IMG/VR virus record: IMGVR_UViG_3300043466_003081
Coordinates: 1-59,682 of that record
DNA length: 59,682 nt
Source of the DNA: a virus
Strand: one strand, 5' to 3'
The notes beneath the pieces were generated by a model. That model did no database searches. It was given only the letters and a program-made list of their open reading frames with translations, and was not told the DNA's origin. The stretch's first letter is position 1. Each line of letters opens with the position of its first letter. Both the position numbers and the translations under genes were made by a program. Below, piece by piece: positions 1-59,682 of the stretch.

Positions 1-528
1 TAGCTCTGCTACAGTCCAAATTGTGGAACCGTAGACCACAACATCATTCTGTTTCAGCTTATCCTTTTCAACAGTAGCATGACGAGGATTACCTGTTCCA
101 GCCAACGGTACAAGTTTAACAGTATAAGGTTTCACTTCCTCAAGAGCATCTTTCTTAAATGCCTTGATAGCGTTGTTAGCGTCACCGCGAATCTCAAGTA
201 CTAGCTCACCAGCAGTATTGGTACCGATGTGGATACCATACACTTCTTCACCGATAACTTTGAATAGCTTAGACATGGTTTTCTTTTCCTCTTTTGTGTT
301 GCCGATTACTGTGTAGTTGCTTAGGGTATAGTTATCACCATCATACAAGGTACAATCGTTTAAACCTTTAGTATTGTAGTCTTGACCTTCCCAACGTTCT
401 AAGGGACGGCAACTTGCTGTGTCTGCTCTGTCATTTCTAAGATGAATCTTGTAGACTTCAAGAGGCACCTTGTTACGTCGATGCTTTAGAACATCACCTT
501 CTTTTAGATACTTTAGTACTACTGCCAT
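1..528 (-). CDS. Hypothetical protein, C-terminus beyond left edge
   Basis: The reading frame is open from ATG at 528 to the window edge (176 codons, no stop), so only the N-terminal part is visible. I do not recognise a family. The ATG overlaps the stop of the upstream gene by 10 bases, which favours translational coupling and this start. A second in-frame ATG at 276 (MSKLFKVIGEEVYGIHIG) has an AGAGGA about 10 bases upstream and could be an internal start. The half after 276 is rich in beta-type residues, with no membrane segment. Function unknown. Confidence 0.65.
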   Translation of the reverse strand, partial: MAVVLKYLKEGDVLKHRRNKVPLEVYKIHLRNDRADTASCRPLERWEGQDYNTKGLNDCTLYDGDNYTLSNYTVIGNTKEEKKTMSKLFKVIGEEVYGIHIGTNTAGELVLEIRGDANNAIKAFKKDALEEVKPYTVKLVPLAGTGNPRHATVEKDKLKQNDVVVYGSTIWTVAEL

Positions 529-698
529 TTTACCCCCAAGGTGTCTTTCCCAAATACAACGTAAAAGGGATTAGTGATTGCTGATGGAGCCTCTGAATAG
601 CTCATGTGTTCATGATGGTCCCAGTCGTCTTCGTTCCAAGCCTTGTGCTCCTTTATCAGGTTAAACTCTGCTTTACTCATAGAACGTATGTTCGCCAT
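519..698 (-). CDS. Small hypothetical acidic protein (59 aa)
   Basis: Unrecognised. It begins MANIRSMSKAEFNLIKEHK and contains an acidic, His-rich patch (NEDDWDHHEH). The ATG at 698 is preferred over an upstream start at 746 because AAGGA lies about 9 bases before it and the upstream residues would lie inside the hydrolase gene. It overlaps the hydrolase 3' end by 26 bases and the next gene by 10 bases. Function unknown. Confidence 0.55.
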   Translation of the reverse strand: MANIRSMSKAEFNLIKEHKAWNEDDWDHHEHMSYSEAPSAITNPFYVVFGKDTLGVKWQ

Positions 699-1029
699 AG
701 CGTCCGATCCTTTTTCTGGTTTTAAAGAAACCTTTACGAGGTCCACTGTGAAAGAACAAAGCGTTTGTACCGGGTAACTCTGTGTAACCCCAGTACACTT
801 CTCCTGCCATAGTCACTGAGTCTAAGAAGACAGCTTCAGTAATAGGCAGGTCTTTGTTAGACCAAGAGAACTGTTTAGGCTGGTAGACTACCTCACAAAT
901 AGTTGCTGGGAAGTCTTCGTGTTTAACTCTGTTCATGATAACCTCAGCTACAAGTAACTGAGCATCAATAGTTTCTGAACGAGCTTCGTGGTAGAGAGCT
1001 AGGGCTAAGCATAAGATACTTTCTAGCAT
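673..1029 (-). CDS. SleB-like cell wall hydrolase
   Basis: This 118-residue protein matches the Hydrolase_2/SleB family by pattern: LALALYHEARSE near the N-terminus (the family's E/A-R-G/S-E helix), then VAEVIMNRVKHEDFPATICEVVY and QFSW, the hallmarks of these small muramidase or amidase-like enzymes. It would cut peptidoglycan. It has no clear signal peptide, although residues 1-13 are hydrophobic. It lies in the minus-strand small-gene array, far from the late endolysin at 45635, so it may act in entry, in remodelling, or as a second lysis enzyme. The family call is good; the exact bond cut is unknown. Confidence 0.8.
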   Translation of the reverse strand: MLESILCLALALYHEARSETIDAQLLVAEVIMNRVKHEDFPATICEVVYQPKQFSWSNKDLPITEAVFLDSVTMAGEVYWGYTELPGTNALFFHSGPRKGFFKTRKRIGRYGEHTFYE

Positions 1030-1043
1030 GCTACCTCCTTTGT

Positions 1044-1244
1044 TTAGAAAGGAATCAGTAGAGACTCCACGTATTGCATGTGATTTTCACTCATCTCTGC
1101 TAGGTCTTCATCAGTTATCTCTTTCCAAGTTGAGTTGTCTAAGGAACGCTCGATGTATCTCCAGTCTCGACATCGATAGTACCAAACTGTTCCGTCGAAC
1201 TCTGTGTAAGAGTTCAAAGGATCTATGCGGCAGTCATCGCACAT
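1044..1244 (-). CDS. Small hypothetical protein with CxxC (66 aa)
   Basis: Unrecognised. It starts MCDDCRIDPLNSY, with a CxxC at the N-terminus and a third Cys at residue 26 (YRCRDW), so metal binding is possible but unproven. The start overlaps the 3' end of the upstream membrane peptide by 11 bases, in the tight packing of this operon. Confidence 0.55.
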   Translation of the reverse strand: MCDDCRIDPLNSYTEFDGTVWYYRCRDWRYIERSLDNSTWKEITDEDLAEMSENHMQYVESLLIPF

Positions 1245-1389
1245 TATCCCACCTTGTTGGCATTGAAGTTACCATAGACCACAGCAAAGAGTAGATAGCT
1301 TGCTCATAGTTACCTACCCAACTGTAGTAGCATGCCATACCTAGCCAAAGAGTAGACGCTACTAGTAGTACTAAGTTTAGAAGTTTCAT
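1234..1389 (-). CDS. Small membrane peptide (51 aa)
   Basis: ATG at 1389 is preceded by AAAGGAAACC (good spacing), and the frame runs to TGA at 1234-1236. The N-terminal segment MKLLNLVLLVASTLWLGMAC is a transmembrane or signal-like helix. The Cys at residue 20 follows GMA, which is not a canonical lipobox. Function unknown. It fills what would otherwise be a gap between the deaminase and the 1044-1244 gene. Confidence 0.5.
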   Translation of the reverse strand: MKLLNLVLLVASTLWLGMACYYSWVGNYEQAIYSLLWSMVTSMPTRWDNVR

Positions 1390-1399
1390 AAGGTTTCCT

Positions 1400-1822
1400 T
1401 TAGTTGTTAGTGTAGTCTATTGTTACCCCTGCTTCTTGTAACATTGATCGTGCTACTGTGAAGTTACGATACCAAGAAGACCAAGGTTCAGGTGCAGGTG
1501 CTACTACCCTACTGATTCCTCGTTGTATAGCTAACCCTGCACAAGTACTGCAGAGAAAGCTGGTGCAGTAAAGAGTGGCTCCGTGGCAGTCGTTAGAAGA
1601 GAGAAGAGCATAAGCCTCTGCATGCACTACAATTAGGTTCTTATACTCTTTGTCTGACCAGCGGGTATCGGTGTTAGCGATACCTTTAGGAAACTGGTTG
1701 AAGCCTCTAGTGAGGACTTTCCCGTTTCTTGCAACTACGCAACCTACTTTTTTGTTAGGGTCTAGAGACCAAGAAGCTTGTTCTTGTGCTAACTTGAACA
1801 AAAAGTGATCTCGATCATTCAT
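1400..1822 (-). CDS. dCMP/cytidine deaminase-family protein
   Basis: The zinc site of the cytidine deaminase superfamily is intact: H67-A-E69 (VVHAEAYAL), then C91-S-T-C94. An N-terminal segment GCVVARNGKVLTRGFNQFP is typical of deoxycytidylate deaminases. It would convert dCMP to dUMP to feed dTTP synthesis. ATG at 1822 overlaps the upstream stop (ATGA), so I prefer it to the ORF start at 1840. Length (140 aa) is normal for phage dCMP deaminases. Substrate is inferred from family, not proven. Confidence 0.8.
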   Translation of the reverse strand: MNDRDHFLFKLAQEQASWSLDPNKKVGCVVARNGKVLTRGFNQFPKGIANTDTRWSDKEYKNLIVVHAEAYALLSSNDCHGATLYCTSFLCSTCAGLAIQRGISRVVAPAPEPWSSWYRNFTVARSMLQEAGVTIDYTNN

Positions 1823-2001
1823 TCTAGTTCCTCTGTACAATCACAGTCGTAAACGTACTCTGACCAGATAGAGTCGTAAGCTACGTCCATTTTAGCTTTC
1901 CAATGGCCAACTCCTTCAGGACTCACTCTTGCTGAGATTGCAAGTACTAGAACATACATTGTAAGCAGGAAGATAGCGAAGTCTCTCATGTTCTGGATCA
2001 T
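1819..2001 (-). CDS. Single-pass membrane protein (60 aa)
   Basis: Residues 7-24 (DFAIFLLTMYVLVLAISA) form one strong hydrophobic helix, followed by a soluble acidic tail with a CDC motif. The start overlaps the stop of the upstream gene (ATGA) and its own stop overlaps the deaminase start. Unrecognised; probably an inner-membrane early protein. Confidence 0.55.
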   Translation of the reverse strand: MIQNMRDFAIFLLTMYVLVLAISARVSPEGVGHWKAKMDVAYDSIWSEYVYDCDCTEELE

Positions 2002-2513
2002 TTGTTTTCTCCTTTGATCTCTGCTATGAGGTCTTTGATACGTTTATTGTAAGCTCCAGCACCACTGTGCATAGCGCTGTTATAGCGTAGTGCTGACTCT
2101 AGTAGTTCTACAGACTTTTCTAGTAGCAACTCCTTCTCATGTAGTTTTTCAGCTAGTCGATCAGAAACAGCAGAGTGATTCTTTACTGCTTCTTCAAGAT
2201 GCTCTACTGGGCATTTTCCTTCGTAAGTTTGCCAAAGTAAGTTGTAGTAGCCTAGCCTAGCTTCAAGGGCTTCGATCTTCTCCCCGTTGATGGCGTCGAG
2301 GTCATCCATAAGTTTGACTTTGGCAGTCAGGGCTTCGATGCGGTCGGTGGCGGGAAGGGCGCGCAGGGCGTTGATGATGGACGCAGGGCCAAAAGCGCGG
2401 TTTTCTTCTGCCGCCGCAAGCGCATCACCGCGCCGGATCAGGTCATGGTCACTCATGGCTCTCTCCTCAATAGTCTCAAGGTCGCCAAGCTGGTGTGCTT
2501 CGGTCCAGTTCAT
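1998..2513 (-). CDS. Coiled-coil hypothetical protein with GC-rich N-terminal part
   Basis: The N-terminal half holds the widespread phage motif DHDLIRRGDALAAAEE followed by a short helical stretch. The C-terminal half (roughly residues 75-165) is a long heptad-like helix (EEAVKNHSAVSDRLAEKL). Two starts are possible: ATG 2513 (GGAGG upstream, coupled to the 21-aa peptide) and ATG 2456 (GAGGAG upstream, MSDHDLIRRGD). The DNA for about residues 18-77 is strikingly GC-rich, unlike its neighbours, which suggests a transferred segment fused to a native tail. Function unknown. Confidence 0.6.
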   Translation of the reverse strand: MNWTEAHQLGDLETIEERAMSDHDLIRRGDALAAAEENRAFGPASIINALRALPATDRIEALTAKVKLMDDLDAINGEKIEALEARLGYYNLLWQTYEGKCPVEHLEEAVKNHSAVSDRLAEKLHEKELLLEKSVELLESALRYNSAMHSGAGAYNKRIKDLIAEIKGENK

Positions 2514-2575
2514 TTCGTCCTCCGATTTGGACAGTCTCTACCTTGATTACAGTTGTTGTTACAGGGTGGGCACAT
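2510..2575 (-). CDS. 21-residue Cys-rich peptide
   Basis: ATG at 2575 has a near-perfect AAGGAG six bases upstream. The peptide MCPPCNNNCNQGRDCPNRR ends in Thr-Lys and its stop overlaps the next start (ATGA). It has four Cys, with a CxxC at residues 2-5. A CNQGR(D/A)C-type core occurs in many tiny proteobacterial and phage ORFs that I recall as uncharacterised. Probably a real, coupled micro-gene that may bind metal. Function unknown. Confidence 0.6.
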   Translation of the reverse strand: MCPPCNNNCNQGRDCPNRRTK

Positions 2576-2602
2576 GGTTCTCTCCTTAGTTTGTTAACCT
2601 CC

Positions 2603-2624
2603 CACCTCTTAGCTATAAAGAAGA
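2603..2624 (+). promoter_or_regulatory. Copy 1 of dispersed 21-bp element (candidate phage promoter)
   Basis: Contains ACCTCTTAGCTATAAAG followed by AAGA, identical over 22 bases to 22639-22660 and with one mismatch over 21 bases to the minus-strand copy at 57141-57162. The CTATA plus purine-rich block recalls T7/SP6-class promoters. It lies in the gene-free stretch 2576-2736, but points opposite to the flanking minus-strand genes, so here it would yield antisense RNA or act as a non-directional site. Confidence 0.45.
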
Positions 2625-2736
2625 ATGAGAGTTCTTTGGGGGTCGTCATCAGTGGTTCAGTTAGAAGAACTATGATGTTTTTCCTACTTTCCGGTGACTA
2701 GCGTCAGCTATAGGGGGTAGGGGGCCATCATAGTGG

Positions 2737-3012
2737 TTAGTTAGAAGAGAGAAGAAATAAATCAGTCACATCTAACTTCTTTTCTTCTTCTTTCTTCTTA
2801 TACTGATCGAGTATCAACTGTGCTTCTTCTTGTGTTTTAACCACACAATAAAATAGCTGTAGATCTGGAAAGCGAAAAGTAGTCAACTCTGAGCATACAC
2901 CAGACCACTCATACACTGGTTTAGACCACCAGAGCATACCTGTTGTTCTTCCTGTTGATTTCCAAACCTGAGGAACATAGCCTTTAGTGACCACGACAAT
3001 ACGTGTTTTCAT
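2737..3012 (-). CDS. Hypothetical protein (91 aa)
   Basis: Unrecognised. It begins MKTRIVVVTKGYVPQVWKS. ATG at 3012 has GGAGG 5-6 bases upstream and directly follows the stop of the 3014-3265 gene, so the longer ORF start at 3132 is rejected. The C-terminus is a charged helix (YKKKEEEKK). First gene to the right of the non-coding stretch 2576-2736. Confidence 0.55.
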   Translation of the reverse strand: MKTRIVVVTKGYVPQVWKSTGRTTGMLWWSKPVYEWSGVCSELTTFRFPDLQLFYCVVKTQEEAQLILDQYKKKEEEKKLDVTDLFLLSSN

Positions 3013-3013
3013 G

Positions 3014-3265
3014 TTACGCCTCCAGACGGTTGTGAACAGCCAACGGTACTTCATTATGACGTACCTTTGTCCAGTGTTCTTTAGCGAGACTAAACACATA
3101 GTCTCCCTGTTTGTAACTGTACTCGTAGTCAAGGTCAGCCCACATAATCTTTACCTTGTCTACAGTGATACGTGCCCACTTGTTACGTACAGGATGGTGA
3201 TACCAACCCTGTGCACAGTAGTAGCCACGGTTGTTGACGGTAGTTACAGCGGTGTCCTTGCTCAT
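3014..3265 (-). CDS. Hypothetical protein (83 aa)
   Basis: Unrecognised basic, Trp/Tyr-rich protein (GWYHHPVRNKWARITVDK, then YEYSYKQGDYVFSLAKE). Start ATG 3265 overlaps the upstream stop (ATGA). The beta-rich C-terminal part could be a small SH3/KOW-like fold, but this is only an impression. Confidence 0.55.
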   Translation of the reverse strand: MSKDTAVTTVNNRGYYCAQGWYHHPVRNKWARITVDKVKIMWADLDYEYSYKQGDYVFSLAKEHWTKVRHNEVPLAVHNRLEA

Positions 3266-3561
3266 AGTCCTAGTTCCTTCTTTAGCTGTTCATATTGTGA
3301 GCGTTTGTAAGCTTGCTGTCGAGTAGCTTCTAATACTACTCTTTTATTGTACTCTTCTTCTGTCTCTCCACGATAGAAGATCCAACGTAGTTCTACTGAA
3401 CCTTCATAGTCTGTACAATATTCGAAGTAAACACCATCACAGCCAAATAGAGACTTAGCTCTTTCTTGTGCTGCTTTAGTTTCTGCTTCTATTGTGCTTG
3501 CAGGAGTTTCATATCCCCAGTTTATTACTTCTTCGACTAGGTTAAACTTACGACGAGTCAT
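3262..3561 (-). CDS. Hypothetical protein (99 aa)
   Basis: Unrecognised, mostly helical with a central aromatic strand region (VYFEYCTDYEGSVELRWIF). Both ends overlap neighbours by four bases (ATGA), so it is co-translated in the minus-strand array. Function unknown. Confidence 0.55.
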   Translation of the reverse strand: MTRRKFNLVEEVINWGYETPASTIEAETKAAQERAKSLFGCDGVYFEYCTDYEGSVELRWIFYRGETEEEYNKRVVLEATRQQAYKRSQYEQLKKELGL

Positions 3562-3830
3562 ACTGCCTCCAGTTGTTTGTAATGTTTCTTAAAGGGTCGA
3601 TAGTAAGGTTTAGTTTTTAACAACACCATACCATCCCCAAGAAAAGCTTCAATTCTAGCTTCATGTCCAGTATTTGAAATTCGAACTAACTCTCCTTTGC
3701 TAAAGGGACCTCCACCCTTCTTTTGTGGTGTAGTAGGTTCTTTTGATTCCGAATGCTTCAATTGCACGTGAGCATCCATCGCAAGGGCAACTTGACGCTG
3801 TACTTCCATCTTTACAAGTTCTAGCAACAT
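3558..3830 (-). CDS. Small basic protein overlapping the deaminase gene
   Basis: The C-terminal 50 residues (FSKGELVRISNTGHEARIEA onward) look like a KOW/SH3-like RNA- or protein-binding strand fold. The N-terminus MLLELVKMEVQRQVALAMDA is amphipathic. The best ribosome site (AAGGAG, spacing 10) belongs to ATG 3830, which places 131 bases inside the deaminase gene at 3700-4083 in another frame. Alternative starts at 3809 or 3779 lack a good site. Function unknown. Confidence 0.5.
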   Translation of the reverse strand: MLLELVKMEVQRQVALAMDAHVQLKHSESKEPTTPQKKGGGPFSKGELVRISNTGHEARIEAFLGDGMVLLKTKPYYRPFKKHYKQLEAV

Positions 3831-4083
3831 AGAGAGTGCACTCCTTTAGTAGTTCGGTTCCATAGAGATTTATTGCCCTGACTATGCAGTCTATTTCTGC
3901 ATGCAAGTTTACACAGTCAGGATGTTTACTGTAGCGTAGCATCATAGGATGCGTTTTGTAGCGGTTGACTCCTGTGGCCAACAACCGGCCTCGGTAGTAG
4001 AGTCCCGCTGCATGTTTAGAGCGGAACACTGGTTCTGTTTTCCTAGCCAGCTCGATTATATGACTAGCGTGGCTTACTTCCAC
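3700..4083 (-). CDS. Second cytidine-deaminase-fold protein
   Basis: The zinc-site residues are present: H61-A-E63 (VNLHAEIDCI) and C99-P-C101-D-G-C104, giving the PCxxC motif of the superfamily. This is a different subtype from the 1400-1822 protein, with a longer insert (ARTCKDGSTASS) before the Cys pair. It may act on a free nucleotide, on RNA, or on a modified base; substrate unknown. It overlaps the 4074-4421 gene by 10 bases at its start and the 3558-3830 gene by 131 bases at its end. Confidence 0.7.
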   Translation of the reverse strand: MEVSHASHIIELARKTEPVFRSKHAAGLYYRGRLLATGVNRYKTHPMMLRYSKHPDCVNLHAEIDCIVRAINLYGTELLKECTLYVARTCKDGSTASSCPCDGCSRAIEAFGIKRTYYTTKEGWRSL

Positions 4084-4421
4084 GATCGACCTAGTTCAAA
4101 GACGTATTTGAAGTAGTCTTTTTCCATCATGTAGCTGTCTCTACACTTAGCAACTTTCCAAGCCTCTTCCCAAGGTTCTAACTTGTTAGTTAGGTAGTAA
4201 TCCTTTGGGCAACAAATTTTGAAAGTTTTAGGATCTGCACGATAGATAGTATGACTTCCAGTAGTCTCAACAATCAAACGACCATCTTGATCCTTACCGA
4301 TGTAATGAAAGTCACCCCAGCCGACAACAGTAAGTGGTTTAGTTAGGTCTAGCATAGTTTTCTCCGTAGCTATAGGTGTGTAATCTCGTTGACAGATAGA
4401 ACAGCTTCCAGATAAACACAT
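4074..4421 (-). CDS. Paralogue 1 of FELGRSWK trio
   Basis: Residues from about 23 onward (MLDLTKPLTVVGWGDFHYIG) align by eye with the next two genes upstream. All three share D-x-x-K/E-P-L at the start, a middle strand region, W-E-x-A-W/F, and an identical C-terminus FELGRSWK. The start is either ATG 4421 (TAATG overlap with the previous gene; adds a Cys-rich MCLSGSCSICQ leader) or ATG 4355 (GGAGA upstream). Function unknown; the tandem arrangement indicates gene duplication. Confidence 0.6.
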   Translation of the reverse strand: MCLSGSCSICQRDYTPIATEKTMLDLTKPLTVVGWGDFHYIGKDQDGRLIVETTGSHTIYRADPKTFKICCPKDYYLTNKLEPWEEAWKVAKCRDSYMMEKDYFKYVFELGRSWK

Positions 4422-4708
4422 TACTTCCAGCTCCTTCCTAGTTCGAATCCACGTTTAAAGATGTACTCCTCAGTACGATCGTCATCTTCCTCGATGCAGT
4501 ATTGATCGAAGGCTTTTTCCCAGTCTGGTTTTACGTTTTGTACCTTCCAAGTATCATCTATAAAGTTTTCTACTTTTCCAGTTTTTATGTTTACTCGATA
4601 AAGCAAGTTATTGTGGGTTAACACAACTACTAGCTCCTTACTAGGCATAGGTCCAATGTAAGCTACAGGATTGCCACGTAACTCTAGAGGTTTTGACCAG
4701 TCAATCAT
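4421..4708 (-). CDS. Paralogue 2 of FELGRSWK trio
   Basis: A 95-residue protein, MIDWSKPLELRGNPVAYIGP through to FELGRSWK, clearly related to its two neighbours in the same order of blocks. It starts with ATGA overlap to the gene at 4705-5190. It is the shortest and most regular member of the family, so it probably shows the basic domain: a beta-rich core followed by a C-terminal helix (WEKAFDQYCIEEDD). Function unknown. Confidence 0.6.
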   Translation of the reverse strand: MIDWSKPLELRGNPVAYIGPMPSKELVVVLTHNNLLYRVNIKTGKVENFIDDTWKVQNVKPDWEKAFDQYCIEEDDDRTEEYIFKRGFELGRSWK

Positions 4709-5190
4709 TTCCAGCTCCTTCCTAGCTCAAAAGCTTCCTTAAAGGTTTGTTCAACACTGTAGTCTTGTTCTGCTGGTTGACCTTTCCATAGTTCGAAAGC
4801 TTGTTTCCACTCTTGTGGTGGGTTAGTTACTTGGACAAACCCTAGTTGACCTTGTACAAGCCCTGTGTCTTTGTAAGCAGCGTAAACTGTGCCATCTTCG
4901 GTTTCTACTACCCACTTGTCTCCTTTAAGATTATTAGTTAGTACTTTACATGAAAGAGGAGCTTGGCCTAGACCCTCGATTCGTAGCGGTTCTTTCCAGT
5001 TTACTGTCATTTTAAGTTTCCTAAATAGTGTATACTTGAGGTTTTTTAACCGACGAACACCTGTATTAGTTTCTATAGTCAGATAGCCGTTAGCGTCTTG
5101 TTTCAGTTGATAACGTTCACCATGTTGAGTCTCAATACAGTCTCCACGGCAAACATCATAAACTATATGGTCTCCATACTTCCAAGTCAT
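4705..5190 (-). CDS. Paralogue 3 of FELGRSWK trio, with N-terminal extension
   Basis: The family domain begins at about residue 61 (MTVNWKEPLRIEGLGQ) and ends FELGRSWK. The first 60 residues (MTWKYGDHIVYDVCRGDCIE) are an additional beta-rich module in the same frame. An AGGAAA about eight bases before ATG 5010 means this may be two proteins, or one fusion with an internal start. The start at 5190 overlaps the upstream stop (ATGA). Function unknown. Confidence 0.55.
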   Translation of the reverse strand: MTWKYGDHIVYDVCRGDCIETQHGERYQLKQDANGYLTIETNTGVRRLKNLKYTLFRKLKMTVNWKEPLRIEGLGQAPLSCKVLTNNLKGDKWVVETEDGTVYAAYKDTGLVQGQLGFVQVTNPPQEWKQAFELWKGQPAEQDYSVEQTFKEAFELGRSWK

Positions 5191-5411
5191 GTTGCTGTGT
5201 AAGTCCCTTCTGGTAGCCCGAGAGCGGTTAACGCTTCTCTTAGCTGTTGGTTTGTCATTTCTACGACTTCATAACGCTCATACTCTTCATTCCACTGACG
5301 AACAAAGACTCCCTGTTCATCGAGTAACCATTCAACATCTTCTAGTCGTCCACTGTCGTCTAGTACTGTTATGATCGACTCAGCGAACACATGCTCTACT
5401 GTGAAGGTCAC
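5187..5411 (-). CDS. Hypothetical acidic protein (74 aa)
   Basis: Starts with GTG at 5411, overlapping the stop of the upstream small gene (GTGA). Sequence such as ITVLDDSGRLEDVEWLLDEQ gives an acidic beta-alpha protein with a C-terminal helix (MTNQQLREALTALGLP). Unrecognised. Confidence 0.5.
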   Translation of the reverse strand: MTFTVEHVFAESIITVLDDSGRLEDVEWLLDEQGVFVRQWNEEYERYEVVEMTNQQLREALTALGLPEGTYTAT

Positions 5412-5545
5412 TTGGTCACCGCCTGATACCAGAACAAACCTTCTTTATAGGTTGCTCCTGTAGTCAACCAGCCTAGACGAGTTAGTTTTGCTACATCAGA
5501 TAGTAGTTTAGATTCTGAGTAAGCACGAAGTACTTGTAGCATCAT
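5408..5545 (-). CDS. Small hypothetical protein, DUF1737-like (45 aa)
   Basis: Frame from ATG 5545 (or 5542) to TGA 5408-5410. The pattern SDVAKLTRLGWLTTGATYKE followed by FWYQAVTK resembles the small V-x-x-x-x-x-x-GW-x-x-GG domain (DUF1737-like), a weak visual match. It overlaps the next gene start. It is the first gene after the strong hairpin at 5582-5599. Confidence 0.45.
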   Translation of the reverse strand: MMLQVLRAYSESKLLSDVAKLTRLGWLTTGATYKEGLFWYQAVTK

Positions 5546-5581
5546 AGTAGCTCTCCGATAAAAAAAGCGAAGTGTAGAAGA

Positions 5582-5599
5582 CCCCCGCCGAAGCGGGGG
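5582..5599. terminator. GC-rich hairpin terminator
   Basis: CCCCCGC, CGAA, GCGGGGG form a seven-pair hairpin. In minus-strand RNA the loop is an extra-stable UUCG tetraloop followed by UCUUCU; in plus-strand RNA it is followed by GUUUUAG. It separates the tiny membrane-peptide genes (5664-6104) from 5408-5545 and probably limits read-through on the minus strand. Confidence 0.6.
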
Positions 5600-5663
5600 G
5601 TTTTAGTCTATTCAGACATTCTTCAGGTATTCTGTGGTGTCTAGTCACAGCCTTTGTTTAGTC

Positions 5664-5780
5664 TCATAGAATAGCCTTGAGCACTTTCCTCAGTACAAAA
5701 CTTAGAACATCAGCTAGCACGTAAGCAGCTAACTTAGAACCTACCGTTACTGCGAGGAATTTTAGTACGAGTGCAATCAA
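5664..5780 (-). CDS. Tiny hydrophobic peptide (38 aa), TTG start
   Basis: Starts with TTG at 5780 after AAGGA. The sequence IALVLKFLAVTVGSKLAAYV then a Lys/Arg-bearing amphipathic helix ends at TGA 5664. One hydrophobic helix is evident. It is the last of four consecutive tiny hydrophobic ORFs. Coding is inferred from the ribosome site and packing; unrecognised. Confidence 0.4.
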   Translation of the reverse strand: MIALVLKFLAVTVGSKLAAYVLADVLSFVLRKVLKAIL

Positions 5781-5795
5781 AGCTATTTCCTTTTC

Positions 5796-5897
5796 TTATT
5801 TCTTATATAGCCTAATTAATACAAGTAGAACTATTACTATCACTAGCAGCATAGGCCAAATAGCTGCCCAGTATAAGCTAAGCATTAAACTTAACAT
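5796..5897 (-). CDS. Tiny membrane peptide (33 aa)
   Basis: ATG 5897 lies inside the 3' end of the preceding ORF, with GAGGAG about 11 bases upstream. Almost the whole peptide (MLSLMLSLYWAAIWPMLLVI onward) is hydrophobic, with a basic tail RLYKK, so a single transmembrane segment with C-in topology is likely. Unrecognised. Confidence 0.45.
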   Translation of the reverse strand: MLSLMLSLYWAAIWPMLLVIVIVLLVLIRLYKK

Positions 5898-6012
5898 AGT
5901 GTAAAAGCTCCTCTAGCTTTTTGAGTTTTTTTAATTCAAGCAAAAACTTGGCTACAGTGACCAAGCAGAGTATAGTCAGCGGGATAGTTGGCACAAGAAC
6001 TACTAGCTGCAT
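5878..6012 (-). CDS. Tiny membrane peptide (44 aa)
   Basis: MQLVVLVPTIPLTILCLVTV is a transmembrane helix, followed by a Lys/Leu/Glu amphipathic helix (FLLELKKLKKLEELL). The start at 6012 overlaps the stop of the upstream peptide, and the end overlaps the next start by 20 bases. A TM helix plus charged helix recalls small regulators of membrane enzymes or holin antagonists, but that is speculation. Confidence 0.45.
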   Translation of the reverse strand: MQLVVLVPTIPLTILCLVTVAKFLLELKKLKKLEELLHYVKFNA

Positions 6013-6104
6013 TTTTTACTCGCAATTGCTAGCAGTACGAAGGTAGCTTGTAGTGCTATTTTTAGTAACATAAAAGTACCTAGTACCATTAGCAGTGTTT
6101 GCAT
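6003..6104 (-). CDS. Tiny membrane peptide (33 aa)
   Basis: ATG 6104 has AAGGAG at good spacing. The peptide MQTLLMVLGTFMLLKIALQA continues as a hydrophobic helix and ends with KKCS. It is the first of the run of four tiny hydrophobic ORFs downstream of the 6116-6400 gene. Unrecognised. Confidence 0.5.
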   Translation of the reverse strand: MQTLLMVLGTFMLLKIALQATFVLLAIASKKCS

Positions 6105-6115
6105 TTTGTTTCTCC

Positions 6116-6400
6116 TTACTTAAGGGTTGGTGGAGTGAAGCCTGGATAGTATCTGTCTAAAAACTTCGAAGTATTTCTCAACTTTTCGTTAAGTAAGCAA
6201 ACTTGAGCTTCAACAGAGTCATTACTCTCACGAACACAGCATGAATCATACTCTCTTATCAAACTATAGAAGTTATTTAGCCAAACTTCTTTCTGTTTTT
6301 CTTTTAGTTGTTTTTCTAAAGCTAACTGTTTTCTTTTTTCTCGATAGTAAGTTATCGCTGTAACAGTAATAAAGAGAAGTATAAAAAACAAGGTCAGCAT
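6116..6400 (-). CDS. Membrane-anchored coiled-coil protein (94 aa)
   Basis: The start at ATG 6400 is chosen for GGAGG upstream and TAATG coupling to the gene before it. Residues 1-18 (MLTLFFILLFITVTAITY) are a transmembrane anchor, followed by a basic coiled helix (KRKQLALEKQLKEKQKE) and a Cys-containing region (DSCCVRE). The layout resembles spanin-like or superinfection-exclusion proteins, but no family is recognised. Confidence 0.5.
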   Translation of the reverse strand: MLTLFFILLFITVTAITYYREKRKQLALEKQLKEKQKEVWLNNFYSLIREYDSCCVRESNDSVEAQVCLLNEKLRNTSKFLDRYYPGFTPPTLK

Positions 6401-6618
6401 TATAGCCTCCGTCCAGTGAAGGGTTTTTGTTCTGAAGCTATCTCGTACAATCTTTGCCAAGCTGCTTCGGTTGAAGCATAGTATACCTCAGCCCAGACGA
6501 ATCCGGACTGAAGTTTTCTGTTACAGACAAACTGTCCAAAACGAAACTCTGTTTGAAGAGTCCGATCGGTCATCCAAGTAGACCAAAGTTTCTTCAACTC
6601 TTCTTCTGTGAGTTCCAT
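6400..6618 (-). CDS. Hypothetical protein (72 aa)
   Basis: Acidic N-terminus MELTEEELKKLWSTWMTDR, then an aromatic strand region (FVWAEVYYASTEAAW). Unrecognised. ATG 6618 overlaps the 3' end of 6594-6755 by 25 bases, and its stop overlaps the next start. Confidence 0.55.
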   Translation of the reverse strand: MELTEEELKKLWSTWMTDRTLQTEFRFGQFVCNRKLQSGFVWAEVYYASTEAAWQRLYEIASEQKPFTGRRL

Positions 6619-6755
6619 TTAGGCCTCCTAAAAGTTACTGCTAGAGTCTCATCATGAAACTTTTGCAGCCAACCCTTTTTAAGTAGCAGGTCATAAACAG
6701 TCCGGTTCACCTGTAGGAGATTACCGGGTGATAGCTCTGCGTAGTATCGTACCAT
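6594..6755 (-). CDS. Hypothetical protein (53 aa)
   Basis: Begins MVRYYAELSPGNLLQVNRTV. ATG 6755 is preferred over 6791 because GAGAGG lies just upstream. A short basic protein ending KWNSQKKS, unrecognised. It overlaps the 3' end of the previous gene by 35 bases. Confidence 0.5.
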   Translation of the reverse strand: MVRYYAELSPGNLLQVNRTVYDLLLKKGWLQKFHDETLAVTFRRPKWNSQKKS

Positions 6756-6918
6756 TGATTTCCTCTCTTTCAGGTTCGTAGTCTTTGTCAATAGCTTCTA
6801 CACACAGACGACCATAACGGCTTGTCTGCTCTCTTGAAAACTGTTTTGTTTCATCATAAGAAACAACAGCTCCGGTTTCAGCCCAAACAACTTTGGCTTC
6901 GTGGTTAATTGCGAACAT
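6721..6918 (-). CDS. Hypothetical protein (65 aa)
   Basis: Begins MFAINHEAKVVWAETGAVVS. ATG 6918 follows GGAGAAGAAG; the leader also carries the CCCCCA...GATGGAG pattern seen before the genes at 6980 and 7645. Unrecognised. Acidic, soluble. Confidence 0.5.
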   Translation of the reverse strand: MFAINHEAKVVWAETGAVVSYDETKQFSREQTSRYGRLCVEAIDKDYEPEREEINGTILRRAITR

Positions 6919-6947
6919 CTTCTTCTCCATCTCATGGGGGTTATAGT

Positions 6948-6969
6948 TGAGCAGTTAGTCGCTTGCTCA
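6948..6969. repeat. Inverted repeat after 6980-7168 gene
   Basis: TGAGCA (6948-6953) and TGCTCA (6964-6969) form a six-pair stem with a 10-base loop, 10 bases past the stop of the minus-strand gene at 6980. It is a diverged relative of the CTGAGCAGG hairpins at 7206-7221 and 7626-7639. Confidence 0.4.
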
Positions 6970-6979
6970 GGCCAAGACT

Positions 6980-7168
6980 CTAGAGAGCCATCACCAGTTC
7001 GTAAACATAAGACCCTGCAAGAGTCTCAGTCACGTCTTCATGCAGATCAAGAGCTTTTTGCAAAGCTTCTTGTTTATTACCTGCCATGAAGTAATCACTT
7101 GTCATAAAACCGTTTTCACCGTCATCACTGGTGAAAGCCAGTTTAACAAAGTACGGCATTGCTCGCAT
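6980..7168 (-). CDS. Hypothetical protein (62 aa)
   Basis: Begins MRAMPYFVKLAFTSDDGENG. ATG 7168 has GGAGG directly upstream; ATG 7159 (MPYFVK) is an alternative. The sequence YFMAGNKQEALQKALDLHED suggests a beta-beta-helix fold with a repeat-like helix. Unrecognised. Flanked on both sides by the hairpin elements of this region. Confidence 0.5.
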   Translation of the reverse strand: MRAMPYFVKLAFTSDDGENGFMTSDYFMAGNKQEALQKALDLHEDVTETLAGSYVYELVMAL

Positions 7169-7193
7169 AGGAGCCTCCATCGTTTGGGGTTGA

Positions 7194-7220
7194 TGAGCCT
7201 TTTAACGACCTGCTCAGGTC
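7194..7220. repeat. Hairpin repeat, copy A (27 bp)
   Basis: A 27-base segment identical, except for one base, to 7613-7639. In minus-strand RNA it reads CGACCT-GAGC-AGGTCG (six-pair hairpin at 7206-7221) followed by TTAAAAGGCTCA. It lies five bases past the stop of the 7227-7418 gene and runs into the leader of the next gene, so it may be an RNA processing, stability or weak termination element. Confidence 0.6.
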
Positions 7221-7226
7221 GGCTTA

Positions 7227-7418
7227 CTATTTTACTTCGTAAGCACGAAGTTGAGCTTTTAACGACTCAATAGAATCGTTAGCTGCTCTGAGGCTGTCTT
7301 CTAAATGACCAACTTGATCATAAAGACGACTAGACTCCTCATAGTACTCCAAATACATCTTGTACCAATATTTCCCATTTAGGGTATAGTACAAGTTATT
7401 CCGAAGTGTCTTCAGCAT
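7227..7418 (-). CDS. Small coiled-coil protein (63 aa)
   Basis: ATG 7418 follows AAAAGGAG. The N-terminal half is Tyr-rich (NLYYTLNGKYWYKMYLEYYE); the C-terminal half is a heptad helix (LEDSLRAANDSIESLKAQLR). Unrecognised; likely dimeric. It sits between the triple stem-loop region and hairpin copy A. Confidence 0.5.
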   Translation of the reverse strand: MLKTLRNNLYYTLNGKYWYKMYLEYYEESSRLYDQVGHLEDSLRAANDSIESLKAQLRAYEVK

Positions 7419-7503
7419 GGTTTACTCCTTTTGCTGAGGGGGTCGAAAAAAAAAAAGTAAAGTAAGCAGTTTATTCACTTGCTTGGGTGATGTCGTGGGT
7501 ATA

Positions 7504-7581
7504 CTTCATAGATCCTTATCCACGCTATGAAGAACTCCGCATGCTCCCGGAGTTAACGAGTTGGCCTCTGTAGTTGCCAAC
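7504..7581. ncRNA. Three consecutive stem-loops (possible structured RNA)
   Basis: Within the gene-free stretch 7419-7644 three perfect inverted repeats follow one another: CTTCATAG/CTATGAAG (7504-7511, 7525-7532), AACTCCG/CGGAGTT (7533-7539, 7548-7554) and GTTGGC/GCCAAC (7560-7565, 7576-7581). On the minus strand the block follows hairpin copy B and precedes a T-run (about 7446-7456). It could be a small RNA, a processed leader or a stacked terminator. Not a tRNA: arm sizes and loops do not fit. Confidence 0.4.
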
Positions 7582-7612
7582 AAAGCAGTATTATTTTAGC
7601 TTTTAGGGAAGG

Positions 7613-7639
7613 TGAGCCTTTTAATGACCTGCTCAGGTC
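7613..7639. repeat. Hairpin repeat, copy B (27 bp)
   Basis: Second copy of the 7194-7220 element, differing at one base (T for C in TTAATGACC). The hairpin GACCT-GAGC-AGGTC (minus-strand reading, 7626-7639) begins five bases past the stop of the 7645-7911 gene, the same spacing as copy A. Confidence 0.6.
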
Positions 7640-7644
7640 TTCTG

Positions 7645-7911
7645 TTAGTTAACAGCTACTGCTTCGTCTCCAATCGGAGATTCCACAATATCTGCTTCCT
7701 TAGTTTTTAGCGCTTCCAGTTTACGGTCGATAATCACCAGTTGATCGGTAATTTCACCAACAGCCTTGAAGGAAACGGTCTGCACTACTTCAGCTACACC
7801 TTTAGCTACAGTGGCTGCAACACCAATGTAAACAAAAGGAACTGACACAGTACCAGCAACAAACCCAGCGCCAAACTGAGCAACAGACAGGGCGGCATTA
7901 CGGACTTTCAT
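7645..7911 (-). CDS. Membrane-associated hypothetical protein (88 aa)
   Basis: Begins MKVRNAALSVAQFGAGFVAG. ATG 7911 has GGAGAG just upstream. A glycine/alanine-rich hydrophobic region (residues 12-45) could span the membrane once or twice, followed by an amphipathic helix (DQLVIIDRKLEALKTKE). It is the first gene of the minus-strand array, next to the divergent promoter region, so probably highly and early expressed. Unrecognised. Confidence 0.55.
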   Translation of the reverse strand: MKVRNAALSVAQFGAGFVAGTVSVPFVYIGVAATVAKGVAEVVQTVSFKAVGEITDQLVIIDRKLEALKTKEADIVESPIGDEAVAVN

Positions 7912-7949
7912 TTGACTCTCCATTATTGGGGGTTAAGAGATTTCTCGTC

Positions 7950-7990
7950 TTGAGATTATCTCATTATAGATACATAGTTTTCCTCACTTT
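7950..7990. promoter_or_regulatory. Divergent promoter region between minus array and phoH
   Basis: The 102-base gap between the divergent genes 7645-7911 and 8014-8691 is AT-rich. On the minus strand it contains a perfect TATAAT (7963-7968) 52 bases before the ATG. On the plus strand TTGAGA near 7950 and TATAGATA near 7966 give only a loose match. A GAGAT/ATCTC inverted repeat (about 7937-7962) could be an operator. No strong -35 for either direction, so this is tentative. Confidence 0.35.
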
Positions 7991-8013
7991 TTTAGCATAC
8001 CAAAAGGAATAAA

Positions 8014-8691
8014 ATGACAAAAAGAATTCGTACTCGTCCACGACCTCTTGTTGAAAAGGCTGTTCACATTCAGCCAAAGACTCAAAACCAAGATCGGTTA
8101 ATTAGAGCTATCGAGCAAAACCAACTTGTAGTTACAATTGGTCCAGCAGGTGTTGGTAAAACTTATTGCGCTGTTAATGCAGCTGTAAACTTGCTTGTGC
8201 AAGGTCGTGTGAAGAAACTTGTACTAGTTCGTGCTAATATACCTACAGGAAAAACTCTTGGCTCTTTTCCCGGTGACATTTACGATAAGCTTGGTCCTTG
8301 GTTAGCTCCTATGACTAGTGAGATTAAAAAGAGACTTGGTGCAAATGACTACGATGCTAAGCGTCATTCAGGTCAAATCGAGTTTCATCCACTAGAAACT
8401 ATTCGTGGTGCTAGCTTTGAGGACACAATTATTCTCGTTGACGAATCTCAGAATTTAACTTATGAAGAAGTGAAGGCAATTACTACAAGAATCGGTGAGA
8501 ACTCTAAAATGATTCTCATGGGTGATCCTATGCAGAGAGATACACGTGACTCTGGTCTAACAACCTTTAAAAAGATTATTAACCAATTTGACTTAGAGAT
8601 TCCTGTTGTTGAGTTTGGTCTAGACGATATTGTTCGTTCTGATCTAGTCGCTCAACTTGTGAAAGCCTATGTAAAATATGAGAAAAACTAA
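8014..8691 (+). CDS. phoH: PhoH-like ATPase
   Basis: A 225-residue P-loop protein of the PhoH family: Walker A G43-P-A-G-V-G-K-T50, then IILVDESQNLTYEEVKAI as Walker B, and ILMGDPMQRD, a PhoH/helicase-like sensor. It covers the core PhoH domain only. Many marine phages carry it; its role in infection is unsettled (nucleic acid or RNA helicase-like activity is suspected). It is the first gene of the plus-strand operon and lies just upstream of the virion genes. Confidence 0.92.
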   Translation: MTKRIRTRPRPLVEKAVHIQPKTQNQDRLIRAIEQNQLVVTIGPAGVGKTYCAVNAAVNLLVQGRVKKLVLVRANIPTGKTLGSFPGDIYDKLGPWLAPMTSEIKKRLGANDYDAKRHSGQIEFHPLETIRGASFEDTIILVDESQNLTYEEVKAITTRIGENSKMILMGDPMQRDTRDSGLTTFKKIINQFDLEIPVVEFGLDDIVRSDLVAQLVKAYVKYEKN

Positions 8692-8775
8692 CACACACTA
8701 ACGCCCATTGTTTTCAGGCCAAAAACTTTCCTAAAAGAATCGACCCTGAAACTGTAAAAATAAAGGACAACAAAT

Positions 8776-9084
8776 ATGGCAAGAAATCAAGCAGCAGTGC
8801 ATGTACCAGTTGGTGTATGGACTGAACTAACTGGCGGTGATGCAACTAAGATCACATGGCAAATCGTCACTAACGAAGAGAAACTAAATGGTGTTTACGT
8901 CCGTGTAACAGACAACGGTACAGCCCCAACAGAACAGTATGGTCTCCATTTCGCAACTTGGGACGATCATGAGATTAACCGCACCATTACTGACTATCGT
9001 GCAGGTGTAGCAGGCGCTAAGCGTGTCTGGGCCAAAGCAATTAAAGAAGCTGTTGTAGTAGTCGTATCAGACGATAGCGTATAA
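8776..9084 (+). CDS. Hypothetical small virion-module protein (102 aa)
   Basis: Unrecognised: MARNQAAVHVPVGVWTELTG onward, a beta-rich protein without signal or membrane segment. The position right before the portal and the compact beta pattern suggest a capsid decoration or small structural protein. Start has AAAGGA 8-10 bases upstream. Confidence 0.5.
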   Translation: MARNQAAVHVPVGVWTELTGGDATKITWQIVTNEEKLNGVYVRVTDNGTAPTEQYGLHFATWDDHEINRTITDYRAGVAGAKRVWAKAIKEAVVVVVSDDSV

Positions 9085-9100
9085 CTCTAAGGAGAAATAA

Positions 9101-10666
9101 ATGACCCAGATACCAACTCTTACTTCTAAGTCTAGTGTTGGCACTCCAACTTACGAATATGAATCTATGGTTCGTATCTGGAAACGTTGCCGCGCTATTC
9201 TAAACGGAGAGCTTTATGCTAAAGAGCATGACCGTTATCTCGATCAAGTAAACTATACTAACTTATTAGTACCTTTTAGCCCTCGTATGTCAGCAGAACA
9301 GTATCGCTGGTACGTAGCTGAAGCAGAACTACCTGGGTTAACCTCTCAGTATGCAAAGATTCTCACAGGTGGTTTGCTACGTAAACCCCCAGAAATGACA
9401 CTACCTGAAACAGTACCCGAAGAAGCTCTTAACTGGCTACGTAATCGCTTTACTGAGGACGGTCGTCCAATGGTTGCTTTCCTTGATGCAGCTATTTGGG
9501 AGGAACTTTCAACTAGCCGCGGTTGGGTTTCTGTAGACTTTCCTATGGTCCCTAACTATACCGATCTAGACCCTGAACAAAAACAAATGATTGCTCCTTA
9601 TCCAGTACTTTGGAGAGCAGAAGATGTTATTAACTGGCAAACTGGTATTGACAAAGTTACAGGTCGTCCAACTCTTACTCGTATTGTATTCCGCTACATT
9701 GGTAGAACTTATAGAGACTCTGAGTGGCATCCTAACCTTGACATCGTTGCTGCAGACCACTATCTTGATGAGGCAGGTGTCTACAGGGTACAGTACTACA
9801 AAAAAGAGGGTGAAGCAACAGTAGACCTGATTAACGGTGATCTAAAGATGACTCAGCTCTTTGGTACTGAATTGTTCTCGAATGATCACTGGATCGCAGA
9901 TGGCGAGCCTCTAACTCCTATGATGTGGGGCGAGCCTATGAAACAGCTTCCTATCTTCCCATTGAATGGTGAAGTTACTCTTGAAGCTCCTATGCTGACT
10001 CCTCTTATTGACAAAGAAATTGCGCTCTACAATAAAGTCTCTCGTCGCAACCATTTGATGTACGGTGCTTCTACTTTTACTCCTGTTGTTTTCTCTGACA
10101 TGAGTAATGAAGATTTTGCTAGCGTAGTTAATGCTGGTTTAGGCTCTTGGATTAAGCTAGGATCTAATGACAAAATTGATGCTTTCCGTACTCCAACAGA
10201 TGCTTTAGCAGACATGGAAAAGGCTATTGAAGCTTCTCTTTCTGAAATGGCTCGCATGGGTGTTCGTATCCTTGCGCCTGAAGGCGATCAGTCTGGTATT
10301 GCGCTAGAAATCCGTAACTCAAGCCTAACAGCACAGCTAGGTCTACTTAATAATAAGCTATCTGCTACTATGGGTGAAGTTATCAAGCTAATGCTTCGTT
10401 GGCGTTATGGTAAAGATCTTGATGTAGAAGAGCTAGAATTCAAACTATCAGCAGACTTTAACCCAACACCTCTTGGTTCTGAATGGACTCGTCTAGTAAC
10501 TGAATGGTATCAGAATCGTTTGATTCCTCGTTCTGTATGGCTTTCTGTAGCTAAACAACATGATATTATTCCTAATGACTATGATGATGTAGCAGGTATG
10601 GAAGAAATCGGTCAAGATCCACTAATTCAAGACAACTCTGGCATAGACATAGAGGATAGTGTATAA
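9101..10666 (+). CDS. Portal protein (DUF4055 type)
   Basis: The protein (521 aa) fits the DUF4055 phage portal group in length and pattern: an N-terminal helical region with YLPGLTSQY-like block (AELPGLTSQYAKILTGGLLR), RGWVSVDFP, a central crown/stem region and a C-terminal segment ALEIRNSSLTAQLGLLNNKL with LMLRWR. Portals form the dodecameric DNA gate at one capsid vertex. Start has AAGGAG. The stop overlaps the next start (TAATG). Terminase is not adjacent. Confidence 0.85.
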   Translation: MTQIPTLTSKSSVGTPTYEYESMVRIWKRCRAILNGELYAKEHDRYLDQVNYTNLLVPFSPRMSAEQYRWYVAEAELPGLTSQYAKILTGGLLRKPPEMTLPETVPEEALNWLRNRFTEDGRPMVAFLDAAIWEELSTSRGWVSVDFPMVPNYTDLDPEQKQMIAPYPVLWRAEDVINWQTGIDKVTGRPTLTRIVFRYIGRTYRDSEWHPNLDIVAADHYLDEAGVYRVQYYKKEGEATVDLINGDLKMTQLFGTELFSNDHWIADGEPLTPMMWGEPMKQLPIFPLNGEVTLEAPMLTPLIDKEIALYNKVSRRNHLMYGASTFTPVVFSDMSNEDFASVVNAGLGSWIKLGSNDKIDAFRTPTDALADMEKAIEASLSEMARMGVRILAPEGDQSGIALEIRNSSLTAQLGLLNNKLSATMGEVIKLMLRWRYGKDLDVEELEFKLSADFNPTPLGSEWTRLVTEWYQNRLIPRSVWLSVAKQHDIIPNDYDDVAGMEEIGQDPLIQDNSGIDIEDSV

Positions 10667-10860
10667 TGTTTTTAGCAATGCTACTAGTGTGCACTTCAGC
10701 TGAAGTACAATCTTGCGAAATCTTTTACAATACTGAAGAGGTCTTTGTAACTCAAGAAGCTTGTGAAGCAGATCTTGATGAAGCTTCTACTTTTCTTGAC
10801 AGTCCTGAAGTTTACTACAGCAAGACTGGTTGCATTGTTCTTCCTGGGGAGTCTGCGTAA
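10666..10860 (+). CDS. Small Cys-containing, possibly exported peptide (64 aa)
   Basis: Short hydrophobic N-terminus ([16 protein letters not shown]) that could be a weak signal peptide, then an acidic region with four Cys overall (C9, C17, one near 33, one near 56). Coupled on both sides by TAATG overlaps. Unrecognised; an export prediction would be needed. Confidence 0.5.
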
Positions 10861-11006
10861 TGCCTCTCAAAAAAGGTTATTCACAAAAGACTATTTCTTC
10901 TAACATTCGTAGAGAGAAGAAACGTGGTCATTCACAGAAACAGTCTGTAGCTATCGCATTGTCGGTAGCTGCAGAGGCTAAAAAGAAAAGAAATAAAAAG
11001 AAATAA
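10860..11006 (+). CDS. DUF6496-like small basic protein (48 aa)
   Basis: [20 protein letters not shown], then [15 protein letters not shown] and a Lys/Arg tail. This is the very common phage small protein with the pattern [11 protein letters not shown]...QAVAIAL (DUF6496-like); function unknown, typically near portal or structural genes. TAATG overlap with the previous gene fixes the start. Confidence 0.75.
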
Positions 11007-11070
11007 CTCTCCTCAATGAAGGATCTTAACAACACAACCCAGCTGAGGCTCGGTTAGAGGAGACACACAC

Positions 11071-11508
11071 ATGGCACGCAGTAGAATTACATCTGCTTCC
11101 CAAGATCTTATCTCTGATAATGGAGCAGTCTTAGCAAGCATTGTTGACGGTGAACAGATTCAAATGGAAGTAACCCTTAATTGGCTAACTAACCTTACAG
11201 GTTACCAAATAAAAGTTACCGTCATTGAAGCTCTAAACACTGGCGATGGTAAAATACCTACTGCTGTACAACCTAGCGGTGTAATTTATCAGTTACCAAT
11301 TTTAGATGCTACTGTTACAGACAATACTTTTAAGATTGTTTTTCCAGAAAATTTGATTGATAGTTGGGAAACAGAGCCCTCACCTGATAAACCTGTTTAT
11401 GGATATATAGAATTAGAAGTAAAAGATACTGGAGTAGGTACTCTACAGCAAATTTGGAAGCCTATTAGAGGTTTAGTAGAAATTTTGTATTCTCCAACGG
11501 ACGCTTAA
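11071..11508 (+). CDS. Hypothetical structural protein (145 aa)
   Basis: Beta-rich protein beginning MARSRITSASQDLISDNGAV and containing VTLNWLTNLTGYQIKVTVIE. It resembles neck, baseplate or fibre-attachment proteins in composition. It sits two bases before the next gene in a block of fibre proteins. Start after AGAGGAGA. No named family recognised. Confidence 0.5.
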   Translation: MARSRITSASQDLISDNGAVLASIVDGEQIQMEVTLNWLTNLTGYQIKVTVIEALNTGDGKIPTAVQPSGVIYQLPILDATVTDNTFKIVFPENLIDSWETEPSPDKPVYGYIELEVKDTGVGTLQQIWKPIRGLVEILYSPTDA

Positions 11509-11509
11509 A

Positions 11510-11992
11510 ATGACATACAAACTTTCTACTAAAGGAAATAAATTAGAAGTAAGCTTAACTACAAACAAACTTGTTACAGAAGTTGATAAGTTAGAGTATG
11601 CAGTTTCTTTGTCAAGAACAGGTGGACAGGGAACTAAAGGCGATACTATCAGCAATGTTTACGTCGATGCTAATCAACACTTAATTGTTCAAACAACTAA
11701 CTCTTTAGGGGTAGTAACTTCTTTTGATGCAGGCGATGTTGAAGCAGAGATTGTTTTAAACCATCTTGAAGATGTTACTATTACAAATATTCAAGAAGCT
11801 GACATTATTGCTTATGACTCTACTACACAAGTCTTTAGAAACTATCAGCTAACAACTTCTCGTTTGTTAGATGTAGACAACAATGACAGAACTGACGGTT
11901 CTCTTCTTGTTTTTAAAGAAAATGATAACAAGTATGTTGCAACAAGCTTACTTAACAATCCAAACACTATTATTACTGGGGGAACCTTCTAA
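11510..11992 (+). CDS. Fibre-like structural protein (160 aa)
   Basis: Contains a short collagen-like turn (GGQGTKGDT) and the motif LEDVTITN...DIIAYDSTTQVFRNYQL, a unit common in phage fibre proteins and repeated as LSNVVVTSN...EVLAWDSATSKW in the next gene. Likely an adaptor or short fibre. Its stop overlaps the ATG of the next gene by one base. Confidence 0.65.
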   Translation: MTYKLSTKGNKLEVSLTTNKLVTEVDKLEYAVSLSRTGGQGTKGDTISNVYVDANQHLIVQTTNSLGVVTSFDAGDVEAEIVLNHLEDVTITNIQEADIIAYDSTTQVFRNYQLTTSRLLDVDNNDRTDGSLLVFKENDNKYVATSLLNNPNTIITGGTF

Positions 11993-13086
11993 TGGCAACT
12001 AAAATTCTTCTTAAAAAATCTAGTACAGCAGGTGCTGTGCCGCTAACAACCGATCTCGAAATTGGTGAAGTAGCATTAAACCTTGCTGATCGTAAACTTT
12101 ATTCTAAAAATAATTCTAACACTGTAATTCCTATTGGCTCTGCGTATGTTGGCACTACTGCTCCTACTGCTCCTGCTGAAGGCGATCTTTGGTACGATTC
12201 TACTAACGATCTTCTAAAAGCGTATAATGGTACTGCTTGGGCAGCTGCAGGTTACACTTCTCTAACTCAATTTGGTGTTAACGCTAGTGCTGCAGAGTTA
12301 AATATCCTTGATGGAGCTACACTAACTACTACTGAGCTAAACTATGTTGATGGTGTTACCTCTGCTATTCAAACTCAGTTAGATGGCAAATCTTCCACTT
12401 CGCATAACCATACTATTGACTCACTTTCTAACGTAGTTGTCACTTCTAACTCTGATAACGAAGTACTAGCTTGGGATTCAGCTACTTCTAAGTGGATTAA
12501 CCAAACAGCAGCAGAAGCTGGTCTCGCTACTGCAGCTCACAACCACACTTTAGATTCTCTTTCTAACGTTACGATCACATCAAATGCTAGCGGTGAAATC
12601 TTAAAGTGGAATGGCACTGCTTGGATCAACAATACTCTTGCAGAAGCAGGTATTCAACCAGCTGGTTCTTACCTAACTGCCGAAGCAGATACTCTTGCTA
12701 CTGTAACAGGTCGTGGTGCAACTACTGCAACTGCTGTCTCAGTTACTAACGCTACAGCTTCATCTAACACTACTACAGGTGCATTGATCGTAACTGGTGG
12801 TGTTGGTGTTGGTGGTAACCTCAACGTTGGTGGCAACACTACTATCACAGGTAACTTAACTGTTAGCGGCACTACTACTACTGTCAACTCAAACACTGTT
12901 AACATTGGCGACAACATTATTGTTCTCAACTCTGATGAAACAGGGGCTGCTAGCCAAAATGCTGGTTTTGAAGTAGAGCGTGGTACTGATGCTAACGTAC
13001 AGTTTATCTGGAACGAAGGTAACGACGCTTGGGACATGGGCGATTGGCCATTACAAAACGTAAAGCTTGACGGCGGTTCTTACTAA
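11992..13086 (+). CDS. Tail fibre protein, paralogous N-terminus (364 aa)
   Basis: The N-terminus MATKILLKKSSTAGAVPLTT then LEIGEVALNLADRKLYSK is the phage fibre/structural module common in marine phages and is duplicated in the next gene. The middle carries two L-S-N-V-x-I/V-T-S-N repeats with H-N-H-T units, and the C-terminal part the GNLNVGGNTTITGNLTVSGT repeat seen in many trimeric fibres. It is a virion surface component, probably host binding. No enzymatic motif visible. Confidence 0.75.
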   Translation: MATKILLKKSSTAGAVPLTTDLEIGEVALNLADRKLYSKNNSNTVIPIGSAYVGTTAPTAPAEGDLWYDSTNDLLKAYNGTAWAAAGYTSLTQFGVNASAAELNILDGATLTTTELNYVDGVTSAIQTQLDGKSSTSHNHTIDSLSNVVVTSNSDNEVLAWDSATSKWINQTAAEAGLATAAHNHTLDSLSNVTITSNASGEILKWNGTAWINNTLAEAGIQPAGSYLTAEADTLATVTGRGATTATAVSVTNATASSNTTTGALIVTGGVGVGGNLNVGGNTTITGNLTVSGTTTTVNSNTVNIGDNIIVLNSDETGAASQNAGFEVERGTDANVQFIWNEGNDAWDMGDWPLQNVKLDGGSY

Positions 13087-13108
13087 GACATAGAAAGGTC
13101 TCATCTAT

Positions 13109-16100
13109 ATGGCGACTAAAATTATTCACAAGAAGTCTAGTGTTGCTGAAAAAGTTCCACTAACGACTGATCTTGAAATCGGCGAGCTTGCTATCAACCT
13201 TGTCGATAAAAAACTTTTCTCAAAAGATGGCAACGGTAACATCATCGAGTTCGGCTCTGTAGAAGTACAGCAGCTAACTGTTTACAATGGTACTGGTGCT
13301 ACTATTCCTAAAGGCTCTGCTGTTTATATCAATGGAGCACAAGGACAAAGACCTAGTATTGCTTTAGCTAGTAACGCTAGTGAAGCTACTTCTAGCAAGA
13401 CTATTGGTTTCGTAAATGCAGACATTCTCAATGGAGCTGAAGGTGTAGTAACTACAGAAGGTTTAGTTTACAACTTAAATACGGCGGCTTTTACAGAAGG
13501 TGGAGCTATTTATCTGGGTGCTACAGCAGGTTCTATTACTCAGACTAAGCCTGTTGCTCCTGCCCACTTAGTTTCTCTTGGTTGGGTAGTCAAAGCTCAC
13601 GCTAGCTCAGGCCGTATTCTTGCTCATGTACAGAATGGCTTTGAGTTAAATGAGCTACATGACGTTCTTATTACTAGCCCTGCTAACACACAAGTACTAG
13701 CCTACGAGACCTCCACAGGTCTTTGGAAAAACTCTAATTTAGACTGGGCTAACGTACAGAACAAACCTGACCCTGTCATTACTCTTGCAGGTGACTTGTC
13801 AGGTAGTGTTACTCTTACAGACCTTGCTTCAGGCACTCTAACAGCTACTATTGCAGCGAACTCTGTTGCTCTTGGTACAGACACTACAGGCAACTACGTG
13901 GCTACTGTTGCAGCAGGTACTTCAGGTGCACAAACAAGCTCTAGTGGTTTAACTATCTCTGCAACAGCAGGAGAAGGTACAGCTGCAACTATTGCTCATG
14001 CCGATACTTCTACAGCAGCTAATTTAACTGCTAGTGGTAGAACTTATGTAACAGGTTTGACTTTTGACACCTATGGTCATGTTACTGCTTATACAACTGG
14101 AGCAGAAACTGTAACTGATACTAATACAACAAGTTTACCTATTGAAAACTCAGCAGGTACAGTACAATTTACTGCAACAGATACAACAGGGCTACAATTT
14201 GTAGGTTCTGGGGCTACTACTGTAGCTTTTGATGCAGCTAACTCAAGAGTGACTATTTCAAGCACAGACACAAACTCAGGTGGTACAGTAACTTCAGTTA
14301 GTGGAACTGCTCCTATTGTTAGCTCTGGTGGCACTACACCAGCTATTTCAATCACTGCAGCTACAACTTCAGCTGCTGGGTCAATGAGTGCCGCTGATAA
14401 GACTAAACTCGACGGTATTGCAACTAGCGCTAACAACTACTCTTTACCAGCAGCTACCTCAACTGCTCTTGGTGGTATTGAACTATTCAGTGATACTGCA
14501 CAAACCGTAGCAGCTAATACAGTTTCAACTACAGCTGGCAGAACTTATGGTTTGCAAGCTAACGGTTCTGGTCAAGGAGTAGTTAACGTTCCTTGGACTG
14601 ATACGAATACTACAAGCTTACCTATTAAGAACTCAGCGGGTGTTACTCAGATAACTGTAACTGATACTACTGGTTTACAATTTGTTGGTTCAGGAACTAC
14701 AAATGTTGCTTTTGATTCTCCAAATTCAAGAGTTACTATTTCTAGTACAGATTACACTTTACCTGCAGCATCTTCCACTACGAGAGGTGGTGTTGAGCTA
14801 TTTAGTGATACAATACAAACTACAGCAGCTAATGCTACCTCTCAAACAGCTAGTAGAACTTATGGTGTTCAAGTTAACTCTGACGCTCAATTAGTAGTCA
14901 ACGTTCCTTGGACTGATACAACCTCGACTTATACACTCCCAGCCGCTACATCAACTGCTCTTGGTGGTATTGAGCTAGCTTCAGATACTGTTCAAACTGT
15001 TGCTGCAGAAGCAGTTTCAGCTACTGCTTCAAGAACTTATGGTGTTCAAGTTAACTCTGCAGGTCAAGCTGTTGTTAACGTTCCTTGGGTAGATACAAAC
15101 TCTGGGGGAAATGCTCTTACTAGCAATACTTTAGCTCAGTTTGCAGCAACAACTTCTGCTCAACTTGCAGGCGTTATCTCAGATGAAACTGGATCGGGAG
15201 CTCTTGTATTTGGCACATCGCCTTCATTTACTACAGGTATTAACGCCGCTAGCGCCACAATGTCGTTGTTTGATACCACGGCAACAACTGTGCATGCTTT
15301 TGGTGCAGCTACTACAGGTAATCTTGGTTATGACGGTACTGCAGCTAGTACCACTAATATTTCAATTGGTGCTAATACTTCTGGTGTAGTTAAAGCAGTT
15401 AATATTGGAACCGGAGGCGTTTCTGGTTCTACCACTAATATTACTTTAGGCTCTACAACAGCAGGTGCACTCGGAAATACTACTGTAAGATCATCTTCTC
15501 TTATCGTACCAAACCGTTTAGCAGTGGGTGCTGATATGGCCGCCAATACTGGCCCCATTTTAACTCTTGGTACAATTACTAATAATGGCAGCGGCCTTAT
15601 GAATGGCACTCATACAAACCAAGCATTTGTTGGTGGCTCCGGGTCTGGTATGCTTGGTACGGTCACTGTTGCGCTTGGTGTTGTAACTGGGATTACTCTT
15701 ACTTGGGGAGGTCATAAATATTTAGTTGGCGATGTCCTTACTATGACGTCGTTATCTACAGCTTTAGCTACAACTGCAATTAGCGGAAACGGCACTACTG
15801 TAACTATTACGTTTGCAACTCAAGCTGCCGCTCCATTTGAAGTTGGTTCACAAATTTTTGTTTCAGGTGTTACACCTACTGGCTATAACGGCACTTTTAC
15901 TGTTACTGCTTGTACGACTACTTCAGTTTCTTATGCAAATGCTACAACGGGCGCGCAAACTGTGGCTGGCACGGTTAAGATGGGCTCAGCTCTTACTTCT
16001 TCAACCATTCCAGTGGCTACTATCCAAGGTGCGAATATTTATGTTAACTCGTATACTTCTGATTCAATTGGCGCAAGAATTCGTCTAGAATCAAACGATA

Positions 16101-17455
16101 CATCAATTGCTGCTGGTCAAGAGTATGGCGCAATTACCTTTAGTGGTCGTGATGCTAGCATAAACGGCTCTGGTGATTTAGCTTTAATTCGTGGTGTTGG
16201 TGTTGGAACCTCTGGAGGTAGCGATCTTCAATTTTGGACGGCTGCTAACGGTGCCGCTCCTACTCCTTCTGCTGTGATTACCTCAGGTGGAGACTTTAGA
16301 CTTTATAATGCGGCTGGTACGTTCTACTCAGAACTTTCAAATAACCCAACTGCAAACAGAACAGTTACAATTCCAGACGGTACTGGTACTCTAGTATTTG
16401 ATACTTCGCCTTCATTTACGACAGGTATTAACGCTGCTAGCACAACAATGGCGTTATTCGATACAACAGCTACAACTGTAAACGCTTTTGGTGCAACAAC
16501 AACTCTTAACTTAGGTTATGATGGAACAGCCCAAAGTACCACCAACATTTCTACAGGGGTGGTAGCATCTGGTGTACCCAAAACTGTCAACATTGGTACT
16601 GGTGGATCTGGAGCATCTACTACTAACATCAATATTGGTGCTAATGATAACGGCGGGCTTACTATCAACTCATCTGCAGTAAACGCACCAAATGCAAATT
16701 TAACGGCTTATACTCTAGCTGCTGATTACATCGACGCCAATGCTGGTGTTATGCAAATTCATGCACCCGCTGGTTTTGGCGCGCAACTGAATTTTTATCC
16801 AGACGCTTCTACCTATGGCTGGAGTATTAATGCAGAAACAGATAATACAATTTCGTTCTATTCCCAAACTCCGAATGAGGCTGTATTTAGGGTTGGTGCT
16901 GCTGGGCAAATCGGCGTTGGTGTAGTTACTGACTACGGTACCGCTGGGCAAGTATTAACTTCTGGCGGAACTGCTGGTGAAGCTAGCTGGACTACTTTAC
17001 CAACTGCAACATCAACTGTTAAGGGTGTTGTTGAGCTGTTTAGCGATACAGTGCAAACCGTAGCAGCTAATGCTGTAACTGCGACTGCAAGTAGAACCTA
17101 CGGTATTCAACTAAATGCCGCAAATCAAATGGTAGTAAACGTCCCTTGGACAAGTGGAGCCCCAACAACTGCTGAGGTAGGTACAGCCACGGCTGGCTTA
17201 GCGGTCGGCGATGTTGGTTCTTATGCGCTCCTTTGGCATAATACTACTGCCGCAGAAACTCCAGGTACTACTGCTGCAGGCTCAACTTTGCGTTATGCTA
17301 ATACAACGACAGATGCGACAAACCCACTCGTTGGATATGGCGCAACAGCTCCCGCTGGCACTTGGAGAATCATGGGTCATACCGCGGTGCAAGGTGGAGG
17401 CACTGCTTTTGCATTTTCCCTGGCAAACGTATCAGTCTGGTTAAGGATATCTTAA
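13109..17455 (+). CDS. Long tail fibre / host-recognition protein (1448 aa)
   Basis: N-terminus paralogous to the previous gene (ATKIIHKKSSVAEKVPLTTD). The body has four copies of a module G(I/V)ELFSDT...TASRTYG(V/L)Q...VVNVPW and two copies of SPSFTTGINAAS...TTNIS, separated by a segment (about 15540-16330) with FVSGVTPTGYNGTFTVTAC typical of marine-phage fibres. The C-terminus GTWRIMGHT...VWLRIS is the usual fibre tip ending. Trimeric beta-structured fibre; the tip probably binds the receptor. The chaperone gene follows. Confidence 0.8.
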   Translation: MATKIIHKKSSVAEKVPLTTDLEIGELAINLVDKKLFSKDGNGNIIEFGSVEVQQLTVYNGTGATIPKGSAVYINGAQGQRPSIALASNASEATSSKTIGFVNADILNGAEGVVTTEGLVYNLNTAAFTEGGAIYLGATAGSITQTKPVAPAHLVSLGWVVKAHASSGRILAHVQNGFELNELHDVLITSPANTQVLAYETSTGLWKNSNLDWANVQNKPDPVITLAGDLSGSVTLTDLASGTLTATIAANSVALGTDTTGNYVATVAAGTSGAQTSSSGLTISATAGEGTAATIAHADTSTAANLTASGRTYVTGLTFDTYGHVTAYTTGAETVTDTNTTSLPIENSAGTVQFTATDTTGLQFVGSGATTVAFDAANSRVTISSTDTNSGGTVTSVSGTAPIVSSGGTTPAISITAATTSAAGSMSAADKTKLDGIATSANNYSLPAATSTALGGIELFSDTAQTVAANTVSTTAGRTYGLQANGSGQGVVNVPWTDTNTTSLPIKNSAGVTQITVTDTTGLQFVGSGTTNVAFDSPNSRVTISSTDYTLPAASSTTRGGVELFSDTIQTTAANATSQTASRTYGVQVNSDAQLVVNVPWTDTTSTYTLPAATSTALGGIELASDTVQTVAAEAVSATASRTYGVQVNSAGQAVVNVPWVDTNSGGNALTSNTLAQFAATTSAQLAGVISDETGSGALVFGTSPSFTTGINAASATMSLFDTTATTVHAFGAATTGNLGYDGTAASTTNISIGANTSGVVKAVNIGTGGVSGSTTNITLGSTTAGALGNTTVRSSSLIVPNRLAVGADMAANTGPILTLGTITNNGSGLMNGTHTNQAFVGGSGSGMLGTVTVALGVVTGITLTWGGHKYLVGDVLTMTSLSTALATTAISGNGTTVTITFATQAAAPFEVGSQIFVSGVTPTGYNGTFTVTACTTTSVSYANATTGAQTVAGTVKMGSALTSSTIPVATIQGANIYVNSYTSDSIGARIRLESNDTSIAAGQEYGAITFSGRDASINGSGDLALIRGVGVGTSGGSDLQFWTAANGAAPTPSAVITSGGDFRLYNAAGTFYSELSNNPTANRTVTIPDGTGTLVFDTSPSFTTGINAASTTMALFDTTATTVNAFGATTTLNLGYDGTAQSTTNISTGVVASGVPKTVNIGTGGSGASTTNINIGANDNGGLTINSSAVNAPNANLTAYTLAADYIDANAGVMQIHAPAGFGAQLNFYPDASTYGWSINAETDNTISFYSQTPNEAVFRVGAAGQIGVGVVTDYGTAGQVLTSGGTAGEASWTTLPTATSTVKGVVELFSDTVQTVAANAVTATASRTYGIQLNAANQMVVNVPWTSGAPTTAEVGTATAGLAVGDVGSYALLWHNTTAAETPGTTAAGSTLRYANTTTDATNPLVGYGATAPAGTWRIMGHTAVQGGGTAFAFSLANVSVWLRIS

Positions 17456-17456
17456 T

Positions 17457-17855
17457 ATGAATTATAGAAACGCAAAAAAATTAGCAAATAACCGCATAGA
17501 CTGCGAAATTGAGCATGAAACTTTAGGTTGGATACCGTTCACCTGTGATCCAAACGACACTGGGGCGTTGTTTGATGTAGCGGAACTCTATTCTACAATG
17601 GATGCAGATCCAAATACTGCAGAGTACATTCCTCCTACTCAAGCAGAGCTAGATGCTGTTGCAACAGAAAACGTACGAAATCAACGAAACTATCTACTGA
17701 CAACAGAAGTAGATCCAATAGTTAGTAATCCGCTACGTTGGGCAGACTTGTCCACTGAGCAGCAACAAGCTTGGGCAACATATCGTCGTGATCTTCTCGA
17801 TATTCCTAACCAGTCTGGTTTTCCATATAGTATTGTTTGGCCAGAAAAACCATAA
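17457..17855 (+). CDS. Tail fibre assembly chaperone-like protein (132 aa)
   Basis: The C-terminal half carries the pattern RNYLLTTEVDPIV...PLRWADLSTEQQQAWATYRRDL then DIPNQSGFPYSIVWPEKP, the phage tail/fibre assembly chaperone signature (Pfam Phage_TAC-like with YR-x-x-L-x-D-I-P). It would help fold or trimerise the long fibre encoded just upstream, one base away. Start ATG 17457 is immediately after the fibre stop. Confidence 0.75.
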   Translation: MNYRNAKKLANNRIDCEIEHETLGWIPFTCDPNDTGALFDVAELYSTMDADPNTAEYIPPTQAELDAVATENVRNQRNYLLTTEVDPIVSNPLRWADLSTEQQQAWATYRRDLLDIPNQSGFPYSIVWPEKP

Positions 17856-17867
17856 ACAGGAGTTACC

Positions 17868-20800
17868 ATGAGTCTAACCCAAGAATTATTTGACAGACAA
17901 ATTGAGCACTTGCTCACAATTAGACGTTATCAAGATGCTGCAAACTTACTTATTGATAAAGCTTCAAACCGTCACCGTGGTTTTTTAAAGAAAATTCTTG
18001 GAAAAGACTTAAAAGATAAACTAGCACTAGAGCGTGAGGTTACAAGGCATGTCCAAGAGCTTCACGCACTAGGAGCTAATGCTGTTTCTGACTTCATCGG
18101 AGCAGAGTTAGACTTCCAAACTAACAATCTTAGACGTTCTGTTGGTGACTTTTACAGTGTTAACTCTGTTAACCGCGGACAACTTGCTAGAGAAATCACT
18201 AGCCAGCCTCTCAAGCTCTTTAACGAGACCAAGTCTCATCCCACTATGGTAAAGAGTTTTGAGAACGTAGGCGGTGCAGAACTAACACGAATCAATCTTA
18301 CAATTCGTAGGGGCATTGCTGCAGGCGAAGTCGAAGACGACATCATCAAGAAAGTACTACAGACTACAAAGTTAACTGACAACCAAGCCAAGACTCTTGT
18401 TACTACTCACATGACTCAAGCAGACAACATCGTCAAGCAAAAAGTACTTGAAGCAAATAAAGAAGTTTACTCTGGTTATGTCTTTACAGCTATTCTTGAC
18501 TCCCGTACTAGTGAAATCTGTTCTCGTTATGACAACTTGTTCCAGTCAGCAGACAACGTAAAAGTTCGTCCTCCATTACATTGGCGTTGCCGTTCTGTTC
18601 TTGTTCCTGTTCTAAAGTCTAAGAAAGAAATCGCTCGTTCTACAAGTGACAGGCTAAACAAAGAACGGCTAGCTGCTGTAGCTGACAACAATTTGTCAGG
18701 TGCATTACCTATTAAAGAGACTTTTAGCGAGTGGTTGATCCGTCAACCTATGGCAACAAAAGTAGACAAGTTAGGTTCAGAGGAACGAGTAGCTCTCTTT
18801 GAAAGAGGCGCTCTTGGTTTAACAGACTTCTTTAGCAATTTAGGTCGTCCTCTTGATATTAGTGCTGTAAGAATTAAAGATAATCTTCTTACTTTCTTTA
18901 GCCCTGTTTCTCTTCGTGACAAAGATCCCCAAGCTGCTTTTCTTGATGTTGCTAGACCTTTTCAAGTAGTTCGTTCAGCACAAATACAAAAGGATCTTGC
19001 CGACCTCATTGTTGCAGATACTATGAATGGTAACTCAGCGATTAGTTTAACAGACTTCCGCGGTACTAGTTTAGGCGGTAAACGTGGTGTTAGACAAGCA
19101 GCTAACAACGAGTTTGATCCTCGCAATCAAACTTTTGATCCTTTTACAGGAGAAGTACGTTCTACTCTTTACTATGATCCAGACTTCACACTTCTTCGTG
19201 AACGTATTGACTACATGAAAGAGTCTAAGTTACTCGATCGTAATCAGAAACAGTTTATCGAAGACTTTACTAACAGCTTAGAAGATCGAGTGTCTGTAAA
19301 TCAGCAAACAGTAGTAGTAGAAAACCTTCGTGTTCTATTTGAACGCTATCAAAAGAACCCAGAACCTTGGGAAAATTTTGTAGCTACCGTTCGAGCAGAA
19401 ATGAATTTCTCTACAATAAACGTTTCAAGGTTACTTGATCGTCGTTCAAGAGCACGTTCAGAATTGTTCCTTGGTTTTAAGGGAGATCCTAACGAACCTG
19501 CAGTAATGATTCAAGGTCAAACACTAGCTATTTCAAAACTACATGCTGAAAAGTTAGAATATGAACGCTATGTGAAAGACTGGGCTTCAACTGAGGGTAT
19601 CAAGCTAGCTCGCAGTGTTTACTACCGTGGTAAAGCACCTTGGACTTCTTATTTCTTTGGGCCTAATGAGAAACCAGAAGGTTTGTTTGAAACACTAAAA
19701 GACAGTTTTATTAAACGTTCTATTCGTGCTACTTTTTACAAAGACGATCCTATTGGTTTTTATACTCGTTTCGGTAAAACTCCAGACAAATTCTCTAAAA
19801 TTGTTAAAAAGTACTTGAAAAAGAAAGTTACTCCTGATTGGTTAACTATGTTTCTTGAGATCAAGGAAGAAGGCTTTGCCGACTTCATTACAAGAACTAT
19901 TCGTGAAGAATATCGTTCTATTGTAGACCTGGAATTCTTTTATAAACTAAGGCGTTCTTTAACGCTAGAGCGTTTGTTTGTTCAAAAGTTAGCTGAGCCT
20001 ATCGAAGGTGAAGTTACTCGTTCTATGTCAAGGCTGATGGCAGTAGTTGCTGAAGGCACTACAACAGACTATGACTCACTAGCTATTAGCCTAGGTAAGG
20101 AGTTAAAGTCTACTTGGAATCCTATTTACCCTATCTTTGGTTCTTCTCTTGAAGACTACCATGAGCAAGGGTCTAAGATTCTAGAACTAATGCGTCAACA
20201 AGGGCTTATCAGAGTAAACTCTCGTGGTGTTACTCGCAGAGCTACTACAGACTTAGACACAGGTCGTGCTTCAGGAAACTGGAAAGATACTGTTTCAAGA
20301 GAAGTTCAAGTTATTGATCCAGTAATGCTTAAACTACAAGACTATAATCGTCGTATTGAACTGTCTAATCGCCTAGGTGTAGATCGTCCTGAAAACAAGT
20401 ATTTTGTCGTTCCCGGTAAAAAGACTTATGTAGATGCTCGTGGGCGTGATACTGGTGTTCCTGTTGTAACTCGTTCAGCTTTTTCTAAGTTCGATGAAAA
20501 ACAAATTGATGGCGATTTCGCCGATATGTTAAACCACACAATGTCTTTCCGTTATGAAGTAGACGACGAGTTTACTAGCTTTATGGATGACTTAGTTAGA
20601 TTTAAAGACCAGAGAGGTAAAGCGGCTTACTATGACTCAATTAACGGCTTTCGTGAAGAAATTATCAGGCGAGGAGACCAAGGCTATGGTCTTATGGAAA
20701 CTATCAGGTACTATCGGGCCAATGGAAAGACTTTCACCGTACATGCCCGTATTGACGGTCGTGGCCGCGTATATTACAACGGGTATTTAACACCTACTGG

Positions 20801-22391
20801 TGGTGAAGTAGTTCGTCCTTTCTTAAACACAGCTCATGCTGTTTCAATGACTCCTCAAGGTTTAAACCAGCTACGGATTCAAATGGCAGCTGTTATAGGT
20901 CCAGGTACTGAAGCACTTACTGATGCTGGCAGACTAGCTATCTTCAAGCGTAATGAAAAGTTTATTCTTGAGGTAGGGCAGTTACTTAGCGCAAAAACTC
21001 AAAGAGAACGTCGTATTAGAGAGTTTCTTGAACATCCTTTAATTCAGTCTACAGATGCTGCTGAAGTAGCTAAGATTGCTCGCTTTAGTCTTGAGTACTA
21101 TCGTATTCATAAGCATACAGGTGGTGATTTTACTCCTGCAAAGCTAAAAACTTATAAGTCTAAACTACTTGGTGAAGCTGACGCTTCTGCTTCAGGCTTA
21201 CAAATGATTGCTCTTGCTACAGGTGATCGTGGTGCTGCTATTACCTCTAATGTATTGCAGTCTATTAAGAAAAACAGAATCTATGACCTTGTTGCTCAAG
21301 ATACTGTTAGTGATCCTCGTTTTCAAGATTTGATGCAAGAATTAAATCTTAACTTGACTTGGGAAGATATCAATAAAGCTGCAAAGTATCAGGTTATGAT
21401 CTCACTGTATGGTGCAGGTAAAGCAGGACAAGCAGCTCGAGTTGCTCTTGAGTTGTCAAAAGTACTTCGTAAGCAAGATGTGCTTGTTACTACCAGAGCA
21501 GAATATTTAGCTTTGACTAAACAAATTGACGTCAAAATTAAAGAAGCTAAGTCTTTAGGTGCAACAGACACTCAAGCTGACCTCTTAGCATTAAAGAAAG
21601 AAGTCCTTGAAATTGCTAACAATCCTGATAAAGCTGTTAGCGATGCGTTACTTGCTGAAGCAGCAGATTTTCACCCAGATCTTTCTGACTTTATTTACAA
21701 GTACTCAAATAGGAGAGGTCCTCAAGTAGGTCCTGACCACTTCAAAAGAATTGCTGCTATTATGTCTGAAAAACTCTCAGAACGTGCACCTGTTACTGAT
21801 AACTACATTGACTTTTGGAAAAGAGTTGGCCAAGATTACGCACGATCAACTAAAAAGGTTCGTATTCCTTGGGTTACTTTTGATGGTAAACTACTATACC
21901 AAGACTATCGACCAAAGATCCAACAAGAAATTCGTTTCTACGATCCTCAATCTAAACGTTACATTCGCAACATTTATCAAATGAATGCTGAAGATGGTAA
22001 GCTATTAGGTAAAGGGCAAGTAGGCGATGTTCGACTGGGTCTAGGTGTTAACGGTACTCACGCAGACGATGCTAGTGTTGTTAGACAGCTACATCTTTGG
22101 GGTCGTCGTACTGGTATTCCAACTTCAACTATTCATGACGCTGCTGCTTTAAATATCAATGAAATCGATCCTCTCTTAGCAGAAGTTCGAGATATCTACA
22201 AGCGTTTTGCTCAATATCCAAAAGTTAAAAAGACTCTTGATGCTCTTCGTGAAGAAGGGTTACCTGACGAGTTGTATTTTAAATACTTAAAAGAAGCTGA
22301 AGACCTTGGCTACTTTGATCCTAAATTTAAACCAGAAGAAATTACAGCTCCTTTAAAAACCGGGTATGACTACTACGGTTGGGGGCCATAA
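17868..22391 (+). CDS. MuF head protein fused to T7-like single-subunit RNA polymerase
   Basis: Two parts are visible in 1507 residues. Residues about 1-260 are a MuF minor head protein: LDSRTSEIC (D211-C218) and PPLHWRCRS (P235-S243), the hallmark Cys/His signature. Residues about 560-1507 carry the single-subunit RNA polymerase core: D963-G-R965-G-R967-V-Y (T7 D421-R425), motif A D1105-A-S-A-S-G-L-Q (T7 D537), motif B K1173...Y1181-G (T7 K631/Y639), and motif C H1423-D1424 (T7 H811-D812). The T7 R627 position is N1169. The gene lies between the fibre chaperone and the scaffold, in the head operon. I infer that the polymerase is packaged in the virion and injected, as for N4 vRNAP. Start follows AGGAG. 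No frameshift or stop interrupts it. Confidence 0.9.
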   Translation: MSLTQELFDRQIEHLLTIRRYQDAANLLIDKASNRHRGFLKKILGKDLKDKLALEREVTRHVQELHALGANAVSDFIGAELDFQTNNLRRSVGDFYSVNSVNRGQLAREITSQPLKLFNETKSHPTMVKSFENVGGAELTRINLTIRRGIAAGEVEDDIIKKVLQTTKLTDNQAKTLVTTHMTQADNIVKQKVLEANKEVYSGYVFTAILDSRTSEICSRYDNLFQSADNVKVRPPLHWRCRSVLVPVLKSKKEIARSTSDRLNKERLAAVADNNLSGALPIKETFSEWLIRQPMATKVDKLGSEERVALFERGALGLTDFFSNLGRPLDISAVRIKDNLLTFFSPVSLRDKDPQAAFLDVARPFQVVRSAQIQKDLADLIVADTMNGNSAISLTDFRGTSLGGKRGVRQAANNEFDPRNQTFDPFTGEVRSTLYYDPDFTLLRERIDYMKESKLLDRNQKQFIEDFTNSLEDRVSVNQQTVVVENLRVLFERYQKNPEPWENFVATVRAEMNFSTINVSRLLDRRSRARSELFLGFKGDPNEPAVMIQGQTLAISKLHAEKLEYERYVKDWASTEGIKLARSVYYRGKAPWTSYFFGPNEKPEGLFETLKDSFIKRSIRATFYKDDPIGFYTRFGKTPDKFSKIVKKYLKKKVTPDWLTMFLEIKEEGFADFITRTIREEYRSIVDLEFFYKLRRSLTLERLFVQKLAEPIEGEVTRSMSRLMAVVAEGTTTDYDSLAISLGKELKSTWNPIYPIFGSSLEDYHEQGSKILELMRQQGLIRVNSRGVTRRATTDLDTGRASGNWKDTVSREVQVIDPVMLKLQDYNRRIELSNRLGVDRPENKYFVVPGKKTYVDARGRDTGVPVVTRSAFSKFDEKQIDGDFADMLNHTMSFRYEVDDEFTSFMDDLVRFKDQRGKAAYYDSINGFREEIIRRGDQGYGLMETIRYYRANGKTFTVHARIDGRGRVYYNGYLTPTGGEVVRPFLNTAHAVSMTPQGLNQLRIQMAAVIGPGTEALTDAGRLAIFKRNEKFILEVGQLLSAKTQRERRIREFLEHPLIQSTDAAEVAKIARFSLEYYRIHKHTGGDFTPAKLKTYKSKLLGEADASASGLQMIALATGDRGAAITSNVLQSIKKNRIYDLVAQDTVSDPRFQDLMQELNLNLTWEDINKAAKYQVMISLYGAGKAGQAARVALELSKVLRKQDVLVTTRAEYLALTKQIDVKIKEAKSLGATDTQADLLALKKEVLEIANNPDKAVSDALLAEAADFHPDLSDFIYKYSNRRGPQVGPDHFKRIAAIMSEKLSERAPVTDNYIDFWKRVGQDYARSTKKVRIPWVTFDGKLLYQDYRPKIQQEIRFYDPQSKRYIRNIYQMNAEDGKLLGKGQVGDVRLGLGVNGTHADDASVVRQLHLWGRRTGIPTSTIHDAAALNINEIDPLLAEVRDIYKRFAQYPKVKKTLDALREEGLPDELYFKYLKEAEDLGYFDPKFKPEEITAPLKTGYDYYGWGP
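21580..21600 (+). other. Coding near-copy of the dispersed 21-bp element
   Basis: Within the polymerase gene, ACCTCTTAGC then ATTAAAGAAAGA resembles the intergenic element, with the TA/AT dinucleotide order swapped. It encodes DLLALKKE, so it may be chance; listed because it lies 1.06 kb before copy 2. Confidence 0.2.
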
Positions 22392-22400
22392 GGAAATATA

Positions 22401-22637
22401 ATGACAGATAAGATTGTATCAATTTTTAATAAGCAACCCGTCAACACTACAACAGATCGTGCTGAGATTGAGGAAGTTATCGCTCAACTAGTTGACATGA
22501 AAGATACTGTAGAAGAACTACTTGTCATTTCTGTAACTAAAGACGATGAAATGCTTGTTCGCTCAGGTAACATGACTCGTGAAACAGCCTATTTCCTTCT
22601 TGGTCTAGCTCAGTTGAACGCTCTAGCTGCAGAGTAA
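22401..22637 (+). CDS. Small hypothetical protein after the polymerase (78 aa)
   Basis: Acidic helical protein: MTDKIVSIFNKQPVNTTTDR then EEVIAQLVDMKDTVEELLVI. No membrane segment. Unrecognised. AAGGAA lies upstream of the ATG, nine bases past the polymerase stop, so it is co-transcribed. It could be a partner or regulator of the polymerase, but nothing in the sequence proves it. Confidence 0.55.
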   Translation: MTDKIVSIFNKQPVNTTTDRAEIEEVIAQLVDMKDTVEELLVISVTKDDEMLVRSGNMTRETAYFLLGLAQLNALAAE

Positions 22638-22638
22638 T

Positions 22639-22660
22639 CACCTCTTAGCTATAAAGAAGA
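22639..22660 (+). promoter_or_regulatory. Copy 2 of dispersed 21-bp element (candidate phage promoter)
   Basis: Identical over 22 bases to 2603-2624. Here it points towards the scaffold and capsid genes, in the largest gene-free gap of this stretch. CCTCTT and AAGAGG at its ends (22641-22646, 22657-22662) are also a perfect inverted repeat, but the repeat is incomplete in the other copies, so the primary sequence is what is conserved. Confidence 0.5.
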
Positions 22661-22684
22661 GGGGGTTGAAAACCTTATGGGGGC

Positions 22685-22730
22685 GGGAGCTTATGCTTCT
22701 GCTCCTCCCTCACTTTCCTTTCTTTTTCTT
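22685..22730 (+). terminator. Hairpin with T-rich tail upstream of 22741
   Basis: GGAGC (22686-22690) pairs with GCTCC (22701-22705), extended by flanking G and C runs, then a pyrimidine-rich stretch (CTTTCCTTTCTTTTTCTT). It is preceded by GGTT-GAA-AACC. It may terminate or attenuate transcription coming from the fibre/polymerase operon. Confidence 0.4.
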
Positions 22731-22740
22731 GAGGTGACTT

Positions 22741-22899
22741 ATGACTCGTGATTACTCCTTGTACCCCGGTTGCCTTTGTCCTTTCTGTAAAGAAGGAAAG
22801 ATAAAAGAAGTAACTGTATGGAATCATCGAGAAGGCTTTTTTGTTTGTTCTTCTTGCGATTTTACATACCAGCCTCCTCAATATAGGTATAAAAAATGA
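22741..22899 (+). CDS. Zinc-ribbon small protein (52 aa)
   Basis: ATG follows GAGGTG at five bases. Two CxxC knuckles are visible: C-P-F-C near residue 13 (also LCPFC after GC) and C-S-S-C near residue 37, spaced as in a small zinc ribbon; the C-terminus is basic (YRYKK). A nucleic-acid or protein-binding role is plausible. The stop overlaps the next ATG. Its place between the polymerase and the scaffold makes a transcription-related role worth testing, but that is inference. Confidence 0.55.
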   Translation: MTRDYSLYPGCLCPFCKEGKIKEVTVWNHREGFFVCSSCDFTYQPPQYRYKK

Positions 22900-23069
22900 A
22901 AACAAAAGAATTTAAAGAGTGGTTTGCTGATTTTGCTGCTGGTGTCGCTATCGAAGGCCCCAACTCAGGTCAATGGCGTAAACTACAAACAATTGTCAAC
23001 TCTCTAGAAGTAGAAGCTCCTAAACCAGTGGTTGAAAAAGCTCCTGTTGAGAAAAAGATTAAAGAATAA
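22896..23069 (+). CDS. Small hypothetical protein (57 aa)
   Basis: MKTKEFKEWFADFAAGVAIE then a Pro/Glu/Lys-rich tail (APKPVVEKAPVEKKIKE). ATGA overlap with the zinc-ribbon gene sets the start. Unrecognised, probably a helical N-terminal domain with an extended tail. Confidence 0.5.
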   Translation: MKTKEFKEWFADFAAGVAIEGPNSGQWRKLQTIVNSLEVEAPKPVVEKAPVEKKIKE

Positions 23070-23158
23070 TACTAATAACTAGAATACCATAGACTAACGA
23101 ACTATTGTTGTACCTTTAGTTCTCTATTCAATGCTGTGCAAAAGGAAATACTATAACT

Positions 23159-23839
23159 ATGGCTGATCAAAACGACGATAATACTGTCAATGATAATGAA
23201 GACGATAATGACACCAATCAACAAGACCTTTCCCAACGGAAAGCCTCTCTTGCTGATGAGCATCAAGCTCTACTAAAACAATTGGTGGCTGACGAGCTTA
23301 AACAAATGAAGGGCAATGTTGACAAAGCCTACAAAAAAGCTGAAGAGCTAGCACGTGAAAATGCTCGTCTCAAAGCAGAAGCTCAAGATAAGCAACGTAA
23401 ACAACTCGAAGACGAAGGCAAGCATTATGAAGTTGCTAAACTCAAGCTTGCTGAACTAGAAGAAGAAAAGAAAATTCTGCAGGATAAACTTACTTCTGTT
23501 ACTCGAGATCGTGAGCTAGAGAAGCACTTAGGCTCTCTCGAGTTCCGTAACGACTTCGCACGTGAAACTGCTTTCAAAACTATTCTCCCTGAACTTGTCC
23601 AAGACGAGGACGGCTCATGGGTTCACAAGTCTGGCGCTAGTATTAATGACTATCTCAAGGCTTTTTCTAAAGATCCTAATAAGGATTTTCTCTTTAAACC
23701 TAAAGAAAACTCAGGTGCTGGCTCAAACTCGAACAAGAACTCTGCTTCAATGTCACGTCCAAAGACTCTCTCTGGCATGACTACTGAAGAGCTACTTGCT
23801 CTTGCTGAATCAGGTAAACTCGGAACAGTGACTTTCTAA
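23159..23839 (+). CDS. Capsid scaffolding protein
   Basis: Very acidic N-terminus (NDNEDDNDTNQQDL), a long Lys/Glu/Ala coiled coil (residues about 40-125), a conserved C-terminal region (DNFARETAF-like: RNDFARETAFKTILPEL) and a Ser/Asn/Gly tail ending GMTTEELLALAESG. This is typical of tailed-phage scaffolds and sits just before the major capsid gene. Start ATG 23159 follows AAAGGAA by about 9 bases. No protease domain is seen. Confidence 0.85.
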   Translation: MADQNDDNTVNDNEDDNDTNQQDLSQRKASLADEHQALLKQLVADELKQMKGNVDKAYKKAEELARENARLKAEAQDKQRKQLEDEGKHYEVAKLKLAELEEEKKILQDKLTSVTRDRELEKHLGSLEFRNDFARETAFKTILPELVQDEDGSWVHKSGASINDYLKAFSKDPNKDFLFKPKENSGAGSNSNKNSASMSRPKTLSGMTTEELLALAESGKLGTVTF

Positions 23840-23870
23840 GTCACAAATAATCTAAAAAAGGTACAACAAA

Positions 23871-24962
23871 ATGGCTATTAATCATCTAAACTTTCAGAAC
23901 GTAGCAGTTGCTATCTCTGCTTATGCAGAAGAGCGCTGGACCGAAGAAAAGCGTATTAACTCAACTGGTATGGTTGCTGCTTCAACCGAGCTAGACCCAT
24001 CAGGCGAAGGCTTCGCTGGTCAGCTACGCTGGTACAAACCACTATCAGCTACCATCAACAACGCTTCACTAACCACTGCTACTGATGGTACTTATTCTTC
24101 AATCTCAACCGACATTGCTAACTATGTTAAGAATGCTCGCACCATCGGTGCTGAACAGGTTAACCTACAGCGCATTATCTCACAGCAGGACGGCCTAGCT
24201 TTCTTCGCTCGTAACTTTGCTCAGTCACGTGCTCAGGACGAGCATAACGCTGTTCTAAACATCATGAAGGGCGTTGCTGCTTCTGAAGTTGCTCTTGGTG
24301 CTGGTATTGTCGGCTTCGACACTGTTCCTTCAGGTTCAGTTGGTGCTTTCGTTGACGTTAACGCTGCTGGTGCTTTCGGTGCTGCTGCTACTGGTGCTGG
24401 CGATGCTCGCAAGCTAGTTGACTCTTCAGAAATCGGTGCTGCTCGTGGTGAGCGTCTATTCCGCGCTATGGGTATGTTCTACAAGGACTACGAACCAGAC
24501 TTCGTCTACATGGTAACTTCACCTGAAGTTCTTGCTGACCTTCGTGCAGCTAACCTAATCGACCAAGACCGTGTTCGTGACGGTAACCTAGACTTCCAAA
24601 CCATCTTTGGTGGTAAGTTCCGTCTAGTGCTAACTCGTGCTGCTCAGGGCAACCTTGCTGCCTCAGCTAACGTTAATGACCAGTCAACCAAGACAACCTT
24701 CCTTGTCAAGCCTGGCTCAGTTGCTTTCCGCGAAATCCCAATGCCAGTCGCTACCGAAGTTGATCGTAATCCTGCTAGCTATGCTGGTGGCGGTTCAACC
24801 AACATCTGGTATCGCTATGGCTTCGTTGCTCATCCTATGGGCTACGACTGGGTTGGCGCAACCAACAACTTCGCTACCAACTCAACCCTAGGGGCTGCTG
24901 CCTCATGGACCCGTACTATGGATCCACTAAACCTAGGTATTCTCCCCATCCTACACGCTTAA
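23871..24962 (+). CDS. Major capsid protein
   Basis: A 363-residue protein directly after the scaffold, with AAAAGG upstream of ATG. It is alanine/glycine/asparagine-rich and has HK97-type capsid features: a long central helix segment (GERLFRAMGMFYKDYEPDFVYM), an LADLRAANLIDQDRV strand-turn, and FLVKPGSVAFREIPM. Codon use is more GC-rich and uniform (GCT, GGT, CTA, TCA) than its neighbours, as expected for the most highly expressed gene. Confidence 0.85.
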   Translation: MAINHLNFQNVAVAISAYAEERWTEEKRINSTGMVAASTELDPSGEGFAGQLRWYKPLSATINNASLTTATDGTYSSISTDIANYVKNARTIGAEQVNLQRIISQQDGLAFFARNFAQSRAQDEHNAVLNIMKGVAASEVALGAGIVGFDTVPSGSVGAFVDVNAAGAFGAAATGAGDARKLVDSSEIGAARGERLFRAMGMFYKDYEPDFVYMVTSPEVLADLRAANLIDQDRVRDGNLDFQTIFGGKFRLVLTRAAQGNLAASANVNDQSTKTTFLVKPGSVAFREIPMPVATEVDRNPASYAGGGSTNIWYRYGFVAHPMGYDWVGATNNFATNSTLGAAASWTRTMDPLNLGILPILHA

Positions 24963-24975
24963 TCGGTGGTGTATC

Positions 24976-25128
24976 ATGGCTGAAAAACCAGTTTATGTAA
25001 CAACCGCTACTGGCGTATCAGTAGACGTAGAAGCTTTCATCACTAAATTCAAACTTGAAGATAATGATGATCAGCTAATGACTTATCTACGTCGCTATGC
25101 TCGCCGCTGTGTAGCTGTAGCACCTTAA
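24976..25128 (+). CDS. Small hypothetical protein after capsid gene (50 aa)
   Basis: MAEKPVYVTTATGVSVDVEA then FKLEDNDDQLMTYLRRYARR. A short alpha/beta protein 14 bases after the capsid stop. Such small genes between capsid and connectors are often decoration or head-completion factors. No family recognised. Confidence 0.5.
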   Translation: MAEKPVYVTTATGVSVDVEAFITKFKLEDNDDQLMTYLRRYARRCVAVAP

Positions 25129-25142
25129 CTTGAGGAGGCATC

Positions 25143-25643
25143 ATGGCGCTAATTTTATTTGAAAACTCTTACTTAGAGTCTGCTGACGATTATCTTGCAG
25201 ACAACCCTTTTTGGGAAGCTGCAGATACAGATGCTCAAGAACAGGCGCTAGTTGATGCAACTCGAATTCTGGACCAAAATGAATGGATTGGGACGGCGGT
25301 AACGTCGTCTCAGTCTCTTGCTTGGCCTAGAGCTAAACTTAGTTTCTTTGATCCTGTACTTTCTCTTCATGTTCCTGTTGAACAAGGAGATATCCCTATT
25401 CGTCTAGAAAAAGCTGTGGCTTATCTAGCACTTCACTTAGTAAAACACCCAACAGTAATTAAAGGTTATGAGGTAACTTATGACTCTATCAGTATTGGTC
25501 CTATTAGCTTAGCTAACAGTGATGCTGGCAGAAGCTCTTCTCCTCAAGTTCCTTTAGTACCTGCTGAGATTAATAAGCTTATTGCTCCTTTAATCTTTAG
25601 CCAAGGTTACACTGCTGCAGGGGGCTGGTGGAGGTCAAACTAA
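25143..25643 (+). CDS. Head-tail adaptor protein (DnaT-like fold family)
   Basis: Pattern ADDYLADNPFW, QEQALVDATRILDQNEWIG and SLAWPRAKL matches the phage 'DnaT-like' head completion family (PF20557 type), which acts as the adaptor on the portal. 166 residues is normal. AGGAGG upstream of ATG. The stop overlaps the next start (TAATG), as in a head-completion cassette. Confidence 0.75.
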   Translation: MALILFENSYLESADDYLADNPFWEAADTDAQEQALVDATRILDQNEWIGTAVTSSQSLAWPRAKLSFFDPVLSLHVPVEQGDIPIRLEKAVAYLALHLVKHPTVIKGYEVTYDSISIGPISLANSDAGRSSSPQVPLVPAEINKLIAPLIFSQGYTAAGGWWRSN

Positions 25644-25978
25644 TGAGCCTACTACAAACAGTAGAGTCTGCAGTTGACCAAGCCTTTCAAGCTGCTGGTG
25701 ACTTAGTACAGTTAGGTGTTCTTCTTGAAGAAACAGCTACAGGATTTAATTTCGGCACAGGTACACTAATTTCTGATGAACAACCCTATTCAGTAGAGTT
25801 TATCGAAGTTAGCTCTGTGCTAGATAAAGATTTAAATATCGTAAAGGAATTAGTTATTAGAACTAGAGATCTAGATGGTTCTCGTTATTCAACTATCAGT
25901 TTTGGAAACAAGACTTATCGTTTTGAAAAACTTGAAACTTATCCAGGAATTACGCAATTAACAGTAAGGAGTGTTTGA
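25643..25978 (+). CDS. Head-tail connector / stopper protein (111 aa)
   Basis: ATG 25643 (MSLLQTVESAVDQAFQAAGD) is chosen because GGAGG precedes it and it overlaps the upstream stop. A beta-barrel-like C-terminal region (SFGNKTYRFEKLETYPGITQ) is typical of head-tail joining stoppers. The identity rests on size and the position between adaptor and tail terminator. Confidence 0.6.
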   Translation: MSLLQTVESAVDQAFQAAGDLVQLGVLLEETATGFNFGTGTLISDEQPYSVEFIEVSSVLDKDLNIVKELVIRTRDLDGSRYSTISFGNKTYRFEKLETYPGITQLTVRSV

Positions 25979-26370
25979 TGTTTCAAGATATCATAGACAC
26001 TTTTTATTCGTTACCACAAAATAACTTACTAGCAAATTTGCCCGTTTATCCGGCTGATTACCGAGGAACAATCTCTGCCGTTCCTTTTTTGAAGCTTAAC
26101 ATTGTAACCGGAAAAGCAAATCAATTTGCCTATAGAGATAACAAATTAGTTACTGGTCTCGTCATTGTAAGTATTTATTACCCTGCTGGTAGTGGACAAA
26201 AAGAACCTACTACAATTGCTAACTCCTTAGATCTTGTATTCCAAAATCAATTCTTAGCTTACGGTATTCAAACTAGTGTAAGCTCTTTACAATTCATTGG
26301 ACCAGATCCAGATGACTCAACCCTTTCAAGAGCAGATTACTCTGTTCCTTTTTCTTACTATGGAGAATAA
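25978..26370 (+). CDS. Tail terminator-like protein (130 aa)
   Basis: MFQDIIDTFYSLPQNNLLAN then VPFLKLNIVTGKANQFAYRD: an alpha/beta protein of the size of tail terminators (gpU-like) that cap the tail tube. AAGGAG precedes ATG 25978, which overlaps the upstream stop (TGATG). It is followed at once by the major tail protein. Assigned by gene order and fold impression. Confidence 0.6.
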   Translation: MFQDIIDTFYSLPQNNLLANLPVYPADYRGTISAVPFLKLNIVTGKANQFAYRDNKLVTGLVIVSIYYPAGSGQKEPTTIANSLDLVFQNQFLAYGIQTSVSSLQFIGPDPDDSTLSRADYSVPFSYYGE

Positions 26371-26373
26371 CTA

Positions 26374-26952
26374 ATGACCTTCCCAACTTCAATTTCAGCT
26401 GCACAATTCTCAGCTCTTGCTGTTTCTCGTGATGCAGTTCCATCTTCTCTAACTGAGAGCAATCTTAAAGCAAACTTTGCCACTGCTGCAGATTTTGTCG
26501 AAATCGAAAATATTCGTGACATGCCTAGCTTCGGTACTCCTGCTAACATCGTTAAAGTTCCTGTTTATGGCCAGGCTCAGACCCAGTCTATCGGTGCTCA
26601 GTCAGACGCTCCTGACCTAGAACTAACTATCAACTACATTCCTTCAGAGTGGGCAAAGAACAACGCTTCTTTCGCTACTACTGGTACTCTAGGTGATGCA
26701 GTTGCTGATGGTGTTGCAAAGGTATTTCAGTTCGCACTACTTCCCGCTAAGCCTCCAGCACTAACTACTGCTTTAACTGCTGGCGTTGGTGGTACTCTTG
26801 CTGCTCCTGTGCCAAATGCTCTCATCTACTTCGTAGGTAAGGTTGAATCACTACTTGTCAACCCTGCTCGTGATGACGCTTCAACTGCTACTGTAGCTCT
26901 TTCAATCCAGTCCGACTTCTTCGGTCCTTTCACTATTACTGCTACAAGCTAA
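26374..26952 (+). CDS. Major tail tube protein
   Basis: 192 residues; beta-rich with DLELTINYIPSEWAKNN and VALSIQSDFFGPFTIT, the usual pattern of siphovirus tube proteins. It lies between the tail terminator and the chaperone pair and is followed by a strong hairpin, as expected for an abundantly made tube subunit. Codon use shifts towards the capsid gene pattern after its first third. Confidence 0.75.
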   Translation: MTFPTSISAAQFSALAVSRDAVPSSLTESNLKANFATAADFVEIENIRDMPSFGTPANIVKVPVYGQAQTQSIGAQSDAPDLELTINYIPSEWAKNNASFATTGTLGDAVADGVAKVFQFALLPAKPPALTTALTAGVGGTLAAPVPNALIYFVGKVESLLVNPARDDASTATVALSIQSDFFGPFTITATS

Positions 26953-26960
26953 TTTAGGAA

Positions 26961-26990
26961 GGCCCCTTGACTAACGTCAGTTGAGGGGCC
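26961..26990 (+). terminator. 12-bp hairpin after the tail tube gene
   Basis: GGCCCCTTGACT pairs with AGTTGAGGGGCC (two G-T wobbles) around a six-base loop AACGTC, directly after the tube stop. The following AACCTTTAC is not a strong T-run, so it may be a partial terminator or an mRNA-stabilising end that raises tube expression over the tape measure. Confidence 0.55.
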
Positions 26991-27011
26991 AACCTTTACA
27001 TAGGTATATAC

Positions 27012-27239
27012 ATGAATAAACCATTTTCAAATAACTATGTCATCAAAGAGACATTAAAACATATGCAATCTAGTGTAGCTATTTCTACACAAAAAACAAT
27101 CGCACGGCTACCTGAATTTCAAGGTCAACCAGAAAAAGTACAAGAAGTAATGACTACTCTTGCTAATCTTGGTAAACTTAATTCTATGATTGAGTCAATT
27201 CGCGAAAATAATGAAGATATTCTAGGAGATAAAGAATGA
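27012..27239 (+). CDS. Small tail-module protein (75 aa)
   Basis: MNKPFSNNYVIKETLKHMQS; helical, with VQEVMTTLANLGKLNSMIES. Unrecognised. It ends in an ATGA overlap with the tail chaperone gene, so it belongs to the tube/chaperone/tape-measure block and may be another assembly factor. Confidence 0.5.
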   Translation: MNKPFSNNYVIKETLKHMQSSVAISTQKTIARLPEFQGQPEKVQEVMTTLANLGKLNSMIESIRENNEDILGDKE

Positions 27240-27559
27240 AACATCTAGTCGGTAAAGCACAAAAAACAGTAAAAGTTAAATTTATGGATGGTGAAACTGT
27301 AGAAGTAAAAAAGCTTACTGTTTCTCAGGTAAAGGACTTTCAATCACAATTAGATGCTATTAAAGAAAAAGACTCTACCGATTCAGGCCTTCAAATCCAA
27401 CGTAGTGTAATTCGTATGGGTGTTGTAGGTGCGGAAGATCTTACAGATGAAGAACTAGATTCTTTCCCATTAGACGAAGTAGTAAATCTCGCTCAAAAAG
27501 TACTTGAGCTAGCAGGCGTGCGTTCGGCAGAGGGAAACGACTCAGTGAAGAAGAATTAA
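27236..27559 (+). CDS. Tail assembly chaperone, short form (gpG-like)
   Basis: 107 residues, MKHLVGKAQKTVKVKFMDGE then SQVKDFQSQLDAIKEK and LDSFPLDEVVNLAQKVLEL. Size and place (after the tube, before the tape measure) match lambda gpG-type chaperones. Near its 3' end the frame contains G-GGA-AAC at 27532-27538, a classical slippery heptamer, and it stops 20 bases past it. It should coat the tape measure during tail assembly. Confidence 0.8.
   Translation: MKHLVGKAQKTVKVKFMDGETVEVKKLTVSQVKDFQSQLDAIKEKDSTDSGLQIQRSVIRMGVVGAEDLTDEELDSFPLDEVVNLAQKVLELAGVRSAEGNDSVKKN
27532..27538 (+). promoter_or_regulatory. -1 ribosomal frameshift site GGGAAAC
   Basis: Heptamer G GGA AAC sits in the correct phase of the 27236 frame (codons GGA 27533-27535, AAC 27536-27538). 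The -1 frame is open from 27508 through 27864. Lambda uses GGGAAAG at the equivalent place. A shift here joins the short chaperone to the 27538-27864 extension. Confidence 0.85.
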
Positions 27560-27864
27560 ATTACTACGAGATAGCTTATAATTTAAAATTAACTTTACAA
27601 GAGCTTAATGAGTTGTCTTATGAAGAAATGCTAGGCTGGTCAGAATACTTTAGGAGAAGACCAGTTGGATGGCGAGAAGACAATAGAGCAGCAATTATTG
27701 CTATGTCTTTTGGCGGATCTAAACTAAAGCCAAGTGATTTATTTAGCTCTTTAAAAGTTATAGAAGATGAAAACAAAGCAGTAGACAACTCTACTACAGT
27801 TGGCCAAAAATTCTTCGAAAGATTTAAACATAAACTTACAGAGGAGATTCCTTTTAATGCTTAA
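27538..27864 (+). CDS. Frameshift extension of tail chaperone (gpGT-like)
   Basis: After the slip the chain continues RLSEEELNYYEIAYNLKL and later MLGWSEYFRRRPVGWREDNR, the T-domain-like block with a P-x-G-W-R-x-D-x-R-A pattern. The fusion would be 209 residues (101 from the upstream frame, 108 from this one). The independent ATG at 27613 has no good ribosome site, which supports expression only by frameshifting. The extension recruits tube subunits in lambda-type systems. Confidence 0.8.
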   Translation, partial: RLSEEELNYYEIAYNLKLTLQELNELSYEEMLGWSEYFRRRPVGWREDNRAAIIAMSFGGSKLKPSDLFSSLKVIEDENKAVDNSTTVGQKFFERFKHKLTEEIPFNA

Positions 27865-28168
27865 TATTACTTTTAATAGGACTCTCCTTTCTAAAAAAAT
27901 AAAAGCTGAAGTAGAACAGCAGTTTAAACAACAAACTAAAAAATTATTAGAAGATTTAGAAGATGCTACACCTGTAGATACAGGCTTAGCTAGAAATAGC
28001 TGGTCTTTAGAGTTTAAAGATAGCACTACAGCTACTATTTCAAATTCTCAAGAATACATCGATATTCTTAACAAAGGCAGTTCAAAACAAGCTCCTCGTT
28101 ATTTCATAGAAAGAACTATGATGAATAATGGCTTCAAAGTCAAAGAGCTAATAACAACAAAAAAATAG
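27857..28168 (+). CDS. HK97 gp10-like protein (103 aa)
   Basis: MLNITFNRTLLSKKIKAEVE, helix EQQFKQQTKKLLEDLEDATP, then VDTGLARNSWSLEF, the PVDTG-x-x-R-x-S/N signature of HK97 gp10/neck-type proteins, and later QAPRYFIERTM. ATG 27857 (GAGGAG upstream) overlaps the chaperone stop. The usual place of this family is beside the connectors; here it sits before the tape measure. Confidence 0.65.
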   Translation: MLNITFNRTLLSKKIKAEVEQQFKQQTKKLLEDLEDATPVDTGLARNSWSLEFKDSTTATISNSQEYIDILNKGSSKQAPRYFIERTMMNNGFKVKELITTKK

Positions 28169-28177
28169 TCATAAAGT

Positions 28178-28213
28178 GCCTCATAGTATAAATACTGTGG
28201 GGCTATTTTATTT
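28178..28213 (+). terminator. Terminator-like hairpin before the tape measure
   Basis: GCCTCATAGTAT (28178-28189) pairs with ATACTGTGGGGC (28192-28203) over 12 positions (two wobbles), followed by TATTTTATTT. It fits a rho-independent terminator or attenuator that would reduce transcription into the 9.6-kb tape measure gene. The AGGAG for that gene follows at once. Confidence 0.6.
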
Positions 28214-28225
28214 AGGAGTTAAAAA

Positions 28226-31200
28226 ATGGCAATTGAAGTTGACATTGTAGCTAATGAAAGTAGTATTGAATCTGCTCTTAAAAAAATCTCAACTAGACTT
28301 AAGACTCTTGAAGTTGAGTCTAGAGCAGTATCTAAAAACATTTCAAACGTTGGTGTCAAAAGCATCGACAGCAAACAAATTTCACAAGAATTAAAGTCTT
28401 TAAGACAAGACTTATCAAAAACAAATAAAGAACTAGCTAGCTCTGTTAACGGGCTAAGTAATGGCTTTTCTAATTTAGCAAGAAATCTAACCTTAGCTTT
28501 AACTGGTGGTGCATTAACTGCTGGGTTTGTAGGTGTTACTTCTAAGTTTAGTGAGCTAGAAAATAGAATTGCGTTAGTTACTGGTAGAACAGATAACCTA
28601 ATCCTAACTCAAGAAAAGTTAATTAGTGTTTCTGCAAAAACCTTTACCTCTGTAGAAGGATCAGTAGAAACTTTTAATCGTTTTGGCTTAGCATTAAGAG
28701 ATGCTGGAGTTGAAACAGAAACACTTATTGAAGTAACTGAGAATGTTCAAAAAGCTATTGCTATTTCTGGTGGTTCAGCTCAATCTGCTTCTGCTGCTAT
28801 TTTCCAGTTAGGCCAAGGTCTTAGTGCTGGTGCATTGAGAGGTCAAGAACTTAATTCTGTCCTTGAACAAGCACCTAGAATTGCTACAGCAATTGCAGAT
28901 GAACTTGGAGTTAGTATTGGACAATTAAGAGCTATTGCTGAAGAAGGCGGGCTATCTGCTGATGTAGTAATGAAAGCTTTACTTAATCAAGGCGCAGCAA
29001 TTAATAAAGAATTTAAAAATATTGCTCCTTCTATTACTAAGTCTTCAGTAGTATTTTTAGACGCGGTAACTAACTACATAGGGCAAGTAGATAAGGGTTT
29101 AGGACTAAGTAAAAGTATTGCAGCAGGTACCTTAAATCTTTCTAGAACACTTAATGAAGCAAGTGTTGATCTTGATTTAAGAGTAGCTGAACGTGTAAAA
29201 GATCTTAATGTCGTACAAACTTTCAAAGATATCCAATTAGTTGCAGGGGGTATCTTTAACGTACTTGGTGCAATCGTAGGAAGAATTGGGAGTTCTTTTC
29301 CTAAAGTTATTGTTCCAGTACTTACTCTTTTTGATCAGCTTTCTTTAGCATTATTTAAGATTCCAACTGTAGAATTTTTTGCTGCAGTAACTAGGTCTCT
29401 TTTAGCTGTTAGAGCTTCCTTTTTAGAGATTGCTAGCTTAGGTGGAGGTGTATCTAGCGCCTTTACTAAAGTATTCCAGTCTACTAGCGTAGTAGAACTT
29501 AGACAAAACTTAGATGATTTAGCTTCTGCAATTGACAACTATGGTAAAAGATGGTTTAACGTATTTAACTTTGCAACTACTATTGTTCGTCAAACTAATG
29601 TTTTTCTTGTTGAAACAGGAAGATATTTAGGCATACTTGATCAAAAATTAATTGAATTTAGATTTGATACCTTTGAAGACTTTGGCTTCTTGCTTGAATT
29701 TTCTTCTAAACTACTAGTAGAATTTACTAAAAACTTTCTAGCAATGAATGTAATTGTTAGCCTATTTTCTGGCGCTCTTATCTTTGAAGCTTATTTAGGT
29801 AGAATGTTAGAAGCTGCTAAGAATACTTTTGATGATATAACTGCTTTTGCAACTTCAGGTCTAACTAAAGTTACAAAAATTATAACTAAATTTTCAAGCA
29901 AAATTAGAAAAACTTTCTATGATCTTTATATTTACTTAGTAGGTGGTTCTGTTTGGCCAGATACTATTGAAGGGATAGTTAAGTGGACTAATTATCTTCT
30001 TGATACTGCTCTCCCTATAATTAACACTTTTAGTGCTAAAATTAAAACAGAGTTTTCTAAGACTTTGAAATTTTTAAGAAGTTTATTTTCTAACTCCCCT
30101 TTAGCAAATCTTCTTGATCTTGATTTTGATTTTAAAAATCTTAATTTAGACTTTTTAAAAGATTACTTATCAAACCTATTTGAACAAATAGACTTATCTG
30201 CGCTAGATGATATCAAATCTAAAATATCAGATAAATTCAAAGAGCTTACAAATACTCGTTTTGATTTCTCCTTAGATATTCAGCTCAACTTAGCGCAAGC
30301 TTTAAATTCTCTGATCATTTTTGTTCAGAAAGCCGAAATTTATTTAGCTTCTAAACTTCTTAGCGGAATTCTTTCTGTTTGGGGTGAGCTAAACAACAGT
30401 GCACCTGTTCTTGCTAATTTACTAGCAGCAGGTATTGTTACTGGATTAGCCGAATTATTTGGGGTTAAATTATTTGCAGCTTTAAAAACATTATTGCTAG
30501 GCACTTTAGTAGCAAATGTTTTAAATAAAGTCCTACAGAATTCTGGAGAACTTTTAATCGATGAAGGTTTCTTTGAAAATATCGGTCAAAGTGCAGGTAA
30601 ACTTGTAGGTACTATTATCAAAGCTATTTTTGACAATTTACCATTATTACTTCAAGGGTTGCTAGATGTAGCTAAAGGCTTTGCACATGGTTTACTAGAT
30701 CAATTAGGTATTGTAGGTAAATCTATAAGTCTGCTTATAAGCGCAACACCAGGAATAGGTAGTATTATTGAAATAGCCTTATTTGGCGCAGGCATTGCAG
30801 CTCTTCTCGGTAAGTTTAAAATGATTACTACAGTAATCAATGCTGGTTTAACACTTTTACTAAGCAAGAGTATAGGTGGTGTTGGTTCTAGTGGCATACT
30901 TCAATTTCTATTACTAGGAAAAGGTAGAACTGTTATTGCAGCTGTGCTAGGTGTCATAGCAGTACTCAACCTAATACCTGGTATTTTTAATGATATTGGT
31001 AACACTGTAAGCACTTTTATTTCTGTAGGGGGTTTAGTTTCTGTACTTCTTTTTGGTGCAGGTGGAACGTTTAAAGGAATAGTTAAGACTTTTGATGCTA
31101 TTATAAACTATATTGGTTTAATGTCTGGGCTAATGTCAGTTAATGGTAAAATGCTAAATCTTACTGGTTATTTGTGGCCAGCTTCTGGAGCTTTAAGCTT

Positions 31201-34200
31201 AAAAGCAAGAATTGCAGCATGGTTTGCTTGGTTTAGATTCCAATATTATAGTGCAATTGGTGGCGGATCTTTAGCTACTGTTCTTGGTACAAAATTAGCT
31301 AATGCTGTTTATTCTTTTACTACTTGGTATACTATGTCTATGGGTCGTTTACGTAACAGATCCTTAGCTATTGGCGGTCCATTAGGTACTATTGGCAGTG
31401 TTCTTTTCGGTAAAATAGGTAGAGCTGCTTTGTTAGCTGCAGTAGTTCTGGGGTTATTTACCACAGTTGCTATGGCTAGCGAGGATGCTGCTAGCTCTGG
31501 TTTTGGTTTAGGTTTTTCAGCTTTAGAGTATGGAATGCTAGGGGTAATGCTTTTTGGAGCTATGGGCCCTAGATCTTTTAGAAAACTAGTAATTTCTTCT
31601 GTTAACTTTGTTAAACTACAATTTAGAGCCTTAATTGCTGGTTTAGCTATTGAAGCTGCTGTAGCAACTGCACTAGGTGCAGGTTTTAAAGCAGGACTAG
31701 TAACAGTAGGTATTATGCTATTACGTTTTGTAGGCACTATTTTTGCTGTAATCTTTAGCAAAATAGGTGCTGTAATTCTTGGCGTTGGTTTACTAGGTTT
31801 GATGCTTTTTGGTAAAGGAGACTCTCTATCTGAAAAGTGGACTAACTTTAAAAATAGTGTTACAGACTTTTTTACGAATACTACAGAAGGTGGTAGAGCA
31901 GCAAGAGAAAGCATCGAAGGTGTTTTAGCTCCTCTTAAAGGTAGCGCTCTTGGAGATATTAACTTTTCTGGGGCTTTTAAATCTTTAGACGCTGTTGATT
32001 TAAGTGGATTAAATGCTAGTCAAATAGGCGACATGAAAGCTAGCTTAAAACAATCTGTAAATAGACTAGAAGAACTTAAAACAGTCTATGAGCAAGAAGG
32101 AAAGCTAACCAGAGGCGAAAGAAGAGAAGCAAACGCTCTACTAAAAGAGATCAATGACAAAATCAAAGAAGCTCCAGAAATAGGCACTGCAACAAATCTA
32201 AACGTACAAGGATTGCTTTCTGCAGCTGATAAACTAGGGGTAGCAAATCTACCTCAAACAGGTGGTGGTTTATTCTCTAGTCCTACCTCTGATATTGCAG
32301 GAGCAGCTGACAGAGTAGTAAAAGGTACAGCGCCTATCTCTGCTTTTATTGATATTGAAGAGCTTAGAGGTATCGACCCTATTGCTGCAGAATTAGCTGA
32401 CAAACTTAACTTTGCTTTATCACAAGGATTTTCTGTAGACCCTAAGCTTATGCGTGATGTTAACGAAATGTTAGTTGATCGTATTAGACAGAATACGACA
32501 GGAACATTAGAAAACGTATTTGCAAATGCTAATAATTTTGTTCTTCAACAAGATAACCAAAGACAGGAAGTAGCAGCTAAACAGCTAGTTAAAGATCTAG
32601 ATACTGCAGTAATGTTAGCATCTAATCGTCTTTCTAAGGAAGAAGCTATTGCTACTGTGCAAGAACTTCAACAAGGTTTAGGTTTTGAGCAACTAAAAAC
32701 AGATGAAGCTCAAAGACTATCTATTGAAGGAGCATTGCTTCTACAACAAAAACTTAAAGATCTGTCTGATAGAACTGTAAATATTAGCGGAGCAAATGTA
32801 CCTGTATTTGGTGAAAGTACTTCAGATCTCTTTAATACACCTCAGCTAATTGCTCAAAGAAAAACAGCTGAAAAAGAATTCGAAATCCTTAAAAACATTT
32901 ACTCTTCTGAATCAGGTGTGCTAGTAGACTCAGTTAATGAATCACTAAACTTGATCGGGGTAAACTTAACTTTAAGCAATTTTGATGCTAAGAGGCTTAA
33001 TAAGTTTGTAGAAGGAGCTTCAAGAGTATTAGAAGCTGAAGCAGCTAACATCGCTGCAGGTTCTACTGCTGATAGTAAGCAAGCCTTAGATAACGCAAAA
33101 CAAGCATTTAGACTTGAGTTACTAGAATATAAAGCTACTATTGAAGATGTATTAGGATCTATTGATACTTCTATGACTTTAGAAGATGTATTTTCTGCTA
33201 GCCAAGGTACTCAATCTCAGATTGAAAGTCTAGGTAAAGAACTACTTAAAATAAACGAAGATATGGCTACTGAAGCTTACGCAGCACTTCCTCTTTCTAT
33301 GAAAGAAGGTATCTCTGCAAATAGAACTTCTATTGTAAATCAACTAGTTGCTTTGTTTAGGCAAGTTGCTATCGAAACCAAAAAGATTGATTATTTTGGT
33401 GAAGGTAGAGATTTATCTTCACAAATACAAGACAAGTTTAATACCTTTACTGGTAATAATCCTACTGTATTGCCTTTGAACATTATGGGTCCTCAAGATA
33501 CGGCGGCGGCTCTAAAGGCTATTGAAGCTATTGATCAAGCTTATACTAATTTACAAACAGATATGTCTAATGGAATTAAACCCGATTTTGGACAATCAGT
33601 TTCTCAACTAAGTTCTAAGCTATTAGCTGCAGAATTACAGTTTACTTCTTTCGAAGATAGACTAGAGTATGCTAGATCTTTAGCAGATAACCCAATTGAT
33701 TTTAATGAGCTAATTAAATTACCTAGAGAAAAACTAAATCAACTTGACTTGTTAACTATCAAACTAAGGGCACTCCAAATAAGGATGGTAGTTATTAAAA
33801 CTATTGGAGCTATTACTGGATCAGATATCTTTGGAAACTTAAAAGATGTTTCTGCACAGATTGATGCTACAATTAAGCAAATGGATGCCTTAATTCCAGA
33901 AATGCCTGACTCTGGCGGCGGTGATGCTAAAACTTGGTGGGAAGACTTTGTTGAAAAAGCTAACTCCTTAGAGTTAAATCTTTCAGATAAATTACTAGCA
34001 GGCTTAGACTCAACTCGACTTGATGTACTAGTAAAAGCTAGCGAAGATTATAAAAAAGCTCAAGAAGCTATCACTAAGTCTACTAAAAATGAAGTTGATC
34101 TTCGTCAAAAGTCACTTGCTATTATGAGGCAAGCAAGAGAAGAAGCGGCTAAAGCATTGAGAGATGGTACTCTAGGTGGTTTACAAGCTCAAACTTCAGC

Positions 34201-37200
34201 GCTAGGCCAAGAAATTGATTTAGGAATTTTAGCTCAGTTAACTCAATCTGAAAGAGATTTTGTTTCTTCAGCACTTCAAAGAATCCAAGCTATTCAAGAA
34301 GAACTAAGAGTTACTGATGAATCTAGCATAAAGGCAAGACAGCTAGCGGCTGAATTAGACTTGCTAACAGGTTCTGTTGAAAGACTAACTAACTTCTCTA
34401 CAGAGGTGAGATCTTCTGTTCAATCAGGTCTTGCTGAGTTCCTTAAAGGTACTAAAAGTTTTGGTGAAGTTCTTGATGTATTGCTAGATACTTTCACTAA
34501 CAAAGTTATAGAGTCTTTTACTACAGGATTTACAGACGCTTTGTTTGAAAAGTTTGGTTTAGATAGAATGTTCAATTCTATGTTTAACAACATTTTCAAC
34601 TTAGGTGGTAACTTAGTAGATAAAAAACTAGGTTCAACACCTAGAGCTGCACTATGGGTTAGGGTTGCTGATGCAGGAGTATTTCCTGGTAAAACAAGTT
34701 TACCTAGATTCTTTGCAACAGGTGGGTATGTATCAGGTCCTGGTACAGGAACTTCTGATTCTATTCCTTCAATGCTTTCTAATGGTGAGTATGTAATCAA
34801 TGCTCAAGCAACTAGAAAGTTTGGCCCAGTATTAGAGGCTATTAACTCAGGAACCTATGGTGCTTTTGCAACAGGTGGACCAGTTGGTAGTCTAGGGGGT
34901 GTCCCTTTAAATGATACTATGAGCAATGAAGGTATTGCCGAACTATTTAGGTATGCAAGTGGCTTTAATGATCCTCTAAAAATTGGTGGATGGTTAGCTT
35001 CTATGGCAACTTTGTCAGGAGCAGATTTACCAACTACACAAGCTATGCAGTATCTCTTTGGTGCTACAGACTTTTCTGGTATCTTTGGTTCTATGATTAG
35101 TGGCGAAGCTCACCCAGCAGTTTACGGTGTACTTGGAGCAAGTGTTGCTTCCTTAGTTAGCACTGCTATTTCTTCAGCAATGACTTCTAAAATACCGTAT
35201 ATTGGGCAAGCTTTAAGCACTGTATTCTTAGCTAACGATGCAGCTAAAGTAGGTCAAGGTTACTCTGCAGGAGCAAGACAACTAGGTCATTATAATGACA
35301 TTCCTAATTGGCTTAATTCAATGCTTTATGGTTTTGAAACGAGTGGAGTAACAGATGTTATTACTACTTTCAAAAACTTTGCAGGTGGTGGTTTACTAGC
35401 TAACTTTGCAAAAGATAAGTTTTATGAAAGTATTTCAGCTTTTGTTACTGGTCGTCAAGCTCCTAGAAAAGAAAAAGAAGCTCTAGATAGTCAATATAAA
35501 AACTTTTTAAGTAGATTACAAAGTACTCCAAATGATCCTACTAAAGTATCTGAACTATTCGATACTATTTGGACAAAGAAACAATTTGTTAAAAAAGCAG
35601 TAGAGTCTTCTTCAGACCCAATGAATAATGCTTTATTAATTGATAGAAATTATCAAAATCTAAAAGAATTAGCTTCTAACTATCAAGATAACGCTTATGA
35701 CGTTGTTAATAATAAAATTAAAGATAACTTTAATATTTCAGCTAAGTATCCTCTTAACTCAAAAAATATTTCTGATTATGCGCCTCTCTATAACATGCAG
35801 CCTATGTACATGCCAGGAGTTGGCTCTAGTCGTCCTACTGTTCAAAGCTTTGAATTATTACCTGATGACACTTTAGACTCTAGATTAGCTATCTCTGCTC
35901 ATGAATTTGGCCATGCCTATGATGCTATTGACACACTTGAAAAGAGTAAATCTTATAAAGCTATTGTTCAAAGAGAACTAGAAGAAGCACAAAAAATCTT
36001 TGCTAATAGTGCCTTTTTAAAAGCTACTGAAACAGAAAGAATTTCTACTGGATTAACTTCAGCTCTTATGATGAAACCAGGTTTATCTGCAGAATTTATG
36101 GCAAATAAAAATGCTTATGAACAATTTGATTGGGGTAATTTTGATAAGTTACCAGGCTTTCAGGAGGCTATTGCTCTCTCTTTTAGAAGCTATGTTATTG
36201 GTGAATCTTTTAAGAGACAAAACTCTAAAGAAGCAGCAGCTATCTCCTTAATTAAAAGCAAGACTAACAGTACTCTTGAAGATTCTGTTAAGACTATGAA
36301 TGATCCTTCTCTATTCTCAGGATTTCTTTCAGGAAATGCTGTATGGTTAAAGTCTTGGTTAAACTCTGGAGAAGCTCTAAACTTAGATAACACTAATTCT
36401 ATAAAATCTTGGGAAAAAGTGTTAGATTTAGCAGATGATGGTGTATTTAACAACTCTGGTTTTAACCCTAAGGATATACCAAGCTATACTGGAATTGCAA
36501 GTTTTGATAAAGTAATTTCTAAGTTTGCATTAGCAAGTAATATTGATGCAGCAGTATCTAAACTAGAAAGAGATAAATTTAATAAGGTTATTGAAAGAGC
36601 AGGTAGTATTTCTGATTACGATGTAGTAAAAGGGTTTGCAACAGGAGGATATATCTCCGGTGCAGGAACAGGTACTAGTGACTCTATCCCTGCTATGTTG
36701 TCTAATGGTGAGTATGTAATTAACGCTAAAGCAACAAAGAAATTCGGTCCTATTCTATCAGCAATTAACTCTGGAGACTACCAGGGTTTTGCTGCAGGTA
36801 GCCCTGGAATGGTATCTGGAACACTCAAGGTAGATGCTGTAAAGGCAACTAACATTCTACAGAAAATACTTGACTTCATTATTCCAAAGTTAACTGCTTC
36901 TGTAGATGCTACTCTAGAGTTATCAGACACTATGAAAGAAGAGATTTCTAATCTAACTAAAACTGATCAGAAAACTCTTTCAGATAGAGCAGCTAGCGGA
37001 GTTAAAGATATCAGAGATTCATTTGTTCAAAATATTTCTAGTGCTTTAACTGGAAGCATGTCTATTTCTGACTCTATTGGTGGTATCATGGATACTATTA
37101 CAAGCAAGGTAGTTAATAACTTTGTAAGTGGTATGGTAGATCAAGTATTCAACAACTTAAATCTTGGTGAAACATTTGGTAAACTACTTCTAGGTCAAGG

Positions 37201-37846
37201 TAATGCTGGTGTAGCTGCAGCTGGAGGTATTTTAGACTCTAGCCTAAAGCAAGGTAGTAGTCCTATGAATCCTCTATATGTTCAGGATGCTAACCCTGTT
37301 ATGGGTGCAGGTTCTAGTAGTGCTTCTAATCCAGAAGGTGGTTTCCTTAGTAATTTGTTCTCAGGTATCCAAGGTTTCTTTGGTAAGTTATTTGGAGGTA
37401 TTGGTAATATCTTTGCTAATCTTCTAGGTGGCTTAGGTAGTCTCTTTGGAGGTGGTGGTAGCTTCTTTAGTATGGTTTTTGCTGCTGAAGGGGGAAAAGT
37501 CACTGGCCCTGGAACAGGCACTTCTGATTCTATAATGGCTATGCTTTCTAACGGTGAGTACGTAGTAAATGCTGCTACAACTAAACGTTGGTTGCCTTTC
37601 CTTGAAACGCTAAATGCTAACGATGGCCGTTTACCAGCTTTTGCTAGTGGGGGTCTAGTTGGTCCTAGTAATCCTAGTGCCTTCAAAACTGTACAAGAAA
37701 ATAATAACAATAAGGACAAACAACAAGTGTTCAACATTAATGTTTCAGGTGATGTCTCCATGCAAACTCGTAAAGAGATTGCCCGTATGATTCCGGAGAT
37801 CACTGCTGGGGTCAATATGACTAATCGCGAGAGAGGATCACGATAA
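28226..37846 (+). CDS. Tail tape measure protein with embedded HExxH peptidase-like region (3206 aa)
   Basis: Residues about 80-270 match the tape-measure N-terminal domain (GALRGQELNSVLEQAPRIAT, ADELGVSIGQLRAIAEEGGL). Long helical stretches and several hydrophobic segments follow (for example around 30960-31060, 31430-31470 and 31700-31810), which could form a membrane channel. A zinc-peptidase motif H2559-E-F-G-H2563-A-Y-D lies near 35900. Three copies of an F-A-T/S-G-G...SDSI...MLSNGEYV(I/V)NA repeat flank the C-terminal third (34712, 36635, 37478). It sets tail length; at about 1.5 angstrom per residue the tail would be very long. The peptidase might cut itself, the cell wall, or a host protein. 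Confidence 0.9.
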   Translation: MAIEVDIVANESSIESALKKISTRLKTLEVESRAVSKNISNVGVKSIDSKQISQELKSLRQDLSKTNKELASSVNGLSNGFSNLARNLTLALTGGALTAGFVGVTSKFSELENRIALVTGRTDNLILTQEKLISVSAKTFTSVEGSVETFNRFGLALRDAGVETETLIEVTENVQKAIAISGGSAQSASAAIFQLGQGLSAGALRGQELNSVLEQAPRIATAIADELGVSIGQLRAIAEEGGLSADVVMKALLNQGAAINKEFKNIAPSITKSSVVFLDAVTNYIGQVDKGLGLSKSIAAGTLNLSRTLNEASVDLDLRVAERVKDLNVVQTFKDIQLVAGGIFNVLGAIVGRIGSSFPKVIVPVLTLFDQLSLALFKIPTVEFFAAVTRSLLAVRASFLEIASLGGGVSSAFTKVFQSTSVVELRQNLDDLASAIDNYGKRWFNVFNFATTIVRQTNVFLVETGRYLGILDQKLIEFRFDTFEDFGFLLEFSSKLLVEFTKNFLAMNVIVSLFSGALIFEAYLGRMLEAAKNTFDDITAFATSGLTKVTKIITKFSSKIRKTFYDLYIYLVGGSVWPDTIEGIVKWTNYLLDTALPIINTFSAKIKTEFSKTLKFLRSLFSNSPLANLLDLDFDFKNLNLDFLKDYLSNLFEQIDLSALDDIKSKISDKFKELTNTRFDFSLDIQLNLAQALNSLIIFVQKAEIYLASKLLSGILSVWGELNNSAPVLANLLAAGIVTGLAELFGVKLFAALKTLLLGTLVANVLNKVLQNSGELLIDEGFFENIGQSAGKLVGTIIKAIFDNLPLLLQGLLDVAKGFAHGLLDQLGIVGKSISLLISATPGIGSIIEIALFGAGIAALLGKFKMITTVINAGLTLLLSKSIGGVGSSGILQFLLLGKGRTVIAAVLGVIAVLNLIPGIFNDIGNTVSTFISVGGLVSVLLFGAGGTFKGIVKTFDAIINYIGLMSGLMSVNGKMLNLTGYLWPASGALSLKARIAAWFAWFRFQYYSAIGGGSLATVLGTKLANAVYSFTTWYTMSMGRLRNRSLAIGGPLGTIGSVLFGKIGRAALLAAVVLGLFTTVAMASEDAASSGFGLGFSALEYGMLGVMLFGAMGPRSFRKLVISSVNFVKLQFRALIAGLAIEAAVATALGAGFKAGLVTVGIMLLRFVGTIFAVIFSKIGAVILGVGLLGLMLFGKGDSLSEKWTNFKNSVTDFFTNTTEGGRAARESIEGVLAPLKGSALGDINFSGAFKSLDAVDLSGLNASQIGDMKASLKQSVNRLEELKTVYEQEGKLTRGERREANALLKEINDKIKEAPEIGTATNLNVQGLLSAADKLGVANLPQTGGGLFSSPTSDIAGAADRVVKGTAPISAFIDIEELRGIDPIAAELADKLNFALSQGFSVDPKLMRDVNEMLVDRIRQNTTGTLENVFANANNFVLQQDNQRQEVAAKQLVKDLDTAVMLASNRLSKEEAIATVQELQQGLGFEQLKTDEAQRLSIEGALLLQQKLKDLSDRTVNISGANVPVFGESTSDLFNTPQLIAQRKTAEKEFEILKNIYSSESGVLVDSVNESLNLIGVNLTLSNFDAKRLNKFVEGASRVLEAEAANIAAGSTADSKQALDNAKQAFRLELLEYKATIEDVLGSIDTSMTLEDVFSASQGTQSQIESLGKELLKINEDMATEAYAALPLSMKEGISANRTSIVNQLVALFRQVAIETKKIDYFGEGRDLSSQIQDKFNTFTGNNPTVLPLNIMGPQDTAAALKAIEAIDQAYTNLQTDMSNGIKPDFGQSVSQLSSKLLAAELQFTSFEDRLEYARSLADNPIDFNELIKLPREKLNQLDLLTIKLRALQIRMVVIKTIGAITGSDIFGNLKDVSAQIDATIKQMDALIPEMPDSGGGDAKTWWEDFVEKANSLELNLSDKLLAGLDSTRLDVLVKASEDYKKAQEAITKSTKNEVDLRQKSLAIMRQAREEAAKALRDGTLGGLQAQTSALGQEIDLGILAQLTQSERDFVSSALQRIQAIQEELRVTDESSIKARQLAAELDLLTGSVERLTNFSTEVRSSVQSGLAEFLKGTKSFGEVLDVLLDTFTNKVIESFTTGFTDALFEKFGLDRMFNSMFNNIFNLGGNLVDKKLGSTPRAALWVRVADAGVFPGKTSLPRFFATGGYVSGPGTGTSDSIPSMLSNGEYVINAQATRKFGPVLEAINSGTYGAFATGGPVGSLGGVPLNDTMSNEGIAELFRYASGFNDPLKIGGWLASMATLSGADLPTTQAMQYLFGATDFSGIFGSMISGEAHPAVYGVLGASVASLVSTAISSAMTSKIPYIGQALSTVFLANDAAKVGQGYSAGARQLGHYNDIPNWLNSMLYGFETSGVTDVITTFKNFAGGGLLANFAKDKFYESISAFVTGRQAPRKEKEALDSQYKNFLSRLQSTPNDPTKVSELFDTIWTKKQFVKKAVESSSDPMNNALLIDRNYQNLKELASNYQDNAYDVVNNKIKDNFNISAKYPLNSKNISDYAPLYNMQPMYMPGVGSSRPTVQSFELLPDDTLDSRLAISAHEFGHAYDAIDTLEKSKSYKAIVQRELEEAQKIFANSAFLKATETERISTGLTSALMMKPGLSAEFMANKNAYEQFDWGNFDKLPGFQEAIALSFRSYVIGESFKRQNSKEAAAISLIKSKTNSTLEDSVKTMNDPSLFSGFLSGNAVWLKSWLNSGEALNLDNTNSIKSWEKVLDLADDGVFNNSGFNPKDIPSYTGIASFDKVISKFALASNIDAAVSKLERDKFNKVIERAGSISDYDVVKGFATGGYISGAGTGTSDSIPAMLSNGEYVINAKATKKFGPILSAINSGDYQGFAAGSPGMVSGTLKVDAVKATNILQKILDFIIPKLTASVDATLELSDTMKEEISNLTKTDQKTLSDRAASGVKDIRDSFVQNISSALTGSMSISDSIGGIMDTITSKVVNNFVSGMVDQVFNNLNLGETFGKLLLGQGNAGVAAAGGILDSSLKQGSSPMNPLYVQDANPVMGAGSSSASNPEGGFLSNLFSGIQGFFGKLFGGIGNIFANLLGGLGSLFGGGGSFFSMVFAAEGGKVTGPGTGTSDSIMAMLSNGEYVVNAATTKRWLPFLETLNANDGRLPAFASGGLVGPSNPSAFKTVQENNNNKDKQQVFNINVSGDVSMQTRKEIARMIPEITAGVNMTNRERGSR
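34712..34864 (+). repeat. Tape-measure repeat 1 (FATGGYVSGPGTGTSDSI)
   Basis: About 51-residue unit with GPGTGTSDSIPSMLSNGEYV, N-A, then K-F-G-P-V-L-E-A-I-N-S-G. Start of the region between repeats 1 and 2, which contains the HEFGH motif. Confidence 0.75.
36635..36793 (+). repeat. Tape-measure repeat 2
   Basis: Second copy (FATGGYISGAGTGTSDSIPA, then MLSNGEYVINAKATKKFGPI). Closely similar to repeat 1 in protein and partly in DNA, indicating internal duplication. Confidence 0.75.
37478..37653 (+). repeat. Tape-measure repeat 3
   Basis: Third, most diverged copy (FAAEGGKVTGPGTGTSDSIM, then MLSNGEYVVNAATTKRW). Such repeats are common at tape-measure C-termini and may bind tail-tip proteins. 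Confidence 0.7.
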
Positions 37847-38451
37847 TGACAGTTTATTATTTCGAGGGGAGCCCAATTGTGGCTCCTCTTACTATTGAGT
37901 CTAATGAACCTGTATTTGCTGCAGATACAGTTTCTCTAAAACAACAAAGGGCATCGCAAGGTGCCCAGCGTTGGGAACTAAGCTTTCAAATTCAAACTAA
38001 AGATATCGAAGAAGACTATTTTGTTGGAATGGTAACAGGTATCAAAGATGCTAAAACTATGGTTATGCCTCAGCTGCTTTCAGTTGATAAAAAAGTAACT
38101 GTAACTACTAATGGTTCAGCTAGTGCTACTTCTGCAGGAGCTAGCTCTGTGTTAATTAATTTTTCAATAGCAGGAAGGCTACTTCCTAAAGGTTCTTTTA
38201 TTAACTTCTCTAACCATAGCAAAATTTACATGGTTACTGCAAATGTAGCTACACAAACAACCCCTGTTGCTGTTACTATTTATCCTGAGCTAAAACAAAC
38301 TCTCCCTTCTTCAACTACTGTGTATCATCCAGGTTCTTCTACAAAACCTGTTTTACAGTACTATCGAGATTTAGAAACATTACAAGGTATCACTTATGAA
38401 GATGGTGTGCTTGTAAATCCTGGAACTATTAAGTTATTAGAGGCATTGTAA
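37846..38451 (+). CDS. Distal tail protein-like (201 aa)
   Basis: First gene after the tape measure (ATG overlaps its stop), beginning MTVYYFEGSPIVAPLTIESN. Beta-rich, with RWELSFQIQTKDIEEDYFVG. Position and fold character match distal tail/baseplate-hub upper proteins of siphoviruses. No sequence motif is decisive. Confidence 0.55.
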   Translation: MTVYYFEGSPIVAPLTIESNEPVFAADTVSLKQQRASQGAQRWELSFQIQTKDIEEDYFVGMVTGIKDAKTMVMPQLLSVDKKVTVTTNGSASATSAGASSVLINFSIAGRLLPKGSFINFSNHSKIYMVTANVATQTTPVAVTIYPELKQTLPSSTTVYHPGSSTKPVLQYYRDLETLQGITYEDGVLVNPGTIKLLEAL

Positions 38452-38452
38452 T

Positions 38453-39019
38453 ATGAGAACACTAAGCGCAGCAGCATTAGCTGCAATAAATTTGCCTAAT
38501 CCTAAATTTACATTATTTGCAAAGATTGTACTAAACAGCACTACACTCTTAGTAACTAGTAATCCTTTCAACCACGATTTTAATGAAGAAACTTATTTAA
38601 GCGATAATGCTTTAGTTAGCTTTGGACCTCCAAGAATTTCTAGTTCTGTTGATCGTGAAGTATATGAATTAGTTTTTTTGGATCACGACAATTTAATTCA
38701 GCAAGCGTTAAGAGCCGGTATTACTGGTAAAAAAGTTACTGTTTATGCTGCTTTTTACAATAGCTCAAATGTCTTACTTAATTCAGTAAATGATGTTTTA
38801 GTCGCTTATGAAGGTTTAATTGATAGCGGTAAAGTAGTTAATGACGGTTCAGTTAAGCAAGCTATCATATCAGTAGCTTCGCCAATGGCTACTTTGGATT
38901 CTATTGGTGGCTACATCGTATCAAGAGATGGTATGGATCAAATTAGCTCTACAGATACTTCTTTTGATGAAGTTTATGTCGGTGGCGAAACAGTTAATCT
39001 TAAGTGGGGAAAAGACTAA
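38453..39019 (+). CDS. Tail tip-associated protein (188 aa, DUF2163-like)
   Basis: LSAAALAAINLPNPKFTLFA then EETYLSDNALVSFGPPRISS, and ISVASPMATLDSIGGYIVSR. The pattern of a short N-terminal helix followed by beta strands and an SPM-type turn recalls the phage DUF2163/minor tail protein L group. It directly precedes the tail-tip gene (TAATG overlap). Confidence 0.55.
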   Translation: MRTLSAAALAAINLPNPKFTLFAKIVLNSTTLLVTSNPFNHDFNEETYLSDNALVSFGPPRISSSVDREVYELVFLDHDNLIQQALRAGITGKKVTVYAAFYNSSNVLLNSVNDVLVAYEGLIDSGKVVNDGSVKQAIISVASPMATLDSIGGYIVSRDGMDQISSTDTSFDEVYVGGETVNLKWGKD

Positions 39020-41442
39020 TGGCAATTTTCACAGCATTTTTTACTGCAGTAGGACTTACAGGAGCTGCTTTATCTACCGCTGTTTCTTTATCTTTGACAG
39101 TAGCTTCAATAGCATATCAGCAATCTCGTATGAGAAAGCTTAGAAATGAGTTAGACAAACGAAAACAAGTTAACGTAGCTGTAGATGGTGAGCCTTTTTA
39201 TTTACCAATTGTTTATGGTAAAGCTAAAGTTTCAGGTGGTAAAGTTTATCATAAACTCAAAGATAGGTATACTCATCCAACCTCTGTTAATGCTAATCAA
39301 AATTTTTCAAGAGGATTATCTTCTACCCAAACAGGTTCTCAAAATGAATATCTTTTTGTTCAACAAGCTATTTGTTATGGCGGCATTAATAACGTAGTTG
39401 ATATTACTGTTGATGATAAAAATTGGGATGAAGAAACTTTAAGGTATGGTCAAAGGATTCATGTGTTTAAGGACGGTGGCGTAGCTGACACTATGGCAAC
39501 AGCTAACTCAATTCCTTCAACTAACCGTTTTACTAATACTGCTTACGCTTCTATGGTTTTTAAGTTAAACAGAGAAGAATATAACTACAATGGATCGCCT
39601 AATGTGTCTTTCTTTGTTGAAGGACAAAAAGTTTATGATATTAACTTTGTCAGTGGAGAATATTCTATTTCTGCTACTAAAAGTTTTACAGAAAATCCTG
39701 CTAGAATTCTTTTAGACTATTTGACAAACAACGTTTATGGAAAAGGGTTATCTATTTCGTCTATTGATTTAGCCTCTTTTTACAAAGCAAAAGTTATTTG
39801 TGATAGAGTAGTTTCTACTAACGTTATACAAGATGGGCGTATTAACGGACGTAGACCTGATATTGAAAATGAAGATGGTACTATTACAACTCAACCCCAG
39901 TTACCTAATACTTCTATAAAACTATATGAATGTAATGTTGTTCTTGACTCAGAAAGACCTTTACGAGAAAATATTGAGATTATATTAGAGTCTATGGAAG
40001 AAGCAGAGTTAATTTGGTCAGGTGGTAAATATAAGTTAATGATTGACGCACCTATTAATTTAGATGAGCAAGATGCATTAGTCGTAGCTAGTTTTACAGA
40101 GGAAGACATTATCCGCGGAGGGATGGAGTTAGAGTTCCCTGATTCTTCTACACGTTATAACCAATGCGTAGCTCGCTTTATGAGTGAATTTGAAAACTTT
40201 GTAGATGATACGGTTACTTGGCCAACTAGTTACTCTGATCCTTATAATCAATATTTACTTGACGATAGTGGAATTCTTTTAAAAACTGAAATTTACTTAC
40301 CTTGTACTTCTGACCCTTATCATGCCTTGGCTAAAGCAGAACAAATCGTTAGAACTTCTAGAAGAGAAATGAGGGCTAAGTTTACAGCTTCTAAAAAGGG
40401 TTTACTATTAGAACCAGGTGATATTATTAAAGTTACAGACAGTACTAGTAATTTGCTTAACGAAACTATGAAAGTTGATTCTGTTAAAACTAATGCAGAT
40501 TTGACTGTAAATATTGAAGCTAGACAATATAGCTTTGAAAATTTTGCTTGGAATGTTCCAGATAATATTCCTTATGCTTCTACAAAAACAGACTATTACT
40601 ACCCTATTGTAAGACCTACAAATGTTTTATTTACTCCAGACAACCCTAATGGTGTTTTTGGAGTTAGCTCAGGAAAAATAACTTGGACTTATCCTAACAC
40701 TGTTTCTGTAAGTGGATTTTTAGTAGAAATTTCATCAAACAACGGAGTTACTTGGCAAACTTTATCAACTACCTTAACTAACAACTATGATGTAGTTGGA
40801 CTAAATAATGGGGTTTACAAATTTTCTGTTCGTTCCTTTAATAACTTAAATAAGTATTCAGAAAGAGTTTTAGCTAAAGATGCTGCAACTCAGCTGCTAG
40901 AGTCTTTCACAATTCAAAGAGCTACTAGCGACCAAGTTGCTATTATTTATGGAAGTACAAGTAATAGTTTGACTAATACTCAAAGTTATGATGTAGGTTC
41001 AAATCAGTATGTAGCTTACTACGTTTATTCTGGAGATTTACCTGAGTTGCCTATTCGTTCTAATATTTCATTTTCTAAGTTTATAGCGGATGATACTGTT
41101 ACTGTTAGAATTGAGGTTAGAACTAAACCTGCAGGAGTTTCTTGGGATTCTGCTTTAGAACCTCAAACTACTGACCCTTCAACTTGGCTTTTTTCTAACT
41201 CTGGAACAGTATTTCGAAATGATACTGGAGAAACAAAAGCTTTAGTTGCATTTGTTTACCAAGGCGATGAACTCTTACCTTTAAACACTCATTATAATCA
41301 AATTCAGTATTCTTGGCTTCAAGGAGAAAATCTTTATGTATCTAATATACCTGGATCAAATAGGTTCAGCCGCTGGGTACCTGTCTCTGCCTCTGAAGTT
41401 GTAGCTGACTCACAGTACATTTGTGACGTAACAATACTATAA
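39019..41442 (+). CDS. Central tail-tip (gpJ-like host specificity) protein (807 aa)
   Basis: Start ATG 39019 overlaps the previous stop. The N-terminus MAIFTAFFTAVGLTGAALST is a hydrophobic segment followed by a helix, then the J-protein region (VNVAVDGEPFYLPIVYGKAK, VQQAICYGGINNVVDITVDD, ARILLDYLTNNVYGKG) and a C-terminal fibronectin-type III-like domain (residues about 535-630). It forms the tail-tip spike and receptor or injection hub. The hydrophobic start is also seen in lambda gpI-J neighbourhoods. Confidence 0.8.
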   Translation: MAIFTAFFTAVGLTGAALSTAVSLSLTVASIAYQQSRMRKLRNELDKRKQVNVAVDGEPFYLPIVYGKAKVSGGKVYHKLKDRYTHPTSVNANQNFSRGLSSTQTGSQNEYLFVQQAICYGGINNVVDITVDDKNWDEETLRYGQRIHVFKDGGVADTMATANSIPSTNRFTNTAYASMVFKLNREEYNYNGSPNVSFFVEGQKVYDINFVSGEYSISATKSFTENPARILLDYLTNNVYGKGLSISSIDLASFYKAKVICDRVVSTNVIQDGRINGRRPDIENEDGTITTQPQLPNTSIKLYECNVVLDSERPLRENIEIILESMEEAELIWSGGKYKLMIDAPINLDEQDALVVASFTEEDIIRGGMELEFPDSSTRYNQCVARFMSEFENFVDDTVTWPTSYSDPYNQYLLDDSGILLKTEIYLPCTSDPYHALAKAEQIVRTSRREMRAKFTASKKGLLLEPGDIIKVTDSTSNLLNETMKVDSVKTNADLTVNIEARQYSFENFAWNVPDNIPYASTKTDYYYPIVRPTNVLFTPDNPNGVFGVSSGKITWTYPNTVSVSGFLVEISSNNGVTWQTLSTTLTNNYDVVGLNNGVYKFSVRSFNNLNKYSERVLAKDAATQLLESFTIQRATSDQVAIIYGSTSNSLTNTQSYDVGSNQYVAYYVYSGDLPELPIRSNISFSKFIADDTVTVRIEVRTKPAGVSWDSALEPQTTDPSTWLFSNSGTVFRNDTGETKALVAFVYQGDELLPLNTHYNQIQYSWLQGENLYVSNIPGSNRFSRWVPVSASEVVADSQYICDVTIL

Positions 41443-41457
41443 AAGAAGGAAAACAAA

Positions 41458-42534
41458 ATGCCTACAGCACGTGGTGTGGTAACTATTACAGATATTACTG
41501 ATGGTTTACCCACAATCTCTATTATTCAATCAAACGAAAACCATACTTTTCCTGCTACTTCTGCAGGGGTAGTTTCTGCTACAGACAGAAATAACTTTAC
41601 AAACGATATACTAGTTCTTGTAGGAGCAGACCAAGCAGCTTACGTAACTATTACTCCTACTGCTAACAACACTTACACTGTAGGTACTCCTACAGTTACT
41701 CCTGCAGCAGGGGTTACTCCTGTTTTTACTAGTGCTAGCGTAACTGAAATCGATGGAGCTGGTGCTATAAATATTGCTAGAATGACTATCTCAGCAATGA
41801 ATGATACTACTACTGTTCAGTCTGTTAGAGTCTCTGTCCCTGTTATTGTCAGAAGACTAAATCAAAACGTAACTATTAACGTAGAAGTAACTTTTTCTAA
41901 AGCAGTAGGTGGTTCTGCTTCTAGTTTAACTATTAACGGTACTAGACAAAACTTCTTGTTTAATGATTACACCTCTTCTGCTCCTATTGCAGATAACACT
42001 ATTAACGGAGATATTACACTTACTGCCGCGTATGACGGACCAGCTTCAGGTAATATTAGCTGGTTCCAGTCCACTAACGGTGGAGCTGAATCAGCGTTAA
42101 CCCCTACAGTTGCAGGAGCAACTACTAGTACACACACAGTGACAAGAGCAGCTTTTGGGAATGCTAGCTACATTACTTACAGAGTAGCTAAAGGCGGCGT
42201 AGTAGACCGTATGTCAGTTGTTCGTATTGATAGAGGTGAAGCTAGTTACATTGTAGTTCCTAGAGTAACTTCTGGCTCTCTTCAACTTAAAAACAATAGT
42301 GGCTCAGTTACAGTTACTGTAGACTTATTTCAAGGAAGTGCAGAAGTATCTGATTACACTGGTTGGACTTTTCAATGGTTTAACGGAGCAACTGCTATTG
42401 CTGGTCCAACTACTACTCCACCAGCAGGGGTTACAGAAGTAGATCCTACAGTGTGTAGGACTGTAACTATTGATGCTAGCTATGTGCCTGATAACGGTTC
42501 TATTACATTAAACGTTGTAGCTACTAAGCCATAA
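41458..42534 (+). CDS. Tail fibre-like protein A (358 aa)
   Basis: Starts MPTARGVVTITDITDGLPTI, a leader duplicated in the next gene (MPTARGTVVITDVRDGINSR), so both attach to the same site. It is beta-rich, with Thr/Ser/Ala-rich Ig-like strands (TVQSVRVSVPVIVRRLNQNV). AAGGA upstream. Probably a tail-tip decoration or adhesion fibre. No enzymatic motif. Confidence 0.65.
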   Translation: MPTARGVVTITDITDGLPTISIIQSNENHTFPATSAGVVSATDRNNFTNDILVLVGADQAAYVTITPTANNTYTVGTPTVTPAAGVTPVFTSASVTEIDGAGAINIARMTISAMNDTTTVQSVRVSVPVIVRRLNQNVTINVEVTFSKAVGGSASSLTINGTRQNFLFNDYTSSAPIADNTINGDITLTAAYDGPASGNISWFQSTNGGAESALTPTVAGATTSTHTVTRAAFGNASYITYRVAKGGVVDRMSVVRIDRGEASYIVVPRVTSGSLQLKNNSGSVTVTVDLFQGSAEVSDYTGWTFQWFNGATAIAGPTTTPPAGVTEVDPTVCRTVTIDASYVPDNGSITLNVVATKP

Positions 42535-42552
42535 TAGCGAAAGGACAATATC

Positions 42553-44295
42553 ATGCCTACAGCTAGAGGTACAGTTGTTATAACTGACGTAAGAGACGGA
42601 ATTAACAGCAGACCATTAACTCTTTATAATAAAAACACTTCAACTACTGCACCAGCAAGCTTTTCAGGAACCGCTACTTACACTTTTAGTACAAACTCGC
42701 TTACAGGTTTAACACTTAATGGATGGACTAGAGATGCACCTACTATTACAAATGGAGAAAATCTCTGGTTAAGACAAGCAACCGCTACTAGTACCTCTGA
42801 CACAGCTAGCATTCCTCTTGAAAGCTGGTCTGCTGCTGCAATTGTCGGAGCAGGTGGCGTAATCGGAAGATCTGTTTATACTGCAATTGTGTTTCGACGT
42901 TCTGCAACAGCACCTGCAGCACCTACTACTGGTTCTTTTGATTTTGGAACTAACACGCTTACAGCTCCTGCTGGTTGGTTTTTAGACGTCCCTACTGGCA
43001 CAGATCCTGTATATGGTACTCGTTTTGTATTTTCTGTAATTGGAAACACTGGTGTTCAAAATGCTAGTACTTGGTCAACACCTTTTAAAATTGCAGAAAA
43101 TGGTATCCAAGGTGTAGATGGCTCACCTGGAGCTGATGGTACAAGCACTTACCAGTTAAGTGTTTTTAGACGCTCTGCTACAGCTCCTTCTACACCTACG
43201 GGTGGATCTTATAACTTTGGAACACAAGTTGTAACTGCTCCTTCTGGCTGGAGTGTTTCTGTACCTTCAGGAACAGATCCTATTTATGTTTCTAATACTT
43301 TAGCTTCAATTCAAGGTGTAACGGGTATCGACTCTACCTTAACTTGGTCAGCTCCGGTAATTTTAGCTCAAAATGGAGATAACGGTTTACCTGGTGAATC
43401 TGCTTGGCCAGCTACAGGTAATGCTGTTTCGGGCTACAATGACTTACAGTCTAACGCTTCAGTGCTAGACACTAACGTAGAGTACAGATTAGTTTCCTCA
43501 GGGGTTACCTCTACTACTAACCTAGCAGTTACTACCATATTACATCTTGGTTATGCAAATGCTAACGATATCGTTCAAAAAAAATTAGATACAGTTACTG
43601 TTGGAGACTATGTTACTGCAACTGTTACCTATGGAGCAACAACAGTTAAATTTGCCTACATTATTACAAGTGTAGCTAAACGTTCAAACTTTACTTTTAA
43701 TGCTATTGCTGCTCAATATTTTTATGAGTTTGGTGTTCTTTTAGTTAAGTCTAACGCTGCAAGTTCAGCTATTGATCTTGCAACTGGGGGAAGTGCTGCT
43801 ACTTTTGATTTTTCTAGAGCAGTTGGAACAAGAGGAGCTGGTTGGTGGCGCTATAACGCTGGAGCTTCAGATCTATCGGGAGTAGACACAACTGCAGAAG
43901 TAAACGTATTTTGGGCAGCTCTTCATAGCCCAGATATTGACCCTGTAAAAGATGACCGTTTCGTTATTGCTACAACGCATGTTAGTGGCACTAAAGCTTT
44001 TGTTTATAACGGTACGGATTGGGTAACACAAACAGCTTTTATAGATGGAAATCTTCTTGTAGCAGGTACTGTAACGGCTGCTGCTATGTCAGCTAATTCA
44101 ATTTCTACTGATTCTTTACAAGCAGATGCTGTAACCGCAGAAAAAATTGACGTAACACAATTGTCTGCTATTTCAGCAACTATTGGAACTTTAAGAACAT
44201 CAACCTCAGGCGCTAGAATGGAAATTTATTCTGATAAAATTCTTGTTTATGATGCTAACGGAAATATTAGAGTTAAGATGGGCAATCTATTATAA
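42553..44295 (+). CDS. Tail fibre-like protein B with collagen-like turns (580 aa)
   Basis: Shares the N-terminal leader with the previous gene. Two related repeats of about 80 residues (FRRSATAP...GSFDFGTNTLTAPAGW and FRRSATAPSTPTGGSYNFGT) are joined by a collagen-like turn (GVDGSPGADGTS), and a second turn NGDNGLPGES follows. The C-terminus SISTDSLQADAVTAEKIDVT to IRVKMGNLL matches the gpJ C-terminal/central tip motif (DUF1983-like). A trimeric adhesin is likely. Confidence 0.7.
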   Translation: MPTARGTVVITDVRDGINSRPLTLYNKNTSTTAPASFSGTATYTFSTNSLTGLTLNGWTRDAPTITNGENLWLRQATATSTSDTASIPLESWSAAAIVGAGGVIGRSVYTAIVFRRSATAPAAPTTGSFDFGTNTLTAPAGWFLDVPTGTDPVYGTRFVFSVIGNTGVQNASTWSTPFKIAENGIQGVDGSPGADGTSTYQLSVFRRSATAPSTPTGGSYNFGTQVVTAPSGWSVSVPSGTDPIYVSNTLASIQGVTGIDSTLTWSAPVILAQNGDNGLPGESAWPATGNAVSGYNDLQSNASVLDTNVEYRLVSSGVTSTTNLAVTTILHLGYANANDIVQKKLDTVTVGDYVTATVTYGATTVKFAYIITSVAKRSNFTFNAIAAQYFYEFGVLLVKSNAASSAIDLATGGSAATFDFSRAVGTRGAGWWRYNAGASDLSGVDTTAEVNVFWAALHSPDIDPVKDDRFVIATTHVSGTKAFVYNGTDWVTQTAFIDGNLLVAGTVTAAAMSANSISTDSLQADAVTAEKIDVTQLSAISATIGTLRTSTSGARMEIYSDKILVYDANGNIRVKMGNLL

Positions 44296-44306
44296 GAGGA
44301 TATATT

Positions 44307-44525
44307 ATGCCAATTAAAATTATTGAAAATACAACTAAAATTAATTGTGAAATTTGCAATTATGAAGTAATTACTGAAAAGAATGATGGAGTAGTACCTT
44401 CTGATTGGATGACTGGTCAACTTTGGCTAGATAAGTCCTTATCAGAACAACATCAGAGACCTTTGTGTTTTTGTCCAACCTGTAAAGGCTATCTACCTCA
44501 TAACTTAACTTTTGGTTTACTATAA
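44307..44525 (+). CDS. Small zinc-finger-like protein among tail genes (72 aa)
   Basis: CEIC near residue 12 and CFCPTC near residue 52 form a two-knuckle C-x2-C...C-x-C-x2-C arrangement suited to zinc. 'DGVVPSDWMTGQLWLDKS' lies between. Neighbours are tail fibre genes; a metal-stabilised tail-tip or regulatory role is possible. Unrecognised. Confidence 0.5.
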   Translation: MPIKIIENTTKINCEICNYEVITEKNDGVVPSDWMTGQLWLDKSLSEQHQRPLCFCPTCKGYLPHNLTFGLL

Positions 44526-44528
44526 AAA

Positions 44529-44834
44529 ATGAGTTATGGAATCGTTATACCTAGCATTACTAGCTCAACCGCTACTCCTGCTGACTTTAGATCCGCAAGA
44601 CTAGTTAGTCTTGTAGAAGTTAGAACGCATAATGGTAGTGCTAGTGTTCCGAATTTTGATTCAACAAAAGGATTTTTTTACGCAAAAACAAATGTGTTTG
44701 CTTTAGCAGTACAAAAACTAGTTTGGAACAATACAACAAAAATTATTACTTGGTCAGTAGGAGGAGCAGGTACGGTTACGGATACTACTTGGTCAAGAAA
44801 CTTTGATATATTGTTCTTTGAAAGCGAGGTTTAA
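44529..44834 (+). CDS. Hypothetical tail-module protein (101 aa)
   Basis: MSYGIVIPSITSSTATPADF then beta strands (KIITWSVGGAGTVTDTTWSR). It shares the MSYG- start with the following gene. Its stop overlaps that gene's ATG. A short fibre or tip protein is likely. Unrecognised. Confidence 0.5.
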   Translation: MSYGIVIPSITSSTATPADFRSARLVSLVEVRTHNGSASVPNFDSTKGFFYAKTNVFALAVQKLVWNNTTKIITWSVGGAGTVTDTTWSRNFDILFFESEV

Positions 44835-45613
44835 TGTCATACGGTTTTGAAGCATATGATGCTCTTAATAAAAAAATTGTAGATTCTAACTTACCAGTTT
44901 TTGCTCTTGAAAGGATAATTACCTCAACAGGAGTTGGTAAATTTTTTACTTATTCTGATCAATCAGGTTACTTTCCTTGGGATCCAGCGAATCCTTTAAG
45001 ATTAGCTTATCTCTCTGCTGAATTTACTGCATTTCCACTTGCAAGTTTTGGATCTCCCCCAGGTGCTTACTGGCATGACTTAGCTTCTTTTTTTACTAAT
45101 GACCCTTCAGCACAGTCAGCTATTTTAGCTTTTTCTATTCCTGTTAACGGTTTTGCGTTTTATTATTCTTCTGAAAAAAGAGTCTTTACTAGTAGAACCC
45201 AACCTACTTTGCAAATTGCTGTTTTAAAACCTGTAAGTTCTTTAGGAATTGGAACTAGTAATTATGGCGCGGCTGTATATAACGCTTCAGGACAATTGAC
45301 TTGGTCTACAAATTGGTCTGCTATTCGAATTCAAAAACCTATAGGCAATGTAACTATTGAGCAGTCTAGCTGGTTTGCATTAAGTGGTAATCGAATCAGA
45401 AGAATAAACTCGCAATACAATGGAACTACTAAAAGAGGATACTCTGGAGTTGTAGGAGTGCTAAGAACAGGTCTTACAACTATCCAAACAAAATATCAGC
45501 CTTTGTTTTCCTCAGCTGGTGGACAAAGTACAACACTTTTTAACAATTGGGATAACTTTGCCGCAGATGGCCAAGATACTAAAGGTTTTGTACTTTACGA
45601 TATTGCTATATAA
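44834..45613 (+). CDS. Hypothetical tail-tip or fibre protein (259 aa)
   Basis: MSYGFEAYDALNKKIVDSNL, beta-rich and Tyr/Phe-rich. No hydrolase motif. The position between the fibres and the endolysin fits a tail fibre or receptor-binding accessory. Unrecognised family. Confidence 0.5.
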   Translation: MSYGFEAYDALNKKIVDSNLPVFALERIITSTGVGKFFTYSDQSGYFPWDPANPLRLAYLSAEFTAFPLASFGSPPGAYWHDLASFFTNDPSAQSAILAFSIPVNGFAFYYSSEKRVFTSRTQPTLQIAVLKPVSSLGIGTSNYGAAVYNASGQLTWSTNWSAIRIQKPIGNVTIEQSSWFALSGNRIRRINSQYNGTTKRGYSGVVGVLRTGLTTIQTKYQPLFSSAGGQSTTLFNNWDNFAADGQDTKGFVLYDIAI

Positions 45614-45634
45614 CTTTTGTAATAAGGAAACATA

Positions 45635-46057
45635 ATGTATCAACTAGGCAACAAATCTAAAGACAAGTTAAAGGGTGTTCATCCTAACTTAGTGCGAGTT
45701 ATTGAAAAGGCTATTGAGCTATCCTCTCAAGACTTTATGGTATTAGAAGGGTTACGTACTCCTGAACGTCAAGCAGAGCTTTATGCTCAAGGTCGTACTA
45801 AACCAGGCCAAGTAGTTACTTGGACACTAAAATCAAGACATTTTGTTCAAGCAGATGGTTGGGGTCATGCAGTAGATATTGCTCCGTATCCTCTTGACTG
45901 GAATGATTTATCAAAGTTTGAAGCTATTGCTGATGCAATGTTTCAAGCTTCAAAAGAACTTGGTACTCCGATTCGTTGGGGTGCTGACTGGGACCAAGAT
46001 GGTCGTCCTCGTGAAAAAGGCGAAACAGATAGTCCCCATTTCGAGCTAGTAGTGTAA
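45635..46057 (+). CDS. Endolysin: L-alanyl-D-glutamate peptidase (VanY/M15 family)
   Basis: 140 residues with the M15 zinc peptidase pattern: EGLRTPERQAELYAQGRT, then SRHFVQADGWGHAVDIAP (candidate ligands H69 and D81), and the C-terminal DSPHFEL with H135. It cuts the cross-link peptide of peptidoglycan at lysis. No signal peptide, so it relies on the holin. The stop overlaps the holin gene start (TAATG). Confidence 0.88.
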   Translation: MYQLGNKSKDKLKGVHPNLVRVIEKAIELSSQDFMVLEGLRTPERQAELYAQGRTKPGQVVTWTLKSRHFVQADGWGHAVDIAPYPLDWNDLSKFEAIADAMFQASKELGTPIRWGADWDQDGRPREKGETDSPHFELVV

Positions 46058-46266
46058 TGAAAACTTACAAGCGTGAAGCGGCTATAGCAATCATCTTTTA
46101 TCTTTGTTACTTGGGACTATACGGTCGTGTAGAAGCTCTAGAAGTTATCGCTTGGCCCTTCATGCTTTTTGTTGGAGCGGCCTTTGGTATGGATTGGGCA
46201 GGTAAACAAACTAACCTAGTATCAAGAAAGAGAGAATACACAGATGATGAGCTTAATAACAAATAA
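46057..46266 (+). CDS. Holin-like membrane protein (69 aa)
   Basis: Two hydrophobic helices are visible (residues about 7-22 IAIIFYLCYLGLYG and 28-48 EVIAWPFMLFVGAAFG) with a charged C-terminal tail (SRKREYTDDELNNK). This fits a class II holin in the cassette endolysin/holin/spanins. It overlaps the endolysin stop and the next gene by 23 bases. Confidence 0.65.
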   Translation: MKTYKREAAIAIIFYLCYLGLYGRVEALEVIAWPFMLFVGAAFGMDWAGKQTNLVSRKREYTDDELNNK

Positions 46267-46489
46267 ACTTATGATAGGAGCGGTTATTCTTCTTCTTAGC
46301 CTAGCAAGTGTAGCAAGCTATTACTTGTACAACAAAGGTTTTAAAGCTAAAGAGCAAGAGGTAATCATACAACAACAAGAAACTTACATTCAAACTAGGA
46401 GAAGGATCGATGAAGCCACTAGTGATAACCGTTCTGTTAACGATGCTCTTGACAGGTTGCGGGCTAGGCAAAAATCTAGGAGTAAATGA
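46244..46489 (+). CDS. i-spanin (Rz-like) inner-membrane subunit (81 aa)
   Basis: N-terminal transmembrane anchor (LMIGAVILLLSLASVASYYL) followed by a long charged helix (KEQEVIIQQQETYIQTRRRI). The Rz1-like lipoprotein gene starts inside it in another frame, the usual embedded arrangement. Together they span the periplasm and fuse inner and outer membranes at lysis. Confidence 0.75.
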   Translation: MMSLITNKLMIGAVILLLSLASVASYYLYNKGFKAKEQEVIIQQQETYIQTRRRIDEATSDNRSVNDALDRLRARQKSRSK

Positions 46490-46631
46490 GAAAGGACTAT
46501 GTGACGGTTTGTCACCTAAAATAGACCGATTAAATGACGCTCTTTTGATTGACGGTGGTCAACAAACTATCCTTGCTGGTGAAGATGTAATTATAGGATT
46601 TGATGCAGGATGTTATGGACCAGTGGATTGA
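46410..46631 (+). CDS. o-spanin (Rz1-like) outer-membrane lipoprotein (73 aa)
   Basis: Signal peptide with lipobox MKPLVITVLLTMLLTGC17 (L-T-G-C), so the mature protein is acylated at Cys17 and sorted to the outer membrane. It overlaps the i-spanin by 80 bases in a different frame, as in lambda Rz/Rz1. Longer than minimal Rz1 and not obviously proline-rich, with two more Cys. Confidence 0.75.
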   Translation: MKPLVITVLLTMLLTGCGLGKNLGVNEKGLCDGLSPKIDRLNDALLIDGGQQTILAGEDVIIGFDAGCYGPVD

Positions 46632-46851
46632 CAAAATTATTGCAGGAGCAATAGCTACTGTCTTTGCTTCTATTACTTGGTTAGTTCGAACAGTTTTAAC
46701 TAACAATCGTAAAATTGAGTTGCTACAATTAGAAATCAAAAATAGAGATCAACGTAGAGAAGAAGATCGTAAAGCAGTAGCTGAAATAAAACAAGAAATG
46801 AAGGACCTTCGTAAAGAACTTCATGATTACTTTTTTAGCAAGATAGACTAA
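46615..46851 (+). CDS. Membrane-anchored coiled-coil protein (78 aa)
   Basis: MDQWIDKIIAGAIATVFASI is a transmembrane helix, followed by a charged coil (KIELLQLEIKNRDQRREEDR). The start could also be ATG 46603 (AGGA upstream). In a lysis cassette this architecture fits a second holin/antiholin or another spanin-type protein. It overlaps the end of the o-spanin. Unrecognised. Confidence 0.5.
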   Translation: MDQWIDKIIAGAIATVFASITWLVRTVLTNNRKIELLQLEIKNRDQRREEDRKAVAEIKQEMKDLRKELHDYFFSKID

Positions 46852-46879
46852 CAAAAAAAAAAAAAAAAGAAAAGTGGAT

Positions 46880-46915
46880 AGCCCCCGCCAGCGCAATGCT
46901 GACAGGGGCTTTCTT
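46880..46915. terminator. Bidirectional terminator between convergent operons
   Basis: AGCCCC (46880-46885) pairs with GGGGCT (46905-46910), with an inner GCCAGC/GCTGAC stem, then TTCTT on the plus strand. On the opposite side an A-run (about 46853-46868) gives a T-rich tail for minus-strand transcripts. It lies between the stop of the last late gene and that of the last minus-strand gene. Confidence 0.85.
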
Positions 46916-46916
46916 A

Positions 46917-47762
46917 TTAAAAGTTATTTATTACTAAGTTATTATAGCGTACTGCTGCTGCTGCTACAGGTTCTGCAAGTACCCAATCACCTGTAATTGT
47001 ATTTGTCTTTTGAATCTTAATCTCTCCTTTTTTCATGTTGTCTATTTTAAGCTGCAACTCAGGATGCAGCCTGTTAAGATAACCGTAAACTTTATTCTTG
47101 AAGTAAGCTGGGTGATCTAGGAAGTCTTCAGCCCAGTAACTGAAAGGAAAGTCAGTTAGCCCCCATTGAAACAACTCACCTAAGCTCTCACAGTTTAGTA
47201 CAAGTTCTCTTAACGCAGGTGCTTCTACAGGCAACCCTAGTGCTACTAACTTTTCTATATGTACTTCTGGCTTATTAAACCGTTCAACAATATACTCGAA
47301 ACAATAACAATAAGTCTCTAGCATTAGTACTAGATCTTCTTTAGATACCTTCCTTTTCTTGTCCGCAAAGTGAAGATCTCGAAAGATAGCCGCAAGATAT
47401 TGATCGTTCATCCTTTCAGTGATCACTAACTTTCTGTTGAAGCTAAAGAAGCGATTCCTTTCAAAGTTCTTGAAAGAATACTCTTCTAGCACCCTCAAAA
47501 AGTCTAACTTAAAGATAGAAAGATCCTCCTTGTAGTCAGTACCGAAGTCTTTTGGTTCTGGTCCTCCTGCAAAGTAAAGATTGAAGTCATGCAGCATTGT
47601 TTGTGCAAGAAGCTGCCTGTTTTCTTCTGAGTAGTGAGTTCTCCAGTCTGCCCTGACTTTTAGCCAAAACTCTGAAGATTCATAGCTCCATCCTAGATAA
47701 TCAGGCTCAAACACCTTTTGAATCTGGTATAGTACTTTAGATACTTTTCGAAAATTAATCAT
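46917..47762 (-). CDS. Hypothetical protein of the amidoligase island (281 aa)
   Basis: Soluble, helical protein, MINFRKVSKVLYQIQKVFEP with YFAGGPEPKDFGTDYKEDLS and FSYWAEDFLDHPAYFKN. No motif recognised. It overlaps the ATP-grasp gene by eight bases (start inside the ATP-grasp stop region), so it is expressed with the ligases. Possibly a partner or substrate-binding subunit; this is inference from position only. Confidence 0.6.
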   Translation of the reverse strand: MINFRKVSKVLYQIQKVFEPDYLGWSYESSEFWLKVRADWRTHYSEENRQLLAQTMLHDFNLYFAGGPEPKDFGTDYKEDLSIFKLDFLRVLEEYSFKNFERNRFFSFNRKLVITERMNDQYLAAIFRDLHFADKKRKVSKEDLVLMLETYCYCFEYIVERFNKPEVHIEKLVALGLPVEAPALRELVLNCESLGELFQWGLTDFPFSYWAEDFLDHPAYFKNKVYGYLNRLHPELQLKIDNMKKGEIKIQKTNTITGDWVLAEPVAAAAVRYNNLVINNF

Positions 47763-48552
47763 TCTTCAGCCTGTCAAACATTGCTACATAGTCTTCGATA
47801 GTAGAACCTTCTAGCCCTGGGGCAGTGTTTAGCTCTAGAGCATAAGCTGTTGCTTGCCTTTCATTGTAGATAACATCGACTGCACCAAAGTCAAGACCAG
47901 TTACAGCTAGCGCCTTCACTGCTTGCTCTTTGCAACCTTCTGGAACATCGATGTCTTGTTTTGCAAAGATGAAACCATTTGCATGATTTCGGATTTGGTA
48001 GTCCACTTCCTCATTAGGTACATCTTTCTTTTTCAGCTTTTCTTGAATGCAGAACACACCTGCTTTACGATCTACGTGGAAACGAAACTCACGTTTTTTT
48101 GGAACGTAAACAACAAACATAGTGCCTTCAGCAATAGGAGCGAGATCCTCTACTGTGTTTACTTTTACGATACCTTCACCAGAGTGACCTGCTAGTACTG
48201 TACGAGCAAACAGCTTCTTAGGCTTATCTTCTGTTAGCCATTGTCGAGCTTGCTCTTTACTAAATGTAAACTCAGGAACATTAGGACCAGCTTCACCTGC
48301 TTCTTTAGCCAACTCAAAAAAGTTTTTCTTGTTACTAGCACGGTTAACTAAACTGGGTGGGTTAATAACTTTAGTCAGCCGCAGGATATCTGGTTCCATA
48401 GTTGTAGAACCCCAGTTAACTACTGTTTTTCGAGTGGAGGGTTTAAACTTAGAGTTCTCCAAGCGAATAACTTTACCTTGGATACCCTGAGCAAGAGCAA
48501 TAGCGCTGTTAGACCCTTGACGATAGGGGTAGACGAAGTTTTCAGTAGCCAT
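47755..48552 (-). CDS. ATP-grasp ligase
   Basis: 265 residues with ATP-grasp hallmarks: FARTVLAGHSGEGIVKV (nucleotide-binding loop), EGTMFVVYVPKKREFRFHVD (strand with a Lys/Arg pair), and ALELNTAPGLEGSTIEDY, the E-x-N-x-x-P-G metal-binding end. Such enzymes join a carboxylate to an amine using ATP. The cluster (two amidoligases, two glutaminases) matches the predicted phiEco32-type peptide or metabolite synthesis pathway. Substrate unknown. Confidence 0.85.
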   Translation of the reverse strand: MATENFVYPYRQGSNSAIALAQGIQGKVIRLENSKFKPSTRKTVVNWGSTTMEPDILRLTKVINPPSLVNRASNKKNFFELAKEAGEAGPNVPEFTFSKEQARQWLTEDKPKKLFARTVLAGHSGEGIVKVNTVEDLAPIAEGTMFVVYVPKKREFRFHVDRKAGVFCIQEKLKKKDVPNEEVDYQIRNHANGFIFAKQDIDVPEGCKEQAVKALAVTGLDFGAVDVIYNERQATAYALELNTAPGLEGSTIEDYVAMFDRLKND

Positions 48553-48553
48553 G

Positions 48554-49381
48554 TTATTTAGTCTCCCAGTTGTTTAGAAATACCCAGTGTTGGATTTGAC
48601 GAATACCCTCATACAAGGATTCTTCGAAGTTAGGTTTGCTGATTTGTTTTTCAGCATGAGCACCCAGTAGTTTTCTTACTACTTCTGCTCCCCCGTTTGC
48701 AGACATGCTGTTTAACAATTCTACAGGACTAGAGAACTCTTTTACTGTATTCTCTTTTAAAGTCAAAAAGAGATCAGCCCACTCAATAATCTTGTCTGCT
48801 GTTTGTGGAGTACGTAAGGCTCGGAACTCAAGAGAACCAAACTTAGAGACACTAACAAGATTCATTGCACCATAGCGCAAATTCTCGTTAGAGAAAATAC
48901 CACCATCGGCTAGGAAGTCTCGATGCGTAAGACAACCCATAATACCTGTGTTAACATAGTCTGCATCTGACAATCGCAAACAGAACAAATTACCTTGTCG
49001 TTCTTCTCCTGCATCTTCTGTTAGAAGATTCTCTAGACAGTAATAAGCAGCCATTACAGTGAACAACTGCTTGACAGTAAGTCGTTGGCAGTTGACATGT
49101 ACGTGAACACCTGCTCGCATAGAGTCATTGACTTTACCGTCTAGGTATAGGTAAAGATTCCTGACTTCTGCAAAAGCTACTTCTTTAGCTAGAGGTTTAG
49201 AGAAGACATACTCTTTAGCTTCACCACGTAAAGAACCATCATTCAGAACTTTCCAATAGCTATCTGGAATTTGAATGGGTAGTTTTTGATTTGACTCTAC
49301 CTCAACTTCAATTCCAAGATCACCTTCTTTAAGAGAGTGACCGAATACTTCGTATACTTTTTTAGCGAGAAAGTTTGTCAT
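48554..49381 (-). CDS. Amidoligase (COOH-NH2 ligase, GS-like fold) 1
   Basis: 275 residues. GIEVEVES at residues 23-30 gives the E-x-E pair, AGVHVHVNCQ the H-x-H pair and LEFRALRTP the late Arg, all typical of glutamine-synthetase-like amidoligases (Amidoligase_2). These activate a carboxylate and attach an amine. The stop lies two bases from the ATP-grasp start, so it is part of one operon. It may modify the cell wall or a host or phage protein. Confidence 0.85.
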   Translation of the reverse strand: MTNFLAKKVYEVFGHSLKEGDLGIEVEVESNQKLPIQIPDSYWKVLNDGSLRGEAKEYVFSKPLAKEVAFAEVRNLYLYLDGKVNDSMRAGVHVHVNCQRLTVKQLFTVMAAYYCLENLLTEDAGEERQGNLFCLRLSDADYVNTGIMGCLTHRDFLADGGIFSNENLRYGAMNLVSVSKFGSLEFRALRTPQTADKIIEWADLFLTLKENTVKEFSSPVELLNSMSANGGAEVVRKLLGAHAEKQISKPNFEESLYEGIRQIQHWVFLNNWETK

Positions 49382-49967
49382 TGCCGACCTCTTTTGTGAA
49401 CTCTTCTTCGATAAAGTTAAACGCAGTGTACAGCTTAAACTTATCGTCTTTTGTTAGATCACCAACAGTAAACCCTTTATAAAGCAACTTGTACTTACTA
49501 CTTAGAGCAAAGTTTTTGCTAAAAGCAATATCACCATTACATTCTTCAGCTAGCTCAATAACCGTGTCAAAGCTTTGGTATCTATTCCTCAGACACTTGT
49601 CGACACTCTTTGCGTTACTCTCTAGCCAGTTTTCAGAGAGGTTGTTATAAGACCCATTACGAACATGAGACAACTGAGAAGAACGTAGACCTTGACGAAA
49701 GTCTCTCCGAATCGGAAGACGACTAATAAACATAGCTGTTCCCGAATAAGAGTCATTAACATAACCTAGCTTTCCAATAGAGAAGTCTAGGTCTTTAATG
49801 TGCAACTTAACTTCGTTTCGGTCTTCATCAAAAGCAATGATTGTAGCTTTATCTAAGTCATTAGTCTTAGAGTAGATATCAACAATCTTATAGAAGCCTT
49901 TTTCTTTACCTTTCATGTAACTAGAGTTAAGCCTTGATCTTGCATAGCTTGCATCGTTATTGAACAT
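49362..49967 (-). CDS. Hypothetical protein between two amidoligases (201 aa)
   Basis: Basic protein beginning MFNNDASYARSRLNSSYMKG, with SGTAMFISRLPIRRDFRQGL. It has no catalytic motif that I recognise. It overlaps amidoligase 1 by 20 bases and the start overlaps amidoligase 2's stop by 11 bases, which strongly implies a shared function with the ligases. Confidence 0.6.
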   Translation of the reverse strand: MFNNDASYARSRLNSSYMKGKEKGFYKIVDIYSKTNDLDKATIIAFDEDRNEVKLHIKDLDFSIGKLGYVNDSYSGTAMFISRLPIRRDFRQGLRSSQLSHVRNGSYNNLSENWLESNAKSVDKCLRNRYQSFDTVIELAEECNGDIAFSKNFALSSKYKLLYKGFTVGDLTKDDKFKLYTAFNFIEEEFTKEVGNDKLSR

Positions 49968-50802
49968 ATTGTGCCTTTAGGTTGTTAAAGATAGCTTCAC
50001 CAAGATAAGCCCAATTACTATTAATAATTTCCTGTGAAGGAAGGTTAATAGCTCCTTTGAAGAAGGCTTGGTTATTAGCACTCTTCCTCTGCTTTTTATC
50101 CATCAAGCTTGTAATCGCTTGAATAGTAGTGTCGTACACAAAACCAATTAACTCGTCAGACTTCAACCATTGATTAGAACCAGAGCGATACTCCATGCCA
50201 TAAGGTTTAGGACGGAAAGCACCCGCAGCACCGTAGATAGAACGACGAAGAGCATCTTTGTCCCAAGCAAGAGAAGCTGCACCCATGTAGTAGTCCATTT
50301 CCGCGGCTAGAGCAGCACAAGCCTCGATATGCTTAGGGTCTCGAGTAGGTAACCCAGCAGCCCAACCAATGTGCACATGACCACCTGCTGATCGAATGTT
50401 AGGATCAGGTAGTTTAGGACGAGGATTCTTGTCTAGAGTATAAGCATTGTAGTCAGGATCACAACCTAGCTCAAGAGCTTCTTCAGGTTGAACAGCCATG
50501 ATCTCTGGAGAGAACTTGGCAATAGATGAAACTGACAGACTGTGACCTTCTGGCAGCATTTCCTTTAGTTGAGTTAGTACATCATTAATACGATAGATGA
50601 AGTCCCTTTTATTGGTGGCAGGATCGATACCGAACTCGAGAGCCATACCATCTACCTGAACCATACCGTTACGTACTTTGAGTGGTTCTGTTTTTGTTCC
50701 GGGAATCATTCCGTGAGCACTAACAAACTCACCTTTAGCATTAGTAACAAATACTTCAGGGTCACAGCCAATAAGGAATTCTACGTTATTGATGATAGTC
50801 AT
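49957..50802 (-). CDS. Amidoligase (phiEco32-type COOH-NH2 ligase) 2
   Basis: 281 residues with IGCD14-P-E16-VFV near the N-terminus, VDGMALEFGIDPA, GGHVHIGWA and GMEYRSGSNQWL, the signature set of the phage COOH.NH2-ligase family (GS superfamily). D14/E16 and the H-x-H pair should bind metal and ATP. It is a different branch from amidoligase 1, so two ligation steps, or ligation plus editing, are likely. Confidence 0.88.
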   Translation of the reverse strand: MTIINNVEFLIGCDPEVFVTNAKGEFVSAHGMIPGTKTEPLKVRNGMVQVDGMALEFGIDPATNKRDFIYRINDVLTQLKEMLPEGHSLSVSSIAKFSPEIMAVQPEEALELGCDPDYNAYTLDKNPRPKLPDPNIRSAGGHVHIGWAAGLPTRDPKHIEACAALAAEMDYYMGAASLAWDKDALRRSIYGAAGAFRPKPYGMEYRSGSNQWLKSDELIGFVYDTTIQAITSLMDKKQRKSANNQAFFKGAINLPSQEIINSNWAYLGEAIFNNLKAQYVQ

Positions 50803-50819
50803 TTCCTAAGTCCTTCTAG

Positions 50820-51905
50820 TTAGGAAGCGTGTTTCCATTCTTTAGAACATGCAAGGCAGATAGGTGTTTCTCTATCCATCCACTTTACAAATCCTTCTAC
50901 ATGATCTTCGTATTCCAAGTCTGTTTGGCACATAGCGCAACCGTCTCGAGCATCTTTGTCAAACTCCTCTTTAGTGATGTAGGATCGATCCAACCAACCG
51001 GAGGCTGGACGAAAGGGTTCTTTTGATTTGTTAACCTCGCTAGCCCAGTTAGGCTTTTTGTGGTTTAACAATTTGACATGCTTATTAGCAAAGGTAGTTA
51101 CAACGCCCGTATTCCGATCCCCATAAGAACTGTTGGTAGGCTTCACTACTAAAGGGGCTACGGAGTTTACTTTTACCTCCTCGATTTTGTTGTCACCTAG
51201 AACAATCTCTACATGCTCGTTTACTGGAAACTCTTTAATGTTTTTAACAAGTTCACCGAGTTTACCTTTTACAAGAGCTACTCTTAGAATCCACTCCTCA
51301 CTAGCATAAGCATAAACTGTTTTAGTTTCATTGTGAGTTAGAAACAAAGATCGTTCTTTGTTGCGGTAGATATTGAAGGTTTTCTTTTCAGAATCCCACC
51401 AAGTCATTGCCGCTGCACCAGTAACAGTATCCATGATCTTCTTGATAGACCAACCTTTGCTTAGAGCAAAGATTAGCTTTTCAGAATCAGTATGACCAGA
51501 GATAGCTTCTCCTGTTGGAAGAACCAGCAGCCCTCCGCTAATAGTTCCATTATGACAACCAGTGATTGAACCATGATGGAAAGGGTGAGCATTAGTAGCA
51601 TTAACTGCACCAATAGTAGCTGCGCGGTTATGCCCCATTAGGAAGTCAAACCGTTCAGTTAGTTTGTTATGCAGCATACCTTTATGGTCAAACAATTCTG
51701 GAAACTTACGTGTCAAGTTAGAAGGATGACCTTCTGTTTTAGCAACAATTACTTGTGAACGATCTTTCTTACCTACGAAAGACTTACGAAGAGCAATGCC
51801 CGTGGAGTCTTCTCCTCGAACAGTATCTAGATGTAGCATCCATTTGAATGCTTCAAGATGTAGAGTGGAGAGATTTGCTCCCACAATACCGACTAGTCCA
51901 CACAT
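50820..51905 (-). CDS. Class II glutamine amidotransferase (GATase-6 type)
   Basis: MC2GLVGIVG gives the N-terminal nucleophile Cys2 after Met removal, then LDTVRGEDSTGIAL, GHNRAATIGAVNATNAHPF and HNGTISGG, the Ntn-glutaminase core of GlmS/PurF-type enzymes. It frees ammonia from glutamine for the amidoligases. The last 45 residues hold two CxxC pairs (DGCAMCQTDL and ICLACSKEW), a probable zinc ribbon that could dock a partner. Confidence 0.88.
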   Translation of the reverse strand: MCGLVGIVGANLSTLHLEAFKWMLHLDTVRGEDSTGIALRKSFVGKKDRSQVIVAKTEGHPSNLTRKFPELFDHKGMLHNKLTERFDFLMGHNRAATIGAVNATNAHPFHHGSITGCHNGTISGGLLVLPTGEAISGHTDSEKLIFALSKGWSIKKIMDTVTGAAAMTWWDSEKKTFNIYRNKERSLFLTHNETKTVYAYASEEWILRVALVKGKLGELVKNIKEFPVNEHVEIVLGDNKIEEVKVNSVAPLVVKPTNSSYGDRNTGVVTTFANKHVKLLNHKKPNWASEVNKSKEPFRPASGWLDRSYITKEEFDKDARDGCAMCQTDLEYEDHVEGFVKWMDRETPICLACSKEWKHAS

Positions 51906-52498
51906 TATAGCATTCCTTGGAATTTATGTTTCATTAGTTCAGCAAAGAAGTCTACCCCGTTTTCAGGGCAGTTTGAGTACTCTGGATGGTATTGTACACC
52001 TAAGAATCCACAGCCAGTAGCTACTACTACCTCTGTAGAGCCTTCATGGCTTACGTACACTTCATCTGCATAGTCTACCTCATGGATAGGTACACACTGG
52101 TGATGAGAAGAGTTGATAGTTAACCCTTCCCATCCTTCGATTTCTTCCTCATCCATAGCTAGTAGGCGATGTGGTGTTCCTGCATGACCTGAGATATGCT
52201 GGATCAGTGTACCTCCATTAGCTACGTGTAACAACTGTAAACCTCTACAAATACCTAACATTGGAATCTGCTTTAGTTTACCTGCAATAACTGTGCAGAA
52301 GTCTTGGTAGTCAACGTCACTGTCAGAGTAGGTACCTCTAAGTTTTTCCGCATTATACAGAGAAGGAGAAACATCATACCCTCCTCCAAAAACAATGAAG
52401 TCAGGTGTTTCCTTATCACTAACCTCTTGATAACCTAGTTTTCGTAGAAGACTAGCTACACCATAGTCGAAGCGACTCATTAGAAACTTAGCTGCCAT
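51905..52498 (-). CDS. Class I glutamine amidotransferase-like hydrolase (peptidase C26 type)
   Basis: Core residues: F-G-G-G-Y-D-V-S-P, LGIC84RGLQLLHVANGG (nucleophile elbow), and FLGVQYHPEYS (H-x-E). This is the gamma-glutamyl hydrolase/PuuD-like group. ATG 52498 (AGGTG upstream) is preferred over the GTG at 52507. It could free ammonia or cleave a gamma-glutamyl product made by the ligases, so synthesis and removal may be encoded side by side. Confidence 0.85.
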   Translation of the reverse strand: MAAKFLMSRFDYGVASLLRKLGYQEVSDKETPDFIVFGGGYDVSPSLYNAEKLRGTYSDSDVDYQDFCTVIAGKLKQIPMLGICRGLQLLHVANGGTLIQHISGHAGTPHRLLAMDEEEIEGWEGLTINSSHHQCVPIHEVDYADEVYVSHEGSTEVVVATGCGFLGVQYHPEYSNCPENGVDFFAELMKHKFQGML

Positions 52499-52499
52499 G

Positions 52500-53486
52500 T
52501 TATTCACCTAGTTTGAGTTGTTTAGAAAGCATCTCGATTGGAGTCAGGTTAATAGGCACTCCATTCGAATCAGCCTTGTCTGTAATGATAAACGATTTCA
52601 ACTCGTCAATAGCATCCTGCCACAAAGAAGTGTAATCTACCTCAACCACTTCTGCTGCAGTGTTAAACAACATTGAGCCGTTACCACGCATAATCTCAGA
52701 GAAAGATTGTTGCAGTTCAAACTCGTTTCTTCCTGTATACTCTTTAGCTAGAGGAGACAAGATGTAGTTACTGTTAGCTGGCCAGCGTCCTTGTGTAAAG
52801 CTAATCTGGTTTACCCAACCAAAAGGTTTGTTAGGATCATCTTTACACATATCTTTTAGTGCAGCTATAGACTCAGCGTACACTAGCGGTAGATGCGCAC
52901 TATTAGAAGAATGTAGGCTATCACGAAGACTTTTTACTCGAGGAGTTCGTGTTGCCTTGACAGTTTTCTTGTCAGAAACAAGATTCAACTCAGTAGCTAC
53001 AAGCAGCAGCAACATAGGGTGAATATCATAGCCTGAGGCTAGAATATCATAGACTGCATGCATAAACTTTTTAAACTCACTAGTACTTAGACGAGCTAAC
53101 TGAGCAGCACCCAACCACTTAGCCGCAGATACGTCTACTCGTTTAACGAAACCATGACGAAGACTTAGTACAGGGTCTTTACAAAGAAAAACATCAGAGA
53201 AGAAGCTCTTATTAATCAGCCAGTCGTAGAACTGAATTGCTCCTTGATCATTCTCTAATTTGTTATCAGCCATAGTAATAACAGCAAGAGCTTTGTCTCG
53301 ATAAATTGCACTGTTTACTGCTGCATGGCAAGCTCCTTGGACTATACCTCTAGTCCGATAACTACCTTCTGGATCATCATTGTGAGCAACGTAACCTGTC
53401 ATAGCATAGGTGCTATTTCTGTAACCTTCAAAGATTTGATCGTAAAAGCCTTCAGCATGTTGACGTAGTACAGTTTGAATATCCAT
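52500..53486 (-). CDS. Hypothetical protein of the amidoligase island (328 aa)
   Basis: MDIQTVLRQHAEGFYDQIFE, an alpha-helical protein with TRGIVQGACHAAVNSAIYRD and PFGWVNQISFTQGRWPANS. Unrecognised. First gene after a clear terminator (53513-53535). AGAGGT serves as its ribosome site, and its stop lies one base from the next start. It probably belongs to the ligation pathway. Confidence 0.6.
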   Translation of the reverse strand: MDIQTVLRQHAEGFYDQIFEGYRNSTYAMTGYVAHNDDPEGSYRTRGIVQGACHAAVNSAIYRDKALAVITMADNKLENDQGAIQFYDWLINKSFFSDVFLCKDPVLSLRHGFVKRVDVSAAKWLGAAQLARLSTSEFKKFMHAVYDILASGYDIHPMLLLLVATELNLVSDKKTVKATRTPRVKSLRDSLHSSNSAHLPLVYAESIAALKDMCKDDPNKPFGWVNQISFTQGRWPANSNYILSPLAKEYTGRNEFELQQSFSEIMRGNGSMLFNTAAEVVEVDYTSLWQDAIDELKSFIITDKADSNGVPINLTPIEMLSKQLKLGE

Positions 53487-53512
53487 TTTAGGACCTCTTA
53501 GCTAGGTTAAGT

Positions 53513-53535
53513 AAAAAGCCCAGTTTTCACTGGGC
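53513..53535 (-). terminator. Rho-independent terminator (minus strand)
   Basis: GCCCAGT-TTTC-ACTGGGC (plus-strand order, 53518-53535) with AAAAA at 53513-53517 gives, on the minus strand, a GAAA-loop hairpin followed by TTTTT. It ends the nrd/glutaredoxin transcript; the stop codon of the 53527-53769 gene is part of the stem. Confidence 0.85.
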
Positions 53536-53769
53536 CTTTGTTGAGGGTAGTTCTTTGTCTTTACCGCAAACATAGCGGCCAACAACTTCAAAAGTAAGAA
53601 GTCTCTTTTCATCTTCCATTAGCACGACAAGATAAACATCTTGGAAAGTTATAACCCAAGAATCTCTTAGACCAATAGAATGACTTACGATTCTTTCTAC
53701 TTTTTCTCCTTCGATTTTGATGATGTCTCCTCGTTTAAGGGAACACCATTCTTCATACAGAGTAGACAT
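53527..53769 (-). CDS. Small hypothetical protein (80 aa)
   Basis: MSTLYEEWCSLKRGDIIKIE, a beta-barrel-like protein (KRGDIIKIEGEKVERIVSHS, then FQDVYLVVLMEDEKRLLTFE). ATG 53769 is chosen (17-base overlap with glutaredoxin). Unrecognised. Last gene of the nucleotide-metabolism transcript, before the terminator. Confidence 0.5.
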   Translation of the reverse strand: MSTLYEEWCSLKRGDIIKIEGEKVERIVSHSIGLRDSWVITFQDVYLVVLMEDEKRLLTFEVVGRYVCGKDKELPSTKAQ

Positions 53770-53983
53770 GACGTTGAAACTCTGTAGCACCACCAATGTA
53801 GTTTTCCATAGTCATAGACTCTTTAAAAATAGCTGGAACAGTCTTTAAGCCGTTGTCTTGCATAAACTCCATAACACTCTCTACAGGAACAATCTTGTAG
53901 TCTAATCCTGCTTTGTCTGCAAGATTCTTAGCCATTTCGCAGTAAATGCATTTTGGTGTTTGTCTAGTTATGATGTAGTACAA
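53753..53983 (-). CDS. Glutaredoxin / NrdH-like redoxin (76 aa)
   Basis: YIITRQTPKC-I-Y-C gives the redox CxxC near residue 12-15, followed by the thioredoxin-fold pattern GLKTVPAIFK (cis-Pro region) and MENYIGGATEFQ. It would recycle the disulfide of the reductase encoded next door. The start appears to be TTG at 53983 (GGAGAG upstream), inside the 3' end of the HNH gene. Confidence 0.8.
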   Translation of the reverse strand: MYYIITRQTPKCIYCEMAKNLADKAGLDYKIVPVESVMEFMQDNGLKTVPAIFKESMTMENYIGGATEFQRHVYSV

Positions 53984-54456
53984 GCAAACTCTCCATGTAG
54001 TTTTTTAGATGCTTCTTGATAAACCATAGCTGCTTCTTCTGGAGTTTTAAAAACTCCTAAATGTTTTTGTTTTCCATTTATCATTATCTGAGAATAATAT
54101 CCTCCATAATGGTTAGAGTATCTAACTCCTTTGTAGCCAGTAGAATTTTTAATTGTTTTACTGGTATTGAACAAATTTTGAGATATTGTAGCTAGTCGAA
54201 GATTTTCTATCATGTTGTTATTTTTAATTCTATCAACATGATCTATTACATACCCTTCAGGTATAGGTCCATTAAAGAGTTCATAGATAACTCTATGGAC
54301 TTTATATGTTTTCTTATTGACTTGAACATGCATATAACCCGAACTATGCAAATGACCTGCTTTTTTATCCTTTTTAGATCTATTATTGATAGTTTCCTTC
54401 CAAAATAAAAAACCATCTTTATAATAGAAATACTCTTCCCAATTTAAGCTTCGCAT
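53968..54456 (-). CDS. HNH endonuclease with AP2-like domain
   Basis: 162 residues. VHRVIYELFNGPIPEGYVID, then HVDRIKNNNMIENLRLAT is the HNH_3 pattern (H...NN...N-L-R-x-A/T). The C-terminal STGYKGVRYSN...YYSQIMINGKQKHLGVFKTPEEAA is an AP2-type DNA-binding domain. A free-standing homing endonuclease. It overlaps the 3' end of nrdA by 13 bases and the glutaredoxin start by 16, so it is a compact insertion between two genes that usually work together. Confidence 0.88.
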   Translation of the reverse strand: MRSLNWEEYFYYKDGFLFWKETINNRSKKDKKAGHLHSSGYMHVQVNKKTYKVHRVIYELFNGPIPEGYVIDHVDRIKNNNMIENLRLATISQNLFNTSKTIKNSTGYKGVRYSNHYGGYYSQIMINGKQKHLGVFKTPEEAAMVYQEASKKLHGEFACTTS

Positions 54457-56129
54457 GATGAGCAGGTCAATAAATTACGGACTAACTCTTGTGCAGGGTT
54501 AGTTGAGCGCTGATAGTACATAGTTTTCACACCTAGGTGCCAAGCCATGACAAGAAGATCATGGACATCACTTGGAGGGGAATTAGGATGCACAGTAATA
54601 TTAAGAGATTGCGATTGATCAATATATTTTTGCCGATCTGCTGCTTGAATAACAATTTCTAGCTGTGAGATTTCTCCGAAGGTTTTAAAGACTTCTCGTT
54701 CATGCTCACTGAGAAACTCGAGGTGTTGGACTGAACCACCACGGATGAGGATTGAGCGCCAGACCTCATCGTTGTCTTGATCGTATTTTTGGAGTACTTT
54801 GGCGAGATAAGGGTTCTTGTATGTGTACTTACCTTTTGCGAGGTCTTTCGTGAAGTAGTTACTAGCAAGCGGTTCAATACTAGGAGAAACAGCACCAAGG
54901 ATAAAACTTGAGCTAGTAGTAGGAGCAACAGCCATGAGAGTGACATTACGACGACCATAACCTTTCAGTAGCTCAGGCTCACCAAATAGTTTAGCCATTT
55001 CTTTAGAAGCAGCTAGTGATCTGATGTTAATAAAGTTGTGAATAGTTCGGTTTAGGTCACGTGCTTCTTCTGATTCAAAGGCTAGTAGTTTAGACTGAAG
55101 TAAGCTATGATACCCAAGAGTACCAATCCCGAGAGCACGTTGCTTAATAGCGAAGTTACGAGCAGCTTCCATAAACTTGATGTTGGTTGTTTTTTCAATG
55201 TACTCTTCCATGACAGCATCAAGGAAGAAAGCCAAAACTTCAACTGCATCTGTATCTTTCCATTCATCCCAAGTAGCCATGTTCATTGAAGACAAGTCGC
55301 AAACAAAAGATTCATCTTCTGTTGAGGACAGAGCAATCTCTGAGCACAAGTTGCTTGAGTAGATTTTACGCCCTAGAGCCTTATAAACCTCTGGGGCTGC
55401 GTTATTTACGGTGTCAGTCCAGAAGATATAGGGATAGCCAGATTCGAAACGTTTACGAATAATAGCTCCCCAAACCTTACGTTTTTCTTTATCACCGCCA
55501 AGCATAGATTGCATCCAAGCGTCTGTAATACAGACTCCTAGCGAAATGTCCTGAATCGGTGATCCTTCTTCTCGCATGTTGAGCCACTCGTGAATGTCTG
55601 GGTGTTCGACATCAAGGTAACCCGCCCAGGCCCCGCGACGTGTAGTGCCTTGGCTGATGACGCTTGTGGTCGTCTGAAACATTTCCACAAAATGTACTGG
55701 GCCATCAGCTGAACCACCAGACTTGATAGGAGTCCCCCGAGCACGAATATGACCAAGATAACCGCTAGTACCTGCTCCATGTTTTGTTTGCATCCCCACT
55801 TCTGCTACTTTTTCAAGAATACCGCCCATGTCATCAGGAACATAGACGTTATTACAACTGATAGGTAGTCCATCACGACCAAAGTTTGACCACACAGGTG
55901 AGGCTAGACTGTAAAAGCCTCGTGACATGTAGTCGTAAAACTTAGCCTCTAGCTGATCTACAAACTTATGATCAGCTTCAACTAGCATGTTAGAAACAAC
56001 TACACCAAATCGGTTAGCAATGTCTCCTACTCGTTGTTGTACCGTTTCTCCGTTACGAAGATAACTACCTCCTTTAGACATAAAATCGACAGTATCTTTT
56101 GTTACCCAGTACCAAGGTTCTTGCATCAC
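54444..56129 (-). CDS. nrdA: Class I ribonucleotide reductase, large subunit
   Basis: 561 residues, shorter than typical cellular NrdA (about 750), with no ATP-cone visible. The catalytic set is present: C92 (PISCNN), N260-L-C262-S-E264, C277 (FVCDLS), Y538-Y539 (TMYYQRS), and a C-terminal C556-S-S-C559 pair that hands electrons to the active site. It makes dNDPs or dNTPs for phage replication. The start overlaps the nrdB stop (ATGA). Confidence 0.95.
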   Translation of the reverse strand: MMQEPWYWVTKDTVDFMSKGGSYLRNGETVQQRVGDIANRFGVVVSNMLVEADHKFVDQLEAKFYDYMSRGFYSLASPVWSNFGRDGLPISCNNVYVPDDMGGILEKVAEVGMQTKHGAGTSGYLGHIRARGTPIKSGGSADGPVHFVEMFQTTTSVISQGTTRRGAWAGYLDVEHPDIHEWLNMREEGSPIQDISLGVCITDAWMQSMLGGDKEKRKVWGAIIRKRFESGYPYIFWTDTVNNAAPEVYKALGRKIYSSNLCSEIALSSTEDESFVCDLSSMNMATWDEWKDTDAVEVLAFFLDAVMEEYIEKTTNIKFMEAARNFAIKQRALGIGTLGYHSLLQSKLLAFESEEARDLNRTIHNFINIRSLAASKEMAKLFGEPELLKGYGRRNVTLMAVAPTTSSSFILGAVSPSIEPLASNYFTKDLAKGKYTYKNPYLAKVLQKYDQDNDEVWRSILIRGGSVQHLEFLSEHEREVFKTFGEISQLEIVIQAADRQKYIDQSQSLNITVHPNSPPSDVHDLLVMAWHLGVKTMYYQRSTNPAQELVRNLLTCSSCEA

Positions 56130-57109
56130 TTAAAAATATCCTCTAGATCGAAACTTTTGTTGTTTTTAGCATACTCGACTGGACGCTTGTGGAAGAAATC
56201 TGTCATGTTAGACCCAAGTGTTTCTTCTTCCATCCAAAGTGTTTGCTTTACTAATTCTTTTTCTTCTGTTGACTCTTCTAGTTTGGGAAACCCAATCTGT
56301 TCCATAGAGTCGTTAATACGGCGTTTAATATACGCTTTCAAAATGTCCTGTGATAAGTGTTTGTTAGTGTACCCTTGTAGGATCCAGTCGATAACTTTAG
56401 CTTCAGCTTCATAAGCTGCTTGACATTCTTCTTTAATTCTTTGTTTGAGTTCATCGTCGAATAAATCAGGATATTCTTCTTTTAGTTTGTTGATAAGATA
56501 AATACCAACTTGAGCATGAAGCATTTCCTCATTTCTTGTATACTGAATTTGTTGTGCTACATCTTTTAACACGTTATCAAAACGGTTAAAGTGCATCATA
56601 GTATAGAACTGACTGAAAAGAGATACGTTTTCTACGAACAGAGTGAAGAGACAGATAGCATAGACATACTGTTTCTTATCATCTTTGTATTTCTTTTCAA
56701 GGTACTTTTGTAGATACTTGACACGGTTAGCTACAACGTCTTTCTTTAGATTTTCTTCGAATACAGCTTCTAAACCTAGAACTGTAAGTAACTTCTCATA
56801 AGCAATGTTGTGAATGACTTCTGAGTTAGCCATAACATAGCCTAAGTCTTTGATAGCAGGATGGGGTAAGTGATCACCTAGCTGTGCCCAAAAGCTTTTA
56901 ACAGCTACTTCAATTTGACCGATAGCAGAAAGAGTGCGTACTACTACTTCTTTTTCTTCTTCTGTCAACTGAGTTTTGAACTGAGCATAATCGGACTTGA
57001 ATGAAAACTCATTACTAGTCCAAAAGCCTGACCACATAGCATCAATGAATTGTTGTGTTTCCGGATAGTTATTAGGTTTCCGTGATACCTGTTTGTCGAA
57101 TAAGCCCAT
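56126..57109 (-). CDS. nrdB: Class I ribonucleotide reductase, small subunit
   Basis: 327 residues with a full ligand set: E67 (GQIEVAVKSFW, first carboxylate as Glu), E97-x-x-H100 and radical Tyr104 (SEVIHNIAYEKLL), E160 (LFVENVSLF), E195-x-x-H198 (NEEMLHAQ). It houses the di-metal-oxygen radical centre that activates NrdA. The candidate phage promoter element (57141-57162) lies just upstream, in the correct orientation. Confidence 0.95.
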   Translation of the reverse strand: MGLFDKQVSRKPNNYPETQQFIDAMWSGFWTSNEFSFKSDYAQFKTQLTEEEKEVVVRTLSAIGQIEVAVKSFWAQLGDHLPHPAIKDLGYVMANSEVIHNIAYEKLLTVLGLEAVFEENLKKDVVANRVKYLQKYLEKKYKDDKKQYVYAICLFTLFVENVSLFSQFYTMMHFNRFDNVLKDVAQQIQYTRNEEMLHAQVGIYLINKLKEEYPDLFDDELKQRIKEECQAAYEAEAKVIDWILQGYTNKHLSQDILKAYIKRRINDSMEQIGFPKLEESTEEKELVKQTLWMEEETLGSNMTDFFHKRPVEYAKNNKSFDLEDIFK

Positions 57110-57140
57110 AGTTCCCTCGTCGTTTCTTGTTATTAGTTGT

Positions 57141-57162
57141 CTCTGCTTTATAGCTAAGAGGT
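57141..57162 (-). promoter_or_regulatory. Copy 3 of dispersed 21-bp element (candidate phage promoter)
   Basis: On the minus strand it reads ACCTCTTAGCTATAAAG then CAGA, one mismatch to copies 1 and 2. It starts at the stop of the 57154-57408 gene and ends about 30 bases before nrdB, pointing towards nrdB/nrdA/glutaredoxin. Confidence 0.5.
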
Positions 57163-57408
57163 AGACTCATTTTGGCTCACCAAGATAGTTGCTATTTCTT
57201 GTACAATTGTTGGGTAATCTTCTTTAGACAGTAAAAGAGTACCAGCAGCAAGGTCTTCTTTGTTAATAAGGCTCTTGTGTCTATGCTCAATTAAATCATA
57301 GGTTTTTAAGAGTTCTTTAGCCATCGAATCAAATTTAGAGTCTTCAATTAAACTCTCGTCTAGTATGTAGTATGCATAGGCCGTGATCAAATACCACGGC
57401 ACAAGCAT
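57154..57408 (-). CDS. Small protein resembling the NAD+ ligase Ia domain (84 aa)
   Basis: MLVPWYLITAYAYYILDESL then IEDSKFDSMAKELLKTYD recalls the N-terminal Ia domain of NAD-dependent DNA ligases (YY-x-L-D-x-P-x-I-x-D-x-E/K-Y/F-D). No adenylation domain exists here, so it is at most an accessory or a remnant. The start is uncertain: ATG 57408 follows the metallophosphoesterase stop closely; an in-frame ATG at 57486 is possible. Confidence 0.45.
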   Translation of the reverse strand: MLVPWYLITAYAYYILDESLIEDSKFDSMAKELLKTYDLIEHRHKSLINKEDLAAGTLLLSKEDYPTIVQEIATILVSQNESTS

Positions 57409-57415
57409 GTTAGGA

Positions 57416-57952
57416 TTAGTTTTTGTCACCTTGAAGTTTTTTATACTTAGCAAGGATTTCTTCGATCGCAATCGGTTTGTAGTCATTCTGTTCCACACAA
57501 GCGTTAAAGTAAGGACCTGGAGGGCTATCGTTATTATGGATATGACCGTGAACGTTAACACCACCAGCTACAACAATACGCTCATGGATGCTAGCTTCAT
57601 GAATAGGAACATGAGTCAGTAGAAGGTTCCATTCAGTAAAGACTCGCCACATAGATATCTTTTTAAACCATCCTCCTTTTGCAAGAAAAGGAATATCGTC
57701 ATGGTTTCCTACGATCAACCGTTTAGAGCCGTGCAGTTTACTTAATAGACTACCTAGCTCCTCGTAACAGTTAGCTCCCATACCAACATCGCCCAGATGG
57801 TAAACCTTATCACCGGGTTTCACTACAGAGTTCCAGTTATCAACTAAACACTCATTCATTAACTCTGCATTAGCAAAAGGACGACCACAGTACTGGATAA
57901 TATTGTCGTGAAAGAAGTGAGTATCAGAAGTAACCCAGATGTTTTTACTCAT
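57416..57952 (-). CDS. Calcineurin-like metallophosphoesterase
   Basis: 178 residues with the two-metal signature: SD10TH12FFHDN, GDKVYHLGDVG, LIVGNHDD, LLLTHVPIH, and NVHGHIHNN. Of the small phosphodiesterase type, likely acting on a nucleotide or cyclic nucleotide. Found in many phage nucleotide modules. It overlaps the MazG-like gene by eight bases. Confidence 0.9.
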   Translation of the reverse strand: MSKNIWVTSDTHFFHDNIIQYCGRPFANAELMNECLVDNWNSVVKPGDKVYHLGDVGMGANCYEELGSLLSKLHGSKRLIVGNHDDIPFLAKGGWFKKISMWRVFTEWNLLLTHVPIHEASIHERIVVAGGVNVHGHIHNNDSPPGPYFNACVEQNDYKPIAIEEILAKYKKLQGDKN

Positions 57953-58238
57953 GACTCATTCCATTACCTATAGAGATTTTTCGATACTTTTCAATCTTTA
58001 CAAACTTCATATCAAGTAAGTCTGCGTTAGGGTCATACTCAAAACGAGGCTCTTCACCTTCCACTAGAATAGCACAAGCACAGACATCGTTCCACTCTTT
58101 AATAAGAGCTTCATAGTTTTTCTCAAGAGTGTTAGGATGAACTTCATCCATACCAAACTGAGCGCACTTGATAGCTACTTGAGCTAGCTCTGCTGCTTCT
58201 TCTGCTAGCTTTAGAAGGTAGTATTGCTGCTTATTCAT
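57945..58238 (-). CDS. MazG-like nucleotide pyrophosphohydrolase
   Basis: 97 residues, all-alpha: LAEE13-E14-A-A-E17-LAQVAIKCAQ (E-E-x-x-E) and LIKEWNDVCACA (second E-x-x-D), the MazG/dUTPase-like NTP hydrolase metal site. It may lower host alarmone or non-canonical NTP levels. Overlaps the next small gene at its start. Confidence 0.75.
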   Translation of the reverse strand: MNKQQYYLLKLAEEAAELAQVAIKCAQFGMDEVHPNTLEKNYEALIKEWNDVCACAILVEGEEPRFEYDPNADLLDMKFVKIEKYRKISIGNGMSHE

Positions 58239-58389
58239 TTTTGCATTCCACTTTTGTGTCTAGTGTTGGGGGTAACTGATACTGTTCAACTATTAACTTT
58301 TCACCACAAGTTTCGCAGACATAAACTTTTCTAAGTGTGTTGATAAGTATGTCATGGAACTTCCATTTGCAAGCTTTCACTTTGATCAT
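58231..58389 (-). CDS. Small Cys-rich zinc-binding-like protein (52 aa)
   Basis: ATG at 58389 overlaps the GNAT stop (ATGA) and TAA at 58231-58233 overlaps the next start. It contains KACKWKFHDILINTLRKVYV then CETCGEK, with a lone Cys at 7 and one near the C-terminus (VECKNE). A C...C-x2-C arrangement might hold one zinc. Unrecognised. Confidence 0.55.
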   Translation of the reverse strand: MIKVKACKWKFHDILINTLRKVYVCETCGEKLIVEQYQLPPTLDTKVECKNE

Positions 58390-58835
58390 CGTAAAGCTTT
58401 CTTGTAAGTAAACTCGATAGCCTCATAACCAAGCTTGGTATAAAGCAGATCTAAGTTACTCATCTTACTAGTGAAAGACATAACTACAAAATCTGCTTTA
58501 GCTTTTTCTTTAGCCCAAATTTCAAAGTCTTTAAGCATAGCTAGGCTCTTACGCCCTCGGTACTCAGGCTTTACATACCAACCTAGCTCTGAAGCAAGTA
58601 CTTCATCAAAGTAAGGTCCTTCGCTAGCAACACCTACTAACAACCCTACTACTTTAACTTCATCTTTCAAAACAATGCAGTAAAAGTTCTTATCGTAAAC
58701 CAAAGAAGCTTCTAAAATATTTCTTAGCTTAGCTCGATTAAACTTTTTAGAAGTTCCATAAAGGGTGTTAAACTCAGTAGCTAAGTCTAAAGTAGCTTCA
58801 ATGTCGAATACTTGTAATTTTTCTAGTTGAATCAT
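58386..58835 (-). CDS. GNAT-family acetyltransferase
   Basis: 149 residues. LGWYVKPEYRGRKSLAMLKD is the acetyl-CoA motif A (R-G-x-x-x-x-x-L), with KADFVVMSFTSKMSNLDLLY and YTKLGYEAIEFTYKK at the end. Substrate unknown; a phage could modify host proteins or its own product. It starts at the stop of the helicase gene (58835). Confidence 0.75.
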   Translation of the reverse strand: MIQLEKLQVFDIEATLDLATEFNTLYGTSKKFNRAKLRNILEASLVYDKNFYCIVLKDEVKVVGLLVGVASEGPYFDEVLASELGWYVKPEYRGRKSLAMLKDFEIWAKEKAKADFVVMSFTSKMSNLDLLYTKLGYEAIEFTYKKALR

Positions 58836-59682
58836 TATGCTACCTCTGTTGTTATTAGCTCAAAGCTGTCCTCATCTTTTTTCTCAACTTCTTCAAGGCG
58901 ACCCGTAGCTGAGTTGAATCGATACGCACCTGCAGGACCTGTATTTCCGGTTTTCCGGTCTTTGAGAAGGTAGATTTGACTACGATTTCGAACCAACTCA
59001 TTTTCTGCAAGCTTGTTCCTTGAAATCGCAATAGTCTGGAAGGAGATTTGCTTAAGTGATCCAGAGCCTTTAAGGTCATCTTCGCTAATTGGAGCACCCG
59101 ACTCAAATGAGTCTTCCCCCGACTTAACCTTTCTAAGATGTGATACAACTCCGACCCAAATGTTGTGGCGTTTAACGATCTTAAGTAAATCGGACATGAA
59201 TCGATCGATTGCAGCGTTAACATTACCATCTTCTGTCTCCGATACTGCGATAGTGATATGGTCTAGATAAATATAACGGCAACCGTTTAAAGCCATGTAC
59301 TCAATCTTGTCTATCAACCCGTTATCGCTAACAGAGCCTTGGTGATCAAGAAGGATAACACGATTAGGTAACCCTACAGTAGCCTCCCAAGCCTTACGCT
59401 CGTCTTCTTCTGTAATCTCTACTCCTGGAAGACCTAAACGTTTGTTCAGGTACAAGCCCATAATACCGCCAACAGTTTCACCCACATCTTCTTCAAGGAA
59501 AATACAACCGATTTTTTCTTCTGTTGTTTTGAGAAGATGAAAGATATCTTCACGAAGCATAGTAGACTTACCAATAGAGGTACCAGCAGCAATCATAGTA
59601 ATAGTGCTTAACGCACGACCATGAGTCAACTCATTTAGTCGATTAAGGAAAGGGGGCCAAGGAACAAACTCAAGGTTTTTAA
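58835..59682 (-). CDS. Replicative DNA helicase (DnaB/T7 gp4 C-terminal type), partial
   Basis: Reading open to the right edge, so the N-terminus (and any primase) is outside the window. An annotated start within (TTG 59629) is not real: the frame continues upstream with ...WPPFLNRLNELTHG. Walker A G-T-S-I-G-K-S-T, Walker B CRYIYLDHI, then GVVSHLRK, SGSLKQISFQTIAISRNK, LKDRKTGNTG (arginine finger region). It is a RecA-fold hexameric helicase. Confidence 0.88.
   Translation of the reverse strand, partial: KNLEFVPWPPFLNRLNELTHGRALSTITMIAAGTSIGKSTMLREDIFHLLKTTEEKIGCIFLEEDVGETVGGIMGLYLNKRLGLPGVEITEEDERKAWEATVGLPNRVILLDHQGSVSDNGLIDKIEYMALNGCRYIYLDHITIAVSETEDGNVNAAIDRFMSDLLKIVKRHNIWVGVVSHLRKVKSGEDSFESGAPISEDDLKGSGSLKQISFQTIAISRNKLAENELVRNRSQIYLLKDRKTGNTGPAGAYRFNSATGRLEEVEKKDEDSFELITTEVA

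Follow-up and report, generated by a model that had tools for sequence, protein, structure and literature searches.

A run of four tiny hydrophobic ORFs at a variable site in a tailed phage, read as a candidate exchangeable cassette of membrane micro-proteins

Small, variable and hydrophobic ORFs are a known kind of phage gene, and gene callers readily overlook proteins of under 45 residues. Small novel phage gene families were reportedly described by Fremin et al. 2022; judged by title, these are likewise short, unannotated phage genes, and by the same title alone the locus described here differs in being a run of four with a content that changes between relatives. Holins, antiholins and spanins are short, hydrophobic and often overlapping, and so belong to the same size class, but the lysis genes of the phage considered here lie elsewhere and on the other strand. 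TisB-like type I toxin peptides resemble one of the four ORFs (ORF4) in size and cationic amphipathic character, although no homology was found and ORF4 sits in a phage operon context. Another described system, HK97 gp15, is said to be a phage superinfection-exclusion membrane protein. P22 SieA is a phage superinfection-exclusion membrane protein according to the abstract of PMC10883804, and the products of T4 imm and sp prevent DNA injection and peptidoglycan degradation, according to an excerpt of PMC11436027. Going by that excerpt, Imm and Sp come closest to our locus in function, the proposed likeness being exclusion at the envelope by phage-encoded proteins. T4 Imm and Sp, HK97 gp15 and P22 SieA are tested proteins that act singly, whereas here there are four short ORFs, read from sequence and with no match. 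A literature search over titles and the starts of abstracts returned nothing about tiny membrane ORFs occurring in runs in phages, which is not proof of absence.

The window, by which we mean the whole 59,682-base stretch of DNA that was analysed, encodes the genes of a tailed phage: a portal, tail proteins, ribonucleotide reductase (RNR), PhoH and an endolysin, together with a protein that has head-morphogenesis and RNA-polymerase-like parts. The best named relatives of an 812-aa tail protein, among the matches listed, are DSS3_PM1 and DSS3_VP1 (~34% identity), and the taxonomy line of DSS3_PM1 reads Naomviridae; window positions 4400-7700 had no DNA match in the phage collection. Long ORFs run rightward over 8014-46851 and leftward over 7923-519 and 59629-46917. 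A distant relative (L028) holds homologues of 5187-5411, 1400-1840 and 58835-59629 in that order, on one strand and within 4 kb, and since the neighbours of both window ends are thereby kept together, the genome is probably circularly permuted and its two leftward parts a single block. RNR, amidoligase-like and DnaB-like genes are also in this leftward, non-structural block, within which the micro-ORF site is found. A leftward cluster at 48554-52507 encodes two proteins of amidoligase type and two of glutamine-amidotransferase type, which may serve to modify a surface or DNA.

The original prediction described four consecutive tiny hydrophobic ORFs between 6104 and 5664, and they are indeed there, with 33, 44, 33 and 38 codons lying end to end on the minus strand:

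6003..6104, minus strand: ORF1, 33 aa, ATG start, one hydrophobic helix, AAGGAG ribosome site
5878..6012, minus strand: ORF2, 44 aa, ATG start, one hydrophobic helix and a charged tail
5796..5897, minus strand: ORF3, 33 aa, ATG start, strong single span, RLYKK tail
5664..5780, minus strand: ORF4, 38 aa, TTG start, cationic amphipathic/hydrophobic helix

From the overlaps of 10 nt (ORF1/ORF2) and 20 nt (ORF2/ORF3) and the 15-nt spacer between ORF3 and ORF4, the four look translationally coupled. Ribosome sites had been predicted for some of them, and reading by eye bears this out: AAGGAG serves ORF1, AGGAG stands 10 nt before ORF3 and inside ORF2, and AAGGA stands 7 nt before ORF4, while no clear site was seen by eye before ORF2.

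The reading that we favour, with a probability of roughly 0.5, is that the four ORFs belong to an exchangeable, probably early cassette of micro-proteins that would act at the host inner membrane in takeover, exclusion or counter-defence. What we infer here is insertion into the membrane, the topology, the kind of function and the early timing, the last from gene order alone. The cassette, lying in a leftward and probably early operon, would supply several one-helix micro-proteins from one message, on which overlap and close spacing would carry translation from one micro-ORF to another. The peptides would associate with the host inner membrane, spanning it with a short N-terminus outside and a cationic tail inside, except that ORF4 would perhaps rest on its surface. 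There they could act early, by binding or perturbing host membrane proteins, by blocking the DNA entry of a second phage, or by countering a membrane-based defence. Early action at the inner membrane is favoured because the site belongs to the non-structural block and because its content differs between relatives; the two roles first proposed, host takeover and superinfection exclusion, would both fit that location, the changing slot content and lysis genes that lie apart. In the region, promoter-like sites numbered 9, against 12.2 in shuffles, and so are not in excess; no promoter was identified. The virion polymerase of P23-45 transcribes pre-early genes in the account excerpted from PMC10770324, and by analogy transcription at phage entry is possible for the polymerase-like fusion in the window. 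This fusion is a 1507-aa protein (17868-22391) that combines a head-morphogenesis part with an RNA-polymerase-like one at 957-1196 (PHROG 414, E 3.4e-20); it is perhaps a virion RNA polymerase, and the DxDxD motif was not found in it.

A module of membrane micro-proteins, as originally proposed, holds as a set of small hydrophobic proteins, with peak 19-residue Kyte-Doolittle means of 2.01, 2.53, 2.94 and 1.82 for ORF1 to ORF4; it holds less well as a set of spanning ones. On a rough custom insertion-energy score only ORF3 is clearly favourable (-3.4), ORF1 (0.3) and ORF2 (0.7) being marginal and ORF4 (2.2) unfavourable, and membrane insertion is confidently predicted for ORF3 only. The peptides carry net charges of +3 to +4, none of them ahead of the helix, which by the positive-inside rule suggests an N-out/C-in topology. 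ORF4, modelled from a two-sequence alignment as one helix over 2-37 (pLDDT 84), has an 18-residue hydrophobic moment of 0.52 and a net charge of +4, and may lie on the membrane surface rather than span it. These properties of ORF4, a cationic amphipathic helix of 38 aa and the most conserved of the four ORFs, also speak for a different function, in which the peptides (ORF4 above all) would be growth-inhibiting, type I toxin-like membrane peptides that dissipate the proton-motive force for host shutdown or the exclusion of rivals. We regard this as unlikely: the moments of ORF1-3 are lower (0.29-0.32), and none of the four has a family match above cut-off.

Part of the case for a cassette lies in what surrounds and replaces the four ORFs in related phages. 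The flanking genes are these:

6400..6618, minus strand: 72-aa soluble protein, upstream slot boundary, 50-77% identity over 5 distinct relative alleles
6116..6400, minus strand: 94-aa single-span protein with a long helix, directly preceding the four ORFs, C-terminal YYPGFTxPTL motif
5408..5545, minus strand: 45-aa soluble protein, downstream slot boundary, 53-91% identity over 5 distinct alleles
5187..5411, minus strand: 74-aa soluble protein (dn74), conserved, 70-100% identity over 5 distinct alleles

The 72-aa protein has no PHROGs match. The 94-aa protein is the probable first gene of the cluster and starts at ATG 6400, a longer TTG frame from 6460 being less likely; relatives of it (81-90 aa, 31-37% identity) precede the slot in four of the five distinct alleles, none having been found in L011/L012. 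Its AlphaFold2 model (pLDDT 86) has helices at 2-54 and 61-84, its family matches are all sub-threshold (LapA_dom, for example, at 15.3 bits against a cut-off of 28), and a Foldseek comparison of the model with viral structures gave 0 matches at E up to 0.001. The 74-aa protein has matches in 23 phage records (E up to 1), mostly of roseophages, and in both roseophage records examined its relatives stand in DNA-metabolism blocks; no match was found in the bacterial genomes scanned with the dn74 alignment.

In scans of viral contigs, 18 different contigs gave loci. The slot is spanned by eight of them (L003, L004, L016, L007, L008, L010, L011 and L012), and as L004/L016, L007/L008 and L011/L012 are identical over it, these represent five distinct alleles. 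Among the ten others, seven end short of the slot (L002, L005, L006, L009, L013, L014, L015), in L027 and L028 nothing but the 74-aa gene is kept at the site, and L037 matches the 72-aa gene weakly, at 35%. In seven of the eight spanning contigs (four of the five alleles) the slot ORFs have no detectable similarity to ORF1-4 while the flanks are conserved, and the content is mainly hydrophobic in five of these contigs and mixed in two. L004/L016 have a single hydrophobic ORF of 61 aa. L007/L008/L010 have ORFs of 20 aa (with a lipobox-like LIGC), 28, 50 and 60-66 aa, the 50-aa one moderately hydrophobic (KD19 1.46) and the other three clearly so; between L008 and L010 they differ by 2, 3, 7 and 3 bases, too few for a selection test. 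L011/L012 have about seven ORFs, about three of them short and hydrophobic and about four apparently soluble, and in L027/L028 soluble small ORFs precede the dn74 gene and there is no such cassette.

A bolder form of this reading, which we offer tentatively and think less likely than its opposite, would make the site a dedicated membrane micro-protein slot with a fixed place in the early operon, delimited by conserved genes and, in most of the relatives, a UUCG hairpin too. Related phages would trade complete sets of unrelated one-helix proteins there, a combinatorial kit fitted to rival phages or to the membrane proteins of the host. The distinctive part of the locus is the run of four together with the differing sets at one address, and a site with differing sets of tiny proteins would offer a direct and cheap screen for new membrane-acting phage functions such as exclusion, counter-defence and host shut-off.

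One relative, L003, does carry ORF2, ORF3 and ORF4, with amino-acid identities of 73%, about 67-68% and 95%, and from the ORF2 start to the ORF4 stop (349 nt) it aligns to the window free of gaps. Nei-Gojobori estimates against L003, with the same changes replayed at random sites (5000 replays per ORF), gave dN 0.197 and dS 1.348 for ORF2 (dN/dS ~0.15, permutation p 0.0002), dN 0.210 and dS 1.085 for ORF3 (~0.19, p 0.005), and dN 0.025 and dS 0.360 for ORF4 (~0.07, p 0.0002). Changes at codon positions 1/2/3 number 14/2/21, 9/4/14 and 3/0/8 in the same order. Since these frames recur without indels and at such low dN/dS, ORF2-4 are very probably genes, and the synonymous-site signature whose absence would have spoken against the original prediction is present in this comparison. 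In both genomes stops interrupt the two remaining forward frames; a single reverse frame, which runs antisense to ORF3, stays open in each of them, at 64% amino-acid identity against 68% for ORF3. The 20-nt ORF2/ORF3 overlap is preserved in L003, and the 15-nt spacer before ORF4 is identical there. ORF2-4 show that clear purifying selection is possible on such tiny genes.

Conservation of all four frames, which had been suggested as a check, extends to ORF2-4 and stops at ORF1: no relative of ORF1 was found in the viral-contig scans, including an exact degenerate scan for its start, and the same kind of scan for the ORF2 and ORF4 starts returned L003 only. Where the window has two copies of AAAATGCA, 92 nt apart, L003 has a single one in their place and lacks ORF1, as expected of gain or loss between short repeats. 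The cassette may also be mosaic, because ORF2 and ORF3 (dS above 1) are more diverged than ORF4 (0.36) or the 72-aa gene (0.49). This divergence, the lone occurrence of ORF1 and the differing content of the slot would all suit accessory ORFs that are almost neutral and, in most hosts, play no selected role. That view is hard to square with a dN/dS far below 1 in three ORFs and with the overlap and the ORF4 leader that L003 preserves, and we hold it to be quite unlikely.

Peptides of this size and hydrophobicity would also fit holins and antiholins, and a second lysis or lysis-timing set (holin, antiholin, spanin-like) could draw on the 94-aa protein, one span and a long helix in its AlphaFold2 model, as an i-spanin-like partner; in L008/L010 the 20-aa ORF with the LIGC sequence comes after the relative of that protein. 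The phage already has lysis genes at 45635-46631, however:

45635-46057, plus strand: endolysin (PHROG 465; M15 peptidase at the Pfam cut-off)
46057-46266, plus strand: two-span holin-like protein (by eye)
46244-46489, plus strand: Rz-like i-spanin (weak match, E 0.004)
46410-46631, plus strand: lipoprotein-like ORF, overlapping the i-spanin gene (by eye)

The micro-ORFs are not linked to these: the endolysin has holin-like and spanin-like genes of its own beside it, and the micro-ORFs are transcribed in the opposite direction. Lysis genes were sought in nine records of the 18 contigs found, five of which are fragments of 8.8-24.9 kb; the endolysin is in four, the i-spanin is in the same four, and the other five are the fragments. 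Two of the four span the slot, both with other slot content: G003 (L004), with endolysin and i-spanin at 99% and 96% identity, and G007 (L011), at 59% and 51%. Near-identical lysis genes thus coexist in G003 with one unrelated 61-aa ORF in the slot, and none of the five proteins (the 94-aa protein and the four ORFs) has a PHROGs lysis match. With the late lysis genes elsewhere and conserved in a relative that has a different slot, we reject lysis as the main role, and a second lysis set is improbable.

In 5000 dinucleotide shuffles of the 570-nt stretch, with a hydrophobic ORF defined as 33 aa or more and a KD19 of at least 1.8, 4793 had no such ORF, 205 had a chain of one, 2 had a chain of two and none had three or more. 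In the genome itself there is one chain of five, made up of the frame 6460-6116 and the four ORFs; 57 of 60 whole-genome shuffles reached one, three reached two and none went further. A synonymous codon score against the phage's other leftward genes was 0.04, -0.05, -0.06 and 0.08 for ORF1 to ORF4, where 129 in-frame windows had a mean of 0.10 (sd 0.09) and off-frame sequence -0.08 (sd 0.11); ORF2 and ORF3 are not separated from off-frame sequence, and the conserved 94-aa gene also scores -0.07. Chance ORFs in a non-coding stretch, an idea to which codon scores that do not discriminate and the lack of comparative support for ORF1 lend something, are very improbable overall and are rejected for ORF2-4 by the shuffles and by the coding pattern of their substitutions.

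Profile searches are weak for proteins so short, and for none of the four was there a family match above cut-off: PHROGs (E up to 0.01) gave no match for them or for the 94-aa protein, NCBIfam (E up to 1) gave none, PADLOC (E up to 1) gave none to known anti-phage defence models, and the phage collection gave no protein match for ORF4 at E up to 10. A Pfam Phage_coatGP8 match for ORF3 was sub-threshold (E 0.1) and is not taken as evidence; the 28-aa ORF of L008 has a weak PADLOC match to ZorB (E 0.031). The cassette of inner-membrane micro-proteins is supported by a chain of four far above chance, by purifying selection on ORF2-4 and by the kept overlap and leader, and is weakened by the roughly four soluble ORFs of L011/L012, by L027/L028, which have no cassette, by selection being estimated from a single relative, and by the insertion score, the codon usage, the empty family searches and promoter-like sites no more frequent than in shuffles.

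The strong UUCG hairpin that the original prediction placed after the four ORFs is real:

5582..5599, minus strand: UUCG hairpin, CCCCCGC-UUCG-GCGGGGG, 64 nt after ORF4

Its stem is the only all-GC one among the stems listed. In the window and in L003, L004 and L008, a UUCG hairpin whose stem differs among them folds where the slot ends; by eye, L010 shows the same hairpin sequence and none was seen in L012. It is not a textbook leftward terminator, because the leftward T-run starts about 15 nt past it, and a pattern scan finds it terminator-like on the plus strand only; any role given to it is a guess. A repeated element was considered and rejected, as the motif downstream of the hairpin occurs once in the window. 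Rfam gave no family at gathering level, and a weak match to RsmY next to the hairpin (21.3 bits, where the cut-off is 57) was judged to be chance.

Other RNA features were seen in the leftward block. A candidate structured RNA lies at 7446-7581 on the minus strand of the window, at 5387-5525 and 6695-6790 in L008 and at 6697-6790 in L010; a T-run follows it, and Rfam gave no family for it. Read by eye, two of its stems have changed between the window and L008 and are still paired, GTTGGC/GCCAAC against GCTAGC/GCTAGC in one and CTTCATAG/CTATGAAG against CTCAATAG/CTATTGAG in the other. A repeated leader motif, GACCTGAGCAGGTC..AAAAGGCTC, able to form an H-type pseudoknot and with stems that vary among relatives, stands before small leftward genes (window 7639 and 7221, minus strand; L010 5643; L008 6164; L012 5744 and 5406). 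A scan of the first 8 kb for pseudoknot-like patterns gave 9 matches, this motif accounting for 2, where 30 shuffles gave 2.5 on average and at most 8. The same leftward block holds two further short hydrophobic ORFs on the minus strand, of 51 aa (1234-1389) and 60 aa (1819-2001), both of which carry ribosome-site-like sequence.
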